Shown here piece after piece: positions 1-64,000 of a DNA stretch of 64,000 nucleotides. The DNA is from Lachnospiraceae bacterium. GTDB taxonomy: Bacteria; Bacillota; Clostridia; Lachnospirales; Lachnospiraceae. Location: assembly GCA_024693135.1 (NCBI GenBank), contig JAILLN010000044.1:1-64000 (forward strand), read 5' to 3'. Under the pieces are notes generated by a model. It made no database searches. It was given only the letters and a program-made list of their open reading frames with translations, and was not told where the DNA came from. Every line of letters starts with the position of its first letter. The first letter of the stretch is position 1. Position numbers and translations under genes: made by a program.

Positions 1-118
1 GGTTGCCCAGTTGAAAACTCAATGTCTGAAAAAGGGGTTTTCCAAAAACCTGCTGTCCAAGAAGAGGGATTACTAATTGTCAATGTCCAAAAAACAGGGT
101 ATCTCTAAATCTTGATGT
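1..118. mobile_element. possible insertion-sequence end
   Basis: No open frame here looks like a protein. Two similar short segments, around 16-37 and 76-99, share a TCAATGTC core followed by an A-rich run. Spaced direct repeats like these occur at the ends of IS21-type elements. The stretch ends where the toxin-like reading frame on the minus strand loses similarity to its family, which fits an insertion junction near position 120-140. The family assignment is a guess; only the internal repeats are seen directly. Confidence 0.3.
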
Positions 119-316
119 CTATTCTATGGGGTCTATTTTAAATATAACCCCGAAATCCCCCATTTTCTTGATCAGAATAAGAAATTTGCGTTTTTGGATA
201 TCGGAGATTCCAAGGAAATATTCATATGCCTGACTATAGCCGGTATCATCAAAATACCATTCTATCCTAAAAAATGATCCCTCATAGATTAAGCAACTGT
301 TTTTATCCATGAACAT
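119..316 (-). pseudogene. truncated HigB/Gp49-like toxin
   Basis: The frame encodes 65 residues. FRIEWYFDDTGYSQAYEYF and the following IKKMGDFG segment resemble the N-terminal half of phage Gp49/HigB-type RNase toxins, which are normally about 105-115 residues. Similarity stops after MGDFG and the frame closes a few residues later, so the C-terminal catalytic half is missing. The start is the ATG at 316, or at 310. A perfect 9-bp inverted repeat (319-327/330-338) sits just upstream, as expected for an autoregulated toxin-antitoxin promoter. No antitoxin frame is visible next to it. Probably an inactive remnant cut by the element at the window edge. Confidence 0.5.
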
Positions 317-318
317 AC

Positions 319-338
319 TGTACCATATTTATGGTACA
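319..338. promoter_or_regulatory. inverted-repeat operator upstream of toxin remnant
   Basis: TGTACCATA and TATGGTACA form a perfect 9-bp inverted repeat with a 2-bp spacer, 3 bases upstream of the minus-strand toxin start. Position and symmetry are typical for the operator of a HigBA-like toxin-antitoxin locus. No binding protein is encoded in the window beside it. Confidence 0.5.
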
Positions 339-414
339 CTTTCAAGCTTTTTTTCTGCATGACAGGCCGCCTCTTTTCTTCCCCTGCACACCCATTATCG
401 TTAAATCGTGCCAA

Positions 415-551
415 AGGGTGTGCATTTTGGAAAATCGGCAAAAATCCCGATGAAAACGGGGGTGTCCGAAACAGACGACCTACCGTTTTTTTATTATCCT
501 CTGCTTCCCCGAAACCCAGTATCCGTGCGGTCTGTCAGATATGCACACCCT
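415..551. repeat. 11-bp inverted repeat flanking a 115-bp non-coding segment
   Basis: AGGGTGTGCAT (415-425) is matched by its exact reverse complement ATGCACACCCT (541-551). The segment lies just before the point where comM sequence begins. It could be the terminal repeat of a small non-autonomous element or the stem of a folded RNA. No coding sequence is recognised within it. Confidence 0.35.
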
Positions 552-605
552 ACACCCCTCAAAAGGTGTTCATTGTGGGCACGTATCGAACTCTCAGTTT
601 GGAGA

Positions 606-1178
606 AACCCCTGCAAGTGCGGGTATTATCCGGATCAGAGCCGCTGCTTCTGCACGAAGCCCCAGGTCGACGCCTATCTTTCTAAAATCTCAGGACCTCT
701 TTTAGACCGGATCGACCTGACGGCAGAGGCTGCCCCGGTAAGCTTCCGGGAGCTGAAAGGACTGGGGAAGCATATGGTGGGGGAGGCAGGAGAGGCCCGG
801 TCTTTTTCCACGGAGGCAGTCCGTTCTTCCGTGAAGGAGGATTACGAAAGGCAGAGATACCGGTACCGGGGAACGAAGGTACGCTTCAACAGCGAGCTTT
901 CCGTATCCCAGATCTCGGAGTACTGCGCCCTGGGAGAAAAGGAGGAGGAGCTTCTGGAGAATGCCTTTGAGATGCTGGGGCTTTCGGCCAGGTCCTGCCA
1001 CAGGGTCATCAAGACCGCCAGGACCATCGCAGACCTGGAGGGTGCGGAGAGGAACCGTCTGATCTCCGGGCTCTGCGACATATTGCTCGTGATCGAGCCC
1101 ATGGAGGCCGTCATCAGCCTGGCGCTGAAGGGCCTGGCAAAGGAATGCGCCAAGAACCATTACATCCGCCTGCAGTAG
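606..1178 (+). pseudogene. comM: 3' fragment of comM/yifB (Mg-chelatase-like ATPase)
   Basis: From 606 the frame reads NPCKCGYYPD, then a Cys-containing segment and ISGPLLDRIDL, and later LGLSARSCHRVIKTARTIADLEG. This is the order found in the C-terminal third of ComM/YifB AAA+ proteins, which aid branch migration during natural transformation. The N-terminal Lon-like domain and the Walker A/B ATPase core are absent. Upstream sequence (359-605) is open in this frame but unrelated. After ADLEG the family pattern is also lost and about 40 unfamiliar residues follow to the TAG at 1178. The gene is truncated at both ends and cannot make a working ATPase. Confidence 0.8.
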
Positions 1179-1344
1179 CATTTCCGGGAAGATTCATGCC
1201 GAATACCCCAAATCCCTGTTATTTCCCTCTACAACATCGTATTCTAACCTTGTATACAGATCATCCTGTATGGGATGGTGCGGTAAATGACAAGGACGAT
1301 GCTGCGGAAACGAGATAAGAATACAAAAGGAGGACGAAAGGGAT

Positions 1345-4300
1345 ATGGGTGAACAGCAAAGGATAAAGAAAAACAGCACGAGAAGGAGATTCATCAGGAG
1401 AGCTCTCTCGCTCATGCTGACCCTGGCCATGGTATTTGGCCTGATCCCCGGGATGCCCGGGCAGATCGAGGCGGCCGGGGCGGGCGGGGGCGGAGAGCCG
1501 GAGTTTACGCTTTCGGAGTTTCATCTGACCGACAGCAACTGGACGGATACCGGAGATGTCACCAGGATCGACCGGCATCCCGCCGTTTCCATGAAATGGA
1601 CCACCACGGGGCTTCCGGAGGCCGGGGAAAATGCATGGTATGACGCGGATCTTTTTGTGGCGCCTTATGGAAAATCAACGGTGCAGTCAGCGATCAAAGG
1701 ACTGGCAGATATGGCTGGCTGGCCGGCAGACGATCCCCGGCGGAGCCTTATCAGCACACAGGGGAATAATTACTGGCAGGCAAGCGTACCAAAGACCAGT
1801 ATGACAGCGGAAGGCGGAGAGTTTACCCATATGCTGGCAGGAAATTTTGTGTTCGATCAGGATGCCTGCATTCAGGTCGGAGATACCTGCACCTGGCAGC
1901 TGCTGATCTACAAAAGGACGAAGATCGATGAGGATAATACTAATTCCGAGGTAGTCCTTCAGACGGATATGGCGGAAACGACAGTAGACTGGTCGGCAGG
2001 CCTTCCGTATATGAATGAGGATCATATGGAGATCGCATTTCAGTGGGGGTCGGAGGACTATCTGGAACCTACGAGCAATGTCAGCTACGAAGCACAGATC
2101 TTTGTATGGCCCCAGCAAAGCATTGCTGATCCCTACACCTTTCCCTACGGCTGGGTCAATTCGGTCCGATGGTCGGATCAAATGGATTTTAATGTGCTCA
2201 TGCAGCATGGCGCCTGGTCGGACTGCCTTTTGGAAAAGGACGGGGTGAGTGCCTGGTTCTGTAATGATGAGGAAATGCAGGCTTCTCTCGGGGAGGGAAA
2301 TTCCCTTACGCCGGTGCCGGGGGAGACCTATACCACCGGCGTACTCATCCATAAGATCGACCGCAGCTCCGGAAGCCCGGTGGTGACGGAATTCCGGCGG
2401 TCTCCTGCCGTGGAATTTACCGTGACGGCAGGTACCGGCGGAGGCAGCGGCATGGGGCCGGGGGAGACCTCCACCCCCACGATGCCGGAAAGCGGGACCT
2501 CCAAATGGAAGGCCGCCATAATGCCGGTGATCGATGATGTGACGATCCTGGATTATCCCACGGGCAATACGGGAGAGATCAAAATGGGGGTGACCTTCCA
2601 CTTCCCGAATCTTCCGGCAGGGCTTAAGATCGAGGATGTGCCGGGCTTTAACCAGATGCATGTGGACATCCGGGGGACTCATGGGAGCGGGGAGCTGAAA
2701 AAGACCGGCCTGCTGCGCCCCGGGGAGGCAAGGGTTACAAGCACACCGGCCTCAAGCATCGAAGCTATCACGGATTACTGGGACTGGGCTTATCTTTCCG
2801 ACGGAAAGGGCTATACCATAAAGACCATCGACCTCGTTACGGAGGATTCCCTGAGTTATACGGACGAAGGAAAGGCAGCAAGCGGTGTCTGCCTGGGAGA
2901 TGAGATCGAATTATGCATGAACGCCAACGGCATCATATGGGAGGGCGGATCCTATGTGGGTTCCTATGGCACGCCGGACAGTACGGCGGCAAAGTTTACG
3001 GTATCCGGAAGCATCAAAGACCAGTCCTTTAAGCCGGCCGGAAGCAGCTCCTTTAGCATCGGTCCGGAAAGCGTATATGTCAATGTCGGGACCTATCAGG
3101 ACATGGATGATCCGCTTGAATTCGATGTAAATACTGACCCGGATAACCCGTCTCTGCAGGAATTCACCGGCGGCAAATGGGCTGTAGCGGTAGCCCGGAT
3201 GGCTTGGGATACGGACCTTCTCTATCATGTCTTCCCCATGAAGGAGGATAAGATGAAGGTCGCCACCGGAACTCCCGGCTATATCACCTTTGCAAAGGAT
3301 AAATACAGCCGGGACTGCTGGCAGTGGTGCAATGCGAAGGGAACGGTCCTGAATCCGGACAATCCCTGGGTAGGCTATAATCCCGTTTCCATTGACCCGG
3401 GCATGGGCAGTGCGGGCCAGATCCCGGTCTCGGTCTATCAATTCCCGGGAACGGCCTCCTCGATGGAGGATCAGATGAAGGGCTTCTACGAGGGCGAGGA
3501 TCTGATCGTAGGCATTCAGGCCTATGTAAAATCCAACCCGAACTGCTATTCCAATCTGATCACGGTCCGGATCCCCTTAAATGAGAGCAGCAAAAGCAAG
3601 ACCTTCCGGCCCACCGATATGGACCAGCCGGATGATCCCGAACCGACCCCGACCCCTGTAGCGGTGATCCAGCCAAGCATCGGCTATACGACCCGCACCA
3701 TGAAGTCCACAGAGCTTTCGGACATGCGGGTCAGCAAGGCAGACGGAAGCTTTACCTTTGATTCCCTGATGTGCGGGGATGCGGTATTGACAAAGGATAC
3801 GGATTATACCGCCGCAAAGGGTGAGGTGACCATCAAAAAGGCATATCTTGAGGGGCTGGGAGCAGGAGAGCATGTCTTTACCTTCCACTATACCGGGACG
3901 GCGGGAGAGGCGCATTATGTACCGGTAGATCCGGTCTTGAAGCTTACCATCCATCAGATGTGTACCGCGACCCTGACCGTAAAGGACAAGGACGGCGCCG
4001 CCTTGAATGAGGATCAATATACCGTCGTCTGGATGAACAAGGCCAACAGGAGAATCGTAGATCCTCCCATTGCAGTCGCTCCGGGGACCACATTGACCTA
4101 TACGGTAACCCCTGCAGACTCCCTTAAGGTAGACGGCGTGCAATACTATAAGGCGGCTTCCGGTGAGGTGGCCTTTACCAAGGACAACCCGGAAGTGAAT
4201 ATTGAAGCTGCTCTGGGACAGCAGGGCCACTTTACCGTTACTCCCAAGGTTGAAGGACAGCCACTGGCCGGGGGATATACCGTCACCTGGTATGAACCCA

Positions 4301-7300
4301 ACGGCTACTGGAAGGGGGAAGGCCTGACCTCGCCCCTGACGGATGCGGGAAAGAAGCTAAAATATGAGATCCGGATGACAAGTACGGAGAATAAGGACCG
4401 GTACAACGACGTGCCCCGGATCCTTACGGAAAAGGCGGTATTTGGAAACAACGATCTCGATGTGACGATCCAGAAAAAGACCAGCATCGTCCTGACCCTC
4501 TCGGCGAATCAGGAGATCCCTGATCTGACCGAGGAGGACTATACCGTGATCTGGTATACCAGCGATGTATCCGGCCTGACCCGCTACGGCCTGGGACGGG
4601 AGCTTAAAAATGTGGATGTGGATACGCTTTATTATGAGATCCTGCCGAAGGATCATGACAATGTCCATAACTGGATCCGCTTCTATCCCGTGCCGGCAGG
4701 ACTGGAGACCACAAAGGTGACCCTGGAGCAGGGAAAGGAGAACCGGGTCCAGGCATCGGTGGAGGCGGTAAAGAGGGTGAGCCTTTCCGTCAATGTGACA
4801 AACGGCGCCGGCTTTAACCTGAACGTCACCGGCTCCCAGGCACCCTGGGAGGGCTACAGCCTCCAGCCCAACACCTCATGGTATCGAAATAACGGCCTGA
4901 ATTTCACCCTGGAGCGCTCCGACGGCACGACCTATGCCGGTGAGGTCTATGACTTCAGCACCTCGGTGAAGATCATGGAGCAGAATGCATACAGCTATCC
5001 TGCGGGGAATTATGAGACCGCCTACAGGACCATAAGCCGCAAGAGCGCTCCCAATGGAAAGGACATGGCGGCGGAGGTGGCGCTGATCCCTGCGGCCCTC
5101 CCGGACAGCATCGGGGTGTCCGTGACCCGGAAAACGCCGGAGTATGACACCGGCTGGCATGATGAGGGCGGGGAAGAAGTATATGGCGCTTATGGCCTAA
5201 TCCGGGATTACGAAGCTTGTGGCTATGAGGAGGCGGCCTACTTCAACTGGTCCCTCTATAATGTGACCAAAGATGCCCCGGTTCCGGAAGAGGACTATAC
5301 GGTAGAATACAACAGGACGGGAAAACAGGTTAAATTTAACGGGGAAAAGATCCTTTCCAGCAATTCCGTCAGCGTAGGCAATGTGCTCCGGCTGACCCTC
5401 ACCGTTTCGCAGGGCAGTGTGGGACATATCCATGCCGATATCCCCGAAACCCTGGAGAGTGAGGTCACCGTCAAGAAATACTGGACCGATCAGGATTACA
5501 GAGAGGGAGCCTACCGCTTCCATTTTGCATACGACGCCTGGGGAAGGGTCAGTCTTGAGACCCGGGCCGACAGCTCATACTATGAGACCTACGGCATCTA
5601 CGACGAGGACGGCTCTCTTGCGGCAAGCGGCCGGAAGGCCAATTGGTGGAAGGCTGCCAGCGAGGAGCTGGCTCCCGGCACCTATACCGTATGCATCTGG
5701 AAGGAGACCAAATGGATCAGTACGGCACCGGCTACCCTGCAAGGCTTGAAGGAGCTGCTTAAGGAGGGAGAATACCAGGAGCGGACCGTGACGGCAGCAA
5801 ACGGCCAGACGGTAAAGGCGGAGCCTGCCTTTGGGATAAGCCCGGAGGTGCCGGACCGGAATCTCTTTACCGAGGACAGCGGATTTTTAGAGGAGCTGGC
5901 CGATACGGGAAGCAGCGATGGGGCACAGCTTCGTCTGAGCTATTCCGTGGCAGACAGCATGATGAAGACAAACCCGGACGGACGCTATGCGATCCGCGTC
6001 ACCATGCCCAGCTCCAGAGGATCCGGGCCTCTCGTAGAGCTGAAGACGACCATGAGTGATACTGCTGGCCATAAGGAGGGATATGACCCAGGCATCAACC
6101 TTTTCGTCGATGGGCAGCTGGATACGGACAGCTACGTAAAGGTTTCTTTTAGTGTGGGCCGTCCGAGTGAATTCGTCCTGTATACGGATCAGCCAAAGGG
6201 CGAGATCTACTTCTCCGTAGACGGGGGCAGTCCCGGGATGTATACCCTGAATGCAGACGGATGGCTTTGCGGAGCAAATGACGGAACCCAGGATTCATAC
6301 TGGCAGAAGATAGCCTACGGCGCCCTTGGCTCCAGCGTGGTCCAGGTGCTTCCCAGCGCCAATTGCGACCTTTATTTTGCTTCAGATTATCTCAGGATGC
6401 CGGATAACGGTTATGGCAGTCACAGCGGCAGCTTTGAGAACGGCCTTTGGGTCTATACGGTTCCGTACAAAATTGTGCATTTCTACATGGACGATGTGGA
6501 GATCGGCAGCAAAAAAAGTGATTACAACGGCATGATATTCTTCTCCTTCAAAATGGATGATGCACTCAAGGCGAAATTCAGCGGCACTCCGGGATGGGCT
6601 CTCATCGGCAGCCACCGGATCTATGCGGAGACCGACCTGGAGAGCGGAGAAAAAGTACGCTCCCAGACCTATGAGCGGGAATGCCTTTCAAAGCATGATG
6701 CGGTCCGTCCGGCGGTGCTTACCGGCTTAAGGGTATATACCCTGGGAGAGGGCCTGGGTGAGTATTATACCAAAGGAGAGCAGCTCCTGGAATACCCCGG
6801 ATATACCGGTACTTCCGGCCGGATCTACAAATCCTATACCTACTACAAGGAGCACAACCAGGGGCTGGATCTGAAATACCACTTTGAGGCCACCGTGGAG
6901 AATCCGGAATGGACAGACGGAGACCTGATCCTCTGGCTTACCCCCAACAGCATGGAAAATTACCGCATCCCGCTGGTCTATGATGCGGATAAGAATGTCT
7001 ATGTCGGCGAGATCGACCAGGACGGGCTGCTCTTTTCCATGTGGGAGGTCACCATCACCTCGAAGAAGCCGGCCGAGACCGGCGAAGCGGTGGATGAAGC
7101 AACGCTTGCGGCATTGGGCAAGGATGCCGCTACCGTGACGGGGACGGACCTGATGGAAAAGGCGCTGGATGGAGGAAATCTGGTCAATCCCTATACCGGA
7201 CAGCTGCAGACCATGGCTGAGTATGAAGCCTGGATCGAAAGCGACATCTTTGGGGTGAATGGCCTCAACCTCCATTCGGATGACGAAATTCAAAATGCCG

Positions 7301-10300
7301 GCACGGATGAAGAAAAAGCGGAGCTTTTGAAGGAAAACATAGAGAAGCTTTCCGGCATGATCCTGGAGGATGCCAATGCCGAGATGGAAATGACCGAAAG
7401 CTTCTTTAAGAATATGGCACAGATCCTGGGAAGGGACCTGCCCGAGGACCTGGTCTTTGACGGCTCTCTTGACAGCGTGAAGAAGCTCAGGGAATACATG
7501 GGGGTCAACGTATATTACCCTCTTGCAGTCTTGGATACGGATGACGAGGATACGAAGTCGGTCAAGAATGAACTGCAGAAATACCTTGCTATGACCGAGG
7601 AAGAGCAGCAGCAGTACGGTACCATCGAGACCGCTCTGGACGGGACGAAGATCCGCCGTTTCCAAAGGATCATGATCGAGACCAGCGAAACGGATCATAA
7701 GCCGCATCTCTACAGCCTCTACATCACGATCTATACCGACTTCCCGGATGGGCTCCTGCCCGACTGGGCCGAGGTGGACATAGTGGACGGGGGTGTAAGC
7801 GAGATCGAAGATCTGGCAGATACCGGTACCGATCTCTTTGCCTATATGGCAGGCCTTACGGCAGATGACTTCTCCGGCGGCACAGAGTCCCTTGCCGTGG
7901 ATGGGCTGCCTGAGCCCTCCGGCTACCGTCCCGGAGAGGAGCCGGGCAACTGGGGTGTAAAGGTCCAGAGCTTCACCGAGATCGCGGTCTTTAATCAGAC
8001 CAAGATCAACAAGGTGGAGCAGCTGAATGCCGCCATGAGGCAGAACAATAAGGATATGAATGGCGGCAATCAGACTAATCGGCAGAACCAGTACTGGCAG
8101 CAGATGAAGTACTGGAAGCAGGAAAATAATATCCAAAATAATGACGCGGGATCTGCAGAGGGCAGCGCCCTGACCAGCCTTGCCAATAATATAAGCGATA
8201 TGATCGAGCAGGGACAAAAGTCCGGAAAGCTGACTGAGGCAGAGATCAATGAGCTTAAATCCCTGAAGAAGAAGGTGCAGGAGATCAACGATGCCCTGAC
8301 CCTCAATATCGCCTATGAGGCCGGAAAGGGCGAGGCCTCCATCTACGAGGAGATCCAAAGCACGGTGGATCTGCTAAAGAATGCCGGCAAGGCAGTCCAG
8401 AATGCCGACCTCGGCGACCTGATGAACGGCTATGAATCCATGAAGGACTTTGCGAAGGATACGGCCAAGGACTATGCCATGGAAAAGGGCAAGGAGAGCC
8501 TCTATGACTCCCTCGATCAGTCCGGTTTCAATGCACGCAAATACGATCCCTTATACTACAGGGACAAGGGGCTTGCATGGCTTGCGGAAAAACTTTTCGG
8601 AGAAAATGCCCAGGGTGCCATGGATCAGGTGGAGCAGGATTACGCGGAGCGGGATAAGGCGCTGAAGGAGCTTGCCAAGCTGGGCCTCGACCCCAGCCGC
8701 TTCATTAAGGAAAAGGCTGACCTGTGGACCAGGGAGAAATTTATCCAGTATGAGAAAGACCTGGATAATATCGTCGATACCTTAAATAATAAATTCGGGC
8801 TGAACAAGGTCCGGGTGAAGGGCGGCAGGAACACCAGCCGGAATACCAATGCCGGGCGGTCCAAGGCATGTATCGACCCTTCCGGAATCGTTTATGAAGC
8901 GGTCCTTTCCAATCCGGTAGCCGGCGCCACGGCCACGCTTTATGGGAGAACAGGCGTGGATCCGGATGGCATCTCATGGAATGCCACGGATTATGGCCAG
9001 ATCAACCCGCAGGAGACTGGTGCGGACGGACTGTACCAGTGGTTTGTCCCGGAAGGAGAGTGGCAGGTCCGGGTGACCCATCCGGCAGCACGGGCTGACC
9101 TAAGCGATAATACCAGCGCAGACCACCCCAATGCCAATTTAGATGACGGCTCCACAAAGGGCTGGCTTCCCGTCCTGCCGGTGCAGCTTGGGATCCATAT
9201 CCCGCTGTCCTCGAATGCGGCGCCTGAAATAATGGAGGCGAAGGCCTACAAGTCCGGAATAAAGCTGCAATTCAGCCTCTATATGGATGCGGCGACCTTG
9301 TCGGATAATGAAATATATGCGGTGACCGACGGCACCAATCCCATCCCCTGCGTGGTTACCTTCCCGGATGAAGACGTATCCCCCGCAGATCCGTCGAAGC
9401 ATTACGCGAGGACCGTGTCATTGGCACCGGCGGATGGAAGCAGGCTCGACCCGGCAAAACAGTACTCTTTGAAAGCCAGCATCAGCGCCAACGCCTATAA
9501 CGGAAAGAGCCTTGCCGAGGAATACGATTCGGGCATGCTGCCGATCACGATCGAAACCGTGACGGTAAGCTTCAATATGATGGGACACGGGGAGCCCATC
9601 GCATCACAGACGGTAGAGACCGGGGAGACGGTACAGAAGCCGGCAGACCCCGAGGCTGAGGGCTACCGCTTTGCCGGATGGTTTACGGATCCGGCCTGCA
9701 CCAAGGCCTATGACTTTGCCCTGCCCGTGACCGAAAGCTTCACCCTGTATGTCGGGTGGATCCAGAAGAAGACCTATACCGTAAGCTTTGACCTGAACGG
9801 CAGGGCAGGGACTCCTCCTGCCGCACAGAATGTGGAGGAGGGGGCATCTGTCTCCAAGCCTGCAGATCCGACAGCGGAAGGGGTTGACTTCACCGGATGG
9901 TATAGGGAGAAGGAATGCGTCACCCTTTATGATTTTGCAAAGCCGGTGACGTCGAGCTTCACGCTGTATGCCGGATGGATGGCCGGCGGGTCAGAGGACG
10001 GAAAGGGAGAGGCCGACTGGAACCTGTATGAGGATGCCTCGGAGCACCAGTTCACGGTCCAGGGCATTAATGTCCCCGGGACAGTGGAAAACAGCAATGT
10101 GAATTCAAAGAAATATTATGACGCAAAGATCAGCGGATCCGTGATCACGGTGAAGGTGACGGGAGACCGGAAGAAGGCGGCAGGCAGCGCCCTGCTGGAA
10201 TTTGACCTGGGCGAAAACGGCGGAGTGGGCTACGCCCTTCCGGTCAGCTATGTGAAGCCCGTATTCAAGCTGAGCTCCGCATCTTCCATCATCAAGAGGG

Positions 10301-11424
10301 GCAGGGAGACCACGCTTCAGACGAGGGTCCTCAAAAAGAATGCCGACGGCACCTTTAGTCCCTATGACATGAAGGACGTGAAGGTGACCGGCACCAATCT
10401 CGGCACGGTATCCGTAAATGGGGACGGCAGCATTTCCATCAAGACCTCCTCTGCCGGAAAAGGAAAGATCAGCATCGTAAAGGACAGCTGGGACGGAACG
10501 AAGCCGGTGAACCTCTCCTATATCGTAAAGGGCTCGAATAAAGACGTACTGGACGTGGATCTGGGCGGATGGAAGAGTGTGGTGGTAAACAGCAATGCCA
10601 AGACCCAGAGCTTCTCCTTTGATGTGACGCTGAACGGCGAGGCTCCCGCTGAGGGCTCTCTGACCCTTACGGAAAAGAAGAATTCAGGCCTTGCCACGCT
10701 CAGCGGAAACCGGCTTGTGATCGCCTATAAGGACGGCGTGAAAAACGGGACCTATACGGTGACCCTGGCCTCCGGAGAGGCAAAGAAGAGCGTGAAGATC
10801 CGGGTAAGCGGGAAGGCACTGGAAAAGGCAGTCACAACAAAGGTGCAGCAGAAGTACGACGTGGTGACGAAGCAGAGCATGGTGGTTGTCCCGAAGCTTA
10901 AGGACGTGGGAGGCGCCATCGAGTCAGTGTCTGTAGAGGAGAAGGATTTCTCCGCAAGGCTGAACTCTGCCGGCAGCATCGTGATCGGCTACAGCGGGAA
11001 TGCCTATGACGCTCAGCACCTGAACATCGGGACGCTGACCCTGAAGCTTTTGATCAGCGGGGTGAAAGAGCCGGTGACCTTGAAGCTGAATAAGGTGAAG
11101 GCAAAGAAGACCAGCCCCAAGGTAAAAGCGGGGACGGTAACGGTTCCGGCCGGTGCCACCGTATCCGAGGGCAAGGTGATCGCAGCCGGGAATATCGTGA
11201 GCACCTATAAGGCGGGAGCCGAAGGCAACCGGATCCTCCGTCCGGTGAAGACGGAGATCCTCGGAACGCCGAACGGAGTCACGGTCAAGGTGAACGAGAA
11301 GGATATGACCGAGATCGACATCCTGAGCCTGAGTAAGAAGAGCGCCATCGTGAAGGTGAAGCTCACCTACGACGGAGGGATGACGAAGACCGTGGCACTG
11401 AAGGTAAAGAAGAAGGCAAAATAG
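1345..11424 (+). CDS. giant secreted surface protein, 3,359 aa
   Basis: The start ATG follows AGGAGG with good spacing. Residues 1-44 form a Sec signal peptide: Lys/Arg-rich stretch, then LSLMLTLAMVFGLIPGM, cleavage after an Ala-rich motif. The rest is a mosaic of extracellular domains. An X2-like Ig module with TDYTAAKGEVTIKKAYL lies near 777-870. An Ala/Lys/Gln-rich, probably helical region covers about 2215-2485. A carboxypeptidase-regulatory-like module (GIVYEAVLSNPVAGATATLYG) covers about 2512-2615. Two Listeria-Bacteroides (InlB B-type, Flg_new) repeats ending in LYVGW and LYAGW lie near 2740-2885, followed by Ig-like domains to the end. There is no LPxTG motif, hydrophobic tail or SLH domain, so anchoring is unexplained. 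A role in adhesion or matrix building is inferred from domain type only. A strong terminator follows. Confidence 0.85.
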   Translation: MGEQQRIKKNSTRRRFIRRALSLMLTLAMVFGLIPGMPGQIEAAGAGGGGEPEFTLSEFHLTDSNWTDTGDVTRIDRHPAVSMKWTTTGLPEAGENAWYDADLFVAPYGKSTVQSAIKGLADMAGWPADDPRRSLISTQGNNYWQASVPKTSMTAEGGEFTHMLAGNFVFDQDACIQVGDTCTWQLLIYKRTKIDEDNTNSEVVLQTDMAETTVDWSAGLPYMNEDHMEIAFQWGSEDYLEPTSNVSYEAQIFVWPQQSIADPYTFPYGWVNSVRWSDQMDFNVLMQHGAWSDCLLEKDGVSAWFCNDEEMQASLGEGNSLTPVPGETYTTGVLIHKIDRSSGSPVVTEFRRSPAVEFTVTAGTGGGSGMGPGETSTPTMPESGTSKWKAAIMPVIDDVTILDYPTGNTGEIKMGVTFHFPNLPAGLKIEDVPGFNQMHVDIRGTHGSGELKKTGLLRPGEARVTSTPASSIEAITDYWDWAYLSDGKGYTIKTIDLVTEDSLSYTDEGKAASGVCLGDEIELCMNANGIIWEGGSYVGSYGTPDSTAAKFTVSGSIKDQSFKPAGSSSFSIGPESVYVNVGTYQDMDDPLEFDVNTDPDNPSLQEFTGGKWAVAVARMAWDTDLLYHVFPMKEDKMKVATGTPGYITFAKDKYSRDCWQWCNAKGTVLNPDNPWVGYNPVSIDPGMGSAGQIPVSVYQFPGTASSMEDQMKGFYEGEDLIVGIQAYVKSNPNCYSNLITVRIPLNESSKSKTFRPTDMDQPDDPEPTPTPVAVIQPSIGYTTRTMKSTELSDMRVSKADGSFTFDSLMCGDAVLTKDTDYTAAKGEVTIKKAYLEGLGAGEHVFTFHYTGTAGEAHYVPVDPVLKLTIHQMCTATLTVKDKDGAALNEDQYTVVWMNKANRRIVDPPIAVAPGTTLTYTVTPADSLKVDGVQYYKAASGEVAFTKDNPEVNIEAALGQQGHFTVTPKVEGQPLAGGYTVTWYEPNGYWKGEGLTSPLTDAGKKLKYEIRMTSTENKDRYNDVPRILTEKAVFGNNDLDVTIQKKTSIVLTLSANQEIPDLTEEDYTVIWYTSDVSGLTRYGLGRELKNVDVDTLYYEILPKDHDNVHNWIRFYPVPAGLETTKVTLEQGKENRVQASVEAVKRVSLSVNVTNGAGFNLNVTGSQAPWEGYSLQPNTSWYRNNGLNFTLERSDGTTYAGEVYDFSTSVKIMEQNAYSYPAGNYETAYRTISRKSAPNGKDMAAEVALIPAALPDSIGVSVTRKTPEYDTGWHDEGGEEVYGAYGLIRDYEACGYEEAAYFNWSLYNVTKDAPVPEEDYTVEYNRTGKQVKFNGEKILSSNSVSVGNVLRLTLTVSQGSVGHIHADIPETLESEVTVKKYWTDQDYREGAYRFHFAYDAWGRVSLETRADSSYYETYGIYDEDGSLAASGRKANWWKAASEELAPGTYTVCIWKETKWISTAPATLQGLKELLKEGEYQERTVTAANGQTVKAEPAFGISPEVPDRNLFTEDSGFLEELADTGSSDGAQLRLSYSVADSMMKTNPDGRYAIRVTMPSSRGSGPLVELKTTMSDTAGHKEGYDPGINLFVDGQLDTDSYVKVSFSVGRPSEFVLYTDQPKGEIYFSVDGGSPGMYTLNADGWLCGANDGTQDSYWQKIAYGALGSSVVQVLPSANCDLYFASDYLRMPDNGYGSHSGSFENGLWVYTVPYKIVHFYMDDVEIGSKKSDYNGMIFFSFKMDDALKAKFSGTPGWALIGSHRIYAETDLESGEKVRSQTYERECLSKHDAVRPAVLTGLRVYTLGEGLGEYYTKGEQLLEYPGYTGTSGRIYKSYTYYKEHNQGLDLKYHFEATVENPEWTDGDLILWLTPNSMENYRIPLVYDADKNVYVGEIDQDGLLFSMWEVTITSKKPAETGEAVDEATLAALGKDAATVTGTDLMEKALDGGNLVNPYTGQLQTMAEYEAWIESDIFGVNGLNLHSDDEIQNAGTDEEKAELLKENIEKLSGMILEDANAEMEMTESFFKNMAQILGRDLPEDLVFDGSLDSVKKLREYMGVNVYYPLAVLDTDDEDTKSVKNELQKYLAMTEEEQQQYGTIETALDGTKIRRFQRIMIETSETDHKPHLYSLYITIYTDFPDGLLPDWAEVDIVDGGVSEIEDLADTGTDLFAYMAGLTADDFSGGTESLAVDGLPEPSGYRPGEEPGNWGVKVQSFTEIAVFNQTKINKVEQLNAAMRQNNKDMNGGNQTNRQNQYWQQMKYWKQENNIQNNDAGSAEGSALTSLANNISDMIEQGQKSGKLTEAEINELKSLKKKVQEINDALTLNIAYEAGKGEASIYEEIQSTVDLLKNAGKAVQNADLGDLMNGYESMKDFAKDTAKDYAMEKGKESLYDSLDQSGFNARKYDPLYYRDKGLAWLAEKLFGENAQGAMDQVEQDYAERDKALKELAKLGLDPSRFIKEKADLWTREKFIQYEKDLDNIVDTLNNKFGLNKVRVKGGRNTSRNTNAGRSKACIDPSGIVYEAVLSNPVAGATATLYGRTGVDPDGISWNATDYGQINPQETGADGLYQWFVPEGEWQVRVTHPAARADLSDNTSADHPNANLDDGSTKGWLPVLPVQLGIHIPLSSNAAPEIMEAKAYKSGIKLQFSLYMDAATLSDNEIYAVTDGTNPIPCVVTFPDEDVSPADPSKHYARTVSLAPADGSRLDPAKQYSLKASISANAYNGKSLAEEYDSGMLPITIETVTVSFNMMGHGEPIASQTVETGETVQKPADPEAEGYRFAGWFTDPACTKAYDFALPVTESFTLYVGWIQKKTYTVSFDLNGRAGTPPAAQNVEEGASVSKPADPTAEGVDFTGWYREKECVTLYDFAKPVTSSFTLYAGWMAGGSEDGKGEADWNLYEDASEHQFTVQGINVPGTVENSNVNSKKYYDAKISGSVITVKVTGDRKKAAGSALLEFDLGENGGVGYALPVSYVKPVFKLSSASSIIKRGRETTLQTRVLKKNADGTFSPYDMKDVKVTGTNLGTVSVNGDGSISIKTSSAGKGKISIVKDSWDGTKPVNLSYIVKGSNKDVLDVDLGGWKSVVVNSNAKTQSFSFDVTLNGEAPAEGSLTLTEKKNSGLATLSGNRLVIAYKDGVKNGTYTVTLASGEAKKSVKIRVSGKALEKAVTTKVQQKYDVVTKQSMVVVPKLKDVGGAIESVSVEEKDFSARLNSAGSIVIGYSGNAYDAQHLNIGTLTLKLLISGVKEPVTLKLNKVKAKKTSPKVKAGTVTVPAGATVSEGKVIAAGNIVSTYKAGAEGNRILRPVKTEILGTPNGVTVKVNEKDMTEIDILSLSKKSAIVKVKLTYDGGMTKTVALKVKKKAK

Positions 11425-11441
11425 GTCAAAATGCCGGGAAA

Positions 11442-11477
11442 AGCCCCTGCCGCCATCCGGTGTGCAGGGGCTTTATT
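11442..11477 (+). terminator. intrinsic terminator of the giant surface-protein gene
   Basis: A 9-bp perfect stem AGCCCCTGC/GCAGGGGCT with a 13-base loop is followed by TTATT. It begins 18 bases after the stop codon at 11424. Confidence 0.8.
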
Positions 11478-11511
11478 GATAAAGGAGCCGCATCTTTACC
11501 GAAGAAGGTAA

Positions 11512-11540
11512 TTGACGCAGTAGGCAAATAGAATTATAAT
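11512..11540 (+). promoter_or_regulatory. sigma-A-type promoter of pyridoxal kinase gene
   Basis: TTGACG (11512-11517), a 17-base spacer and a perfect TATAAT (11535-11540). It lies 70 bases upstream of the kinase start codon. Confidence 0.8.
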
Positions 11541-11609
11541 CGGGAAATGGTAATAAAAACCGACCGGTGCAAGTCAGATTGAAATATGCGCTTATAAAGG
11601 AGGAATGAC

Positions 11610-12437
11610 ATGAAGCGAGTACTGACAATACAGGATATCTCCTGTCTGGGGAAATGTTCCCTTACCATCGCGCTGCCGGTGATCTCTGCGCTGGGATCGG
11701 AGGCGGTGATCCTGCCTACGGCGGTGCTTTCCACCCATACGATGTTCAAGAATTTCACCTGCAAGGATCTTTCAGACCAGATCGGTCCCATCGGGGAGCA
11801 CTGGAAGAGCGAGGGAGTGGAGTTCGACGCCATCTATACCGGCTATCTGGGCACGGCGGAGCAGATCGGCATGGTAAAGAAGCTTTTCCGGGATTTCAGG
11901 GGGAAGGATACCGTGATCTTCGTGGATCCCGTCATGGCAGATAACGGCAGGCTCTATCCGGCCTTTGACATGGATTATGTGAAAAAGAATACTGAGCTCT
12001 GCGCGGAGGCCGACATCATCGTCCCCAATATCACGGAGGCGGCCTTCATGACCGGCATGGAATATAAGGAAGAATATGATGAAGCCTATATTAAGGAAAT
12101 GCTCAAGAAGCTCAATGCATTCGGAGCCAGGATCAGCGTACTGACCGGGGTATCCTTAGAGAAGGGCAAGACCGGCGTCATGGGATATGACCGGGAGGAC
12201 GGGGAATACTACGTATACCAGAACGACCGGATCGATGCCGCCTATCACGGCACGGGAGATCTCTTCTCCAGTACCTGCGTGGGAGAGCTGATGAAGGGCA
12301 GGAGCTGGAAGGATGCCATGCGGATCGCGGCAGACTATACGGCTCATACCATCGAGGTGACCTTGAAAAATCCGAAAAAGCCCTGGTATGGAGTGGACTT
12401 TGAAGCCACCATACCAGAGCTCATCTCCCTTGAATAA
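11610..12437 (+). CDS. pdxY: pyridoxal/pyridoxamine kinase
   Basis: The 275-residue product has the ribokinase-like fold of PdxK/PdxY: IQDISCLGKCSL at the N-terminus, FVDPVMADNGRLY in the middle, and GTGDLFSST near the end, where Asp is the catalytic base and the glycines form the anion hole. It phosphorylates pyridoxal, pyridoxine or pyridoxamine with ATP in the vitamin B6 salvage pathway. Length is typical. An AAAGGAGG ribosome site precedes the ATG and a near-consensus promoter stands upstream, so the gene is probably monocistronic. It converges with the thioesterase gene, with only 5 bases between the two stops. PdxY and PdxK cannot be told apart by eye. Confidence 0.9.
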   Translation: MKRVLTIQDISCLGKCSLTIALPVISALGSEAVILPTAVLSTHTMFKNFTCKDLSDQIGPIGEHWKSEGVEFDAIYTGYLGTAEQIGMVKKLFRDFRGKDTVIFVDPVMADNGRLYPAFDMDYVKKNTELCAEADIIVPNITEAAFMTGMEYKEEYDEAYIKEMLKKLNAFGARISVLTGVSLEKGKTGVMGYDREDGEYYVYQNDRIDAAYHGTGDLFSSTCVGELMKGRSWKDAMRIAADYTAHTIEVTLKNPKKPWYGVDFEATIPELISLE

Positions 12438-12457
12438 AAGCTTTATGCCGGCTTTTT
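12436..12457. terminator. weak shared hairpin between convergent genes
   Basis: AAAAGC (12436-12441) pairs with GCTTTT (12451-12456), flanked by A and T runs on both strands. It overlaps the stop codons of the convergent kinase and thioesterase genes and could end transcription from either side. The stem is short. Confidence 0.4.
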
Positions 12458-12853
12458 GGGGAGGTGGGAGCCGGTGAAGGAGACCAGGGCGATGTCTTTT
12501 CCCAGGTCGTCCGTCACCTCCACCTCGTAAAAGCAGTTTGTCCGGCCGTCCTTGATGAGCCTGGCTTTGGCAGTCAGCATGCTGCCATGGGACATGGAAA
12601 GAAAGCTTGCCTGTCCCACCAGGCTCACGGTGAGGCTTTCCCGGCCGAAATTGGAGGCGACGGCGAAGGCAAAGTCCGCCAGGGTATAGATGGCGCCTCC
12701 CATGATCCCGCCGTAAGCGTTGCGGTGCTCCTTGGTGAGGGGCATGCTGCAGACGGCGCTGTTTTCTCCCACCTCCTCGATCCGGATGCCGGAAAGCTTC
12801 GTGGCATACAGATCCTTTGAAAAGATTTCTCTTGCTTCTTCCAGCCTGCTCAT
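12443..12853 (-). CDS. PaaI-like hotdog-fold thioesterase
   Basis: The product is 136 residues from the ATG at 12853, chosen because AAGGAG sits just upstream; a longer frame to 12910 has no ribosome site. NAYGGIMGGAIYTLADFAFA is the typical active-site stretch of PaaI/YbgC-like hotdog thioesterases, with Gly-Gly and the acidic Asp in the long helix. Such enzymes hydrolyse acyl- or aryl-CoA thioesters as homotetramers. The substrate cannot be read from the sequence. Confidence 0.85.
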   Translation of the reverse strand: MSRLEEAREIFSKDLYATKLSGIRIEEVGENSAVCSMPLTKEHRNAYGGIMGGAIYTLADFAFAVASNFGRESLTVSLVGQASFLSMSHGSMLTAKARLIKDGRTNCFYEVEVTDDLGKDIALVSFTGSHLPKKPA

Positions 12854-13063
12854 ATCATTTCTTCTCCTTATCCTTTGAAACTGCCATAGCCAGATAAATC
12901 GTATCGGCATGATCCCATGCTCTTTTAAATGCCTCCGGGATATGCCGCAGATATCATACCATAATTTTGCAGATGATTTCGAGAAGCTGCTCTGCTATAA
13001 TAAACCGGAGATTTTTTAAGGGGCGGCATGCTGCCTGGGGAAGACGTAGAGGAGGCAAAAAAG

Positions 13064-13537
13064 ATGAATGCGATACGGAGGGCGGAGGAAAAAGACATCC
13101 CGGGGATCCTGGAGCTTCTGGTGCAGGTGGACATGGTGCATCATAAGGGGAGGCCGGATCTCTTCAAGGGGCCGGCCACAAAATATAATGCGGAGCAGCT
13201 TTCCGGCATCCTGAAAGATGGGGAGAAGCCGGTCTTTGTATGCGTGGATGAGGAGGGGAGGGTCCTGGGCCATGCCTTCTGCATCCATAAGCAGGTGAAG
13301 GATGACAACGTCCTTACCGACATCCGCACGCTTTATATCGATGACATCTGCGTGGATGAAGCCTGCCGGGGACGTCATGTGGGCGCGGATCTTTACCATG
13401 CGGTGATCCGGTATGCCAGGGAGCAGGACTTCTACAATGTGACGCTGAATGTATGGTCCTGCAATCCCGGTGCCATGAGCTTCTATGAACGCATGGGGCT
13501 TAAGCCGCAGAAGGTGGGCATGGAGCAGATCCTTTAG
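13064..13537 (+). CDS. GNAT-family N-acetyltransferase
   Basis: The start at 13064 is chosen over 13028 because GAGGAGG lies 8 bases upstream; it gives 157 residues. RRAEEKDIPGILELLVQVD opens the GNAT fold, YIDDICVDEACRGRHVGADL is the acetyl-CoA-binding motif A (Arg-x-x-Gly/Ala type), and NVWSCNPGAMSFYERMGL is the usual C-terminal motif B. It should transfer an acetyl group from acetyl-CoA to an amine; the acceptor is unknown. The LVQVDMVHHKGRPDLFKGP segment is seen in a clostridial subfamily. Confidence 0.88.
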   Translation: MNAIRRAEEKDIPGILELLVQVDMVHHKGRPDLFKGPATKYNAEQLSGILKDGEKPVFVCVDEEGRVLGHAFCIHKQVKDDNVLTDIRTLYIDDICVDEACRGRHVGADLYHAVIRYAREQDFYNVTLNVWSCNPGAMSFYERMGLKPQKVGMEQIL

Positions 13538-13557
13538 CCAGCCCGGCCTGCGTGAGG

Positions 13558-13587
13558 TTGGAAAAGGGAAAGGAAATGAGGTATGAT
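13558..13587 (+). promoter_or_regulatory. candidate promoter of NYN-domain gene
   Basis: TTGGAA and TATGAT are separated by 18 bases and end about 50 bases upstream of the start at 13639. Confidence 0.5.
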
Positions 13588-13638
13588 AATTCTGTATGCA
13601 TATGATCGGAAAGAGATCCATTGAGGAAAGGAGAAGAT

Positions 13639-15030
13639 ATGAACGACCTGCAGTCCAAGCTGGAGGAGATCCGGGAAGCCGTGCCCAAGGCAGACAGCGA
13701 TTACGGCAATCATTACCAGATCGTATCCTATGTGGGATACCTCCTGGGGGTAAAAGAGGAATACTTTGAGAAGGATATCCTGAAGAAGGATGTCTATAAA
13801 ATTGCGGAAAAAAATAAGCAGGCCCGGATCGTCCGGAATCTCTGTGCATTGCGGACCATCACGGAACGCTCGTATAAGCAGATCACCCAGGCCGCGAGGA
13901 GCTTTGCCCCCAGCGCCTCCGTAGACCATGGATCCATGGAAGAAGCCATGAACCGACTGCGTGAGGACGGCATCGAGGTGTTCCCCTTATGGAAGCAGCC
14001 CTCGAAGCTCATTATGGAGCTGAACAGCCAGATCCAGGACCACATCAATAACTGCAAAGAGCTTTTTTCCTTCGCCTTATGGCTTAACTGGGACTACCTG
14101 AGAGAGATATTCATCATGCCGAACGGCCAGAGCCAGGAGGGGTGCTATGCCGCCGCCCAGACCTATTATGATAATCTAAGCTGCTACCCCTTCCGGGTAT
14201 ATATGAACTGGAACCCGAGCAATGTAGGCAATGTATTGCAGAATGATAAAAAATTTATTATCCTTCTATATTCCTGGCACGGGGAGGAATTCACAGACTT
14301 AAGCCTGGTGTCGGATGTGAGCTCCAATACGAAAGAAACGATCTATCAATATATCGAGGAAAGCACCCGGGTGGTCTTTATGGTAGACTGCGAGAACTCC
14401 GATCCCTACCGGCTCTGTGCCGCCCTGAAGGGGCTGGATGACGAAAAGCTGAAGAAGATCGGGAAGATCATCCTCTTTGACGATATCCATACCACCCCCA
14501 CCTGGGAGATCCTGGAGAGATATGTCCACATTCCCATCGAATATATCCTTGTGGAACGGGTGAAGGAGGATAAGTCCTTAGTTGACATCAAACTGGCTGC
14601 CGGGGTATGCAGGGAGCATTATAAAAATGATGTAGACTCCTTTGTGATCGTATCCAGCGATTCGGATTACTGGGGCCTCATTGATTCTTTAGAGGATGCC
14701 CGGTTCTTGATCATGATGGAGCATGAGAAGTGCAGCGCCAAGCTCCGGGCGGCCTTGAGCGAGCATGACATCTTTTACTGTTTCATCGATGATTTCTATG
14801 ACGGATCGGATAACGGCATCCGCCTTACCGTGCTGAAGGAGCAGATCACGGAAAAGATCCGGGAGCAGACCAGGATCAATATACCGGAGCTGCTTTCCAA
14901 TGTGATGCTCCATACAAGGATCCAGATGGATGAGAACGAGAAGGATAACTTCTATAAAAAGCACCTGAAGCACTGGACGGCAGAGATTGACGAGGACGGT
15001 TACTTAAGCATCCTGCCCAAAAACCAGTGA
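13639..15030 (+). CDS. NYN/PIN-like domain protein, 463 aa
   Basis: The start at 13639 follows AAAGGAG; the frame extends upstream to 13621 only as a TTG codon. The N-terminal 230 residues are mostly helical and unrecognised. From about residue 246 the protein shows VVFMVDCENSDPYRL (Asp250 and Glu252), a DDIHTTPTWEIL segment, ERVKEDKSLVDIKLAAGVC, and VIVSSDSDYWGL (Asp341, Asp343). These acidic residues at strand ends match the metal site of NYN/PIN-fold ribonucleases. An RNase role is therefore likely but not shown. The gene seems monocistronic, with its own promoter. Confidence 0.75.
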   Translation: MNDLQSKLEEIREAVPKADSDYGNHYQIVSYVGYLLGVKEEYFEKDILKKDVYKIAEKNKQARIVRNLCALRTITERSYKQITQAARSFAPSASVDHGSMEEAMNRLREDGIEVFPLWKQPSKLIMELNSQIQDHINNCKELFSFALWLNWDYLREIFIMPNGQSQEGCYAAAQTYYDNLSCYPFRVYMNWNPSNVGNVLQNDKKFIILLYSWHGEEFTDLSLVSDVSSNTKETIYQYIEESTRVVFMVDCENSDPYRLCAALKGLDDEKLKKIGKIILFDDIHTTPTWEILERYVHIPIEYILVERVKEDKSLVDIKLAAGVCREHYKNDVDSFVIVSSDSDYWGLIDSLEDARFLIMMEHEKCSAKLRAALSEHDIFYCFIDDFYDGSDNGIRLTVLKEQITEKIREQTRINIPELLSNVMLHTRIQMDENEKDNFYKKHLKHWTAEIDEDGYLSILPKNQ

Positions 15031-15247
15031 CCGGGCAGGGGGCTTTGCATGCCGGAGGAGGATCTCAATGCGGCGGCTGATGCATTGAAAGATAAAGCGT
15101 ATGCAGCGTCTATCCCATGCGGGAGGAAAGATCGGGCGGAATGATCCCAATATGCATGCGGAAAAAACGAATGAACCGGGCAAAGCATTTGCGGGAAAAG
15201 ATAAGCGTGCAGTCAGCAAAAGAGACTTAGAAAAAGAGGAGAGATCA
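15031..15247. other. leader region before copA
   Basis: This stretch contains an AGGAGG at 15055 followed by a six-codon open frame starting at 15069, and an open frame that merges in-frame with copA from 15101 but has no ribosome site. I see no CsoR or CopY operator palindrome and no convincing promoter. Confidence 0.4.
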
Positions 15248-18055
15248 ATGCAGCAATATATCGTAACGGGCATGACCTGTGCCGCCTGCCAGGCCAGAGT
15301 GGAAAAGGCGGTATCCAAGGTCAAGGGAGTAAAGTCGGTATCGGTGAGCCTTCTTACCAACTCCATGGGGGTCGAGGGGCAGGCAGACCCCGCAAGCATC
15401 ATCGGGGCAGTGGAGGATGCCGGATACGGCGCAGACCTGAAGGATAAGGCGGCAAAGGGGGGAGATAAGGAGAATGCCCCAAGCTTTGTTGCCCTTGAAT
15501 ATGCCCTGAAGGACAGGGAGACTCCGGTCCTTGTAAGGAGGCTTGTGACATCGGTTATTTTCCTGATGGCGCTCATGTATATGACCATGGGGCATTCCAT
15601 GCTGGGACTGCCGCTTCCCGGGGTGATCGAGGGAAATTACCTGGCCCTTGTCCTGACCCAGATGCTTCTGGCCCTTTGTGTGATGATCATAAACCAGAAA
15701 TTCTTTGTGGGAGGGTTCTCCTCCTTGCTGCATTTCTCGCCCAATATGGATACTCTGGTGGCCTTGGGCTCTTCGGTGTCCTTCCTGTGGAGCACGGCGG
15801 TCTTCTATGAGATGTGCCTGCTGATCGCCGGGGGAGCCGTCATCCAGGATCTGGAGGCGCTGTATAAGGGACAGCTGTACTACGAGTCCGCCGCCATGAT
15901 CCCGGCCCTCATCACCGTAGGCAAGATGCTGGAGGCCTTGTCTAAGGGACGTACCACCAATGCCCTGAAAAGCCTGATGAAGCTCGCGCCGAAGACAGCC
16001 GTCCTGGACCGGGACGGGAAGGAAGTGGAGGTGCCGGCGGAGGAAGTGAAAAAGGGTGATATCTTTATCGTAAAGCCCGGGGCCAGCATACCGGTGGACG
16101 GCATCGTCCTCAGCGGCTTCAGCTCCGTGGACGAGTCGGCCCTGACCGGGGAATCCGTACCGGTGGATAAAAACGAGGGAGACGCGGTAAGCGCCGCCAC
16201 CATCAACCAATTCGGGCATATGCGCTGTGAGGCGGTCAGGGTGGGGGAGGATACCTCCTTATCCCAGATCATCCGGATGGTGGCGGATGCGGCGGCCACG
16301 AAGGCACCCATCGCCAGGATCGCAGACCGGGTGTCCGCGGTATTTGTGCCGGCGGTCATCCTGATCGCCCTGGGGGTCACGGCAGGCTGGATCATTTACG
16401 GCCAGCCCCTAAGCTTTGCCCTGGCCAGGGGGATCTCCGTGCTGGTGATCTCCTGCCCCTGCGCTTTGGGGCTTGCGACGCCTACCGCCATCATGGTGGG
16501 CTCCGGCATCGGGGCGAAAAACGGCATTTTGTTCAAGACCAGCGAGGCTTTGGAAAATACAGGCAGGATCAGGATCGCCGCCCTGGATAAGACCGGCACC
16601 ATTACGGAAGGAAGGCCGGCAGTGACGGACCTGGTACCGGCCAAGGGCGTGAAGGAGAAGGAGCTTTTGGAGAAGGCGGCAAGCCTTGAGGCAAAGAGCG
16701 AGCATCCTTTGGCAAAGGCTGTGGTAAAAGAAGCCGGAAAGATGGGCCTGAAGCAGGCAGAGGCAGAGGAGTTTGAGATCCTTCCCGGTAACGGCCTTAC
16801 TGCGAAGATTTCCGGGAAAAGGATGCACGGAGGCAGCGGGAGCTATATCCGGAGCCTTACGGTGGTGCCGAAGGAGCTGGAAAAGGCGGAAGCAGAGCTT
16901 TCTGGCCAGGGAAAGACCCCGCTTTTCTTTGAGGAGGATTCGAAGCTTCTGGGGATCATCGCCGTAGCAGACCAGGTGAAGGAGGATTCACAGGAGGCGA
17001 TCCGGCAGCTGAAGGCCCTGGGGATCCGGGTTGTGATGCTTACCGGGGATAACGAGAGTACGGCAAAGGCCATCGGCGAGGAAGCCGGGGTCAGCGAATG
17101 GGTGGCAGGTGTGCTTCCGGGAGGCAAGGAGGAAGCCATACGTACCCTCCAGGAAAAGGGAAGGACTGCCATGGTGGGAGATGGGATCAATGATGCTCCG
17201 GCCCTGGCCCGGGCGGATGTGGGGATCGCCATCGGAACCGGCACGGATGTAGCCATTGAAAGCGCAGACGTGGTCTTGATGAACAGCACATTGATGGATG
17301 CCGCGGCGGCTGTACGCCTAAGCCGGAAGACCTTGAAGAATATCCGGGAGAACCTCTTCTGGGCCTTCTTCTATAATCTGATCTGCATCCCCCTGGCCGC
17401 GGGGCTCTTTGCCTGGAAGATGAATCCCATGATCGCGGCGGCTGCCATGAGCCTCTCCAGCATCACGGTATGCCTGAATGCCTTGAGGCTCAACGGAGCG
17501 CGGATCCATAAGAAGGCCAGAAAGAGGAAGACAAAGAAGGGGCAGGAGGGGAAGACGCCTCAGGCAGCGGCCGCGGAAGCAGGAACGTCTACGGATACAG
17601 AGGCGGTTGCGGAAACCGTGGCGGTTGCGGAAACCGTGGCGGTTGCGGAAACTGTGGCGGTTGCGGAAACAGGAAAGGCTGTGGAAACAGAGGCGGCCGC
17701 GGAAACAGGAAAGGCTGTGGAAGCAGGGAGGGCTGCGGAAACCGTGGCGGCTGCGGAAACAGGAAAGCCCGCAGAGTCAAAGGAAGGAAAGAAGCCGAAG
17801 AAAAAGAAGGGTACAGGAAAAGCAGAAGAAAGGAAGGAAAACATGGAAAAGACGGTAAAGGTGGATGGAATGATGTGTGCACATTGCGAGGCGGCGGTGA
17901 AGAAGGCTTTGGAGGAGCTGCCCTTTGTGGAAAAAGCCGAGGCAAGCCATGAGGAAAAAAAGGCAGTGCTGACGCTTTGCGGTGAATGGGATGAAGCCGC
18001 GGTAAAGAAGGCCGTGGAGGATCTGGAATACGCTTATGGCGGAGTATGCGGGTGA
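15248..18055 (+). CDS. copA: copper-exporting P1B-type ATPase with C-terminal CopZ-like domain
   Basis: The product is 935 residues from the ATG at 15248, which follows GAGGAGA; the frame is open further upstream without a ribosome site. An N-terminal heavy-metal domain has GMTCAAC (Cys11, Cys14). Membrane segments, the actuator TGES (300-303), the metal-site CPC (403-405), phosphorylation motif DKTGT (Asp447), the SEHPLAKA motif, TGDN and GDGINDAP (Asp645) follow in the standard order of Cu(I) exporters. After the last membrane helix comes a Lys-rich stretch, an Ala/Glu/Thr/Val repeat linker (about 783-838), and a second heavy-metal domain with GMMCAHC (Cys877, Cys880). ATP hydrolysis would drive Cu(I) out of the cytoplasm. 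The last domain has its own internal ribosome site (see 17843). Confidence 0.93.
17595..17770 (+). repeat. 18-bp minisatellite coding the CopA linker
   Basis: Tandem copies of an 18-bp unit, GCGGTTGCGGAAACCGTG and variants, encode AVAETV-type hexapeptides between the ATPase core and the C-terminal metal-binding domain. The first three copies are near-identical and the later ones have diverged to [12 protein letters not shown]-like units. Confidence 0.9.
17843..18055 (+). CDS. copZ: possible internally initiated CopZ-like chaperone, 70 aa
   Basis: Within copA, an ATG at 17843 is preceded by AGGAAGG (17831-17837) and starts [19 protein letters not shown], exactly where free-standing CopZ chaperones begin. 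The resulting 70-residue protein has the normal length of a CopZ. No stop codon separates it from the ATPase, so it is certainly made as part of the fusion. A free form is only an inference from the internal start signals. Confidence 0.4.
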
Positions 18056-18068
18056 AAAGCTCACCCGC
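18048..18068. other. hairpin over the copA stop codon
   Basis: GCGGGTGA (18048-18055) and TCACCCGC (18061-18068) form a perfect 8-bp stem with a 5-base loop that includes the copA stop. There is no T-run after it, so it may protect the 3' end and is probably not an intrinsic terminator. Confidence 0.45.
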
Positions 18069-18188
18069 AGCCCGCTCCCGTAGATGAAATAAGCTGATGC
18101 GGCTTTTTGATCCGGGGCAGTCTCCGGTTCATTCGCCCGGGGGCTGGCTGCCTCCGCTTGGCGGCGCATTCCCGCCGGTAGAGGGCAT

Positions 18189-18491
18189 GCTATATCTCGG
18201 AATCTGCCGTCATATAAGCGAAATAAACCTATTTTAGACATTTTGTTTAGAAGTAAAGATGTAGAAAAATCAGGTACAGGATTCCAGCGTGTAAACGAAG
18301 TTTGCAAAAAGCAGAATGTGTCATGGGATTACAGAAAAGAGGCATATGGCTTCTGCTTCGAATTTATCAGGACAAATGTCCAGATAAATACAGAGCTTAC
18401 AGAGGCAGAGAAACGTAAGTACGGCAATGCCGGGGTTTTGGATCAGAGAAGTTACTATGGCCGGGATCAACAGCCGGATATAGGCAGATAA
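18189..18491 (+). pseudogene. C-terminal remnant of an AlbA/RecG-like ATP-binding protein
   Basis: Read without a start codon, the frame gives NLPSYKRNKPILDILFRS, then KDVEKSGTGFQRV and YRKEAYGFCFEFIR. This is the conserved C-terminal half of the AlbA_2/HATPase_c_4 group of putative transcriptional regulators or DNA-binding ATPases. The N-terminal AlbA domain is absent and similarity fades after about 18385. No ribosome site is present. It is a leftover between the copA and surface-protein genes and may mark an old insertion site. Confidence 0.7.
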
Positions 18492-18521
18492 TAAATGTGG
18501 CATCCGATTGGAGGAAAAGGT

Positions 18522-21500
18522 ATGAAAAGGGCACGGATCAGAAAAGTGACAGCGTTTTTCCTAAGTGTGGCGATGGCGGTACAGCTGCCGGGAGGCTTTG
18601 CCTTTGCACAGGAGCCGGTAATGGCGGCGGAAGAGGAGGAGCCGTCCGGGGTGGCCGCGATCCAGGAAGAGCTGCCGTCCGGAGTGGTCGTTGTTCCGGA
18701 GGAGAGGGCATCCGGTGCGGTCTCTGTTCCGGAAGAGGCATCCGGGGCGATCGAGGCCGCCGGAGAAAGCCAGATTTCGACATCGGCGAACGAATATCTG
18801 CCGAATGATTATGCGCGAAACGTAGAGGGCTGGTCCTTAGGCGAGGACGGGGTGTGGGAGATTTCCAAAAATGGTCTGGGGAGGATCTGGGAATGGGGAG
18901 ATCTGGGAGGCAATAGGCTTTTATTGACGCAGTACAAGGGAAGCAATCCGGATATCCAGGTACCCGCCAGAGTCCGCATTGAGGATCCGGATAACAATGC
19001 GTATCCGGGCATCTATTCGACTGTGATACGGAAAAAGACTGACGGAACTGATATAGAATTTTTTCTATACGGCACAGAAGCCCGTAATTGCCGTTCCTTT
19101 ACGGTTCAGGAGGGAGTCGAGCTGGATAATTATAATTGTTATGAAGAAAATCCGGCGGTGCCGGCTAAGGTGAAACTGGATGATTGGTTTGTCAATCTTA
19201 AGCAGCTCCAGAAGGTAGATCTAAGCGGACTGGATACTTCCCATCTTACGATACCGGTTAGCTTTGGTTGGACATTTATGGGCTGTGAGCTCCTGGAAGA
19301 GGTGAAGCTTCCGGTCATCATCTCGCAGAATAATGCGGAGGTGACCGATACGAATTATATGTTCTATGACTGTAAAAGTCTGGAGGAGATCGATCTAAGC
19401 TGTATTGACCTTAAAGCCGTATCATATTGCCCATATATGTTCGGGAACTGTGAGATCCTGAAAACCATCTATGTGGATCCGTCTCAGGTTGTTTTCCAGG
19501 CGGCAAGTGCACCAGGAGGAATCAGCGAGTATATGTTTGTGAGTTGCAATAACCTTGTTGGCGGGGCCGAAACGCCCACGTCCTATGACCCAGGTCATGT
19601 TGATGTCGGATACGCCCGGATCGACAAAGGAGCAAACTCACTCAGGCCCGGTTATCTTACGGCAAAGGTGAACGAGATGGACGGGTGGCGCTACGAGATG
19701 CCAAAGCAGGTCCGGTTTAACGGGAATACCTCTGTGATGATCCCTCTGGTCGGCTACGCCGGGGCGGAGACGGAGCTCGTCATCCCCGATTCCATCACCC
19801 TTTACGGCAAGACTTATCCGACTGTCCTCGACGGGTATCGGATCGACCCGGATGAAGATAATCATTACCTGGCGAGTTTTTTTTCCAAAGCGATAAACAA
19901 GGAGTATATCACTTCTATAAGCACGGGGGGAGAGATCCCGGTGCTGAGGGGAATCAGTCTGTCGTCGGCTTTTGAGGGTCATGATCGTCAGACAACCGTG
20001 GATCTTAGCGGATTGCAGTTCGAAGACCGCTCGGATCTGTATTTTGATTCTATGTTTCACGGTCTTCAATCACTTACGACTGTAGTGCTTCCCGAAATCT
20101 CGGGCAACTGCACACTGCGTTCCATAAATGGCATGTTTGATGGCTGCAATGCACTCGCAACGGTAAATATCCCTGCGGTTTCCGGGCAGTTGTATAATGT
20201 TTCTTACCTTTTCAACGGTTGTCAGAGCCTGAAAACCCTGGATCTTAGCGGGGTGGATCTTAGCGGCGTGACCAATTCCTTATCCATGTTCAATGGCTGC
20301 AGCCGCCTCGAAACGATCTACGTGGATCCAGCCAAATGTGGTTTCAGCGGCGCCTCCGGAACTGACGACGATATGTTTGCCGATTGTACGAGTCTGTCCG
20401 CTTTCAGAGGGACGACGTACGATGATAACAAAAAGGATGGTGAGTATGCCAGGATCGACAGAAAACCCAAAGGGGATCCGGGTTATTTTACGGATGCCAT
20501 GTACCGGGAAGAGCGCAGGACAACAGACGGCTGGTATTACGGGGAGCCGAAGAGCTATACCTTGGAAGGAGGGACGATCTCCAGGGACTTTGCGCCCCTG
20601 CTTCTTTATGCCGGAAACAGACCGGAGGCCGTGATTCCCGACAAGGTCACGGTAAACGGTGTGGAATATCCGACATTGATAGACGGAGATGAGTATTATC
20701 TGGGAGACGGGGGCTTCTTTTCCTCCCTGTTTTATGAGATGGACGTGCAAAATGTCACCTCTTTCCGTACGGGCGGGGAGATATGGGTGCTGAGGAATGC
20801 CTCCATGGTGGGCGCCATGAGAGAGCTGAAAAATCTCCAATCGGCGGATCTGAGCGGATTGCGGTTTGAAGCCCGCTCGTATATGGATCAAGACCTGGAC
20901 TTCGGCTCTATGTTCGTCAATCTTGAATCCCTTACGGCCGCAACGCTTCCCGCAGTTTCGGAAAACAGCAAGCTGAGCGGCATGAAAAATATGTTTAGTG
21001 GCTGTGAGGCTCTGAAGACGGTAAATATCCCTTCGGTTTCCGGGTCGTTGAAAGATGTCGATTACCTTTTCAACAAATGCAAGAGCCTGGAAATCCTTGA
21101 CCTGACAGGGATCGATTTCAATCAGGTGCATGCCTGCGGATACATGTTCGCTGGCTGCCTCTCCCTGAATACGATATATGTCAGCCCGGAAAAGTGCGAT
21201 TTCAGTGGCGCGACCAATTTCAGCGGGGGGATGTTCGATGACTGCAATAGCCTTGTGGGAGGAGCCGGCACGGCTTATCAGGGTGGCCAGGATGATCTGG
21301 AAAGAGCCCGGATCGACGGAGGGACAGACGCTCCCGGCTATTTTTCGGAAAAGCCGAATGAAACGGAGGACGGGTGGCGCTACGGGAAGCCGGAAACCAT
21401 CGACTTTAACGGGCAGTCTGCTCCGAGGATCCCTTTGCTTGGCTACTTCGGCGAGGGGACTGAGGTCGTCATCCCCGCTTCCATCTCCTTTAACGGTACG

Positions 21501-24500
21501 GTTTATCCCACCGTCATCGACGGGGGACGGTTTGATCCGGGTGACAAATGTCTGTCGAAGCTTTTTTCCGGAGCGCCGAGCCGGAACAGGATCACCTCCA
21601 TCCGCACGGGCGGGGAGATCCCGGTGCTGAGGGAGACCGATCTGGTTAATGCTTTCAGCAAGGATACTGCGGGTCTTACGAGTCTGAAAACCGCAGATCT
21701 GAGCGGGCTGAGGTTTGAGGCAGGGTCGGATCTGGCATTGGTCTGTTTGTTTAACGGTCTTTCAGACCTTGAGACAGTAAGCCTTCCGGAGATCAGCTGT
21801 TCCGTACGGACGGCTGACAGTGCGTTCGGCGGATGTACAAAGCTTGTTTCCGTGACGATCCCGGGCATCCCTGCGGGGTGCGTATTGCAGAGCATGTTTT
21901 ATAACTGTGAAAGCCTGGAAACCCTCGATCTTAGCGGCATGGATCTGAGTGCTGTGCAAAGCTCAGCTTCCATGTTCTCCGGCTGCAAAAGCCTCAGGAC
22001 GATCTACGTAGATCCCGATAAATGCAATTTCAGTCCCAACTCCGGATACAATATGTTTGAAGGCTGTGTGAAGATCAGGGGCCAGTTCGGTACGACCTAT
22101 GATCCGGATCATGTCGACGAGTATAGAGCCTGTATAGATACGGAAGCTTTCGGGCAGATAGGCTACTTTGTCGACAGCACGAAGAGGCGGCATAAGACGG
22201 AGGACGGCTGGTATTTCGGAGAGCCGGTCTCATATACCCTTCAGGGCGAGACTTCACAGCGGATGGTTCCTCTGCTGGATTACAGCGGGAAAGGACCGGA
22301 GATGGTGATCCCTTCCCGGATCAGCTATGAGGGGAGCTCCTATCCCACGGTCATCGATGAGAAGCTTTTGGGCGAATCCGGCAGTTTCTCGTCCCTGTTT
22401 GACAGCTCAGTCTCCGAAAATATCACCTCTGTACGGACTGGGGGAGAGGTATGGATATTGCCGGATCGGAACAAAGTGCTTTACATGAAGGATGCCTTCC
22501 GGAATTTCTACAAGCTCAAGACTGCGGATCTTACGGGGCTGCGCTTTGAAGCAGGTTCGACTCTGTGGCTTAACTTTTTATTCTCTGATCTGAAGGAGCT
22601 TACTAAGGTGATCCTTCCTGCGATCCCGGACACCTGTACCATTTTTACGGCAGGTTATATGTTCAGCGGCTGCTCCGCCCTGAAAGATGTTATGATCCCG
22701 GATATCCCGGGAAACTGTGACCTGAATTCTGTCGAGGATATGTTTGAATTCTGTACAAGCCTTCAATACCTTGATCTAAGCCATGTTGACTTAAGCGAGG
22801 TCTATACATGCGGATCGATGTTTAATGGCTGTTCTGCTCTGAAGACGATCTGTGTGGATCCGAAGCACTGTGATTTTTCCTCTGCCTCTTATGGGGGAGG
22901 AGGTATGTTTGAGGGCTGCGTGAGCCTTGTTGGCGGAAAGGGCACATCTTACGATTCAAATCAGACGGGTAATTACTATGCCAGGGTAGACTTTGGGGAT
23001 GTGCTGCCCGGATATTTTTCGGTATCCGGCGATTACCCTGAGCCCGCTGTAAGCTATGATTTCGTCCCAAATGATTATGCGAGGATCATGGAGGGCTGGT
23101 CTGTAAGCGAGGACGGCGTCTGGGAGATCAGCAGTGTCGATCTGGCGTCCCGATGGATCCTTACGGCCGGAAACGGGAAGCTCTTCTTGAAATATTATGA
23201 AGGCAGTAATCCCGAGCTCATGATCCCGGCAAAGATCAGAGTGACCGGAATCGGCGACGTGGAACAAGGCGACTATGACAGTGTCATTGATCTCTCCGGT
23301 GCGTATCCGGATGGTTTTCTCACATCCTATGCCCTCCGTTCCCTTCAGTTGCAGAAGGGCGTAGGGCTCATCGGAAAAGAAATAGACTCCCAGTGGAGCA
23401 CTAAAGTATACGATATCGCTCCCCTGTTCTACAACCACTGGTATTCATCTTCACTCCAAAAGGTGGATCTTGGCGGAGCGGATACCTCCCTTATGGGGAA
23501 TGCTCCTCTGGATCTTTCTTCTCTGTTTGTTGGCTGCAGTAATCTGGAGGAGGTGAGCCTCTTTTCCTCGGACCAGCCTGTATATAGCGCAGATTCCATG
23601 TTTAAGGAATGCTCCAAGCTTCAGAGCCTGGATCTGACCGGCCTGAACCTGAGTGAGGTAAGGATATGCGACTCCATGTTTTCCGGATGTAACGCCCTGA
23701 CAACGATCCTTGTAAGGCCGGGCACGGATTTTATCTCCTACAATGACGACCGGAGGGATGATATGTTTGAAAACTGTCAGGCTCTGACCGGCGGAAACGG
23801 GACAGCGTGGTCGGATCAGAATCCTGACGATAACACCTACGCCGTAATCGACGGGCTCTACGGAAAGCCGGGTTACCTCACTGTCTGTGAGGACTATAAG
23901 ACGGCAGACGGTTGGATCGTTGGAGATCCGGTGTCCCTTACTATAGGGGCTGCCTCCGAAGAGATGGTTCCCCTTCTCTATTACTGTGGGACGTCACGGA
24001 ACCTTGTGATCCCTTCGGAGGTCGCCTTCAGGGGCAATACTTATCCCGCCTTCATCGAGGAGAGGAGACTGGGCGAGAATCATGAATTCGCAGAGCTTTT
24101 TGACAGCTCGGTATCCAAAAACGTCACCTCGATTATGGTACAGGGAGGGGTATGGGTATTGGGTGACGAGGCCGAAAAGATCAGCATGAAAGAAGCCTTT
24201 AAGGGCTTTAAGAGCTTAGAAACTGCGAATCTTGCCGGGCTTTCCTTTGAGGCTGGGTCGGCACTGCTCCTTAACGGATGGTTCAAAGATCTGAAGGAGC
24301 TGAAGACGGTGGTCATGCCGGAGATCCCGGCTGACTGCACCATTCAGACCGCGGGCGGCCATATGTTTGACGGCTGCACCTCCCTTACCTCGGTGATCAT
24401 CCTGGCTATCCCTGAGGCGTGCGGCCTGAAGGCTGTTCCCGGTATGTTTAAGGGCTGCAAGGCCTTAAGGGTGCTGGATCTCAGAAGTGTGGACTTAAGC

Positions 24501-27500
24501 CAGATCACGGGCTGCAGCTATATGTTTGATGGCTGCGAAAATCTTACGACGATTTATGTGGATCCGGAGCATTGCGATTTTTCTGCGGCAGATGGTATAG
24601 GTGGTTCGTTTATGTTCAATGGCTGCGTAAACCTTGTGGGCGGAGCCGGGACGAAATATGACCCGAAGCATACCGATGCCGAATACGCCAGGGTGGACAA
24701 CGGCACGACGCTGCCCGGGTATTTTACCGACGTGAATGCCACCGGGAGCTCCATCGAGAAGTATACCTACAGTTTCATCAATACATTCGGTGCAGACGGC
24801 TTGGGATACGAGAGAGAATGGCACTACAATATCCCCGAAAAACGTTATCAGGAGGTCTACGGCCCGGCGAGAGGAAGCGCGATCTACGACTTTTACAACG
24901 ACGAGAAAGAAGAGTGGGGCGGCAGCTGCTTCGGCCTCTCCGCTACCAGCAGCCTCTTTAACAAAGGAGGCAACCCGCAGACTAACGGCCGGCAGGTGCC
25001 CTCCATAAACGGCTTTGGCGAAGGGGCGGTTTATCCGAAGGATCTGCAGTTACCCGTAACGGTGGATCGGGACACCTCAGACGACGAGGAGTCGCAGCTC
25101 TATACGGAGCTTCGAAAATATATCGAGGCCATGCAGGTGGTCCAGTTTGACGACAGGGTACAGTTCTGCTATTCCGTTGATACCATCCCGGAGGAGGTCG
25201 TGCAGGCCATCGAAAACCGTGACGACAGGGGAGAGCCTGCACCCGAGCCTGTAATCCTGGGGCTCTTCGGTCCCGAGGGGGGGCACGCAGTCTTAGGCTA
25301 CAGCGTGGAGCGCAGCGCCGATCCTGAGCCGGATAACCCCAGCGTGAACGGCACCCCGCTTTACATTCATATCTATGACAGCAACTGGCCCATGGAGGAT
25401 CGGAAGATCACCCTCTACACGGATGTGGATGGAAGCTGCACAGGCTGGCATTACGATCTCTGTGACATTTATAAATGGGGTTCGGAAAATCCGAAATGCG
25501 CCATTACCTACATTCCCTCCGACATCTTTAAGGCAGTATGGGAGGATAAGGGCGAGTATGACGAGAATGAGTGGATCGAAAAGATGGACAAACTCCTTGG
25601 AGGAGACAAGTGGTCCGTCCTGGAGGATTATTTTTTCAATGAAGCTTATTCCACAGGCGAAGCCTATGAGTATTACAGGGACGAAGCGGAATTCGACGAG
25701 GATCTGGAAGGCCTCGGAGAAAAAGAGGTAGGCTTCTTTGCGGAGAATAAAAACCTTGATGCCGGGGAGTATGAGAAGGCATTACAGAAGACCTTCCAGG
25801 GCACCGATGAGACGGCCATGCGCTGCCGGATGCGCTGCCGGATCCTGTATTACGAAGAGAAGATCAATGAGATCAGCATAGAGTATCAGAACAATCCGGA
25901 TTCTCAGGACTTTGAAAACAAACTGAAGGAGCTCTGGCCGGATGCGGGCAGTGACGAGGCGAAACAGACCAATATGCGCTGCCGGATGCGTTGCCGTATG
26001 CGCTGCCGGATGCGTTGCCGCATGGCTGATATCGAGTCGAATTACGGCAAGAGCCCGAGCGAGTTTGAAGAGGAGATCAATACGCTCTGGCCGGATACAG
26101 GCAGTGACGACGAAGCGAAACAGACCAATATGCGGTGCCGTATGCGCTGTCGGTTGCTCTATGCGGATAACAAGGCCCGGGTGCTCTTTGGAAGCTATGA
26201 AAACGACCCGGCAGGGCTTGAGCAGCAGCTTAGCAGCCTCTGGCCGGATACGGGCAGTGACGAGACGAAACAGACCAATATGCGCTGCCGTATGCGATGC
26301 CGGCTGGCCTTTTCCGACGAAAAGGCAGAGAGCCTCTTCGGGCAGAACTTAAGCCCCGAGGATATGGATGCCGAGGTGAGCAGGCTCTGGCCGGATACAG
26401 GCAGTGACGAGGCAAAACAGGCCAATATGCGCTGCCGGATGCGCTGCCGCTTAAGCTTTGCGGAGCAGGCGGGAGCGGATGAGCATTATTTCGACCGGTA
26501 TGCGGACGACCCGGAAGGGTATGAAAAAGCCCTGAATACCCTCTGGCCGGATACGGGCGATCAGGAGATCAGGGATACCCACATGCGCTGCCGGATGCGC
26601 TGCCGGATGAGGTGCCGGATGCGCTGCCGGATGAGGTGCAGAATGAGGTGCAGAATGAGGTGCAGAATGAGGTGCCGGATGCGCTGCCGCGCCATGATCG
26701 TGGAAAACAACAGCTATATGATAAAGGACGGAGCCGGGAATGACCTTGTGACCGTAAACAGGGGGTCGGTTGACGTGGCAGAAGGCGAAGAGGATCGTGC
26801 CTTTGTACAGAGATCCGTAAGGATCTTTGCTGATGGGGACAACCGTCCGCCTCAGGACGGGCTGGTCTTTACTTCAGCCAGCACCAACCGGAGCGTTGAG
26901 AGTAATGATGGCGGCCTTGCCTTTAGGGCCATGGACGGAGAAAAGACCGTACTGGTAAAGACCGACGCACCGAAGGCGGACTTTGAACTGAACGATAAGG
27001 AACAGAAGAATAACGTCAACATCCCTCTGGCAGAGGGACAGACCTTTGAGGTGCAGTTTACCGGAAAGAGCAAGGCAGAGGAAGCAAAAGTCATCGGAAA
27101 GGGCAACGGCAGCGGGGACGGAGCCGTGATCGGCATGGAAGGCGGCAATGGCCTCGAGCTCCAGAACGTGGAGATCACACAGGTGCAGGTCGGGAACAAT
27201 AAATCCGACGGAACGGGCAGGGACATCAACAGCCTGGTGGCATCCCTTACGGACTACGTCCTCCCCTACAACGGAGGCGAGCCGGTGAAGCCCGGAGTCA
27301 CGGTACATGACGGAGATAAGGTGCTTACCCGGGACAAGGACTTCGTAGTGGTCTATGAAAACAACACCGTGAGCGGAAACGCAAGGGCAGTGATTTACGG
27401 CATGGATGACTACAGGGGGAGCCGGATCCTGGAATTCAGGATCTCCGGCAATGCGGTTTCCGGCAGCTTCCATATGGTCCACTTCTACATGAACGAGAAG

Positions 27501-29321
27501 GGCCGGGCGAATACGGCTCCGGCAAATCAGATCATACGAGACGGAGGCTTTGCCGTAAAGCCCGCGGACCCCATGGGAGTGGGCATGAGCTTCGGCGGCT
27601 GGTATGAGGACAGAGAATGCAGCGAGGATAAGGAGTATTCCTTCGAAACCGAGGTGAAAAAGGATCTGACCCTCTACGCTAAATGGACGGATGTAAAGGA
27701 GCTGGCGGCAGCCTTCTCCACGGATCCCGCAGACGGAGAGATCGTAACCTATAACAAAGACAATAGCCGCTACGAGCATGTCTTTACCGGAAGCAGCATT
27801 ATGCCGGCAGTGATCATCACCAACAGAGGCAGGGTGCTTACGGAGGGCAGGGACTATACCTTAAGCTACAGCAATAACCTCAATGCCGAGAAGAAGGGAA
27901 AGAGCGCGAAGGTAAAGATCAAGGGCATCGGAACCTATAACGGCGTAAAGACCCTGGAATTCTTCATTACCCCGAAGTCTCTGGAAGACGGGGATCTGGA
28001 TATTGCGGAGATCACCGTAAAGAGCGGGACGAAGGCCTCTGTTTTCATAGATTACAACGGCTACGAGCTAAAGTCGAAGGACTATACGATTAACGGAAAT
28101 AAAAAGTTTAAGGAAAACGGAACCGTGGACATCGAGGGTAAGGGGAATTTCACCGGTACGATCAAGGGAGTTCCCGTAAATGTCCTGACCGCCGGGGAGT
28201 ACAATAAGAAAAAGATCAGGGTAAGCCTTAAGCCTAAGAAGCTGCAGAAGACCTATAACGGTGAGGCTCAGGTGCTTACTGCTGATGAGCTTAGCGTAGA
28301 GGACGGGGAAGGAAACGCCCTGATGCCCGAAAACATACGGGTAAAGTACTATAATAACGTAAATGCCGGCACGGCGAAGGTAATGGTTACCGCCCTTTCG
28401 CCTTATGTGGGAAGGGTTACCAAAACCTTTAAGATCAGTCCGGATAAAACGGACAGCGCCGTAACCGTAACGGCGCCGGAGGATACGCCTTACGAAAGAG
28501 ACGGGGCAAAGCCTGTGATCGTAGTAAAGGCCGTCAGAAACGGAAAGGAGATCCTCCTTGCGGAGGGGACGGACTATAAGCTTGGCTTCAGCAATAATAA
28601 GAAGGTGAGCACGGCAAAGAAACAGGCGGCCTGGAAGATTTCCTTTACGGGAAATTACAAGGGAAGGAAGGCGCAGAAGGGAAAGTTCAACGTAACGCCC
28701 GGTTCACTCCTTTCGGCCACGGTAAATGTGGGAGACCTGTGCTACGAAGAATCCGGGAAAAACCGGTCCGTGCCCATCGTGCTCCTTGACGGGGTGAAGG
28801 TGGATCCGAAGGATTATACCGTAACCTATCTTAAGAACGGGGAGGAGGTTACCGGAAAGATAACCCTTAAAGAGGGAAAGAGCGAGGAGGAGATCACTGT
28901 CCGCATCACGGGAAAGAGGAATTATGACCCGTCGGTTTCCGTGGAGGGCACCTATCTCTTAAAGACGATCCCGGAGGATGCCATCAACTTAAACGGCGCA
29001 CGCATTGCCTCAAATGGATCAAAGAAGAGTGTCAGCGACCAGACCTATACGGGAGAGCCCCTTACGCCCGATGCCGAAGTCTATGTGAAGAAGAACGGCA
29101 AATGGGAGAGCACACCGGTAGATCCGTCCCTCTACAGGATGGAGTATCTGAATAACGTGGAGAAGGGTACGGGAGTGATCCTCGTTACCGGAACCGGCGA
29201 GAAGGCCGTAGGCAGCAGCACGGCGAATTTCAAGATCAAGGTAAGGAGCTTTGAGACCCTGAAGCAGATCGGGAACGGCTTTGTCAATGCTTTCCGGTTC
29301 CTTGCGGGTAAGGATCTTTGA
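18522..29321 (+). CDS. giant LRR surface protein with papain-like core and MRCR arrays, 3,599 aa
   Basis: The start at 18522 follows TTGGAGG. A Sec signal peptide (FFLSVAMAVQLPGGFAFA) leads into a Glu/Pro/Ser-Gly-Val repeat tail. Residues about 85-2070 hold seven modules of about 280 residues, each starting with an EGW/DGW...G-type strand and carrying BspA-like DUF285 repeats (MFSGCEAL, LDLSGVDLS, TIYVDP). Residues about 2080-2310 show WGGSCFGLS (Cys2136), GGHAVLGYS (His2255) and IYDSNW (Asp2286/Asn2288), a plausible Cys-His-Asp/Asn catalytic set of a papain-like fold. Residues 2433-2723 contain six MRCR arrays joined by helical spacers ending in LWPDTGSDEAKQTN. A Flg_new repeat (about 2985-3056) and several MBG/SLAP-like strand repeats (YTLSYSNN, YKLGFSNN) complete the protein. 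It has no LPxTG motif. Function is unknown; extracellular and cell-associated by inference. Confidence 0.85.
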   Translation: MKRARIRKVTAFFLSVAMAVQLPGGFAFAQEPVMAAEEEEPSGVAAIQEELPSGVVVVPEERASGAVSVPEEASGAIEAAGESQISTSANEYLPNDYARNVEGWSLGEDGVWEISKNGLGRIWEWGDLGGNRLLLTQYKGSNPDIQVPARVRIEDPDNNAYPGIYSTVIRKKTDGTDIEFFLYGTEARNCRSFTVQEGVELDNYNCYEENPAVPAKVKLDDWFVNLKQLQKVDLSGLDTSHLTIPVSFGWTFMGCELLEEVKLPVIISQNNAEVTDTNYMFYDCKSLEEIDLSCIDLKAVSYCPYMFGNCEILKTIYVDPSQVVFQAASAPGGISEYMFVSCNNLVGGAETPTSYDPGHVDVGYARIDKGANSLRPGYLTAKVNEMDGWRYEMPKQVRFNGNTSVMIPLVGYAGAETELVIPDSITLYGKTYPTVLDGYRIDPDEDNHYLASFFSKAINKEYITSISTGGEIPVLRGISLSSAFEGHDRQTTVDLSGLQFEDRSDLYFDSMFHGLQSLTTVVLPEISGNCTLRSINGMFDGCNALATVNIPAVSGQLYNVSYLFNGCQSLKTLDLSGVDLSGVTNSLSMFNGCSRLETIYVDPAKCGFSGASGTDDDMFADCTSLSAFRGTTYDDNKKDGEYARIDRKPKGDPGYFTDAMYREERRTTDGWYYGEPKSYTLEGGTISRDFAPLLLYAGNRPEAVIPDKVTVNGVEYPTLIDGDEYYLGDGGFFSSLFYEMDVQNVTSFRTGGEIWVLRNASMVGAMRELKNLQSADLSGLRFEARSYMDQDLDFGSMFVNLESLTAATLPAVSENSKLSGMKNMFSGCEALKTVNIPSVSGSLKDVDYLFNKCKSLEILDLTGIDFNQVHACGYMFAGCLSLNTIYVSPEKCDFSGATNFSGGMFDDCNSLVGGAGTAYQGGQDDLERARIDGGTDAPGYFSEKPNETEDGWRYGKPETIDFNGQSAPRIPLLGYFGEGTEVVIPASISFNGTVYPTVIDGGRFDPGDKCLSKLFSGAPSRNRITSIRTGGEIPVLRETDLVNAFSKDTAGLTSLKTADLSGLRFEAGSDLALVCLFNGLSDLETVSLPEISCSVRTADSAFGGCTKLVSVTIPGIPAGCVLQSMFYNCESLETLDLSGMDLSAVQSSASMFSGCKSLRTIYVDPDKCNFSPNSGYNMFEGCVKIRGQFGTTYDPDHVDEYRACIDTEAFGQIGYFVDSTKRRHKTEDGWYFGEPVSYTLQGETSQRMVPLLDYSGKGPEMVIPSRISYEGSSYPTVIDEKLLGESGSFSSLFDSSVSENITSVRTGGEVWILPDRNKVLYMKDAFRNFYKLKTADLTGLRFEAGSTLWLNFLFSDLKELTKVILPAIPDTCTIFTAGYMFSGCSALKDVMIPDIPGNCDLNSVEDMFEFCTSLQYLDLSHVDLSEVYTCGSMFNGCSALKTICVDPKHCDFSSASYGGGGMFEGCVSLVGGKGTSYDSNQTGNYYARVDFGDVLPGYFSVSGDYPEPAVSYDFVPNDYARIMEGWSVSEDGVWEISSVDLASRWILTAGNGKLFLKYYEGSNPELMIPAKIRVTGIGDVEQGDYDSVIDLSGAYPDGFLTSYALRSLQLQKGVGLIGKEIDSQWSTKVYDIAPLFYNHWYSSSLQKVDLGGADTSLMGNAPLDLSSLFVGCSNLEEVSLFSSDQPVYSADSMFKECSKLQSLDLTGLNLSEVRICDSMFSGCNALTTILVRPGTDFISYNDDRRDDMFENCQALTGGNGTAWSDQNPDDNTYAVIDGLYGKPGYLTVCEDYKTADGWIVGDPVSLTIGAASEEMVPLLYYCGTSRNLVIPSEVAFRGNTYPAFIEERRLGENHEFAELFDSSVSKNVTSIMVQGGVWVLGDEAEKISMKEAFKGFKSLETANLAGLSFEAGSALLLNGWFKDLKELKTVVMPEIPADCTIQTAGGHMFDGCTSLTSVIILAIPEACGLKAVPGMFKGCKALRVLDLRSVDLSQITGCSYMFDGCENLTTIYVDPEHCDFSAADGIGGSFMFNGCVNLVGGAGTKYDPKHTDAEYARVDNGTTLPGYFTDVNATGSSIEKYTYSFINTFGADGLGYEREWHYNIPEKRYQEVYGPARGSAIYDFYNDEKEEWGGSCFGLSATSSLFNKGGNPQTNGRQVPSINGFGEGAVYPKDLQLPVTVDRDTSDDEESQLYTELRKYIEAMQVVQFDDRVQFCYSVDTIPEEVVQAIENRDDRGEPAPEPVILGLFGPEGGHAVLGYSVERSADPEPDNPSVNGTPLYIHIYDSNWPMEDRKITLYTDVDGSCTGWHYDLCDIYKWGSENPKCAITYIPSDIFKAVWEDKGEYDENEWIEKMDKLLGGDKWSVLEDYFFNEAYSTGEAYEYYRDEAEFDEDLEGLGEKEVGFFAENKNLDAGEYEKALQKTFQGTDETAMRCRMRCRILYYEEKINEISIEYQNNPDSQDFENKLKELWPDAGSDEAKQTNMRCRMRCRMRCRMRCRMADIESNYGKSPSEFEEEINTLWPDTGSDDEAKQTNMRCRMRCRLLYADNKARVLFGSYENDPAGLEQQLSSLWPDTGSDETKQTNMRCRMRCRLAFSDEKAESLFGQNLSPEDMDAEVSRLWPDTGSDEAKQANMRCRMRCRLSFAEQAGADEHYFDRYADDPEGYEKALNTLWPDTGDQEIRDTHMRCRMRCRMRCRMRCRMRCRMRCRMRCRMRCRMRCRAMIVENNSYMIKDGAGNDLVTVNRGSVDVAEGEEDRAFVQRSVRIFADGDNRPPQDGLVFTSASTNRSVESNDGGLAFRAMDGEKTVLVKTDAPKADFELNDKEQKNNVNIPLAEGQTFEVQFTGKSKAEEAKVIGKGNGSGDGAVIGMEGGNGLELQNVEITQVQVGNNKSDGTGRDINSLVASLTDYVLPYNGGEPVKPGVTVHDGDKVLTRDKDFVVVYENNTVSGNARAVIYGMDDYRGSRILEFRISGNAVSGSFHMVHFYMNEKGRANTAPANQIIRDGGFAVKPADPMGVGMSFGGWYEDRECSEDKEYSFETEVKKDLTLYAKWTDVKELAAAFSTDPADGEIVTYNKDNSRYEHVFTGSSIMPAVIITNRGRVLTEGRDYTLSYSNNLNAEKKGKSAKVKIKGIGTYNGVKTLEFFITPKSLEDGDLDIAEITVKSGTKASVFIDYNGYELKSKDYTINGNKKFKENGTVDIEGKGNFTGTIKGVPVNVLTAGEYNKKKIRVSLKPKKLQKTYNGEAQVLTADELSVEDGEGNALMPENIRVKYYNNVNAGTAKVMVTALSPYVGRVTKTFKISPDKTDSAVTVTAPEDTPYERDGAKPVIVVKAVRNGKEILLAEGTDYKLGFSNNKKVSTAKKQAAWKISFTGNYKGRKAQKGKFNVTPGSLLSATVNVGDLCYEESGKNRSVPIVLLDGVKVDPKDYTVTYLKNGEEVTGKITLKEGKSEEEITVRITGKRNYDPSVSVEGTYLLKTIPEDAINLNGARIASNGSKKSVSDQTYTGEPLTPDAEVYVKKNGKWESTPVDPSLYRMEYLNNVEKGTGVILVTGTGEKAVGSSTANFKIKVRSFETLKQIGNGFVNAFRFLAGKDL
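19670..24735 (+). repeat. tandem ~840-bp modules in the LRR protein
   Basis: Modules start near 19678, 20525, 21367, 22198, 23080 and 23902, with a first divergent module before 19670. Spacing is 820-880 bp. Each repeats the order DGW strand, VIP...YPT strand, FxSLF, LSGL, MFxGC, TIYVDP, and a final YARIDxG...PGYF. The modules are diverged at DNA level, so the duplication is old. Confidence 0.85.
25818..26690 (+). repeat. six arrays of 12-bp units encoding Met-Arg-Cys-Arg
   Basis: Arrays lie at 25818-25841 (2 units), 25974-26021 (4), 26130-26153 (2), 26280-26303 (2), 26427-26450 (2) and 26583-26690 (9), 21 units in all. The basic unit is ATGCGCTGCCGG. Variants ATGAGGTGCCGG, ATGAGGTGCAGA, ATGCGTTGCCGT, ATGCGGTGCCGT and ATGCGATGCCGG all still encode MRCR. 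Spacers of 34-44 residues between arrays are themselves repeats, rich in acidic residues and ending in LWPDTGSDE-K-T-N. The DNA therefore carries a two-level repeat: short units inside a longer period of about 126-156 bp. Confidence 0.95.
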
Positions 29322-29610
29322 GAATTGAGGGAAAAGAGTATTTAAAGCGCCGCATCGGGGTCGGCCGGATTTTGGAATGTTCATATATCCATTCCTGGAG
29401 GGCTTCCTGGTTGTCTGCTATGACATCAGGGGCATTGTAGATGTCATCCAGTGAAAACCCGCAACCGGCGATGCAGACAAAAAGTGGTCTCGAACCGTCC
29501 CCTTGTCTTCATTCTGCTGGGGATGATTTTCATCCGGGGGGATCCATCCCGCCGCCCGGGGGCGGGGAGCCTTCGTTTGGCGGCGTATTCCCGGCCGGGA
29601 GCTGAGAGCC
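29322..29610 (-). pseudogene. decayed tail of rsgI repeats plus an unidentified coding remnant
   Basis: Downstream of the rsgI stop at 29611 the minus strand still reads Pro-rich repeat sequence to about 29515: GSQLPAGNTPPNEGSPPPGG, then a shift of frame. Beyond it, at about 29330-29490, another minus-strand frame reads CIAGCGFSLDDIYNAPDVI and onward to KYSFPSIL without a start codon. I do not recognise this second piece. No convincing terminator is seen for either flanking gene. Confidence 0.5.
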
Positions 29611-30852
29611 TTAATTTGGCGGTGCGCCCCCGCCTGGAGACGGCATGCCTTCATTCGGCTGTGGCGCATCTCCATTCTGCTGGGGATGATTTTCATCCGG
29701 GGGACTCATCCCACCATCCGGGGGCTGAGAGCCTTCGGATGGCGGAGTACCCCCGCCCGGAGACGGCATGCCTTCATTCGGCTGTGTCATATCTCCGTTT
29801 GGCTGAGGATGGCTGTCATCCGGGGGATCCATCCCGCCGCCCGGGGGCTGAGAGCCTTCATTTTGCGGTGCATTCCCGTCCGGAGACGGAGAGCCTCCAT
29901 TCGGCTGTGTCATATCTCCGTTTGGCTGCGAACTGTTTTTGTCCGGCGGATTCATCCCACCGCCCGGGGGCTGGGAGCCTTCATTTTGCGGTGCATTCCC
30001 GTCCGGAGACGGAGAGCCTCCATTCGGCTGTGTCATATCTCCGTTTGGCTGCGAATTGTTTTTGTCCGGGGGATCCATCCCGTCGCCCGGAGGAGAAGAA
30101 AGATCACCCTGTGGATCCATCCCGCTGTCCGGACTGGAAGATTTTTCATCCGGCTGAGGGACATGATCCATTACCTGGTCCGGATCGGAAGGCTCCGGCA
30201 GCGGAGCTTTTTCCTGCATCGGATAATGCTCATCCATATAGATCCTGCCCGGACTTTGATTCTTTTCCAGGGCTTTTTTTGACAGATCATCCGTTACAAT
30301 GACCGTCTCCCCGCTGATGCTTTTTTTGCTTCCATCCTCGGCATGTTTTTCATTCCAGTCCCTCATGCCCTGTTCCGCTCTTTTTTCCAGCCGCCGGTCT
30401 CCTTTGAAACGGCTGTTTAATGTGACGACCACAGGCGTTTCTTCCTCGATATAATGTTCATTTTCCAGTTCATCCAGAGTGATCCCGATGGCATCATCGA
30501 TCTTTTTTCCTTTAAGCTCGGTGCTGAGCTTATCCACGATCTCCTGGCCGTCCTCATTATAGGCTTCAAAATCCAGGACCTGATCAAAGAAGTTCAGCTC
30601 ATATTTTAAGGAGGGATTTACATCCAGGGTGACCGTGCTGCAGGCGTAGGCATTTGCGGTGATCCCTCCCATAAGAAGAAATACTGCGGCGGCAGCGGAT
30701 GCCATGCTGATCAAAGTGCGGTTCAGCCGGACTTCGGAAATTTCCAGCTTCTGTCCTTTGGTATAGTTTCGGTTCCGGATGGATCGGAAGGCTCCGTCTG
30801 CGGTAAGCACTGCGGCATGTTTCCCTTTGACCTTTAATACAACAGCCTTCAT
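29611..30852 (-). CDS. rsgI: RsgI-type anti-sigma factor with Pro/Gly-rich repeat tail
   Basis: The 413-residue product starts with the RsgI cytoplasmic domain (MKAVVLKVKGKHAAVLTADG), then one membrane helix near residues 47-68 and the conserved outer segment YACSTVTLDVNPSLKYELN. This family binds SigI inside the cell and releases it when an outer sensor domain detects a signal, often polysaccharide. Here the outer part ends in a repetitive Pro/Gly/Gln/Asn-rich tail (41-residue period) in place of a recognised carbohydrate-binding domain. The start overlaps the sigI stop as ATGA, with AAGGAGGAG upstream, so the pair is translationally coupled. The frame ends at a TAA that replaces a GAA in the repeat unit. 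Confidence 0.85.
   Translation of the reverse strand: MKAVVLKVKGKHAAVLTADGAFRSIRNRNYTKGQKLEISEVRLNRTLISMASAAAAVFLLMGGITANAYACSTVTLDVNPSLKYELNFFDQVLDFEAYNEDGQEIVDKLSTELKGKKIDDAIGITLDELENEHYIEEETPVVVTLNSRFKGDRRLEKRAEQGMRDWNEKHAEDGSKKSISGETVIVTDDLSKKALEKNQSPGRIYMDEHYPMQEKAPLPEPSDPDQVMDHVPQPDEKSSSPDSGMDPQGDLSSPPGDGMDPPDKNNSQPNGDMTQPNGGSPSPDGNAPQNEGSQPPGGGMNPPDKNSSQPNGDMTQPNGGSPSPDGNAPQNEGSQPPGGGMDPPDDSHPQPNGDMTQPNEGMPSPGGGTPPSEGSQPPDGGMSPPDENHPQQNGDAPQPNEGMPSPGGGAPPN
29613..30110 (-). repeat. 123-bp tandem repeats in rsgI
   Basis: Near-identical copies of a 123-bp unit (41 residues, with MTQPNG, PSPDGN, GSQPPGGGM and PPD-N motifs) fill the 3' part of rsgI; for example CATTTTGCGG recurs at 29859 and 29982. 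Shorter, diverged units continue past the stop codon. Confidence 0.85.
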
Positions 30853-31625
30853 ACGCTCCTCCTTTCCTTGAAATGCAGAAGGTTACCACTTCGATTTTGG
30901 GGTTTCATGCTCTCCAGGTATTCGGAAAGCTCCGGATAATCTCCGTCTAAGATCAACACGGAAGCAATCAGATATTTACGATATTTGTCCAAAAGCTTCT
31001 CTGACTGGCTGCAGCGCCTCGTCAGTTCCTTGATGGGAAGCTTTCTTGTTTTCATCAAAAGCTCCATCAAGGGGGGCGGAAGGAAAAAAGCCGTGATCAC
31101 CTCCGCACAGCGTTTTCTTGTTTTTCCGGCCTTTGGGGAACAAGCCGTCAGGTCAAAGAAAGAGATCCCGTATTTTTGAAGTTCATCCTCCAGAGCATCG
31201 ATCTCGTCCGCAACCGGATTATCCCCGGAAAAACTTCCCTCCGCCATCCTGCTTTGTACCTTGATCTTTATGGAAAGCTCCGGATCCTCTTCTTCGATCT
31301 CTCCCTCAAACACCCCGGGACTTACGGAGATTTCAGAGGAAGACCGCTTTTCATTTTGGATCAGGCTCAGCAGCCGGCTTCGGATCACGATGGAAGCAAA
31401 GCCCCAGAAATCCCCTTTTTCGGGATCGTATTTATCCAATGCCTCCGATGTAGCGATCAGGGCGACAGACCATTCATCGTCGCTTTTCGTCACCCTTCGG
31501 TCCAAGATCTTCGAGGCAAGGCGCAGAATGCGGCCGCTGTTTTCGGCAAGGAACGTCTCCCTGAAGGAAGCGTCCCTTGCCATGATGGCTTTTTGATTTT
31601 CCTTATTTATCTGGTTATCATTCAT
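30849..31625 (-). CDS. sigI: SigI-family RNA polymerase sigma factor
   Basis: The 258-residue product has DDEWSVALIATSEALDKYDP and GFASIVIRSRLLSLIQNE, the region-2 core of SigI-type sigma factors. Its C-terminal half (KLPIKELTRRCSQSEKLLDKYRKYLIASVLIL) has the SigI-specific helical domain in place of classical region 4. In clostridia these sigma factors direct genes for polysaccharide binding or breakdown under control of RsgI. rsgI follows with a 4-bp overlap. A weak sigma-A-like promoter (TTGACA at 31687-31682, then GATGAT) lies just upstream, and the surface-protein gene is 80 bp further up on the same strand. Confidence 0.9.
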   Translation of the reverse strand: MNDNQINKENQKAIMARDASFRETFLAENSGRILRLASKILDRRVTKSDDEWSVALIATSEALDKYDPEKGDFWGFASIVIRSRLLSLIQNEKRSSSEISVSPGVFEGEIEEEDPELSIKIKVQSRMAEGSFSGDNPVADEIDALEDELQKYGISFFDLTACSPKAGKTRKRCAEVITAFFLPPPLMELLMKTRKLPIKELTRRCSQSEKLLDKYRKYLIASVLILDGDYPELSEYLESMKPQNRSGNLLHFKERRSV

Positions 31626-31705
31626 TGCATTTTTCCCGGTTCGGTCTTATTTGGTTCAATCATCCCCTGTCTTTTTCCGTCTGTCAAGGGTTGGTTTATC
31701 CCTGA

Positions 31706-34700
31706 TCAATCCGTAACCGTAACCATAATCTTTGCGATCCTGCCGTTGATCGTGGCCGAAACCGTTGTTTTTCCGGAGGATACGGCCTCCATTATTCCGT
31801 TTTCATTCACAAATACCTTTTTTGCATTCCCGCTCTTCCAATTTACCGTCTGTTCAGCCATTCCGGGCTGCCATTTTGTGATATCCAGCGTTTCTCCCTT
31901 CTTCAGCACAACACTGCAGTAATAGGGATTTCCGCTTTTGACTTCCGCAAGAGGGCTTTCCGGGTTTGCGGCGCTGGTGATAAAGGAGGGGTCGGTCACG
32001 TGAACCGTCGTGCAATAGGTTATGCCCTGATAGGTGCAGGTCAGTGTCGTATGACCGGTTACCGATCCGGCCGTGATCCTGACTTTTGCTTTATCTGTGT
32101 TCTTCAGAGTCAGAAGGTTTTCGCCGCCCGTCCAGGTAACGTTATTATTTTTTACAAAGGTATGCTTTAAGGTTGTGCTTTGTCCGGCATTCAGATAAAG
32201 CTCGGTCTTTACCGGCATGGACTGGATCGTAACCGTAAGCACGGCAGATCCTCCCTTCGAATCTGTTCCATATATCGTGGCACTGCCGGTTTTTAATGCG
32301 GTGATCAAGCCGGATTTGCTGATCTTGAATAACCCCCCGGCATCAACCCATTCCTTTTTTTCATTGATGCCAAGCTCCTGTCCGTCTGCATTTCCGTATT
32401 TCCAGGAAGCCGCCTTGGATGGAAGGAATACCGAGCTGTCGTATTTTAAGCGATAAGTCTGGAGGGCATTGATCGTAATTTGATCTTCCTTGGAAAGTTT
32501 TACCGGGCTTACCACATTCTTCACGATGACCGCCGCCGTATATGCCCTGCCGCCGATGCAGGCCGTGATCTTCGCTTTCCCGGTTCCCGTGGCTTGGATC
32601 ATGGCTGTAGTGCTCCCATCCTTCTTTTCTTGAGCCACGCTGGCAACCATGGGATTTGACGTAAGCCAGGCCTGGGGCATGCCTTCTCCCACAGACTCTC
32701 CGAAGGACAGCGTACCGCTTTCGCCTACGTAGAGAACGAGCTTTTTCTTTTCAAGAGAAGGCTGATATACCGTGATATGATAGACGGATTCCACCCCGTC
32801 TTTCGTATTCACAAGAACGGCCGTGCCTTTTTTTCTTCCCGTGACCACGCCCTTTTTTGTCCATGATACATATGCAGCGCCTTCCTTCAATGACCAGGTT
32901 CCGTCTCCCAGTTCCACTCTTTGTCCCTTCACCAGGTTCAGGGAATAAGCATTTTCTGCCGTTTTTTCGATGATCGGCCTTGCATCCATGCCGGACTTTG
33001 GGGAGTTTCCGCTGATGCTGCCGTCGTTTCCGCCACCCGGATTTCCCTCCGTAGGCGTGCCCGGGTTTCCTTCCGTAGGCGTGCCGTCAGAGGAAATCGA
33101 TGTGACATAGCTGCCGGAGGAGGCTTGCAGCTCAGGCGAAGCATAAAGGATAAAGGAGCCGGCAAAGGGGAGCTGAGTGCTGTATATCGTGGTGCCGTCG
33201 AGGGTTACAAGAAAATACTGTCCGGCACTGTAAGCAGAAGCACCGGGCATCGTGCCTTCCCCAGGGTTGCCGGGCATCGTGCCTTCTCCGGGAGTGCCGG
33301 GCATCGTGCCTTCCCCAAGGTTGCCGGGCATCGTGCCTTCTCCGGGAGTGCCGGGCATCGTGCCTTCTCCGGGGTTGCCGGGCATCCCGTTCTGGCTGCT
33401 TCCGTAAGTGACATAGACCGCGTTGTCCGGAGTGCTTCCCGGCTTCGCTTCGTTCATTCCGTCCACGCCCGTGGCCAGTACCGTCGCACTCTTATAAAGT
33501 GTAAATCCGTTGTCTGAGTCAATGGGAGAATTGTCCCCGGAGGACTGTCCATAGACATACAGCTTTCCTCCGTATACCGTAAGGCTTCCGTTACAGTCGA
33601 TCCCGTCTCCGGAGGAACTGTAGTTTACGGTTTTTAGCGCGGCAAGGCTCCCATCCGGCAGGTCTGTCGTGTTATTTTGATCCACATCGGCACTGTCGAT
33701 CCGGATCAAGACGTTTCCACTGTAGATATTGCAGGCATTTCCACTTTTCGACACGGACTTTTTCAGGTAATTGATCTCGTCATCCAGATCATATCCGTCG
33801 CGGCTGTCATAGGTATAGGTCACAGTCTTTCCGGAGGCATTGATCCCGTCGTCGTTGGAGTTGATCGTGATTTCCGGACCCGTGGTGGAATCTTTTGTGC
33901 CGATATTCACCATGCTTCCTTCCATCCCTTCATAGCAGGTAACGATGTCCAGCTTCGTATCAGAGCCTGTGATCTCCACGGTTTCTCCGGTCACGCCGTC
34001 GTCTGCGGAAGCTACCGTGATCCTGCCCCCCGTAATAGACAGGGTATTATTGGAATGAATCCCATCCTCAGGCGAACCGATGATATATGCTCCTGTCCCT
34101 GCCGCGGTATAGCCGGATGTAGAGAGAGCATTTGCTTTTAGGCCCGTTTTTGTCGTATCGATCGTAACCGTTCCGCCGCTGATCCATATTCCTCCTGAGG
34201 CGTCCTGTGTGATGGATTCCTCTCCGGATGCAAAGGAGATCGTCTCTGCCTTGGTTCCTCCCTTCAGTCCCTTATGGCTTCCGGTATCCAGATTGATCCT
34301 TTCGTATTTTGTCGTGCTTCCCTGTGCGCCTTCTTCCCAGATATAATTTAATGTCGTATCATTTCCGGCTTTTTTGTCGCTTCCGTAAAAAGACGAGGCG
34401 GCATGTTCAAACACGGTGGAAATATTGATCGTACCGTCTTCAATGTTGATCTCCTCGGCCTGGATGCCATCTCCCCGGCAATCCGAAATATTGACTGTCC
34501 CGCTCTGGATCGTTACTGTCCCGTCCTTTGCCTTGATGCCGTCATCCGGGCTGTCCTTTAATGTCAGAATCCCGCTTCCGCAAAAGGTCAGTTTGGCTTC
34601 CTTCGCCTTAACGATCGGCTCACTTCCTCCGGCACTGCCGATCAGAACAGAATCCCCCTCCGGGCGGATCGCCGCTTCACAGCCGCTTTTTACCGTGATT

Positions 34701-35371
34701 ACGGCTTCTTCGGCTTCCTTATCCGCAAGCATCTCCCAAAGAGCGGAATCATCGATCTTAAGATCCTGCAACGTCAGCTTTACCCCGGTAGTTCCTTTTT
34801 TTACCGTCACCGTGATATTTTCCCCCGTGCCGGTCAGGATATAGTTACCGGATGCTTTGATCGTGACAGACGTTATACCATCCTGTGTCTCAATGATCAC
34901 GTTTCCGCTGATGCTGTCCTGTACCACGGCCGTATTCCCATCGAAGGTGATGGTTCCCTCTGGCAGGCTCTGAGCTGTACTTTCTTCGCCGGGATCTGCC
35001 ACAATGTCTTCCGTGGAATCCATGATTACATTCTCTGTTTCACACAAACCGGATTCCGTGCTGCTTTCAGACGCCTCCGTGGCTTCTGCGATCACGGTGT
35101 CGTCCGAAGCATCTTGTGCTGCGGAAATCCCGACCACATCTTCATCTGTGGCTTCTGCAAGCTCTAATGCCACGGCTTCTACGGACTCTGCTGCCACGGC
35201 TTCTACGGACTCTGCTGCCACGGCTTCTGCGGACTCTGCTGCCACGGCTTCCGCGGACTCTGCTGCTATTGCCTCTGCCGCGCCCAACTGCATTCCGCTC
35301 ATCGTGAATACGGCGGTAAAAAGAATTAGCGCCCATTTTTTCATTACCTTTTTGATCCTTCTCTGCTCCAT
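31706..35371 (-). CDS. carbohydrate-binding-domain surface protein, 1,221 aa
   Basis: The ATG at 35371 follows AAAGGAG and opens a signal peptide (KWALILFTAVFTMSGMQLGAA). An Ala/Glu/Ser/Val repeat tail follows (AAESAEAV units). Residues about 140-640 resemble the DUF4353 carbohydrate-binding domain, a right-handed beta-helix with GDGIQAEEINIEDGTINIS and DGIHSNNTLSITGG-type rungs. A collagen-like stretch holds five EGTMPG units. The C-terminal 400 residues are Ig-like strands of the Big_2 type (GVVTGRKKGTAVLV, GKAKITACIGG). It lies upstream of sigI/rsgI in the same orientation and is the natural candidate for a SigI-controlled product. Cell-wall anchoring is not evident. Confidence 0.8.
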   Translation of the reverse strand: MEQRRIKKVMKKWALILFTAVFTMSGMQLGAAEAIAAESAEAVAAESAEAVAAESVEAVAAESVEAVALELAEATDEDVVGISAAQDASDDTVIAEATEASESSTESGLCETENVIMDSTEDIVADPGEESTAQSLPEGTITFDGNTAVVQDSISGNVIIETQDGITSVTIKASGNYILTGTGENITVTVKKGTTGVKLTLQDLKIDDSALWEMLADKEAEEAVITVKSGCEAAIRPEGDSVLIGSAGGSEPIVKAKEAKLTFCGSGILTLKDSPDDGIKAKDGTVTIQSGTVNISDCRGDGIQAEEINIEDGTINISTVFEHAASSFYGSDKKAGNDTTLNYIWEEGAQGSTTKYERINLDTGSHKGLKGGTKAETISFASGEESITQDASGGIWISGGTVTIDTTKTGLKANALSTSGYTAAGTGAYIIGSPEDGIHSNNTLSITGGRITVASADDGVTGETVEITGSDTKLDIVTCYEGMEGSMVNIGTKDSTTGPEITINSNDDGINASGKTVTYTYDSRDGYDLDDEINYLKKSVSKSGNACNIYSGNVLIRIDSADVDQNNTTDLPDGSLAALKTVNYSSSGDGIDCNGSLTVYGGKLYVYGQSSGDNSPIDSDNGFTLYKSATVLATGVDGMNEAKPGSTPDNAVYVTYGSSQNGMPGNPGEGTMPGTPGEGTMPGNLGEGTMPGTPGEGTMPGNPGEGTMPGASAYSAGQYFLVTLDGTTIYSTQLPFAGSFILYASPELQASSGSYVTSISSDGTPTEGNPGTPTEGNPGGGNDGSISGNSPKSGMDARPIIEKTAENAYSLNLVKGQRVELGDGTWSLKEGAAYVSWTKKGVVTGRKKGTAVLVNTKDGVESVYHITVYQPSLEKKKLVLYVGESGTLSFGESVGEGMPQAWLTSNPMVASVAQEKKDGSTTAMIQATGTGKAKITACIGGRAYTAAVIVKNVVSPVKLSKEDQITINALQTYRLKYDSSVFLPSKAASWKYGNADGQELGINEKKEWVDAGGLFKISKSGLITALKTGSATIYGTDSKGGSAVLTVTIQSMPVKTELYLNAGQSTTLKHTFVKNNNVTWTGGENLLTLKNTDKAKVRITAGSVTGHTTLTCTYQGITYCTTVHVTDPSFITSAANPESPLAEVKSGNPYYCSVVLKKGETLDITKWQPGMAEQTVNWKSGNAKKVFVNENGIMEAVSSGKTTVSATINGRIAKIMVTVTD
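33240..33390 (-). repeat. 30-bp repeats coding EGTMPG collagen-like units
   Basis: Five 30-bp copies encode PGEGTMPG-N/T-P/L-G decapeptides, near-identical at DNA level and therefore likely to vary in number between strains. Confidence 0.85.
35150..35280 (-). repeat. 24-bp repeats coding AAESAEAV
   Basis: Four to five 24-bp copies encode Ala-Ala-Glu-Ser-Ala/Val-Glu-Ala-Val directly after the signal peptide of the carbohydrate-binding protein. Confidence 0.85.
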
Positions 35372-35419
35372 AGTGTTTTCTCCTTTTTATGATGATAAAA
35401 ATCCTGTTATCTATGAATA

Positions 35420-35445
35420 CAACCGAAAAAACAAAAAAACGGGGG
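35420..35445 (-). promoter_or_regulatory. candidate SigI-type promoter
   Basis: On the minus strand an ACCCCC element (with CCCCC at 35445-35441) is followed by a 15-base T-rich spacer and CGGTTG at 35425-35420. SigI promoters are known for a C-rich -35 of the ACCCCC type and a -10 beginning with CG. The site lies about 50 bases upstream of the carbohydrate-binding protein start. The -10 is not a perfect match. Confidence 0.4.
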
Positions 35446-35598
35446 TTTCCTTATGTGTTTATTTTTGTGCAAAACAGACAGGGGCAGACAGGGGGACGGT
35501 TCTTTAGTCTGCGCACAGGGATAAGCGCATACCTTGCATTTAGATAACTGTAAAATATGCAGGGAATCTGCTATAATGGCAACAGAAAGAGAGGAATG

Positions 35599-36576
35599 AT
35601 GAAGCAGGAGACGGAAATAGCCTTAAAAGCCGTGAGCGGAGAAGCACAGTACGACAGGCAGAGCAAGGAAATATGGCGGTACAAGGAGCTGATCGCTCCC
35701 ATCCTGCGGATGACCGTATTGGAATTCGAAGGGATGCCTGTTGGTGATGTCATCGCCTGCATTGAGGATGCGGACATTACGAACAGGAAGCCGGTGGATG
35801 ATGTATCCGCCAAATTCGGAACTGCTGAATCGGAGCAGTCATCCATCACGGAAAAGCTGATCCGGTACGACATCCACTTAAGGGCAAGGAATCCGAAACT
35901 GTCGACGGAGGAAATCCTGATCATGCTCCATATTGACCTGGAGATCCAAAACGAGTATAAGCCGGAAAATCCGGCATATCCCATCACGAAGCGGGCGATT
36001 TATTACGCCGCGAGGGAATTGTCCGGGCAGCTTGGAATCCTGACAGAAACGACGGATTACAGGGTTCTCGAAAAGGTCTACTCGATCTGGATATGCAATG
36101 AGCATATTCCGGAAGATTTAAGGAACTCCATTACGAGGTTTTCCATGAAAAAAGAGGTTCTGAAGGGCACTGACCGCGAGCCGGATGAATACCACGACCT
36201 TATGGATGTGGTCATTGTCAGGCGGGGCGGGGAGCCGGAGGACGGTACGATCTTCGAATATGTCAATGCGGTGAATTTTGGCGACATGGAAACGATCAAA
36301 AAATACACCGACATTGAAGGCAATCAGGAGATCAGGAAGGAACTGGGTGATATTATGACAGCGAGTCAAAGCTTGGTAGAAAAAGGGCGCACAGAAGGCC
36401 GTGCGGAAGGTCTTGCGGAAGGTCTTGCGGAAGGGCGAGCAGAAGGCGGGAACACCATGCTGTACAGCCTTGTGGCAGATGGTGACCTTTCGATCGCCAA
36501 AGCCGCAAAAAAAGCTGGCATCAGCGAAGAGCAGTTCCGCAGCAACATGATTGCTTGTGGCTTTAAGGTGCCATAA
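35599..36576 (+). CDS. Rpn-family PD-(D/E)XK nuclease/transposase
   Basis: The start at 35599 (alternative 35596) follows AGAGAGG and gives 325 residues. EIWRYKELIAPILRMTVLEF, EEILIMLHIDLEIQNEY (Asp and Glu-x-Gln of the PD-(D/E)XK core) and PITKRAIYYAARELSGQL are typical of the Rpn (recombination-promoting nuclease)/transposase_31-like families, common in Lachnospiraceae. The C-terminus has the EGRAEGLAEGLAEGRAEGG repeat and a helix-turn-helix-like tail (AKKAGISEEQFRSNM) usual in this group. A terminator follows directly. The possible IS end and 20-bp repeats nearby agree with a mobile history. Confidence 0.8.
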   Translation: MKQETEIALKAVSGEAQYDRQSKEIWRYKELIAPILRMTVLEFEGMPVGDVIACIEDADITNRKPVDDVSAKFGTAESEQSSITEKLIRYDIHLRARNPKLSTEEILIMLHIDLEIQNEYKPENPAYPITKRAIYYAARELSGQLGILTETTDYRVLEKVYSIWICNEHIPEDLRNSITRFSMKKEVLKGTDREPDEYHDLMDVVIVRRGGEPEDGTIFEYVNAVNFGDMETIKKYTDIEGNQEIRKELGDIMTASQSLVEKGRTEGRAEGLAEGLAEGRAEGGNTMLYSLVADGDLSIAKAAKKAGISEEQFRSNMIACGFKVP

Positions 36577-36601
36577 GTACCGGAATGGTAATGTTCCACA
36601 A

Positions 36602-36629
36602 AGGCCGTCTTTGGCGGCCTCTTTTTTTA
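36602..36629 (+). terminator. intrinsic terminator after Rpn nuclease gene
   Basis: AGGCCG/CGGCCT stem with a 7-base loop, followed by CTTTTTTTAT, 25 bases after the stop. Confidence 0.85.
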
Positions 36630-36639
36630 TCGGCCGCAT

Positions 36640-36705
36640 CTGAAACAGAGTCAAACTTATTGAAACACAATCCCCGTCAGACTTAATGCAACACTATATT
36701 GTGTT
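36640..36705. mobile_element. probable IS21-like terminal repeat region
   Basis: Two imperfect 22-bp direct repeats start at 36650 and 36676 (18 of 22 bases identical, both GTCA-ACTTA-TG-AACAC type). Repeated internal binding sites of this kind mark the ends of IS21-family elements. No istA or istB is present in the window, so this would be a solo end. Confidence 0.35.
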
Positions 36706-36772
36706 CCTAATAAAAAATGCCGACCGGTTACTATTCACAGAATAAATTTTGATTGACAACCGAAAAATTCAT

Positions 36773-36792
36773 AACCGTCCCCTTGTCTTCAT
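36773..36792. repeat. 20-bp dispersed repeat, copy 2
   Basis: AACCGTCCCCTTGTCTTCAT occurs here and identically at 29493-29512. A related inverted copy (GGGGACGGTTCTTT) is at 35492-35505. All copies are intergenic or at gene ends. Confidence 0.8.
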
Positions 36793-36821
36793 GTGACAAA
36801 TCAGGATGGCTGTGATATAGT
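36793..36821 (+). promoter_or_regulatory. sigma-A-type promoter of subtilisin gene
   Basis: GTGACA, a 17-base spacer and TATAGT. It starts immediately after the 20-bp dispersed repeat and about 120 bases upstream of the protease start. Confidence 0.6.
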
Positions 36822-36940
36822 GATTACATTATGTCAAAAATTGTTGTGGCCGGCAGGCTGTTTCTGTACGATATATAGATTAGGCCTGCTTTGCATTTAA
36901 TCAACAGGTATATGGCAGAAGGCCGGAAAGGAGAAAGGTT

Positions 36941-39190
36941 ATGAAAAGGAGCAGCAAATGGAAAAAGGCGCTGGCGCTTGTCCTTGCTTTTTCCCTGGTT
37001 TCTATGCAGCCTGGCAGCACGCTTTTTGCGTCAGAAGCAGGCAGCCCGGAGGAACCAATCCTCCTGGAGCAGGAGATCGGGGAAGCAGTCATGTCGGCAG
37101 GAGAAGATGTGTCCGATGACGCACTGGAGGATGCCGGTGCCCTGGCCATGATCAAGGAAGCCGTGAGCTTTGAGCTTAAGGAGGAAGCGGATGAGCTTAA
37201 GGCATACAAAGCCGGCGAGGATTATGTGGAGCATCAGGCTTTCTTCTCTGCAGAAAGCAGGGAAGAGGCAGAGAAAGTGGCGGCAGAATACGGCGCGGTT
37301 TTGGATTCCTATGGGGATGGGGTCGCTGTCATCCGCTTTGAGGAAACCGTGCAGCAGGTCATGTCACAGGCCGCTTCGATTAAAAGCGCCACAAAAGCCA
37401 TCCAGCCGGATTATATCGTCCATGCTTTAGAGGCACCGAAGGTTCAATATGTGAAGATCCCCCAGAATGCGCCAAAAGCTGAGATCGAAAAGCTGAACGA
37501 ATCCTTTGGAGTCAGCAGCCTTGGGCTTGGTGCGTTCTTTACGGAAAATGTCGGTACCTACGGGATCACAGAGTATTATACCGACCCCCATGTGATAGAC
37601 AACTGGCAGTGGTATCATGATGTGATCGGCGACACCTACGCCTATGAGAATAGGGTCACAGGAAAGGGGATCAAGGTGGCGGTCATCGACACCGGGATCA
37701 ACCCGGATCATGAGGATCTGGAGCATTATGACGGGAAGGGCTATGATTTTGTCAATAGCGATAGTGATCCCACGGATGATAATGGCCACGGCTCCCACTG
37801 CGCCGGCATCATCGGTGCCACCGGGAATAATGGATGTGGCGGGGTCGGCATAGCTCCGGAGGCCAAGCTTACAGCTTACAAGGTTCTGGCCGAGGATGGA
37901 CGGGGCATGACCAGCAACATCGTTAAGGCGGTGAACAGGGCAGTGCAGGACGGGGCGGACGTGATCTCCATGAGCCTGGGTGGAGGCGGAGCCAGCTCGG
38001 ATTTCCAAAAGGCCATCAATAATGCCAGGCAGAAGGGCTGTGTGGTCGTGGCGGCCGCTGGCAATGAAAACACCGATACCAAGTCCTATCCCGCAGCCTA
38101 TGATAATGTCATCGCTGTGGCGGCAAGCGATCATGATGGCAATCTGTCCTGGTTTTCCAATTTTGGCAACTGGGTGGACGTGGTGGCACCCGGGGGCAAT
38201 GCGACAAGCCAGGGCGCTCCCACCGAGCAGAGGGCTTATGATAATATCTTCTCCTGCTATTATGAGGATAGCAGCTCCTATTACTGCATGAGCGGTACCT
38301 CCATGGCCTGTCCGGTGGTTGCCGGGCTTGTGGCTCTTTTGATGTCTGCCAATGACCAGCTTCAAAGCGGGAAGCCTGCGGCAGTGGATGCTATATCCAG
38401 CATCATCATTGGGACGACGGACGGAAAGGAATACAAGTCGGATTATGGCACCATGACGGGAATGATCCAGGCAGAGCCTGCAGTGAGGGCGGCGCTGGAA
38501 GGAAATATCCCGACGATCTCATCCAATAATATCGCCATTGCTAATCCGGCAGGTTTTATCGGTGCAGGTTCCATTTCGAAAGGAGGCTCCCTCCAGCTGA
38601 AGCTTGTGGATCAGGATACCGGGAATGTGCTGAAGGCTTCCAAGGCCAAGTGGAAATCCAGCAATACCGATGATATTACGGTCCAGAACGGGAAGATCAA
38701 GTGCACTTCCGATGCCTTTACGGGGGCTTCTTCTACCATTACGGCAACCTTGGAGGATGGCGGTACGGCGACTTTTGAGGCCACTGTGGTTCCTAAATTC
38801 AGCCAATTCGGGATATGGAGGACATATCCGCTGGTGGAAGGAGGCAATGTGCGCGTGCAGAATAAACTGGGCTATACCTCCCAGCTTGTCTACGGATCTA
38901 CATATACAGAATATACTCTCCTGAATCCATCCAGTCTGGTATCAAGCTATGGAAACCTGTACCTTTGGTATCAGACAGGAAAAACATCTTACAGGGGTAC
39001 GATGGCAAATAATACCTTTAAGTACCGGGTGATCGTTCCCAAAAAGAATGTTGCGGTGGCCTCTGTACAGGAAAATGGGGATCCTGCCAGCATCTATTTT
39101 AAGAAACCAGGAACTTATACCATTAAGTTCAAGACCACGGATGGCAGTAACAAAGTCTTTTCCGTCAAGTTCAAGGTATTTAGCTTCTGA
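36941..39190 (+). CDS. secreted subtilisin-like serine protease (S8)
   Basis: The 749-residue precursor has a signal peptide (ALALVLAFSLVSMQPGSTLFA) and a propeptide with a YGAVLDSYGDGVAVIRFEE inhibitor-like segment. The catalytic triad is complete: Asp250 in VAVIDTGINPDHEDL, His283 in NGHGSHCAGIIGA, Ser454 in MSGTSMACPVVAGL, with the oxyanion Asn375 in AAAGNEN. After about residue 525 come Ig-like segments (KWKSSNTDDITVQNG) and a last beta domain ending KFKVFSF. It should act as an endopeptidase outside the cell. The start follows GGAGAAAGGTT. A perfect 17-bp terminator stem is shared with the convergent cyclase gene. Confidence 0.92.
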   Translation: MKRSSKWKKALALVLAFSLVSMQPGSTLFASEAGSPEEPILLEQEIGEAVMSAGEDVSDDALEDAGALAMIKEAVSFELKEEADELKAYKAGEDYVEHQAFFSAESREEAEKVAAEYGAVLDSYGDGVAVIRFEETVQQVMSQAASIKSATKAIQPDYIVHALEAPKVQYVKIPQNAPKAEIEKLNESFGVSSLGLGAFFTENVGTYGITEYYTDPHVIDNWQWYHDVIGDTYAYENRVTGKGIKVAVIDTGINPDHEDLEHYDGKGYDFVNSDSDPTDDNGHGSHCAGIIGATGNNGCGGVGIAPEAKLTAYKVLAEDGRGMTSNIVKAVNRAVQDGADVISMSLGGGGASSDFQKAINNARQKGCVVVAAAGNENTDTKSYPAAYDNVIAVAASDHDGNLSWFSNFGNWVDVVAPGGNATSQGAPTEQRAYDNIFSCYYEDSSSYYCMSGTSMACPVVAGLVALLMSANDQLQSGKPAAVDAISSIIIGTTDGKEYKSDYGTMTGMIQAEPAVRAALEGNIPTISSNNIAIANPAGFIGAGSISKGGSLQLKLVDQDTGNVLKASKAKWKSSNTDDITVQNGKIKCTSDAFTGASSTITATLEDGGTATFEATVVPKFSQFGIWRTYPLVEGGNVRVQNKLGYTSQLVYGSTYTEYTLLNPSSLVSSYGNLYLWYQTGKTSYRGTMANNTFKYRVIVPKKNVAVASVQENGDPASIYFKKPGTYTIKFKTTDGSNKVFSVKFKVFSF

Positions 39191-39240
39191 CCGCAGCCAA
39201 AGTCCGGCATGGATTAAGCCGGATGCATATCAATGATGAC

Positions 39241-39290
39241 AAAAGCCTTCCCCCTGCTTACGCATTTCCCGTGGCAGGGGGAAGGCTTTT
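39241..39290. terminator. bidirectional intrinsic terminator
   Basis: A perfect 17-bp stem, AAAAGCCTTCCCCCTGC pairing with 39274-39290, with a 16-base loop and A/T runs at both ends. It serves the subtilisin gene on the plus strand and the diguanylate cyclase gene on the minus strand. Confidence 0.9.
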
Positions 39291-39314
39291 TCGATTCCGG
39301 AAACTGCTCCTTAT

Positions 39315-40721
39315 TCAGGCCGGGCTGTTTTGATTCCGCCGGTCAATGCCCATAGACAGGTAATGTTCCCTCTTTGCATCATACATTCTTTGATCTGCTG
39401 TCTTGATCAGTGTTTCCATCGATGCCTCAGGAAATTCCTGGTGAGATGCATGTCCGACGGAAAAGGACAATTCCTTAACGGTGCTGCCCTTCCAGGCTTT
39501 TGCCAAAGCATTCAGCTTTTCCAGGATGCCATCAAGGGATTTTTCTTCTGCATGGATAAGTGCGGCAAATTCATCTCCGCCTATGCGATATGCCTTTCCA
39601 AAGTCTCCCAAAGCTTCACGCAGGCATTCGCTTGCACCCCGGATCAGTTCATCTCCGAATAGATGGCCGAAGGTATCATTAACCTGCTTCAATCCATTCA
39701 GATCGATTGAAATATAAACAAAATCATCATCGATCGGCTTCTTGGACAATTCGGAAAGGGCGATGCCGTAGGACATGCGGTTCAGCCCGCCAGTCAATTG
39801 GTCTGTATTTGAAAGCTGCAGCAGCATTGTATTATTATCGCGCAATTTCAATAAGACATGGGTAAATAAACCTACGAATCCCGAAATGAGCAGGATAATG
39901 ACGACGGAATGAGCAACCATGAAGCCGGAGATCCAGCCTTTTTCCGGGGATACTGCCAGCTCCCAGGTCAGATTCCTTACATTGAACCGCGTTTTTACGG
40001 CATTGTCGTCAAGCCGGCCTTCTGCATGCATGATATGGCTGCTTCCATCTTCGTCGATATAGGACAAGACATAATCTACACCCATGCCTTGCAGGTTATG
40101 AAGCCCAAGCACTTCGATCAGATTATCGTAATCGATCGTGACGGTTACAAGACCCCAAAGTTCGGGCTGGCCGCCCTTTTTTATTAGGACGGGGGCCCGG
40201 CCGCCCATGCCCATTCCGCCCTGGATCAGTTCGAATGGATTAGTCAATATGGTACGGCCCTCCACATAGGCCTCTTCTGCTTCTAAATTACCCAATCGTG
40301 ACGTATCGAGAAAATCAAAACCGATCAAAGCCTCATTGCCCTTAAGGGGATATACATCGGATACGACACCGCCCGGAGCAAGAGCAAAATTCTTGAGCGT
40401 AACCCCGGTTTCATCGATCACATCCCGATAAATATTCTCAGCAACATAATCAAAAAAGGAGGTTTCCCCGTTATGATCCTGTACCATGGCCTTAAGCGTG
40501 TTGGTTCTCGCCATTACGCAATCGATCGTGGTGACGATATGTTCTGCTTCATTTTTGGCGATATAGCCGTATCTGGTCTTTTCCGAGTCCAGATCATGCT
40601 TCAGCAGTTCGACATAGAGAATGCTCAGCACAAGCAGGCATATTAAGGATGCGATTACGGAGATCGCATTTCTTTTCCTTGTAACTGTCTTATTATTCAT
40701 GGTATCCGAGTATTTTTTCAT
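39315..40721 (-). CDS. membrane GGDEF diguanylate cyclase with extracellular sensor
   Basis: The start at 40721 is preferred because GGAGG sits 7 bases upstream, giving 468 residues; the frame extends to 40784 without a site. A membrane helix (ISVIASLICLLVLSILYVEL) and a second one near residue 265-290 enclose an extracellular domain of about 220 residues resembling a CHASE or Cache sensor. The C-terminal 160 residues hold a GGDEF domain with DQLTGGLNR, FGHLFGDELI and the intact signature RIGGDEF, so synthesis of cyclic di-GMP is expected. No I-site RxxD is obvious. With the HD-GYP protein at 49573 it gives the window both a maker and a breaker of cyclic di-GMP. Confidence 0.9.
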   Translation of the reverse strand: MKKYSDTMNNKTVTRKRNAISVIASLICLLVLSILYVELLKHDLDSEKTRYGYIAKNEAEHIVTTIDCVMARTNTLKAMVQDHNGETSFFDYVAENIYRDVIDETGVTLKNFALAPGGVVSDVYPLKGNEALIGFDFLDTSRLGNLEAEEAYVEGRTILTNPFELIQGGMGMGGRAPVLIKKGGQPELWGLVTVTIDYDNLIEVLGLHNLQGMGVDYVLSYIDEDGSSHIMHAEGRLDDNAVKTRFNVRNLTWELAVSPEKGWISGFMVAHSVVIILLISGFVGLFTHVLLKLRDNNTMLLQLSNTDQLTGGLNRMSYGIALSELSKKPIDDDFVYISIDLNGLKQVNDTFGHLFGDELIRGASECLREALGDFGKAYRIGGDEFAALIHAEEKSLDGILEKLNALAKAWKGSTVKELSFSVGHASHQEFPEASMETLIKTADQRMYDAKREHYLSMGIDRRNQNSPA

Positions 40722-41014
40722 GACTATCCTCCGAGGCCGCATAGCTGTCTCAATTATTTTAATCATTTTTTTTCGGTCGTTCAAGTATTAAGCCTATGTT
40801 GGATCACATCTGGCTGGTGCCGGCCTGCAACGAGGGCTCTGCAGAAACCCTTGACATGGGATATCCCGCGTCATATCCTCGAAGAAGGATGCTTATAAAA
40901 GGACAGCCGGTGCACGGCGCCTCATTGCGGCGGCTTGGTCCCCGTCATGGGATCATAGCCTTCAATGAGGATGGATCCGGCATCCGTTTTGACCTTAAGA
41001 AAAGGAGCATGAAC

Positions 41015-41890
41015 GTGGGGATTGCGGAAGATGCCGTAAGGGCAGCCTGCGGGGACGGCATAACGTTAAGGTCTGCAAGGCCTGTTTCCGGGGGAGATAT
41101 CAACGGAGCCTATCTTCTGGAGCTTTCGGATGGGAGGGAGCTTTTCCTGAAGACAAACCGGAGGGAGAATATCGGCTTTTTCGAATCGGAGCGGGAAGGG
41201 CTTTTGGCCATTGCGGAAACCGGCTCGATCTGTGTGCCTGAGGTGATCAGCACAGGCACTTCCCAGGACGGAGCCTATCTTTTGATGCAGTTTGTAAGGG
41301 GAAGGCAGGAAAATCCCGGATACTGGGAGCATTTTGCCGAGTCCCTGGCAGGGATGCACCGGGCAGACGCTTCCGGACTGGTTCCCGGCGGAAGGTACGG
41401 CTTTCATTCGGACAATTATATCGGAGCCGGGATCCAGATCAATACCCCTTGTGACAGCTGGATCGTTTTCTTCCGGGATTACCGCCTGAAGGTACAGCTC
41501 GACCGGGCTTCCCGGTACTTCGGTCCAAAGGAAAAAGTAAAGGCGGACAGGCTCCTTGCGAGGCTTCCGGAGCTTCTTGTGGAACCGGAGAAGCCGGCCC
41601 TGCTCCATGGAGATCTCTGGTCCGGTAATTTTATTACCGGTGGCGACGGCTGGGCATGGCTCATCGACCCTGCGGCCTATGTGGGCCATCCCGAGGCAGA
41701 TATTGCCATGACAGAGCTTTTCGGGGGATTCGGACGGAGGTTTTATGAGGCTTACCGGGAAACGGGGCTCATTCAGTACGGTTACGGGGACAGGAGGGAT
41801 ATCTATAACCTTTACCATCTGCTGAACCACCTGAATCTTTTCGGAGGCGGCTATTTCGGCTCTTGTCTGCGGATCCTGGAGCGTTACTGA
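41015..41890 (+). CDS. fructosamine kinase-like protein
   Basis: The GTG at 41015 is chosen because AAAGGAG lies at the right distance; the ATG at 41009 is too close to it, and the open frame to 40796 lacks a site. The 291 residues fit the family length. PVSGGDINGAYLLELSDGR is the nucleotide loop, FLKTN carries the Lys, LLHGDLWSGNF the catalytic Asp, and LIDPAAYVGHPEADIAM the metal-binding Asp. The family phosphorylates fructosamines or ribulosamines on glycated proteins or metabolites, leading to deglycation. The substrate here is unknown. The next gene starts 1 base after the stop, so they are probably co-transcribed. Confidence 0.85.
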   Translation: MGIAEDAVRAACGDGITLRSARPVSGGDINGAYLLELSDGRELFLKTNRRENIGFFESEREGLLAIAETGSICVPEVISTGTSQDGAYLLMQFVRGRQENPGYWEHFAESLAGMHRADASGLVPGGRYGFHSDNYIGAGIQINTPCDSWIVFFRDYRLKVQLDRASRYFGPKEKVKADRLLARLPELLVEPEKPALLHGDLWSGNFITGGDGWAWLIDPAAYVGHPEADIAMTELFGGFGRRFYEAYRETGLIQYGYGDRRDIYNLYHLLNHLNLFGGGYFGSCLRILERY

Positions 41891-41891
41891 A

Positions 41892-42821
41892 ATGGCAGGG
41901 GAGGCGGTTTCCACAAAGCACCCCGGGCGGAAGGAGGGCAGATGCGTCCTTTGTCCCCGGGAATGCGGGGCAGACAGGGAGAAGCGGACCGGGTTCTGCC
42001 ATGCGGGTGCCGCTTTGATGGCGGCGAGGGCTTCCCTTCACTTCTGGGAGGAGCCCTGCATTTCGGGAAAGAAGGGCTCCGGGGCGGTATTCTTTTCGGG
42101 CTGCTCTTTGCAGTGCGTATATTGCCAGAACCGGCAGATCGCATTGGGGGAGGCCGGAGTGCAGATCTCCCAGGAAAGACTCTATGAGATTTTCCTGGAG
42201 CTTAAGGAAAAGGGCGCGGAGAATATCAACCTGGTGACGGGAGGCCATTTCCTGCCGCAGATCGTTCCGGTGCTTCGAAAATCAAAAGAGAACGGCTTTC
42301 CCCTGCCCATTGTCTGGAACTGCAGCGGATATGAGAAGGTGGAAGCATTGAAATGCCTGGAGGGGCTGGTGGATATCTATCTTCCGGATTTTAAATATAT
42401 GGATCCGGAGACCGCGAAGCGGTATTCGGCGGCACCGGATTATCCTTCCGTGGCGGTAAAGGCGCTCTCGGAAATGGTAAGGCAGTGCCCCTCCTTAAGC
42501 TTCAGGGAGGACGGAATGCTTCAGAAAGGGGTGCTGGTGAGGCATCTGCTGCTTCCGGGGCAGGTAAGGAATGCAAAAAGGGTGCTTTCCTTCCTGCATG
42601 AGACCTATGGGGACAGGATCTATATCAGCATCCTTGGCCAATATACGCCCATGCCGGGGATCGGCGGGAGGTATCCGGAGCTTGCCAGGAGAGTGACGAA
42701 GCGGGAATACGAATGGACAGTGGATCATGCCCTTAAGCTTGGGATCAGGAATGCTTATATTCAGGACCGGGAGGTGGCTAAGGAGAGCTTCATCCCGTCC
42801 TTTGACGGAACCGGCATTTGA
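41892..42821 (+). CDS. radical SAM protein, PflA-like
   Basis: The 309 residues begin with two CxxC-type clusters (CVLCPRECGADR), then FFSGCSLQCVYCQN, which carries the CX3CX2C ligands of the SAM-binding [4Fe-4S] cluster. Later motifs include NLVTGGHFLPQI, VWNCSGYEK and IYLPDFKYMD. This layout matches the pyruvate formate-lyase-activating-enzyme-like group (COG1313). It generates a 5'-deoxyadenosyl radical; the target is not known. No glycyl-radical enzyme is encoded nearby. Confidence 0.88.
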   Translation: MAGEAVSTKHPGRKEGRCVLCPRECGADREKRTGFCHAGAALMAARASLHFWEEPCISGKKGSGAVFFSGCSLQCVYCQNRQIALGEAGVQISQERLYEIFLELKEKGAENINLVTGGHFLPQIVPVLRKSKENGFPLPIVWNCSGYEKVEALKCLEGLVDIYLPDFKYMDPETAKRYSAAPDYPSVAVKALSEMVRQCPSLSFREDGMLQKGVLVRHLLLPGQVRNAKRVLSFLHETYGDRIYISILGQYTPMPGIGGRYPELARRVTKREYEWTVDHALKLGIRNAYIQDREVAKESFIPSFDGTGI

Positions 42822-42858
42822 CGGATTCAAAGAGCCGTGCCCTGAAAGGATGGACCGT

Positions 42859-43077
42859 ATGCATATTTTCAGGAAGAAAGAAAAGCCGCATAAGTACGAT
42901 CCCTCAGAGCAGATGCCGGCGGTCCGCTGCAGCATATGCACGGGGGAGCAGGTTGCGGGCTTTAAGGATATCCGGACCGGAGTGTTTCATGAGGAAACGC
43001 TTCTGCGGGATCCCTCCGACCTGGAGGTATTTATGAAAAAATATGGCCTTACCGAAGAACCCGTGAAAATCTATTGA
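42859..43077 (+). CDS. small conserved protein, 72 aa
   Basis: The ATG at 42859 has AAAGG upstream; an ATG at 42850 is also possible. The product contains VRCSICTGEQVAGFKDIRTG and a DLEVFMKKYGL tail. Short clostridial proteins with the ICTGEQVAGFK pattern are widespread and sometimes labelled aspartate dehydrogenase-like without support. Function is unknown. It lies 37 bases after the radical SAM gene. Confidence 0.7.
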   Translation: MHIFRKKEKPHKYDPSEQMPAVRCSICTGEQVAGFKDIRTGVFHEETLLRDPSDLEVFMKKYGLTEEPVKIY

Positions 43078-43105
43078 AAAACCCCGGATGTTTCTAAAGC
43101 TGTGC

Positions 43106-43134
43106 TGGACAAAGAGGGGGGAATGATTTACTAT
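43106..43134 (+). promoter_or_regulatory. promoter of fucI
   Basis: TGGACA, a 17-base spacer and TACTAT, ending 105 bases upstream of the fucI start. The 18-bp operator palindrome lies about 25 bases downstream of the -10, in a position that would block elongation. Confidence 0.6.
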
Positions 43135-43159
43135 ATTGTCAGGGGTTCTGCATTCAGAT

Positions 43160-43177
43160 AAGCGAAACGTTTCGCTT
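43160..43177. promoter_or_regulatory. LacI-type operator of fucI
   Basis: AAGCGAAACGTTTCGCTT is a perfect 18-bp palindrome with the central CG pair usual for LacI-family operators. It is the strongest of four related sites in the window. Confidence 0.85.
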
Positions 43178-43239
43178 TCATGCAAAGCCTTTAATCAAAG
43201 CAGACAGACTACTATTATTCAAAAGGGAGGTAAGAAAAA

Positions 43240-45048
43240 ATGGCAAAGAACAGATATGTTGGAGATTATCCGGCGATCGGGATCCGGCCCTGCATCGACG
43301 GCCGCAGAGGTCCCTTAAAGGTGAGGGAATCTCTGGAGGACCAGACCATGGGCATGGCAAAGTCCGTGAAGAAGTTCTTTGAGGAGAACCTCAAATACTC
43401 TAACGGGGAGCCGGTGAAGGTGGTGATCGCCGACACGACCATCGGGCGCGTGGCGGAATCTGCGGCATGTCAGGCGAAGTTTAAGAAGGAGGGCGTGGCC
43501 ATCACTCTTTCCGTGACGCCCTGCTGGTGCTATGGCTCGGAAACCATGGACATGGATCCCATGACGATCAAGGGCGTATGGGGCTTAAATGCCACCGAGC
43601 GTCCCGGGGCGGTATATCTGGCTTCCGTGCTTGCGACCCATGCACAGAAGGGTCTTCCGGCCTTCGGCATCTACGGGAAGGACGTACAGGATGCGGACGA
43701 TACGGTGATCCCGGAGGATGTGAAGACGAAGCTTCTGCGTTTCGGCCGGGCTGCCGTGGCTGCGGCATCCATGAAGGATAAATCCTATCTCCAGATCGGT
43801 TCTGTGACCATGGGGATCGGCGGCTCCATCATCAACCAGGATTTCTTCGAGGAATATCTGGGAATGCGCGTGGAGTCCGTGGATGAGGTGGAGGTGCTCC
43901 GCCGCATGGAAGAGCATATCTATAATGAAGACGAGTATCAGAAGGCACTGGCCTGGATCAAGAAGTACTGCCGGCCGGGCTTCGACAAGAACCCGGATTT
44001 CGTCAAGAAGTCCGACGAGCAGAAGGAAAAGGATTGGGAATTCACTGCGAAGATGGCCTGCATCATCGAGGATCTCTTCCAGGGCAATCCGAACCTGCCG
44101 GCAGGATGCGAGGAAGAGGCCGTAGGGCACAATGCCATCGCCGGCGGCTTCCAGGGGCAGAGGCAGTGGACAGACCACTGGCCGAACTGCGACTTCCCGG
44201 AGGCCATCCTGAATACCTCCTTCGACTGGAACGGGGCAAGGGAGCCCTTCATCCTGGCGACAGAGAATGATACGCTGAATTCTGCCAGCATGCTTTTCAT
44301 GAAGCTTCTGACCAACCGCCCCCAGATGTTTGCGGACGTGAGGACCTACTGGAGCGCCAGCGCCGTAAAGAGGGTCACGGATTATGACATCGAAGGGCAT
44401 GCCAAGGATGCTGACGGCTTCATCCATCTGATCAATTCCGGCGCCTGCTGCTTAGATGCCTGCGGGGAAGTGAAGGATGCGGATGGGAAGCCCGTCATGA
44501 AGCAGTGGTTTGATGTGACCGAAAAGGACATCGAGACCATCATGGCGGCGACGGAGTGGTGTCCGGCCGATAACGGTTATTTCCGCGGCGCCGGCTATTC
44601 TTCCCGGTTCCTGACCAGGGCAGAGATGCCTGCTACCATGATCCGCCTGAACCTGGTGAAGAACCTGGGTCCGGTGCTGCAGATCGCAGAGGGCTGGACC
44701 GTGAACCTGCCGGATGAGGTATCGGATGTGCTTTGGAAGAGGACGGACTATACCTGGCCCTGTACCTGGTTTGCCCCCCGCTGCGATGGAAAGGAGGGCT
44801 CACCCTTCAAGACGGCCTATGACGTGATGAACAACTGGGGAGCCAACCATGGCGCCATAAGCTATGGGCATATCGGGGCAGACCTGATCACCATGGCTTC
44901 CATGCTCCGGATCCCGGTATGCATGCATAATGTGCCGGTGGATGATATCTACCGTCCTGCGGCCTGGAATGCTTTCGGTTCGGATAAGGAGGGCGCGGAT
45001 TACCGTGCATGCGCCGCATACGGCCCGCTGTACAAGACCGTGCGGTAA
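43240..45048 (+). CDS. fucI: L-fucose isomerase
   Basis: The 602-residue product aligns in length and motif order with Fuc[15 protein letters not shown] at the start, [16 protein letters not shown], and the metal-site residues in [19 protein letters not shown] and in NNWGANHGA near the C-terminus. FucI interconverts L-fucose and L-fuculose with Mn2+, and D-arabinose and D-ribulose. An AAGGGAGG ribosome site precedes the ATG. The operator palindrome upstream links it to the sugar block at 51-64 kb. No fuculose-1-phosphate aldolase gene is present in the window, so the true aldose may be another sugar of related stereochemistry. Confidence 0.93.
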
Positions 45049-45050
45049 AG

Positions 45051-45656
45051 ATGCGCTCGGAAGGGGATCCCTCATCCTATGAGGATATCACATACCGTCT
45101 TGTAAGGAGCAGAAGAAGGACGATCGGCATTGAGATCACCCCGGAGGGCGAAGTGATCCTCCGGGCGCCCCTCCGGGCTCCATTGAGCCTGGTGGAGGAG
45201 GTAATACGGGACAGAGCCGGGTGGATCCGGTCCCACCAGAAAAGGGCGGTGGAACGCAGCTTAAGGCAGGAAGAAGCGCTTTCGAAGCTGGAGCCGGTGA
45301 GCCTGGAGGACATGAAGAGGATGGGCACCCAGATGATGATCTCATTCCCACCCAGGATCAAGGCATTTGCAGAAAAGCTGGGTGTGGATTATGGGATGGT
45401 CACCATCAGGAACCAGAAAACAAGATGGGGCAGCTGCTCATCCAGGGGCAATCTTAATTTCAACTGTCTTTTGATGATGGCGCCGGCAGAGGTGCAGGAC
45501 TATGTCATTGTCCATGAGCTCTGCCACAGGCTGGAGATGAATCATTCAAAGAAGTTCTGGAAGCTTGTGGGTTCGGTGATCCCGGATTACCGGCAGCAGG
45601 AAAAATGGCTTAAGGAAGAAGGAAGGCTCATCCTGCTGAAGGCATTTAAGAAATAA
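45051..45656 (+). CDS. YgjP/SprT-like zinc metalloprotease
   Basis: From the ATG at 45051 the 201 residues carry YRLVRSRRRTIGIEITPEG at the N-terminus, RNQKTRWGSCSSRGNLNFN, and the zinc motif VHELCHRLEMNHSKKFW (HExxH-type, here HELCH, with a downstream His). This is the pattern of the YgjP-like (DUF45) metallopeptidase family. The ribosome site is weak and the start is 3 bases after the fucI stop, so it likely depends on coupling with fucI. The pairing with a sugar isomerase looks incidental. Confidence 0.85.
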   Translation: MRSEGDPSSYEDITYRLVRSRRRTIGIEITPEGEVILRAPLRAPLSLVEEVIRDRAGWIRSHQKRAVERSLRQEEALSKLEPVSLEDMKRMGTQMMISFPPRIKAFAEKLGVDYGMVTIRNQKTRWGSCSSRGNLNFNCLLMMAPAEVQDYVIVHELCHRLEMNHSKKFWKLVGSVIPDYRQQEKWLKEEGRLILLKAFKK

Positions 45657-45669
45657 GGATATGGGAATT

Positions 45670-45702
45670 AGACAGGGGGCGGACGGCCTCCTGTCTTTTT
45701 TC
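45670..45702 (+). terminator. intrinsic terminator of fucI operon
   Basis: AGACAGGGGGC pairs with GCCTCCTGTCT (one G-T pair) around a 5-base loop, followed by TTTTTT. It begins 14 bases after the protease stop. Confidence 0.88.
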
Positions 45703-45854
45703 TGTAGGGAAGAAATAAACCAAGGACAGTTTTATGTCAGGGATATTCTTTTTTGAGAAAATCTGATAAAATGTACATTAACTATTTTTCCTTAGATGGG
45801 GAAAGCTTTTTGTGGGAAAACCATTTTAATGTACAGTGACGGGAGGAGAATAAA

Positions 45855-46568
45855 ATGTTTTGTACAAATTGCGGATCCAGTGTAGAAGATAATGCAAAGT
45901 TCTGCCCAAATTGCGGAGCTCCCATTGAAGGAGCGGCAGGAGTGGCGGCATCCCAGCCTGTGGCAGATACCTACAGCCAGCCAGAGCTGGTATCGGACGG
46001 ATACGGGCAGGCGGCATCTGACGGGTACGGCCAGGCGCAGCCCGGGGCAGGAGCCTACGGACAGCCGGCATCCGACGGCTATAGCCAGCCACAGCCCGGG
46101 GCAGGAGCCTACGGCCAGGCTGCAACCGACGGCTACGGCCAGGCGCAGCCTGGAGCGGGAGCCTACGGCCAGCCCGTGGCATATCAGCAGCCCCAGCCGG
46201 CCTTCTCCGGCATGCAGGGAGGGGCGACGAATCGCAGCATCCCCCTCTGCATCGTTTTATGCTTTGTTACCTGCGGCATCTACGGGATCATCTGGATGAT
46301 CAAGCTCAATGATGAGCTCAACGCGCAGGCAGGGGATACGGAAGCCGCCTCCGGAGGATTGGTATTTCTTTTCACCCTCATCAGCTGTGGCATCTATGCC
46401 TTGTATTGGTATTACCAGATGGGAAGGAAGGTGGATATGATCAAGCAGGGGACGGGAAGGGGTGATTCCGGAAATACCCCGGTGCTGTTTCTTGTTCTTG
46501 GGCTTGTGGGCCTTGGCATCGTAAATTATGCCCTGATGCAGAGTGCCCTGAACGATGTGGCGGGATAA
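45855..46568 (+). CDS. zinc-ribbon, DUF4234-like membrane protein
   Basis: The 237-residue product starts with a zinc ribbon (MFCTNCGSSVEDNAKFCPNCG, two CxxC pairs). A Gly/Tyr/Gln-rich linker follows with DGYGQAQPGAGAYGQP-type repeats. Three or four membrane segments come next (IPLCIVLCFVTCGIYGIIWM, LVFLFTLISCGIYALYWYY, LFLVLGLVGLGIVNYALM), matching DUF4234-like proteins. A GGGAGGAG site precedes the ATG. Function unknown. Confidence 0.8.
   Translation: MFCTNCGSSVEDNAKFCPNCGAPIEGAAGVAASQPVADTYSQPELVSDGYGQAASDGYGQAQPGAGAYGQPASDGYSQPQPGAGAYGQAATDGYGQAQPGAGAYGQPVAYQQPQPAFSGMQGGATNRSIPLCIVLCFVTCGIYGIIWMIKLNDELNAQAGDTEAASGGLVFLFTLISCGIYALYWYYQMGRKVDMIKQGTGRGDSGNTPVLFLVLGLVGLGIVNYALMQSALNDVAG
45960..46190 (+). 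repeat. coding repeats of the Gly/Tyr/Gln linker
   Basis: Repeated GGCTACGGCCAG-type and CAGCCCGGGGCAGGAGCCTA units encode DGYGQ and QPGAGAYGQ. The longer period is about 60 bp (20 residues). Confidence 0.75.
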
Positions 46569-46681
46569 GAATAGAGGAAAACCCTGTCGGAATTGACGGA
46601 AATGTCCATCATGAAAAAAGAGCCGGCCGGAAAGGCGGGGCGTCATAAGACAGTAAATACTGTTAGAATTAAAAGAATGTG

Positions 46682-46707
46682 AAGGCGTGGCTTCGGTCAC
46701 GCCTTTT
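46682..46707 (+). terminator. intrinsic terminator with UUCG loop
   Basis: AAGGCGTG/CACGCCTT stem closed by a C(TTCG)G loop and followed by TT. It lies about 115 bases downstream of the membrane-protein gene. Confidence 0.75.
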
Positions 46708-46802
46708 CACTTGCATAGATGGGATGTTTGTTTCGTTATTCCTTAAATGTATACCGGTCACTCGTTACAGCCAAAAGCTTTTTTATAATAGGGAGCGTAA
46801 AA

Positions 46803-46824
46803 CCCACTGCTCTTGAACGGTGGG
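46803..46824. mobile_element. possible IS200/IS605-type end hairpin
   Basis: CCCAC/GTGGG stem with an AT-containing 12-base loop, flanked by TAAAA and ATATAAG. Subterminal hairpins of this look are found at IS200/IS605 ends. No tnpA or tnpB remains in the window. Confidence 0.3.
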
Positions 46825-46862
46825 ATATAAGCGGCCATCAGCGATCGTAACAGCGGATCCGG

Positions 46863-46891
46863 TTGCCCTTTCGGTAAAACCTTGTTATAAT
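46863..46891 (+). promoter_or_regulatory. strong promoter of the RelB/YafQ locus
   Basis: TTGCCC, 17-base spacer, perfect TATAAT. A 90-base leader follows that contains an AGTCC-TTCGG-GGACT hairpin (about 46931-46945) and CTCCC/GGGAG arms before the antitoxin start. Confidence 0.7.
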
Positions 46892-46984
46892 AGCCTTACC
46901 AAGGAGGCTCCCTTTATGGGCTAATGGAGGGAGTCCTTCGGGGACTTTCTCTGGCTTGGAATATTAGAGAAAGGGGATTGTTAT

Positions 46985-47200
46985 ATGCGAGGTGCGATTA
47001 TGACAAGAGAAACCGTATCCAAGTTTAACGGATTGAACGCTGAATACCAGAATATTGTTACAGATTTTATTGATTTTCTCACCATACGCCAGTCTAACAG
47101 GGATTTGACGCTGAAAGTCATAGAAGATGCAGACAATGGCATTGACATCTCGGAACCTTTTGATAATGTTGACGATCTGATGGCGGCACTTAATGCTTGA
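46985..47200 (+). CDS. RelB/DinJ-like antitoxin
   Basis: The 71-residue product has MTRETVSKFNGLNAEYQNIV and ends with a FDNVDDLMAALNA segment, as in short ribbon-helix-helix antitoxins whose C-terminus wraps the toxin. The start is the ATG at 46985 after GAAAGGGG, or that at 47000. The stop overlaps the ATG of the toxin frame by 8 bases, the usual coupling in such loci. The partner toxin next to it is broken. Confidence 0.7.
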   Translation: MRGAIMTRETVSKFNGLNAEYQNIVTDFIDFLTIRQSNRDLTLKVIEDADNGIDISEPFDNVDDLMAALNA

Positions 47201-47476
47201 TATCAGATTTACGGGCAGTTCAAGAAGGATTTCAAGAAGGTTAAAAGCCAGGGATTCAGCGAATCCGACAATCAGGAGCTAAAAAAGCTGATTCAGCAGC
47301 TTGCCGAGCGCAAGCCTCTTGACCCGAAGTATTTAGACCATCCGCTAAAAGGAAAGGACTTTGTTGGAGCAAGAGAATTTCACTTCAGACCGGATTTACT
47401 TGTGGTATACAAGATTCGTGAAAAAGATGTTGAATTGCTCATGCTTCGATTCGGCTCGCATAGTGAACTTTTTTAA
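47193..47476 (+). pseudogene. YafQ-family toxin, frameshifted
   Basis: The ATG at 47193 starts MLDIRFTG. The expected continuation QFKKDFKKVKSQG is in another frame from 47216. That second frame then runs through KPLDPKYLDHPLKGKDFVGAREFHFRPDLLVVYKIREKD to GSHSELF at a TAA (47476). The whole sequence aligns with YafQ/RelE mRNA interferases if a single base is added at about 47215. No slippery site is evident, so this reads as a one-base deletion that inactivates the toxin while the antitoxin stays whole. Confidence 0.8.
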
Positions 47477-47601
47477 CGTCCCGGCGGATATGAACTGCAA
47501 CGACTGCGATGCCTGGCAAAGAGGATCGGCTATGAGATCCTGAGCTGGGCAGACATTGCCCGGGAGGGCAGGAACGCCTCTAGGGCATGGGAAAGCAAAA
47601 T

Positions 47602-47640
47602 AGGGGCTGGAAATCAAATTCCAGCCCCTTTATTTTTTTG
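47602..47640 (+). terminator. intrinsic terminator after toxin pseudogene
   Basis: AGGGGCTGGA/TCCAGCCCCT 10-bp stem, 8-base loop, then TTATTTTTTT. Confidence 0.88.
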
Positions 47641-47777
47641 CGTGTTCCCCCATGCACGGACGGACCCAGCGGTGCCGGCCACGGAGGACAGCAGGCAATG
47701 CCAGAAGGACCCAGACCGCGGAGAAGTTGATTTAAGCATGCGCATGCCGTGAGAATGACGGGGAACGGCAGGAATGC

Positions 47778-48014
47778 ATGTGCCGCCGGAACGTCCCATG
47801 CGTGAGGAGGAATGGAAAGGATTATCCATTAGAAGACAACAATATTTCTGAGGCGTCATTTCCGTCATGTTTAATCCTTTGGGTTGATATTCAAAAAGAC
47901 AGAGCGCTTCATGTTGTTGTAGGATATAACGGAAGAAGAATAATTATTATCTCCGCGTATCATCCTGACAAAGAACGCTGGGAAAACGATTACAGAACAA
48001 GAAAGGAGAAATAA
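47778..48014 (+). pseudogene. 5'-truncated DUF4258 toxin-like gene
   Basis: The frame carries FPSCLILWVDIQKDRALHVVV, YNGRRIIIISAYHPD and ERWENDYRTRKEK, the C-terminal two thirds of DUF4258 proteins, which have an RelE/MqsR-like fold. The usual N-terminal helix (about 20 residues) is replaced by unrelated residues that share no ribosome site with the ATG at 47778; a GTG at 47802 is an alternative. It ends 2 bases before the YgiT-like antitoxin start. Confidence 0.65.
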
Positions 48015-48016
48015 CT

Positions 48017-48244
48017 ATGTGTAATGCTTGTTTTGAAGATGATAAGATTAAAACATTCACTACTTTTACAGTAGAATACAAGGGTTGCATTATAGTAATA
48101 CGCAATGTTCCTTGTCTTGAATGTCAGATTTGTGGAGAAACCACCTTTACTGATGAAATATCAGCGCAGTTGGAAAGAATCGTCAATTCTGCCAAGACTG
48201 TATTGCAAGACATTTCAGTTATTGATTATTCAAAGGTGGCATAA
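48017..48244 (+). CDS. YgiT/MqsA-type zinc-finger antitoxin
   Basis: The 75-residue product has MCNACFEDD with an early CxxC and NVPCLECQICGETTFTDEI with a second CxxC, the zinc site of MqsA N-terminal domains. There is no C-terminal helix-turn-helix, so this is the short form. AGAAAGGAGAA precedes the ATG. It pairs with the DUF4258 frame just upstream in toxin-first order, as in mqsRA. Confidence 0.8.
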   Translation: MCNACFEDDKIKTFTTFTVEYKGCIIVIRNVPCLECQICGETTFTDEISAQLERIVNSAKTVLQDISVIDYSKVA

Positions 48245-48260
48245 TTCAGTGAATCACAAA

Positions 48261-48290
48261 TGTTCTCAACTTCGGTTGGGAGCATTTTTA
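48261..48290 (+). terminator. intrinsic terminator with UUCG loop after YgiT-like gene
   Basis: TGTTCTCAAC and GTTGGGAGCA pair over 10 bp (two G-T pairs) around TTCG, then TTTTTA. Confidence 0.85.
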
Positions 48291-48361
48291 TGCCACAAAC
48301 GGTAGCGCTGGTTTTGGGGATATGTCCCTGCAAAAGGTTGTCACTATGAGAACCTCTACAA

Positions 48362-48781
48362 ATGCTGATAAATTCAGCATCTTCTAGTGTCGAGACGCTT
48401 GGCGTATACCTAAATCCATATGATGAGTTAGATGATATTATCAGGGATGGATCCAGAGGGTCATCCGGAATGGATGATCATCCAAGGATTATCGAAATTG
48501 ACAAGAATGTATTCTCTGTAGAGATGGTAAAAGGACAGAAATTCACAATTGGAAAAGGAGATTGGAGAAGCGAGGCATCATCAGTTGTTGGGGTCAATAA
48601 AAAAAAGGGTGTAGTCTCTGCGAAGAAAAAGGGAGAAGCCGTTCTTACGGAATCAAAGTCTGGAGTTACGGTAAATGTCAAAGTATATGAACCGAAGCTT
48701 AAAGGAGCAAAAAAAAGAACTCTTTATGTACGGAAGGCCAAATCGCAGCATCGTCGAAGCAGAAGCAGAAAACCGGTCTGA
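48362..48781 (+). pseudogene. fragment of an Ig-like surface protein
   Basis: GMDDHPRIIEIDKNVFSVEM and VKGQKFTIGKGDWRSE, then KKGVVSAKKKGEAVL, parallel the 1,221-residue protein (GMDARPIIEKTAENAYSLNL, VKGQRVELGDGTWSLKE, KKGVVTGRKKGTAVL). The frame has no signal peptide or ribosome site and is lost near an A8 run at 48710, after which the sequence is out of frame. It is a broken copy of the middle part of a relative of that protein. Confidence 0.75.
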
Positions 48782-48932
48782 CCTCAGTGCACAGACACCC
48801 GCCCCGCAGCAGGCTCCTTCCCCTTCCCCGGCGGACAGGGAAGCGGGGAAGCACGCGGCAGGCCACGACTACGAAGAGATCACGGACGCGGTGCGGGATG
48901 CCTTCGTCGCCTTCACGTCAGATGTCTTTTGA
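48756..48932 (+). pseudogene. C-terminal remnant of an unidentified protein
   Basis: In the frame following the surface-protein fragment, a Pro/Ala-rich stretch (QTPAPQQAPSPSPADREAG) is followed by DYEEITDAVRDAFVAFTSDVF and a stop. I do not recognise the family. There is no start codon with a ribosome site in this part. Confidence 0.35.
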
Positions 48933-48980
48933 CAGGTTCAGTAGATCAAGAAAAAAACAGCATAGATAAGATGTGACAGG

Positions 48981-49016
48981 GGATGGCTGAAAACAGCCAT
49001 CCTCTTTTTTTATTTC
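48981..49016 (+). terminator. intrinsic terminator
   Basis: GGATGGCTG/CAGCCATCC 9-bp stem with an AAAA loop and a CTTTTTTTATTT tail. It ends the remnant region before the macro-domain gene. Confidence 0.88.
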
Positions 49017-49124
49017 AAATTCGGAAATGTCGTTTTATTTGGGTAAGTGTCAGCCATAAGAATTTGTAAGTTTTGCAGATGGGACAGAGAGGGAAATATT
49101 CAGGGTAGAAGAGATCAATGAGAT

Positions 49125-49153
49125 TTGCAGCTGTGATAGGGATACACTATACT
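49125..49153 (+). promoter_or_regulatory. promoter of chimeric macro-domain gene
   Basis: TTGCAG, 17-base spacer, TATACT, about 75 bases upstream of the start at 49229. Confidence 0.6.
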
Positions 49154-49228
49154 CTAAAAGCGGGGGGGCCGCACGCAGCCTTTCCGCGATCCGTTTTAAC
49201 ACGCATAGAGATCAAAGGAGGAATTCCG

Positions 49229-49555
49229 ATGTCCTTACAGATCGTGAGAAATGATATCGTAAAAATGCAGACGGAAGCCATCGTCAATCCTGCGGGGGAG
49301 ACTTCCGAGGTGGGAGACGGCCTAGAGGTATCCATTTATATGGCGTCGGGTTATGACAGGCTTCATGCTTTGCGTAAGAAGATCGGGAATAAGAAGCCGG
49401 GATATGTCTCGGTGGTGGGCCATGACATTACGGACGACGGCCGGGTCTGGATCAACGAAGCCGGAAGCCTGTACATGATCGACTGTGGCTGCTACAGGAC
49501 GGGCAGGCTGGGATGCCTGTGCCTGGATACAAGGGAAATCCTGTATTCGGATTGA
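49229..49555 (+). CDS. macro-domain N-terminus fused to phosphoesterase C-terminus
   Basis: An AAAGGAGG site precedes the ATG. The 108 residues begin SLQIVRNDIVKMQTEAIVNP, the first strands of an ADP-ribose-binding macro domain, and continue through GDGLEVSIYMASGYDRLHAL. From about residue 52 the sequence changes to VVGHDITDDGRVWIN and MIDCGCYRTGRLGCLCLD, the last strands of a calcineurin-like phosphoesterase. Each parent domain is incomplete: the macro domain lacks its C-terminal half and the phosphatase lacks its metal ligands except the late His. It looks like the in-frame result of a deletion that joined two genes. Activity is unlikely, though promoter, start and frame are intact. Confidence 0.65.
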   Translation: MSLQIVRNDIVKMQTEAIVNPAGETSEVGDGLEVSIYMASGYDRLHALRKKIGNKKPGYVSVVGHDITDDGRVWINEAGSLYMIDCGCYRTGRLGCLCLDTREILYSD

Positions 49556-49572
49556 CCGGGAGGAAAATTCGG

Positions 49573-50766
49573 TCAGTCGTCCTCCGTGAGACGCTCCGCC
49601 GTGCCGTCATGGATGAGCCTTACCATGATGGAGGCGATCTCCGGGTCGAACTGGGTGCCGGAATGGCTGGCAAATTCGGAGAGGATCTCTTCCCAGGACA
49701 GGTGCTTGCGGTAGCAGCGGTCCCTTGCCATGGCATCATAGGCGTCTGCCACGCAGATGATCCGCCCTACCAGGGGGATCTCTTTTCCCGAAAGACCCGC
49801 CGGGTAGCCCTTTCCATCGTATCGTTCGTGATGGCACATGGCACCGTCCCGGATGCCGTCGATGGCGGTAAAGTCCTCCAGCATCTGCCCTCCCTGGGTG
49901 GGGTGGGTCTTCATGATGTCATATTCATCTTTGGTCAGTTTCCCTACCTTTTTCAGGATGCTGTCCGGTATGCTGATCTTGCCGGAATCATGCAGGAGTC
50001 CGGCGTAATACACATGATCTACTTCTTCCTCGGAAAGCCCCAGGCGCCGGGCAAGCTCCGCGGCGATGGTGGCGACCCTCCTGGAGTGGCCTCTGGTATA
50101 GGGATCCTTGGCATCGATGAAATTGATGAAGGTGCTGATGGATTGGAGGATGATCTGCCTGTCCCGTTCCATCCGCTCCGTGGCGCGTTTTCCCACAGCA
50201 TACTCGCTGACGGTCTGCACAAGAAACATGCACCAGATCAGGGAGAGGATGACAAGGACAAAGAAGAAGGGGAGCTTCATGGCACCCACGTTTTTCCGGT
50301 AGGTAAGCTCCACCTCCACAGGCTCCCAGGGATCCACCCCGACCACGATCATGCCGAAGGTCCGGGCCTGCCGGGAGAGTACCTCTTTCGAATGATCCAT
50401 GGCCGAAAGCTTTAGGGCGTCAGCGGTCTGGACGAAGCTTGCATTCCATACGTCGCCGGGTTCCATGGGCCGGATGCCCTTGGGGAGCGCAAAGGAGGCA
50501 TTCCAATCCGTGATGTCAAAACCGGAATCGTTCGAGAGGGTAAAATCGTATTCCGCTCCGTAATACATCACATTTTCCCGCCATTCCTTGGAAATGGCGC
50601 AGGCCACAGAAATGCCGTCATCCCCCGGCTCTTTATTCAGCTCTACAAGAGAGGTCATCCATCCGGAAAGGACATACCGGGCAAAAGCATAATTAAGGAG
50701 AAAGCATAGAACAAGGACAATGCCGGATATGATCAGGATCCGGACTTTTGTCTGTGAGATCTTCAT
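49573..50766 (-). CDS. HD-GYP phosphodiesterase with CBM2-like ectodomain
   Basis: The 397-residue protein has an N-terminal membrane helix (ILIISGIVLVLCFLLNYAFA), an outer domain of about 130 residues, a second helix (LPFFFVLVILSLIWCMFLV), and an HD-GYP domain with GHSRRVATIA, LLHDSGKISIP and HHERYDGKGYPAGLSG. The last two are the HD and GYP signatures, so it should hydrolyse cyclic di-GMP. The outer part, with EYDFTLSNDSGFDITDWNAS and WNASFVQ, resembles the Trp-containing beta-sandwich of CBM2 cellulose-binding modules, which is unusual for this enzyme class. The ribosome site (AGGA) is weak. The gene faces the macro-domain gene. Confidence 0.88.
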   Translation of the reverse strand: MKISQTKVRILIISGIVLVLCFLLNYAFARYVLSGWMTSLVELNKEPGDDGISVACAISKEWRENVMYYGAEYDFTLSNDSGFDITDWNASFALPKGIRPMEPGDVWNASFVQTADALKLSAMDHSKEVLSRQARTFGMIVVGVDPWEPVEVELTYRKNVGAMKLPFFFVLVILSLIWCMFLVQTVSEYAVGKRATERMERDRQIILQSISTFINFIDAKDPYTRGHSRRVATIAAELARRLGLSEEEVDHVYYAGLLHDSGKISIPDSILKKVGKLTKDEYDIMKTHPTQGGQMLEDFTAIDGIRDGAMCHHERYDGKGYPAGLSGKEIPLVGRIICVADAYDAMARDRCYRKHLSWEEILSEFASHSGTQFDPEIASIMVRLIHDGTAERLTEDD

Positions 50767-50873
50767 GGACAGAGGAATCCTTTTTTATTTTTTCAGGTGG
50801 CATATACGGAACCGGCTGTAACCCTGGTGTGCTTTGGAGTAAAGCCGGGCTGGAAATTATGCAAATAAAAAAA

Positions 50874-50946
50874 TGGAGCTAATCAGACTCGAACTGACGA
50901 CCTCCTGCATGCCATGCAGGCGTTCTCCCAACTGAACTATAGCCCC
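50874..50946 (-). tRNA. tRNA-Ala(GGC)
   Basis: On the minus strand the cloverleaf is complete. The acceptor stem GGGGCTA pairs with TAGCTCC (one G-T), the D arm contains AGTTGGGAGA, the anticodon stem CCTGC/GCAGG encloses ATGGCAT with anticodon GGC, and the T arm reads GTTCGAG. The discriminator is A and CCA is not encoded. A T7 run directly after it acts as terminator. Confidence 0.92.
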
Positions 50947-51234
50947 GTACCACAAGGAGTATTCTACAGGAAAATGAAGGAATTGTAAATCATTTTTTTT
51001 GAATCAGCGGAAAATGGCGGTAAACCGCTACAATTCAGCGTCCAGCCGCCGATGTTTTAATGGCACCGAAGCAGTGTGCTTATGCCTGGCGCTCGGTCGG
51101 ATCTTCGTTCGTCCGCCGCCTTATGAAATCATTCCCTCGACATTTGGAGGGGACAATTTGGCATTGCGACAAAACGTTTCGCAAAGATTGTCGGAGAAAT
51201 CAGGCCGATGCAGCAAGGGTGTTTTGAAAACTTC
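50947..51234. other. upstream regulatory region of the sugar operon
   Basis: No convincing gene is seen here. An open frame at 50999-51238 (79 codons) has no ribosome site and no recognisable features. The region contains the first operator (51169-51182). Confidence 0.5.
51169..51182. promoter_or_regulatory. upstream LacI-type operator of the FGGY operon
   Basis: ACAAAACGTTTCGC matches the 14-bp core GCGAAACGTTTCGC at 12 positions. Its centre is 69 bp upstream of the second operator. Confidence 0.7.
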
Positions 51235-51264
51235 TTGACGAAACGTTTCGCTTTATGGTATAAG
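51235..51264 (+). promoter_or_regulatory. promoter of the FGGY-kinase operon
   Basis: TTGACG, 18-base spacer, TATAAG. The spacer is occupied by the operator, so a bound repressor would exclude RNA polymerase. Confidence 0.75.
51238..51251. promoter_or_regulatory. promoter-overlapping LacI-type operator
   Basis: ACGAAACGTTTCGC matches the 14-bp core GCGAAACGTTTCGC at 13 positions and lies between the -35 and -10 elements. Confidence 0.82.
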
Positions 51265-51365
51265 ATTTATGGATGTTTTTCTTTTGGAGGGGGACTGCCC
51301 CGGGCGGGAATGATGCCCCGGAGAAACCCGCGTCAGAGGCTTCAGATCAGGATGGAGGAAAGAGC

Positions 51366-52874
51366 ATGAGAGACCTGCTTCTTGGAATTGATATCGGCAC
51401 CAGCTCCTGCAAGGTGGCTGTCTTTACCCCGGAGGGGGAGGTGGCCGCGTCAAGGAGTGCGGAGTATGAGGTCTACCGTCCAAAGCCCGGCTGGGCTGAG
51501 CAGGATCCGGAGGACTGGGTGCGGGGGATATATGGCTGCATCCGGAGGATCTTTGAGGAGACGGATGTGAAGGCAGAGGAGATCCGCGGCATCGGGGTGG
51601 ACGGACAGAGCTGGTCGGCCATCGCTGTGGATTCTGACGGGAAGGTCCTCACCAATACGCCCATCTGGATGGATATGCGCTCCCAGGATATCTGCGACCG
51701 CCTGACCAGCCAGATCGGACAGGATAAGATCTTCGGCCTTGCGGGGAATGCCCTGAAGCCTTCCTATACCACTGCGAAGATCATATGGTACCGGGAAAAC
51801 CTTCCGGAGGTTTATGAAAAAACAGACAAGATCCTGCAGAGCAACAGCTTTTTGGTCTACCGGCTTACGGGAGAGATCTCCCAGGATATGAGCCAGGGCT
51901 ACGGCCTGCATTGCTTCGATATGCGAAGGGGCGCCTGGGATGCCGGTATGGCCAGGGCGCTGGGGATCCGGGAAAGCCTGCTTCCGCCCATCTTCCCCTG
52001 CACGGGCGTGGTGGGAAAGGTTTCCAGGGAAGCGTCCGAAGCAACGCTCCTTATGGAAGGGACTCCCGTAGTGGCAGGGGGGCTGGATGCCGCCTGCGGC
52101 ACCCTGGGGGCAGGAGTAGCAAGACCTGGAGAGACCCAGGAACAGGGAGGCCAGGCAGGAGGCATGAGCATCTGCATCGACGAATATGCGGCAGATCCAA
52201 AGCTGATCCTCAGCTTCCATGTGGTACCGGGGAAGTGGCTGCTTCAGGGAGGAACCACCGGAGGCGGGGGAACCATGCGCTGGTTTGAGCAGAATTTCGC
52301 GGATTATGAGCGGGAGAACGGCAGCGGGAAGCCTTCCCTGGTGCAGCTCAATGAGATCGCGCAGAAAATAGCCCCGGGATCGGACGGGCTGATCTTTCTT
52401 CCCTATATGTCGGGAGAGAGGACACCGATCTGGGATCCGGATGCAAAGGGAGTCTTTTATGGATTGGATTTTTCCAAGACAAAGGGGCATTTCGTGCGCT
52501 CCATAATGGAGGGCGTGGCTTATTCCCTGCGGCATAATCTGGAGACAGCCGCGAATGCCGGCGCCCAGGTGGGGGAGATGAAGGCCATGGGGGGATCGGC
52601 CAATTCCCTGCTTTGGACCCAGATCAAGGCCGATGTGACGGGGAAGAGAATCGTGGTTCCCGCAAGTGATACGGCGACGACCCTGGGAGCGGCGATCCTG
52701 GGCGGCGTGGGAGCCGGGATTTATGAATCCTGTGAGGATGCCGCAGACAAGACAGTGCATGTGACAAGAACCCATGAGCCGGATCCGGCAAATGCAGAGG
52801 TCTATGACAGGAGATACCATACCTATCTGGAAATATATGCACAGCTGAAAGATGTGATGAAGGAAAGGAGCTGA
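51366..52874 (+). CDS. FGGY-family carbohydrate kinase
   Basis: The ATG at 51366 follows GGAGGAAAGAGC; the open frame to 51273 overlaps the leader. The 502 residues carry LLLGIDIGTSSCKVAVF (phosphate 1 loop), VDGQSW, PIWMDMRS, and the FGGY signature GVAYSLRHNLETAANAG, with AMGGSANSLLWTQIKADVTG and SDTATTLGAAILGG in the C-terminal half. The group contains xylulokinase, ribulokinase, fuculokinase and tagatose kinases; XylB-like features dominate. It would phosphorylate the ketose made by isomerase or dehydrogenase. First gene of the operon under dual operators. Confidence 0.88.
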   Translation: MRDLLLGIDIGTSSCKVAVFTPEGEVAASRSAEYEVYRPKPGWAEQDPEDWVRGIYGCIRRIFEETDVKAEEIRGIGVDGQSWSAIAVDSDGKVLTNTPIWMDMRSQDICDRLTSQIGQDKIFGLAGNALKPSYTTAKIIWYRENLPEVYEKTDKILQSNSFLVYRLTGEISQDMSQGYGLHCFDMRRGAWDAGMARALGIRESLLPPIFPCTGVVGKVSREASEATLLMEGTPVVAGGLDAACGTLGAGVARPGETQEQGGQAGGMSICIDEYAADPKLILSFHVVPGKWLLQGGTTGGGGTMRWFEQNFADYERENGSGKPSLVQLNEIAQKIAPGSDGLIFLPYMSGERTPIWDPDAKGVFYGLDFSKTKGHFVRSIMEGVAYSLRHNLETAANAGAQVGEMKAMGGSANSLLWTQIKADVTGKRIVVPASDTATTLGAAILGGVGAGIYESCEDAADKTVHVTRTHEPDPANAEVYDRRYHTYLEIYAQLKDVMKERS

Positions 52875-52883
52875 GGAGGAAAA

Positions 52884-53933
52884 ATGAAAGCAGGAGTAGT
52901 GCATGCAAGGGAAGATATTCGCTATGAGGAGATCGAAAAGCCGAAGGCTGAGCCGGGGAAAGTGGTAGTCAAGGTCAAGTATACCGGCATCTGCGGATCA
53001 GACATACCCAGGGTCAATGGGGATGCATGCCATTATTTTCCCAATGTGCTGGGACATGAGTTTTCCGGCGTGGTGGATGAAGTCGGTGAGGGCGTTACTT
53101 TGGTGAAGCCCGGAGACCGGGTGGCCGGGATCCCTCTCGTGCCCTGCATGAAATGCGAGGACTGCCAGAAGGGAAATTATTCCCTCTGCCGGCATTACAG
53201 CTTCATTGGATCCAGGGAATTCGGAAGCTTTGCCGAGTATGTGGCGGTACCGGAAAAGAACGTGGTGCCTTTTTCTGAGGAAGTGAGCTTCATCCAGGGA
53301 GCCTTTTTTGAGCCGGCCACGGTAGCCCTCCATGGATTAGAGCGCACGGATTACCATGGCGGAAGGACCGTAGCGATCCTGGGCGGCGGCACCATCGGCA
53401 TGATGACGATGCAGTGGGCAAAGATCTTTGGCGCAAAGAAGACGGTGGTCTTTGATATCGTGGATGAAAGACTGGAGCTTGCGGCCAGGCTTGGGGCTGA
53501 CGCAGGCATCAATACCCTGAAGGAGGGCTTCATGGAGGAGGCAAAGGAGCTTACCGGCGGCAGAGGCTTTGACTATGTCTTTGAGACGGCAGGCAATACC
53601 ATCACCATGAAGATGGCTTTCGCCCTTGCGGCAAATAAGGCGGATGTCTGCTTCATCGGCACCCCCACGAAGGAATTGAGCTTTACCGTGGATGAATGGG
53701 AAAACATGAACCGGAAGGAATTCCGGCTGACGGGCTCCTGGATGTCTTATTCGGCGCCCTTCCCCGGCCATGAGTGGGAGCTTACGGCGCATTATTTCGG
53801 AACCGGGGAGCTGAAGTTTGATGATTCTTTTGTATATAAGATCCAGCCCTTGAGCGGCATCGCCGAGGCCTTTGAATGGTTCAAGACGCCGGGTACCGTG
53901 AAGGGGAAGGTACTGATCGACAGCGAAAAGTAG
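52884..53933 (+). CDS. GatD-like zinc alcohol dehydrogenase
   Basis: The 349-residue product has the catalytic zinc site GICGSDIPRV and GHEF, the structural zinc loop CMKCEDCQKGNYSLC, and a Rossmann motif VAILGGGTIGMM. FIGSREFGSFAEY and GSWMSYSAPFPGHEWE are close to galactitol-1-phosphate 5-dehydrogenase (GatD), which oxidises the sugar alcohol phosphate to tagatose 6-phosphate with NAD+. Here it may act on a free or phosphorylated hexitol. It starts 9 bases after the kinase stop. A hairpin repeat overlaps its stop codon. Confidence 0.88.
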   Translation: MKAGVVHAREDIRYEEIEKPKAEPGKVVVKVKYTGICGSDIPRVNGDACHYFPNVLGHEFSGVVDEVGEGVTLVKPGDRVAGIPLVPCMKCEDCQKGNYSLCRHYSFIGSREFGSFAEYVAVPEKNVVPFSEEVSFIQGAFFEPATVALHGLERTDYHGGRTVAILGGGTIGMMTMQWAKIFGAKKTVVFDIVDERLELAARLGADAGINTLKEGFMEEAKELTGGRGFDYVFETAGNTITMKMAFALAANKADVCFIGTPTKELSFTVDEWENMNRKEFRLTGSWMSYSAPFPGHEWELTAHYFGTGELKFDDSFVYKIQPLSGIAEAFEWFKTPGTVKGKVLIDSEK

Positions 53934-53959
53934 AAAACATGCCCTTTGGCATGTTTTCT
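53932..53959. repeat. hairpin repeat, copy 1
   Basis: AGAAAACATGCC, CTTT loop, GGCATGTTTTCT: a perfect 12-bp stem that includes the gatD-like stop codon. It is followed by CCCACCGGCAG. Confidence 0.9.
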
Positions 53960-54011
53960 CCCACCGGCAGTTTACATCTACAACACAACTTTTATTAAAG
54001 GAGGAAATGAA

Positions 54012-54089
54012 ATGGGAGTAGAAAAGATGCCCTTTGGCATGTTTTCTCCCGCTGGCAGCCTGGAACTCGTCACATTAATCATAATATAA
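54012..54089 (+). CDS. 25-codon upstream ORF with hairpin
   Basis: The frame starts MGVEKMPFGMF and ends LVTLIII. It has the same AAGGAGG and first three codons as the reductase and stops 12 bases before the reductase ATG. Hairpin copy 2 lies inside it. It was probably created by a tandem duplication of the reductase start region together with a hairpin element. It might work as a leader ORF that affects translation, or be a neutral relic. Confidence 0.5.
   Translation: MGVEKMPFGMFSPAGSLELVTLIII
54020..54047. repeat. hairpin repeat, copy 2
   Basis: AGAAAAGATGCC, CTTT loop, GGCATGTTTTCT: 12-bp stem with one mismatch, followed by CCCGCTGGCAG. Confidence 0.88.
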
Positions 54090-54101
54090 GGAGGAAATGA
54101 A

Positions 54102-55118
54102 ATGGGAGTAGATCCGAAGAAAGTACCACAGATCACGCTGAACACGGGAGACAAGGTTCCCTGCATGGGCATGGGCACCTTCGGCTCCGACCGCTTTACG
54201 GCAGAGGAGGTCAGCAATGCGGTGGCAGGAGCCATCCGTGCGGGCTACCGGATGTTTGACTGTGCGGCCTGCTACGGCAATGAGGACCAGATCGGCCAGG
54301 TCTTCCAGGCGGCTTTTGATGAGGGGGTCGTGGAGAGGAAGGACCTCTATATCATGACCAAGGTCTGGAATGATATGCACAGGGAAGTGGAGAAATCCGC
54401 GAAGAAGAGCATCGCCGACCTGAAATGCGATTATATCGATCTTTTCTTCATCCACTGGCCTTTCCCGAATTATCATGCACCGGGATGTGACGTGGACTCC
54501 AGAAATCCGGATTCCAAGCCCTTTTCTGTGGCGGAATTCATGGATACCTACCGCCAGATCGAGGCACTGGTGGACAAAGGCCTGGTGCGGCATATCGGCA
54601 TTTCCAATATGACCATCCCGAAGCTGGAGCAGGTGGTGGATCAGTTCCGGATCAAGCCGGTGGCCTGCGAGCTGGAGCTGCATCCCTGCTTCCAGCAGCA
54701 GGAGCTCTTTGATTACCTGAAGGCTCACGACATCCAGCCCATCGGATTCATGCCCTTAGGCTCTCCCCAGAGGCCGGAGAGAGATATCGTGGCGACGGAC
54801 ATCGCTGACATGCAGGTGCCGGAATTCAAGGCTATCGCAGAAAAGCATGGCGTACATCCTGCCATCATCGCCTTAAAGTGGGCTGTGCAGAGGGGACAGA
54901 TCCCGATTCCTTTCTCCATCCATGAGATGGAATATGTAAGCAACCTGGAATCTACCCAGACCGAGCCGCTGACGGATGAGGAGATGGCCACCATCGCTAC
55001 ACTGGAAAAGAATAACCGCCTGGTGAAGGGGCAGGTCTTCCTGTGGCCGGGTGCTACGGACTGGCATGACCTGTGGGACGAGAACGGGGTGATCACGGAT
55101 TGCCCGGACGCTAAGTAA
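54102..55118 (+). CDS. aldo/keto reductase
   Basis: The 338 residues form the AKR TIM barrel: GTFGSDRF, MFDCAACYGNED (catalytic Asp and Tyr), IMTKVW (Lys), FFIHWPFPN (His), GISNMTI and the cofactor segment IPIPFSIHEMEYVSNL near the C-terminus. AKRs reduce aldehydes or ketoses with NAD(P)H, or oxidise the alcohols. With the GatD-like enzyme it provides two redox steps in the operon, probably between an aldose or ketose and its polyol. Its own start region is duplicated upstream. A hairpin repeat covers its stop. Confidence 0.88.
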   Translation: MGVDPKKVPQITLNTGDKVPCMGMGTFGSDRFTAEEVSNAVAGAIRAGYRMFDCAACYGNEDQIGQVFQAAFDEGVVERKDLYIMTKVWNDMHREVEKSAKKSIADLKCDYIDLFFIHWPFPNYHAPGCDVDSRNPDSKPFSVAEFMDTYRQIEALVDKGLVRHIGISNMTIPKLEQVVDQFRIKPVACELELHPCFQQQELFDYLKAHDIQPIGFMPLGSPQRPERDIVATDIADMQVPEFKAIAEKHGVHPAIIALKWAVQRGQIPIPFSIHEMEYVSNLESTQTEPLTDEEMATIATLEKNNRLVKGQVFLWPGATDWHDLWDENGVITDCPDAK

Positions 55119-55141
55119 ACATGCCCTTTGGCATGTTTACT
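55114..55141. repeat. hairpin repeat, copy 3
   Basis: AGTAAACATGCC, CTTT loop, GGCATGTTTACT: perfect 12-bp stem including the reductase stop codon, followed by CCCTCCGGCAG. The stem differs from copy 1 by a matched A/T exchange on both arms. Confidence 0.9.
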
Positions 55142-55269
55142 CCCTCCGGCAGCGTAGTGTGGGGCAGCGTAGAGCAAGAACCCATAGCTGTACTTGGATG
55201 TGGGCCGCATGGCGTGCCGCGCTGCATATGCCGGCAAAAAAAGTTTTGATGGAGCAATAAGGAGAAAAA

Positions 55270-56571
55270 ATGAGCGATTTGATGAATAAGATGGTACAGG
55301 AGAGGAAGGCCGGCAGGACGGCGGGCGTTCCTTCTTACTGCACGGCAAATGATATCGTGATCGAGGCATTGATCCGCCAGGCCAAGGAACTGGACGTGGA
55401 TATCCTGATCGAAGCCACAGCCAACCAGGTGAATCAGTTTGGCGGATATACGGGGATGCAGCCGAAGGATTTCCGGGATTTCATTTATGAGATCGCAGAC
55501 CGGGCCGGATATCCCCATGACCGGATCGTGCTGGGCGGGGATCATCTTGGCCCCCTGACCTGGGTGAATGAGCCGGAGGAAAGCGCCATGGAGAAGGCAG
55601 TGACCCTGGTGAAGCTTTTCGTGGAAGCCGGATTCAAGAAGATCCACTTGGATACCAGCATGCGCGTGGCAGACGACCCGACGGATGCGCCGCTTACGGA
55701 CGAGACCGTGGCAAGGCGCGGAGCCAGGCTTTACCAGGCCTGTGAGGACAGCTACCAGGAGCTTCTGAAGAAGAATCCGGAGGAAAAGCGGCCGGTCTTC
55801 ATCATCGGAAGCGAGGTACCGATCCCGGGAGGAGCCCAGCAGGAAGAAGACAGCATTTCCGTGACGAAACCGGAGGCTGTCGAGAAGACCTTGGCAGAAT
55901 ATAAAAAGCAGTTTGCCGGTCTTTCGGATCCCGATGCGTTCAAGAATGTGATCGCCATCGTGGTACAGCCCGGCGTGGAATTCGGGGATGATGAGGTCTT
56001 TCCTTATAACCGGGCAAACGCCGGTAAGCTTTGTGAAAAGATCCGGAGCTTCGACGGGATCTATATGGAAGGGCATTCCACGGATTACCAGCCTCCCCAG
56101 TGCCTGAAGGAAATGGTGGAAGATGGGGTAGCGATCCTCAAGGTAGGGCCTGCGCTTACCTTCGCGCTTCGGGACGGGCTGTTTGCCTTAAGTGAGATCG
56201 AAAGCCGCCTGGTGCCGGAGGGAGAGCAGGTGAAATTCCCGGAGCTTATGGAAAAGCTGATGCTGGATGATCCCTCCAAATGGGCAAAGTACTATAGGGG
56301 CTCCGAGCAGGAGATCGCCCTGAAGAGGAAGTACAGCCTTTCGGACCGCTGCAGGTATTATTTCGCAAGTCCGGAGATCCGGGATGCCATCGACAGGCTG
56401 ATCCGGAATGTGGACCAGTGCCAGATCCCCACGGGGCTTTTGATGCAATATATGCCGCTGCAGTATAAGAAGGTCAGGGATGGGAAGCTTCAGAAGGAGG
56501 CTCGTGCCCTGCTCATGGATTTCGTGATGGATGCGGCAGATGATTATAATTTTGCCGTGGGATATATCTGA
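55270..56571 (+). CDS. gatZ: GatZ/KbaZ-like protein (COG4573)
   Basis: The 433-residue product has VPSYCTANDIVIEALIRQA, LIEATANQVNQFGGYTGM, VLGGDHLGPLTWVNE, KIHLDTSMRVADD, IVVQPGVEFGDDEVF, and FDGIYMEGHSTDYQPP, all standard in GatZ/KbaZ. In enterobacteria GatZ is the helper subunit of tagatose-1,6-bisphosphate aldolase with GatY. No gatY or kbaY is present in the window. Members of COG4573 outside enterobacteria have, to my knowledge, been assigned as D-tagatose 6-phosphate 4-epimerases, which would fit an operon with a kinase but no aldolase. An AAGGAG site precedes the ATG. Confidence 0.9.
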   Translation: MSDLMNKMVQERKAGRTAGVPSYCTANDIVIEALIRQAKELDVDILIEATANQVNQFGGYTGMQPKDFRDFIYEIADRAGYPHDRIVLGGDHLGPLTWVNEPEESAMEKAVTLVKLFVEAGFKKIHLDTSMRVADDPTDAPLTDETVARRGARLYQACEDSYQELLKKNPEEKRPVFIIGSEVPIPGGAQQEEDSISVTKPEAVEKTLAEYKKQFAGLSDPDAFKNVIAIVVQPGVEFGDDEVFPYNRANAGKLCEKIRSFDGIYMEGHSTDYQPPQCLKEMVEDGVAILKVGPALTFALRDGLFALSEIESRLVPEGEQVKFPELMEKLMLDDPSKWAKYYRGSEQEIALKRKYSLSDRCRYYFASPEIRDAIDRLIRNVDQCQIPTGLLMQYMPLQYKKVRDGKLQKEARALLMDFVMDAADDYNFAVGYI

Positions 56572-56628
56572 AGAAATGGATGAAATGACGCCCCTCAGGC
56601 TTAAGGCCCGGGGGGCGCATGCATTCAA

Positions 56629-56700
56629 AGGAAGCATAAAGCGGCAGGGATAACATGCATTTTTAGGAAGCATAAAGCGGCAGGGATAACATGCATTTCC
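56629..56700 (+). repeat. 36-bp tandem duplication
   Basis: AGGAAGCATAAAGCGGCAGG and the following ATAACATGCATTT occur at 56629-56664 and again at 56665-56700, differing only at the ends. A further ATGCATT-AAAGGAAG at 56619 suggests a partial older copy. Confidence 0.9.
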
Positions 56701-56750
56701 GGGGAAGGCCGAAGAGCCGGAGGCAGAGGAAGCGGGGAGAGGAAAGGAAT

Positions 56751-57323
56751 ATGGAGGCTGCTTGGATCGCAGAATACAGAAGGGAAACCGACCGGAACAG
56801 GCGGAAGGAGATCCTGAACCGGGTCGGGGAGGACCAGGGCGAGACGGAGGAATACCTGATCCGGAAGGAACTCTATGATGCCCGCTACCATAAGCAAAAC
56901 GGTCAGGACGTGGATCATTTCATCCGGGGATGGATCGACCTGCAGTCCTTAAAGCGGAGGGTATATCTGCCGGGGGAGAAGAAGCGGATCCGGAAGGAGC
57001 TGGACGGCATCCTCCAATGCTGGCAGTTTCCGCTCTGCAGGAAGCATGGCGAGGCCGGGGAAAAGGCCCTCTACGACGAGCTTTTTAACCTGACTTATTT
57101 CTACATGGAGCTTTGTGAGAGGGACAAGATGTATAATGCGGTCCTGCTGGGGCTTGGCCATATCACGGATGAGCGCAGGACGGACAAGATCGCGGCAGAG
57201 ATCCGGGAGATGACGGTGCAGATTCCGGAAAAGCTTGAGATCCAGGAGGAGTTCAGCCCTTTCATAAAGGCCGCAAGGGATGCCTTCCTGGCACGTTTCC
57301 CTGCGGAGTCAGGAAAGCTTTAG
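56751..57323 (+). CDS. conserved protein of unknown function, 190 aa
   Basis: The ATG at 56751 follows GGAAAGGAAT. The product is helical and charged: AEYRRETDRNRRKEILNRV, DHFIRGWIDLQSLKRRVYLP, KIAAEIREMTVQIPEKLEI. Similar proteins near sugar and other operons of Lachnospiraceae may belong to DUF6553, but I am not sure of that name. No signal peptide or membrane segment. It lies between gatZ and lacI on the same strand. Confidence 0.65.
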   Translation: MEAAWIAEYRRETDRNRRKEILNRVGEDQGETEEYLIRKELYDARYHKQNGQDVDHFIRGWIDLQSLKRRVYLPGEKKRIRKELDGILQCWQFPLCRKHGEAGEKALYDELFNLTYFYMELCERDKMYNAVLLGLGHITDERRTDKIAAEIREMTVQIPEKLEIQEEFSPFIKAARDAFLARFPAESGKL

Positions 57324-57372
57324 GGAAGCATAAGGAATACAGATTCGTTTAAGCGAAGAAAAAGAGGTCAAA

Positions 57373-58374
57373 ATGGCGGCAACGATCAAGGACATCAAGG
57401 CAGAGACCGGGCTGGGCCTGGCTACTATCTCCAAATTCTTAAACGGCGGCAATGTCCGTGCCGAAAACCGGGTGAAGATCGAGGAAGCGATCAAGAAGCT
57501 GGACTACCATCCCAATGAGACAGCCAGGTCCCTTGTGACGAAAAGGACAAAGACCATAGGCTTTGTGGTCAATAATATCTCCATCAGCTTCAGCGGTGTG
57601 CTTCTGCAGCATGCCTCCGCCTATCTGCACAGCCGCGGCTACGGCATGATGATCTGCGACTCCAACTGCGACAAAAAGCAGGAGGAGGAGAATATCCGCT
57701 TCTGCGTGGAAAAGCAGGTAGACGGCATTCTGATCACCCCCACCGGCAAGGATGCGGACTTCCTTCAGCCGGCGGAAAAAGCCGGGATACCCGTGGTCCT
57801 TTTAGACCGGGAGGTAAGGAGCGACCATTTTGACTGCGTGACCATCGACAACCGCAACGCGGCGGAGAGGGCCGCCCATGACCTGATCAAGAGGGGGCAC
57901 CGGAGGATCGCCATGATCCATTCGGAGGAGTATACCGGCCGGGAGCGGTATGAGGGTTATCTTGCTGCCATGGAAAAAGCCGGGCTTAAGGTTCTTCCGG
58001 AATATATCTACGCCGGGGAGATGCATTCCCCAGAGCTTGGATATGAGAGCATGAAGAAGCTGCTTTCCCTGAAGGAGAGGCCTACGGCGGTGCTTTCCAG
58101 CAATTATGAGGTAAGCCTGGGAGTCATCATGGCCATCCATGAAAGCGACATCCGCTGTCCGGAGGATGTATCCCTTATCGGCTTTGATGAGCTGATCCTG
58201 CCTATGGTTTTGAATCCGAAGCTGACGGTAGTGGCCCAGCCCATGGAGGAGATCGCCTCGGAGGGAGTCCGGATCCTGCTGAAGCGGATCGAGGAAGGGA
58301 AAGGAGTTCCTCCCCAGAGGGTTAGCCTGTATGCTGCCTTAAAGGATGGGGATTCGGTAAGAAATGTGGGATAA
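57373..58374 (+). CDS. LacI-family transcriptional regulator
   Basis: The 333-residue protein has the LacI helix-turn-helix and hinge: ATIKDIKAETGLGLATISKFLN and KIEEAIKKLDYHPNETARSL. The ligand-binding core (TIGFVVNNISISF, LLDREVRSDHFDCVTIDN, GHRRIAMIHSEEY, LIGFDELILPMVLNPKLTVV) follows. The recognition helix begins LATISKF in place of the common TVSR form. Being inside the block, it is the best candidate to bind the four GAAACGTTTC palindromes. Inducer is unknown, probably the imported sugar or its phosphate. Confidence 0.92.
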   Translation: MAATIKDIKAETGLGLATISKFLNGGNVRAENRVKIEEAIKKLDYHPNETARSLVTKRTKTIGFVVNNISISFSGVLLQHASAYLHSRGYGMMICDSNCDKKQEEENIRFCVEKQVDGILITPTGKDADFLQPAEKAGIPVVLLDREVRSDHFDCVTIDNRNAAERAAHDLIKRGHRRIAMIHSEEYTGRERYEGYLAAMEKAGLKVLPEYIYAGEMHSPELGYESMKKLLSLKERPTAVLSSNYEVSLGVIMAIHESDIRCPEDVSLIGFDELILPMVLNPKLTVVAQPMEEIASEGVRILLKRIEEGKGVPPQRVSLYAALKDGDSVRNVG

Positions 58375-58384
58375 GGGCAGGCAG

Positions 58385-59935
58385 ATGGAGTATGAAGGCT
58401 GCCTGGAAGCAGGAAAGACGCTGCTTCAGCTTCTCCAGGAAAAGGGAATTCCCCTTTCGGCAGACTGTGGGGGAAGGGGCAGCTGCGGGAAGTGCCGGGT
58501 GCAGTTTCTGACCGAAGCTCCAAAGACGGATGAGATCGAAGAGAGGCTTTTGACGGAACAAGAAAGAGCGGAGGGGATCCGCCTCGCCTGCAGGTGCAGG
58601 AAGGAGGGGGGATTCCGGATCCGCTTTTTTTGTGAGGAAGGCAGGAATCCCGGGGTTTTGGAGGTGGACGGGGCATGCCGGAACTCGGAAGAAGACAGAA
58701 CCCCCGGGATCTTGGAGCTTGACGGGGCATGCCGAAGTAAGGAAGAAGGCGCGGGGAGAGACCTTCCCAGAGGAGATGTGCTGGCCGTAGACCTGGGTAC
58801 GACCACGATCGCGGCGGTTCTTTTCCGGGAAGGACGGAAGGGATCCCAGGGCACCCGGATGAACAGCCAGCGGAGCTTCGGGGCGGATGTGATCTCCAGG
58901 ATCCAGGCGGCATCCGAGGGGCACGAGAAGCAGCTTCAGGAGCTTGTCCAAAGGGATCTAAGGATTCTTGCCAAAGAGCTGGGCGCAAGGCTTGAGCTGT
59001 CGGAGGTCATCATTTCCGGAAATACGACGATGCAGCATCTTTTGGAAGGACTCAGCACGGAGGGCATGGGGAAGGCGCCTTACCGGCCGGTAAGCCTGAG
59101 CTTTAGAAAAAAGGGAAACATCACATTCCTGCCGGGGATCAGCGCCTTTGTGGGAGCAGATATATTAAGCGGCATCGTGGCCTCCGGGATGGACCAAAGC
59201 GAAGAGACATGCCTCCTGCTGGACCTGGGAACCAACGGGGAGATGGCCGTGGGGAATAAGGAGCGGATCCTGGTGGCAAGCACGGCTGCCGGTCCGGCCT
59301 TTGAGGGAGGAAACATATCCTGCGGCATGGCGGCAGTGGGGGGAGCCATAAGCCGGGTACGCATCCGAAGCAATAAGGCGGAGCTTGAAGTCATTGGTGG
59401 GGGAGAGCCAAGGGGGGTGTGTGGCAGCGGGGTGTTGGAGACGGTATATGAGCTTCTTCGTTCCGGCCTCCTGGATCAGACAGGGCTATTGGCAGAACCA
59501 TATTTTGACCGGGGTTTTCCCCTGGCAGAGGGTCTGTATTTTACAAATAAGGACGTGCGGGAGGTACAGCTGGCAAAGGCCGCGGTCCGTGCAGGGCTTG
59601 AAACCCTTCTCCGGGAATACGGCACGGAGTTGGAGGGCGTGGAAAGGCTATATCTTGCAGGATCCTTCGGGCAGGGGCTTGACCTGGAGAAGGCGGCAGG
59701 GATCGGTATTTTGCCGGAGGAGCTGCTTTCCAGGGCGATCGCCGTAGGCAACAGCTCACTTTCCGGAGCCTGCCTTTATGCCGCAGACCGGACCTTGCGG
59801 ATGCAGGGACGGTTTCTCCGCGCTGCAGGGCTTTGCCGGGAGGTGGAGCTTGCAGAGAGCGCGGTTTTCCAGCGTCTCTTCCTGGAATGCATGGATCTGG
59901 GTCCTGCGCCGCAGAATACGAATGACCGTGTATAG
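58385..59935 (+). CDS. RACo-like ferredoxin/ASKHA ATPase
   Basis: The ATG at 58385 fits the domain start and has AAGGG upstream; an ATG at 58364 overlapping lacI is possible. A plant-type 2Fe-2S domain (ADCGGRGSCGKCRVQF and a later RLACRCR) is followed by the ASKHA domain: VLAVDLGTTTIAAVLF, ISGNTTMQHLLEGL, LLDLGTNGEMAVGN, GVCGSGVLETVYELL, LAGSFGQGLDLEKAAGIG. This is the COG3894 arrangement of reductive activators of corrinoid proteins. No corrinoid protein or methyltransferase gene is nearby, so the partner is unknown. The linker between domains carries an internal 18-residue duplication. Confidence 0.85.
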   Translation: MEYEGCLEAGKTLLQLLQEKGIPLSADCGGRGSCGKCRVQFLTEAPKTDEIEERLLTEQERAEGIRLACRCRKEGGFRIRFFCEEGRNPGVLEVDGACRNSEEDRTPGILELDGACRSKEEGAGRDLPRGDVLAVDLGTTTIAAVLFREGRKGSQGTRMNSQRSFGADVISRIQAASEGHEKQLQELVQRDLRILAKELGARLELSEVIISGNTTMQHLLEGLSTEGMGKAPYRPVSLSFRKKGNITFLPGISAFVGADILSGIVASGMDQSEETCLLLDLGTNGEMAVGNKERILVASTAAGPAFEGGNISCGMAAVGGAISRVRIRSNKAELEVIGGGEPRGVCGSGVLETVYELLRSGLLDQTGLLAEPYFDRGFPLAEGLYFTNKDVREVQLAKAAVRAGLETLLREYGTELEGVERLYLAGSFGQGLDLEKAAGIGILPEELLSRAIAVGNSSLSGACLYAADRTLRMQGRFLRAAGLCREVELAESAVFQRLFLECMDLGPAPQNTNDRV

Positions 59936-60034
59936 ACCCTTCCCGGAAAGCATGGATCTTGCCCTGCCGGGAGGAGAATGAATTTTTTTCCGCAGGAATC
60001 CACCCGGACTTTCAGGGTCATTCCAGGCGGAGCC

Positions 60035-60063
60035 TTGTTGTAACAGCTTGTGATTTGTAGTAT
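60035..60063 (+). promoter_or_regulatory. promoter of lipoprotein gene
   Basis: TTGTTG, 17-base spacer, TAGTAT, 87 bases upstream of the start at 60150. Confidence 0.55.
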
Positions 60064-60149
60064 ATTTTTCGCGGAACTGATATTTGGGGAGGGTGCGTTC
60101 CTTAAGGATGGAAACGGCCGGATCCGGATAAAAAAGGTGGAGGTAGAAC

Positions 60150-61043
60150 ATGCGGATTGATTCAAGAAAAGCGGAAGGAAAGTTCAGGAGGCTTATGGCC
60201 ATCCTGTGCGTGTCGGCGTTTGGAGCCCTGACCGCGGCCTGTGGCGCATCGGAACCGGAGGCGGTGCCGGAAGCCGAGGCGGCGCCGGAAGCCGAGGCGG
60301 TGCCGGAAGCCGAGGCGGCACCGGAGGCAGAGGCAGCACCGGAAGCAGAGACAGCACCGGAGGCAGAAGCAGCACCGGAGGCCGAGGCGGCACCGGAAGC
60401 GGAGGCCGATGAAGGAGATGCGGCCTGGAAGTCTGCTTATGGGGATATCGTAAAGGATTGGAATACACAGCATTCCTCCGAAGGCGAAGCCGGCTACAGC
60501 CTGGTCTTTATCGATGAGGATGAGATCCCGGAGCTGGCCTTATTCTGCGATGATGATGCCTGGTATGCCATGGATCTGTATACCTTTAAGGAGGGGAGCG
60601 CCGTGCGGCTTGCCATTAAGGATGCAGACTGGGATACATCCCAGACGCCTTTCTTCAGTCCGGGATGGCAGGGAAAGGGAGACTGCTTCTGTGAAAAGGA
60701 AGGGATCTATTTCCAATCCCGTGGAATGATGGGCGACCAGAGGACGAATGGATACAGGCTGGAGGGGACAGACCTCAACAGGATCTTCTTCTATGAGTAT
60801 ACCGACCTCAGCTGGGATGAGGAAAATAAGGATCCGTATTCCTATATTCTCGAATATACCGGCAAGGACGGGAAGGACGTGTCGGTGGAGAAATCCATCA
60901 CCGAAGAAGATGCGTTCTATGACATGAAAAACATCCCCGAGGCAAAGGATCTGGAGGAGACCTTCGGCTTTTCCTTCGACCATATGACGGATATGAACGG
61001 GAGCAAGGTGCCTTACGAAGAGATCATGAAACAGCTTTCCTAA
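60150..61043 (+). CDS. repeat-bearing lipoprotein, 297 aa
   Basis: GGTGGAGG precedes the ATG. A signal sequence (LMAILCVSAFGALTAAC) ends in a lipobox with Cys at residue 31. Residues about 36-86 are a Glu/Ala/Pro repeat (PEAEAA and variants). The remaining 205 residues form a compact domain rich in acidic and aromatic residues with YGDIVKDWNTQHSSEGEAGY, VFIDEDEIPELALFCDD and a DMTDMNGSKVPYEEIMKQL end. The SLVFIDEDEIPEL pattern is frequent in uncharacterised clostridial lipoproteins. It is not a sugar-binding protein by motif, although it precedes the importer. Confidence 0.8.
   Translation: MRIDSRKAEGKFRRLMAILCVSAFGALTAACGASEPEAVPEAEAAPEAEAVPEAEAAPEAEAAPEAETAPEAEAAPEAEAAPEAEADEGDAAWKSAYGDIVKDWNTQHSSEGEAGYSLVFIDEDEIPELALFCDDDAWYAMDLYTFKEGSAVRLAIKDADWDTSQTPFFSPGWQGKGDCFCEKEGIYFQSRGMMGDQRTNGYRLEGTDLNRIFFYEYTDLSWDEENKDPYSYILEYTGKDGKDVSVEKSITEEDAFYDMKNIPEAKDLEETFGFSFDHMTDMNGSKVPYEEIMKQLS
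60259..60407 (+). repeat. 18-bp minisatellite coding PEAEAA units
   Basis: About eight copies of an 18-bp unit, CCGGAAGCCGAGGCGGCG and variants, encode the Glu/Ala/Pro stretch of the lipoprotein directly after its Cys anchor. Confidence 0.9.
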
Positions 61044-61072
61044 ACCGGCTTTCACAACGCGCAAAAAACATA

Positions 61073-61101
61073 TTGACATATGGGCAAAGCTATTATAAAA
61101 T
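61073..61101 (+). promoter_or_regulatory. promoter of the ABC importer operon
   Basis: Perfect TTGACA, 17-base spacer, TAAAAT. Confidence 0.8.
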
Positions 61102-61108
61102 ACAAAAA

Positions 61109-61122
61109 GTGAAACGTTTCGT
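61109..61122. promoter_or_regulatory. LacI-type operator of the importer operon
   Basis: GTGAAACGTTTCGT matches the 14-bp core at 12 positions and starts 8 bases after the -10, over the likely transcription start. Confidence 0.78.
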
Positions 61123-61200
61123 TTAGCGAATGTGAACGAAAAAACTTCATCCGTGTCTCCCTCCCGCGACAGGGAGGGGATGCGAAGAACGGAGGGAAGA

Positions 61201-62175
61201 GTGGAAAAGTTCAAGCAGATTCCTTTAGTGAAAAAGCTGGGATTCAACCGGGTGATCCTGTTTTGTGTTTTGATCCTGATGTATGTGGCGTTTTCCCTGA
61301 TGGTTCCGGGCTTCTTCGGTAAGGCGAGGATCATGAGCGTAATGAATTATGTATATTTCCTCGGCTTCCTTTCCCTGGGGGTTACCTTCGTCATAGCCAC
61401 CGGAGGCATTGATTTCTCCATCGGACCCGTGATGTTCTGCTGCGGGCTGATCTCCGGATATACCATGGTCTTCAAGGGAGCCCCGGTCATCGTTTCCATC
61501 ATCATGAGCATCATCATCGGCTTTCTTTTCGGCATGTTCAACGGATACCTGGTATCCTACTGGACGATCCCGCCGTTCATCGTTTCCATGGCTTCCATGA
61601 ATATCGCAAAGGGCATCGCGGCGGTCTATACCAAGACCCAGTCCGTAAGCTGGCCTCTTTCCACAGATCCGGTGAACGGATGGTTCCGCAGCCTGCTTAC
61701 CAGCAATGGATTTCCGGTGGGTCTGGTGATCTTCCTGATCGCGGCCTTTGTGTGCATGACCGTCCTGAACAATACGAAGCCGGGCCGGTATATCCTCTGC
61801 CTGGGCAGCAATCGCGAAGCGGTTCGCCTTTCGGGAGTGGACATCCGGAAATGGGAAATGCTGGCTTATGTGATCTGCGGGACATTGGTGGGGATCGCGG
61901 CCATCTTCTTTGTGGGAGCTTATACGACGGTCCAGCCGGGATATGGCGACCAGTACAATAACGAAGCCATTGCAGGCTGCGTCATGGGAGGCACGTCCAT
62001 GGCAGGCGGCCTGGCTTCCATCGGAGGCACCGTCATCGGGGTGCTGATCATCTCCCTGCTTCAGGAGGGCATCCTGGCGCTGGGCTTTGCAAAGGATATC
62101 CAGCTGATCGTGACGGGCCTTATCGTTATCGTCGTGGTCTATGCCGACGTCATGGCCAGGCGCAGGAAGAATTAA
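61201..62175 (+). CDS. RbsC-type ABC sugar permease
   Basis: The GTG at 61201 is preferred because GGAGG lies 5 bases upstream, giving 324 residues, the normal RbsC length; ATGs at 61132 and 61180 lack good spacing. The protein is almost all membrane helices, with GVTFVIATGGIDFSIGPVM (the conserved GGIDLS-type motif), NGYLVSYWTIPPFIVSMASM, and GSNREAVRLSGVDIRKWEM (contact loop to the ATPase). It is one of two permeases with that at 63763. Confidence 0.9.
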   Translation: MEKFKQIPLVKKLGFNRVILFCVLILMYVAFSLMVPGFFGKARIMSVMNYVYFLGFLSLGVTFVIATGGIDFSIGPVMFCCGLISGYTMVFKGAPVIVSIIMSIIIGFLFGMFNGYLVSYWTIPPFIVSMASMNIAKGIAAVYTKTQSVSWPLSTDPVNGWFRSLLTSNGFPVGLVIFLIAAFVCMTVLNNTKPGRYILCLGSNREAVRLSGVDIRKWEMLAYVICGTLVGIAAIFFVGAYTTVQPGYGDQYNNEAIAGCVMGGTSMAGGLASIGGTVIGVLIISLLQEGILALGFAKDIQLIVTGLIVIVVVYADVMARRRKN

Positions 62176-62196
62176 GGATACGGAAGGAGCAGATCA

Positions 62197-63699
62197 ATGG
62201 CAGCGACAGAAGCGATTCTGACAATGGAAAATATCGACAAGACCTTTCCCGGGGTGCATGCCCTTGACCATGTGCATTTCGATGTGCGGAGCGGTGAGGT
62301 TCATGCCCTGATGGGGGAAAACGGGGCGGGCAAGTCCACCCTGATGAAGGTCCTGACCGGCATTTACAGCAAGGACTCCGGCACCATCACCTATGAGGGG
62401 AAGGAAGTCGAGTATCATAATACCAGGGAAGCGCAGGATGCCGGCATCGTCATCGTCCACCAGGAGCTGAACATGGTGGGAGATCTGACGGTGGCGCAGA
62501 ATATCTTCATCGGCAGGGAGTTCATGAAGGGCTTCCGGATCGATGATAAGAAGATGATCGAGGAATCCAGAAAGCTCTTTGAGGAGCTGAAGATCGATAT
62601 CAACCCCAGGGACAAGATGAGCGACCTTACCGTCGGAAAGCAGCAGATGTGCGAGATCGCAAAGGCCATCTCCCATCAGGCCAAGGTCATCATCTTTGAC
62701 GAGCCCTCCGCGGCATTGACCGAGAAGGAGATCGAGGATCTTTTCTTGATCATCCGGGATCTCAGGGCGAAGGGGCTTGCCATCGTATATATTTCCCACA
62801 GGATGGACGAGATCAAGGTCATTACGGACCGGGTGACGGTCATGCGGGACGGCGGCTATGTAGGCACGCTGATCACCAAGGACTGCACGAAGGATGACAT
62901 CATCAACATGATGGTGGGGCGTGTGATCTATGAGGAGCCAAAGACCGAGAGCCATGTGCCGAAGGATGCTCCGGTGGTGCTCAAGGTGGAGCATTTGAAT
63001 GCCGGAAGGATGGTACAGGATGTGAGCTTCGAGCTGCGCAAGGGAGAGATCCTCGGCTTCTCGGGACTGATGGGAGCGGGACGTACGGAGACGGCGAGGG
63101 CTCTCTTCGGGGCAGATCCCAAGACCGGCGGAGACATCTATGTGAACGGGGAGAAGGTGACCATCAATTCGCCGCAGGATGCCGTGAAGCATGGGATCGG
63201 TTATCTTTCCGAAGACAGGAAGCGTTTCGGGATCGTGGTACAGAAGACCATTACGGAAAACTCCACCTTGGCTTCCATGGAAAATTACATGAACGGTCCC
63301 TTCATCGACAAGGCTGCCGAAAAGGAGGTCACGGAGAAATATATCAAGGAGCTTTCCACCAAGACGCCCGGCGCAGATCAGCTGGTGGTCAATCTCTCCG
63401 GAGGCAACCAGCAAAAGGTGGTCATCGCCAAGTGGCTGGTGCGTAATTGTGACATCCTGATCTTTGACGAGCCCACCAGAGGCATCGACGTGGGAGCCAA
63501 GAATGAGATCTACAAGCTGATGAACCGCTTGACGGCGGAGGGCAAGTCCATCATCATGATCTCCTCGGAAATGACGGAGATCCTGCGTATGAGCGACCGG
63601 ATCGTGATCATGTGCGAGGGAAAGAAGACCGGGGAGCTGGATATTTCCGAAGCAACCCAGGAGAAGATCATGACAAAGGCCACCAGGGACATCAGCTGA
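62197..63699 (+). CDS. MglA/RbsA-type sugar ABC transporter ATPase
   Basis: The 500-residue protein has two ABC domains in tandem. The first holds Walker A GENGAGKST, signature LTVGKQQ and Walker B VIIFDEPSAALT. The second has the degenerate GLMGAGRTE loop, LSGGNQQKV and ILIFDEPTRGIDVGAKN. This asymmetry is typical of the carbohydrate-uptake-2 family that includes RbsA and MglA. It powers import by the two neighbouring permeases. AAGGAGC precedes the ATG. Confidence 0.95.
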   Translation: MAATEAILTMENIDKTFPGVHALDHVHFDVRSGEVHALMGENGAGKSTLMKVLTGIYSKDSGTITYEGKEVEYHNTREAQDAGIVIVHQELNMVGDLTVAQNIFIGREFMKGFRIDDKKMIEESRKLFEELKIDINPRDKMSDLTVGKQQMCEIAKAISHQAKVIIFDEPSAALTEKEIEDLFLIIRDLRAKGLAIVYISHRMDEIKVITDRVTVMRDGGYVGTLITKDCTKDDIINMMVGRVIYEEPKTESHVPKDAPVVLKVEHLNAGRMVQDVSFELRKGEILGFSGLMGAGRTETARALFGADPKTGGDIYVNGEKVTINSPQDAVKHGIGYLSEDRKRFGIVVQKTITENSTLASMENYMNGPFIDKAAEKEVTEKYIKELSTKTPGADQLVVNLSGGNQQKVVIAKWLVRNCDILIFDEPTRGIDVGAKNEIYKLMNRLTAEGKSIIMISSEMTEILRMSDRIVIMCEGKKTGELDISEATQEKIMTKATRDIS

Positions 63700-63762
63700 G
63701 GAAATGCCCGGAAGGAAACGGGAAATAGAACGTATTGGCAGAGTGAGAATAAGGAGTGAGCA

Positions 63763-64000
63763 ATGACGAAGAAAAAATCTATTTTAGCTGACCAGAGAGT
63801 GATCGTATGCCTGGTCATCGCGGCGCTGGTGATCATCTATTTCATCTTCAGCCCGGAATTCCGCCAATATTCGTCGATCTTGTCCATGCTGGATTTCTCC
63901 TATTATGACATCCTGATGGCGATCGGGGTCACCTTCCCGCTGATCACCGCAGGAGTGGATCTTTCCATCGGCACCGGTATGGTCTGCTATGCCCTGATCG
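63763..64000 (+). CDS. second RbsC-type permease (partial, runs off the window)
   Basis: An AAGGAG site precedes the ATG. The visible 79 residues contain two membrane helices and AIGVTFPLITAGVDLSIGTGM, the conserved GxDLSxG motif of BPD_transp_2 permeases. The sugar-binding protein gene, absent from the window, would be expected downstream. Confidence 0.9.
   Translation, partial: MTKKKSILADQRVIVCLVIAALVIIYFIFSPEFRQYSSILSMLDFSYYDILMAIGVTFPLITAGVDLSIGTGMVCYALI

What the first reader, a model, noticed from the sequence alone, without database searches (positions are those of the whole stretch)
25818..26690. 21 Met-Arg-Cys-Arg units in six arrays within a secreted protein
A 291-residue stretch of the LRR surface protein is built from arrays of the tetrapeptide MRCR (2, 4, 2, 2, 2 and 9 copies) separated by helical acidic spacers. 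I know of no described family with this motif. Cys and Met recur every fourth residue, so in a helix the Cys residues form one stripe (repeated C-x3-C), with Arg on two other faces. Possible roles are soft-metal binding, redox or cross-linking chemistry, or binding of acidic polymers.
Basis: partly seen in the sequence, partly recalled or inferred. Interest (0 to 1): 0.92.

Follow-up and report, generated by a model that had tools for sequence, protein, structure and literature searches.

The report
Genome-specific four-amino-acid repeat arrays
Giant, apparently secreted proteins of some gut Lachnospiraceae carry long runs of one four-amino-acid word; most genomes examined use a single word in all their copies, different genomes use different words, and no known protein family describes this.

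Summary
In detail: 21 exact MRCR units in six arrays (2,4,2,2,2,9) at 25818-26690. Two diverged paralogs in the genome make 61 units, written with 18 different 12-mers and no amino-acid change. MRCR is one word of a family: 43 array proteins in 17 genomes, 648 units, 12 words (MRCR, LRCR, VKCR, MRCK, LRCK, VRCK, FRVR, FRLR, FRLK, FRMR, YRMK, YRMR), all hydrophobic-basic-hydrophobic-basic. The Cys slot is Phe/Tyr in 21 of 43, so metal or thiol chemistry is not the shared function. The word follows the genome, not the gene: 10 of 12 multi-copy genomes use one word throughout, while trees reject one clade for this genome's three genes (p-AU 8.7e-11) and for all MRCR genes (2.9e-5). The module lies between a papain-like peptidase-like domain and a beta domain, among acidic spacers. 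Best reading: a multivalent recognition array read by a genome-specific partner, possibly other arrays; the partner is unidentified. No curated family or held paper searched describes it.

The parts
18522..29321 (+). CDS of the array protein (3599 aa from the ATG at 18522; the longer ORF starts at 18495)
   Evidence: start chosen by eye from the RBS-like GGAGG and the signal-peptide-like N terminus
18522..18611 (+). signal-peptide-like N terminus (MKRARIRKVTAFFLSVAMAVQ...AFA)
   Evidence: sequence read by eye; no signal-peptide program was run
18792..24734 (+). BspA/DUF285 (PARCEL-type) leucine-rich repeat tract (limits approximate, set by eye)
   Evidence: PF13306 7e-36, PF03382 3e-29; TIGR02167 1e-28
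24762..25571 (+). papain-like cysteine peptidase-like domain, WGGSCFG ... GGHAVLGY ... YDSNWP
   Evidence: Cys, His, Asp and Asn invariant in 25 aligned relatives; Foldseek matches of the L064 relative's model to SpeB, Tse1, IdeS and IdeC only at E 0.2-1, below CD4-type Ig hits at E 0.02-0.1
25572..25817 (+). acidic linker before the first array
25818..25841 (+). array 1, MRCR x2
25842..25973 (+). acidic helical spacer 1 (...LWPDAGSDEAKQTN)
25974..26021 (+). array 2, MRCR x4
26022..26129 (+). acidic helical spacer 2
26130..26153 (+). array 3, MRCR x2
26154..26279 (+). acidic helical spacer 3
26280..26303 (+). array 4, MRCR x2
26304..26426 (+). acidic helical spacer 4
26427..26450 (+). array 5, MRCR x2
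26451..26582 (+). acidic helical spacer 5
26583..26690 (+). array 6 (terminal), MRCR x9
   Evidence: conformation not reliably predicted (block-mean pLDDT about 42-53)
26691..27260 (+). beta-rich domain that follows the terminal array (AMIVENNSYMIKDGAGN...); far limit approximate
   Evidence: pLDDT 84-95 over residues 411-510 of the second model; in the array-less homologue L080 it follows the peptidase directly (by eye)
27498..27683 (+). Listeria-Bacteroides (Flg_new) repeat
   Evidence: PF09479 1.8e-10

Best explanation
The arrays are a multivalent recognition element. They are an extended, amphipathic, strongly basic stretch made of one tetrapeptide of the form [M/L/V]-[R/K]-[C/F/Y]-[R/K] (up to rotation), read unit by unit by a partner that all array proteins of a cell share. 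The acidic W..DE spacers around the arrays balance their charge and probably keep them latent or soluble. Because one partner serves every paralog, its preference fixes the same tetrapeptide in the units of all copies; when that preference shifts in a lineage, the units follow. Shown: exact units, codon scrambling, unit type following the genome rather than the gene, Cys not required, charge of arrays and spacers scaling together, a conserved peptidase-like domain next door. Inferred: extended conformation, latency, and the existence of the partner. The partner's identity (a processing or modifying enzyme, a receptor, or other arrays) is not known; one common reader is preferred because the peptidase domains of the paralogs do not group by unit type.
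For: Units are held at protein level: 640 of 648 units equal a main unit of their genome in 43 proteins of 17 genomes, against at least 259 silent variants. G012 has 96 of 96 LRCR in 7 paralogs with 40 different 12-mers and five Leu codons. The chance of only silent changes, by a simple count of possible substitutions, is about 1e-11 for G000 and 1e-20 for G012. Unit follows genome: 10 of 12 multi-copy genomes are uniform, and 0 of 100,000 shuffles reached this (maximum 6; the shuffle ignores kinship). The three G000 genes are not one clade (p-AU 8.7e-11), the four MRCR genes are not one clade (p-AU 2.9e-5), and at least 3 M/L changes are needed among 16 genes; each MRCR gene has 19-21 units in six arrays. 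Period-2 alternation in 12 of 12 unit types, and in all 25 array proteins of the genus that the peptidase search found. Array charge against the charge of the rest of the module: Pearson -0.88, n = 36. Catalytic-type residues conserved. Arrays and spacers are absent from homologues such as L080.
Against: No partner gene was found. Among the eight loci whose neighbours I listed there was no shared neighbour that I could see, except common synteny of the related L059 and L064 (by eye from the ends of the ORFs). A clostripain-type Arg protease does not track the arrays (8 of 9 array genomes, not G012; 31 of 39 array-less congeners). AlphaFold favours helix for the short arrays. Two of 12 multi-copy genomes are mixed: RUG8 has LRCK and FRMR; G015 has four FRVR and one FRLK copy, the latter 14 mismatches in 3993 bases from G023's, so recent transfer or misbinning. 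Some arrays are ragged: the first array is CRLRCR in L052 (second gene) and L055, and the FRLK array of G023/G015 holds YRIK and YRMR units. The charge correlation is partly a length effect and is not corrected for kinship. Both AU tests were set after the tree had been seen. My array finder itself demands hydrophobic-basic alternation, so arrays of another pattern would be missed. Data are draft assemblies and MAGs.
Confidence: 0.4

Rival explanations
1. Self-assembly: the arrays are each other's partner. Arrays of all paralogs pack together as beta-sheets (fibre, matrix or cell-cell glue), so a cell's proteins must share one unit; the acidic spacers and the peptidase control when this happens.
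For: Strict period-2 amphipathicity in all 12 unit types; uniformity across paralogs; a synthetic peptide of the same form, IK8 (IRIKIRIK), is described as beta-sheet forming (passage in PMC10139150), and a hairpin of alternating Lys and Val self-assembles (passage in PMC4282886).
Against: No trustworthy beta prediction; AlphaFold draws helices, at low confidence for the long arrays. It is not obvious why R and K may almost never be exchanged in a stacked sheet. Like-charged strands need counter-ions or the acidic spacers.
Confidence: 0.25
2. Latent membrane-active peptide: the acidic spacer masks a cationic amphipathic array that, once freed by the papain-like domain, disrupts membranes of competitors or protozoa.
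For: Charge masking, adjacent conserved peptidase-like domain, same hydrophobic-basic formula as IK8.
Against: Antimicrobial peptides do not need exact tetrapeptide uniformity across paralogs (general knowledge); short 2-unit arrays sit inside predicted helical repeats; no immunity gene or dedicated exporter was noticed beside the genes (by eye only).
Confidence: 0.12
3. Generic polyanion binding (teichoic acid, pectin, DNA, glycans): only charge and hydrophobicity matter.
For: High Arg/Lys density; apparently secreted LRR host protein.
Against: R and K, and L, M and V, would then drift freely; instead 640 of 648 units are on type, and MRCK arrays keep R at position 2 and K at position 4 in 37 of 37 units.
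Confidence: 0.1
4. Soft-metal binding, redox or cross-linking through Cys and Met.
For: Cys and Met at every fourth residue in MRCR; a heavy-metal P-type ATPase gene is just upstream in the window, and ORFs that look like FeoA and FeoB (by eye) follow the LRCR gene of L056.
Against: 21 of 43 family members have no Cys in the unit. I recognised no metal transporter among the ORFs listed beside the C50, C66, L058, L059, L064 or L068 genes (by eye from ORF ends only).
Confidence: 0.03
5. No selection on function: arrays are homogenised by DNA recombination between repeats.
For: Terminal arrays vary in unit number (6-10 in the MRCR/LRCR long forms), and the terminal arrays of C50 and C66 share the ATGCGGTGC form, so some expansion and exchange is likely.
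Against: Copying would homogenise synonymous sites too, yet G012 has 40 DNA versions of one peptide unit; isolated 2-unit arrays flanked by diverged spacers obey the same rule.
Confidence: 0.05

Closest known systems
PARCEL / DUF285 / BspA-type LRR surface proteins (TIGR02167, PF03382, PF13306; PMC2996958, abstract and outline seen)
   Same: The N-terminal half of the host protein matches these repeat models.
   Different: The PARCEL motif is a 25-residue repeat with extensive sequence variation (abstract); the tetrapeptide arrays lie outside it, with strict units and a genome-wide code.
Papain-like cysteine peptidases (C10 SpeB, C66 IdeS, NlpC-type Tse1, C70 AvrRpt2)
   Same: Cys, His, Asp/Asn in a fitting order; weak Foldseek (E 0.2-1) and Pfam C70 (0.016, in 2 of 25 members) signals.
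   Different: No significant match to any named family; combined with the array module.
Synthetic beta-sheet peptide amphiphiles such as IK8, (IRIK)2 (passage in PMC10139150)
   Same: Same formula: hydrophobic-basic-hydrophobic-basic tetrapeptide in tandem.
   Different: Man-made free 8-mers; here natural, up to 21 consecutive units (L145), inside a giant protein, with one exact unit in most genomes.
RNA polymerase II CTD heptads and similar tandem docking or modification sites (recalled, no call)
   Same: Many copies of one short word read by shared partners.
   Different: CTD repeats tolerate variants and are conserved between species (recalled); here the word is nearly exact within a genome and switches between genomes across paralogs.

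Membership tests
PARCEL/DUF285 LRR surface protein | profile match over the curated cut-off | tested here: met
   PF03382 101 bits (cut-off 25), TIGR02167 98 bits (cut-off 30), PF13306 123 bits (cut-off 27.7). This concerns the N-terminal half, not the arrays.
Papain-like cysteine peptidase | Cys-His-Asp/Asn residues conserved in the family | tested here: met
   C56, H175, D206, N208 invariant in 25 rows. One search shows the motifs in the array proteins; L029 begins after the Cys, and for the first L059 gene the script caught another stretch while its WGGSCYG is seen.
Papain-like cysteine peptidase | significant fold or profile match | tested here: inconclusive
   best papain-like Foldseek E 0.23, below CD4-type Ig hits at 0.02-0.1; C70 E 0.016 in 2 of 25 members; PDB sequence search gave two hits only, a prion fragment at 0.062 and a cysteine protease (1qwx) at 0.5
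Papain-like cysteine peptidase | proteolytic activity | not testable with these tools
   needs an assay
Cys-rich metal-binding repeat (metallothionein-like) | metal-ligand Cys conserved in homologous arrays | tested here: not met
   Cys slot is F or Y in 21 of 43 proteins
Beta-sheet antimicrobial peptide of IK8 type | alternating hydrophobic-basic tetrapeptide | tested here: met
   12 of 12 unit types
Beta-sheet antimicrobial peptide of IK8 type | beta-sheet structure | tested here: inconclusive
   AlphaFold draws helix, at low confidence for the long arrays
Beta-sheet antimicrobial peptide of IK8 type | membrane or antibacterial activity as a free peptide | not testable with these tools
   needs peptide synthesis and assay
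Any curated family for the array itself (Pfam, NCBIfam) | profile match in the array region | tested here: not met
   no best stretch in the array region of P0001; window row of A4: 0 families, and seven NCBIfam families matched 1-2 of 25 members at E 0.009 or worse

The most novel reading that the evidence does not exclude
The tetrapeptide is a species-level molecular password: arrays on all giant surface proteins of a cell carry the same word, and a reader (other arrays or one receptor) joins or recognises only proteins and cells that bear it. The word has switched wholesale several times in these Lachnospiraceae.
Probability: 0.2. Interest if true: 0.92.

Novelty: categorically new. Interest (0 to 1): 0.77.

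Why it matters
Paralogous proteins that share an exact short word within a genome, while the word differs between related genomes, are an unusual evolutionary pattern: codon-scrambled, amino-acid exact and genome-wide. It points to a single trans-acting reader, or to self-recognition, in little-studied gut bacteria. It also gives a natural counterpart to engineered (hydrophobic-basic)n self-assembling peptides. The word-swap between genomes makes the recognition question directly testable with synthetic peptides.

Tried and rejected
Helical Cys-stripe or metal model: rejected because Cys-free homologues occupy the same place. Assembly artefact: rejected (three contigs in G000, other assemblies, scrambled codons). 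DNA-level homogenisation: rejected as the cause of the amino-acid uniformity (codon diversity). A clostripain-type Arg protease (PF03415) as a dedicated partner: 39 of 48 congeners have it, among them 8 of the 9 array genomes but not G012, so it does not track the arrays.

Fold searches of both AlphaFold models gave no match at E <= 0.001; AlphaFold on the VRCK variant left most of the array at pLDDT about 40-57. Plasmid and phage collections: no match to the peptidase domain of the window. Conserved neighbours: none recognised among eight loci beyond the synteny of L059 and L064, by eye from the ends of the ORFs; single cases seen there are FeoA/FeoB-like ORFs after L056 and oligopeptide-transporter-like ORFs after L058. 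Among 16 already held sources no run of alternating acidic residues was found that could pair with the arrays.

Literature: exact strings MRCRMRCR, LRCRLRCR, FRLRFRLR, LRFRLRFR, FRVRFRVR, YRMRYRMR, YRMKYRMK, MRCKMRCK in the held PMC library gave nothing relevant (one chance hit in an electronics paper). Word searches showed no description of such arrays in their listings; only the listings were seen, plus passages of PMC4282886 and PMC10139150 and abstract and outline of PMC2996958.

Known weaknesses: in the gene tree row L038 was sliced wrongly because my motif search missed WAGSC (858 residues instead of 267; cut to 400), one gene appears twice (L032 and L070 are the same genome under two handles), L069 was left out as the same genome as G004, and L139, L140, L141, L145, L147 and L148 came later and are not in the tree. 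Both AU tests were posed after the tree was seen. The charge correlation used 36 of 38 rows; L029 and L038 were dropped for lack of the motif, and the duplicates L032/L070 and the near-duplicates L031/L047 are both in. The species tree was meant to be PurA but took the longest ORF of the locus, which by position is a 470-residue purB fragment. The off-type count covers only units that differ by one residue beside a perfect unit; in the FRLK array of G023/G015 a few YRIK and YRMR units, and in several arrays the ragged ends, differ more and are not counted. The zero helical moment of 9-unit arrays is partly exact cancellation over 36 residues; the 18-residue values are the fairer ones.

Full report
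Observation. The window ORF 18495-29321 (+) encodes a giant protein (3599 aa from the likely start at 18522). Its residues 2442-2732 in the longer numbering hold 21 exact MRCR units in six arrays of 2, 4, 2, 2, 2 and 9. All 21 Cys of the region lie in the units and no near-miss unit exists. The own genome holds two more genes of this kind on other contigs: 21 units (2,3,2,1,3,10) and 19 units (2,3,2,2,2,8). They are diverged: from peptidase to the end of the arrays they are 53 and 52% identical to the window protein, arrays included. The 61 units use 18 different 12-mers and show no amino-acid change.

Anatomy. Order of parts: signal-peptide-like start (by eye), BspA/DUF285 leucine-rich repeats, a papain-like cysteine peptidase-like domain with conserved Cys, His, Asp and Asn, an acidic linker, the arrays separated by acidic spacers with W..DE-type motifs, a beta-rich domain, then Flg_new and further sequence. 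The fold assignment of the peptidase is weak: Foldseek brings SpeB, Tse1, IdeS and IdeC, but only at E 0.2-1 and below CD4-type Ig hits at 0.02-0.1, and Pfam C70 appears at 0.016 in 2 of 25 members. In the array-less homologue L080 the peptidase runs directly into the beta domain (by eye), so spacers and arrays behave as one module that is present or absent.

A family of units. A search with the peptidase and array region in genome contigs returned Lachnospiraceae MAGs, many of them from ruminants by their titles, whose arrays stand at the same places but consist of other tetrapeptides. After removing genomes reached under two handles, I counted 43 array proteins in 17 genomes with 648 units: MRCR (4 proteins), LRCR (12), VKCR (1), MRCK (3), LRCK (1), VRCK (1), FRVR (4), FRLR (2), FRLK (4), FRMR (1), YRMK (4), YRMR (6). 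Rotated, all fit [M/L/V]-[R/K]-[C/F/Y]-[R/K]. Cys is thus interchangeable with Phe/Tyr on the evolutionary scale, which speaks against metal or thiol chemistry as the shared role.

Distribution. In the genus 9 of 48 genomes have a hit to the peptidase domain at 1e-15; all 25 proteins carry arrays (two weak hits in G013 and G030, have none in view). In a sample of 397 family genomes 15 had a hit at 1e-5 and only G000 and G123 showed arrays; 17 other loci had none within about 1.5 kb on either side. In the genus of G123, 3 of 4 genomes have array proteins. In 392 order genomes 9 had a hit at 1e-8 and none but G000 showed arrays in view. Plasmid and phage collections had no match to the window's peptidase domain. 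The pattern search for MRCR in 60 relatives found none besides the own genome, but those 60 did not include G063, which has MRCR.

Selection on the protein. Within G012 all 96 units of seven paralogs read LRCR, written with 40 different 12-mers and five Leu codons. Taking the number of distinct versions as a lower bound of silent changes, the chance of seeing only silent changes is about 1e-11 in G000 and 1e-20 in G012 by a simple count of possible substitutions. Over the whole set at least 259 silent variants stand against 8 units off by one residue (units that differ by more are not counted, see Tried and rejected).

Unit follows genome. Of 12 genomes with two or more array genes, 10 use one unit in every copy; 0 of 100,000 shuffles of unit types over proteins reached this (maximum 6; kinship ignored). 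The exceptions are RUG8 (LRCK and FRMR) and G015, whose odd FRLK gene differs from that of G023 by 14 of 3993 bases and is therefore a recent arrival or a binning error. The gene tree of peptidase and beta domains puts the C66 gene (MRCR) in a clade with LRCR genes of three other genomes (100/100), with G063 (MRCR) branching next to it (94/87), and the window and C50 genes apart (99/96). Holding the three G000 genes together is rejected (p-AU 8.7e-11), and so is holding all four MRCR genes together (p-AU 2.9e-5); both tests were posed after the tree was seen. At least three M/L changes are needed among 16 genes. In a purB-fragment tree G063 groups with the LRCR genomes G012 and G029 and the array-less G001 (99/96), and G000 lies outside. 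Each change replaces about 20 units in six separate arrays.

Physical character. The unit alternates hydrophobic and basic residues, so an extended strand would have one greasy and one basic face, while the helical moment is small. AlphaFold draws the short arrays with their spacers as helical repeats at block-mean pLDDT mostly 80-90 and the long terminal array as a helix at about 42-53, and the VRCK variant as a helix at about 40-57 over most of its length; the conformation of the long arrays is therefore open. Array charge and the opposite charge of the rest of the module rise together (Pearson -0.88, n = 36), partly because both grow with length. The same formula is used in the synthetic beta-sheet antimicrobial peptide IK8, IRIKIRIK (one passage in PMC10139150).

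Mechanism. The facts call for an optimum that is common to the units of a cell and differs between lineages. Given large bacterial population sizes (general knowledge, not tested here), even a weak advantage per unit would keep it exact, and a shift of the optimum would drag the units along, as binding sites follow a regulator. The most likely source of such an optimum is a shared reader: an enzyme, a receptor or the other arrays. The peptidase domain of the same protein was present wherever arrays were seen whole, but this set was found through that domain, and it does not group by unit type, so it is a less likely reader. Clostripain-type Arg proteases do not track the arrays. I give the common-reader model 0.4 and self-assembly 0.25.

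Novelty. No Pfam or NCBIfam model covers the arrays, and the held literature does not contain the strings searched. I know of no described system with a paralog-wide, genome-specific peptide word. The function is unproven, and all sequences are draft assemblies or MAGs.

Noticed in passing
L009 18340-18660 (+), directly after the C50 array gene: 107-residue ORF with a double-glycine-leader-like stretch (DDQMAEVAGG) and a short core, like a leader-peptide-type secreted peptide; not looked for systematically beside the other array genes.
   Followed up: partly
window 15101-18055 (+): Heavy-metal P-type ATPase with two HMA matches just upstream of the array gene.
   Followed up: partly
L056 12562-15056 (+): ORFs that look like FeoA and FeoB (by eye) directly after the LRCR array gene.
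   Followed up: no
L058 10354-14574 (+): ORFs that look like an oligopeptide ABC transporter (by eye) directly after the VKCR array gene.
   Followed up: no
window 1345-11424 (+): Second giant ORF of 3359 aa with Flg_new repeats and CBM_X2.
   Followed up: no
window 29591-30090: 123-bp x4 tandem repeat in the 3' part of an RsgI-type anti-sigma factor gene (29611-30852, -), near a Cthe_2159-type carbohydrate-binding protein gene (31706-35371, -).
   Followed up: no
L067 3216-9671: 2152-aa ORF with the peptidase domain and a long tract of acidic W[T/S]xxDE repeats; the contig ends before any basic array.
   Followed up: partly
G015:C150 (L047) and G023:C110 (L031): Nearly identical FRLK array genes (14 mismatches in 3993 bases) in two genomes whose PurA differ clearly: recent transfer or misbinning.
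   Followed up: partly
L145, L147, L141 (one genome, G476): Very long YRMR arrays of about 18-21 consecutive units after long acidic repeat tracts.
   Followed up: partly
window 56618-56698: 36-bp unit repeated 2.2 times.
   Followed up: no
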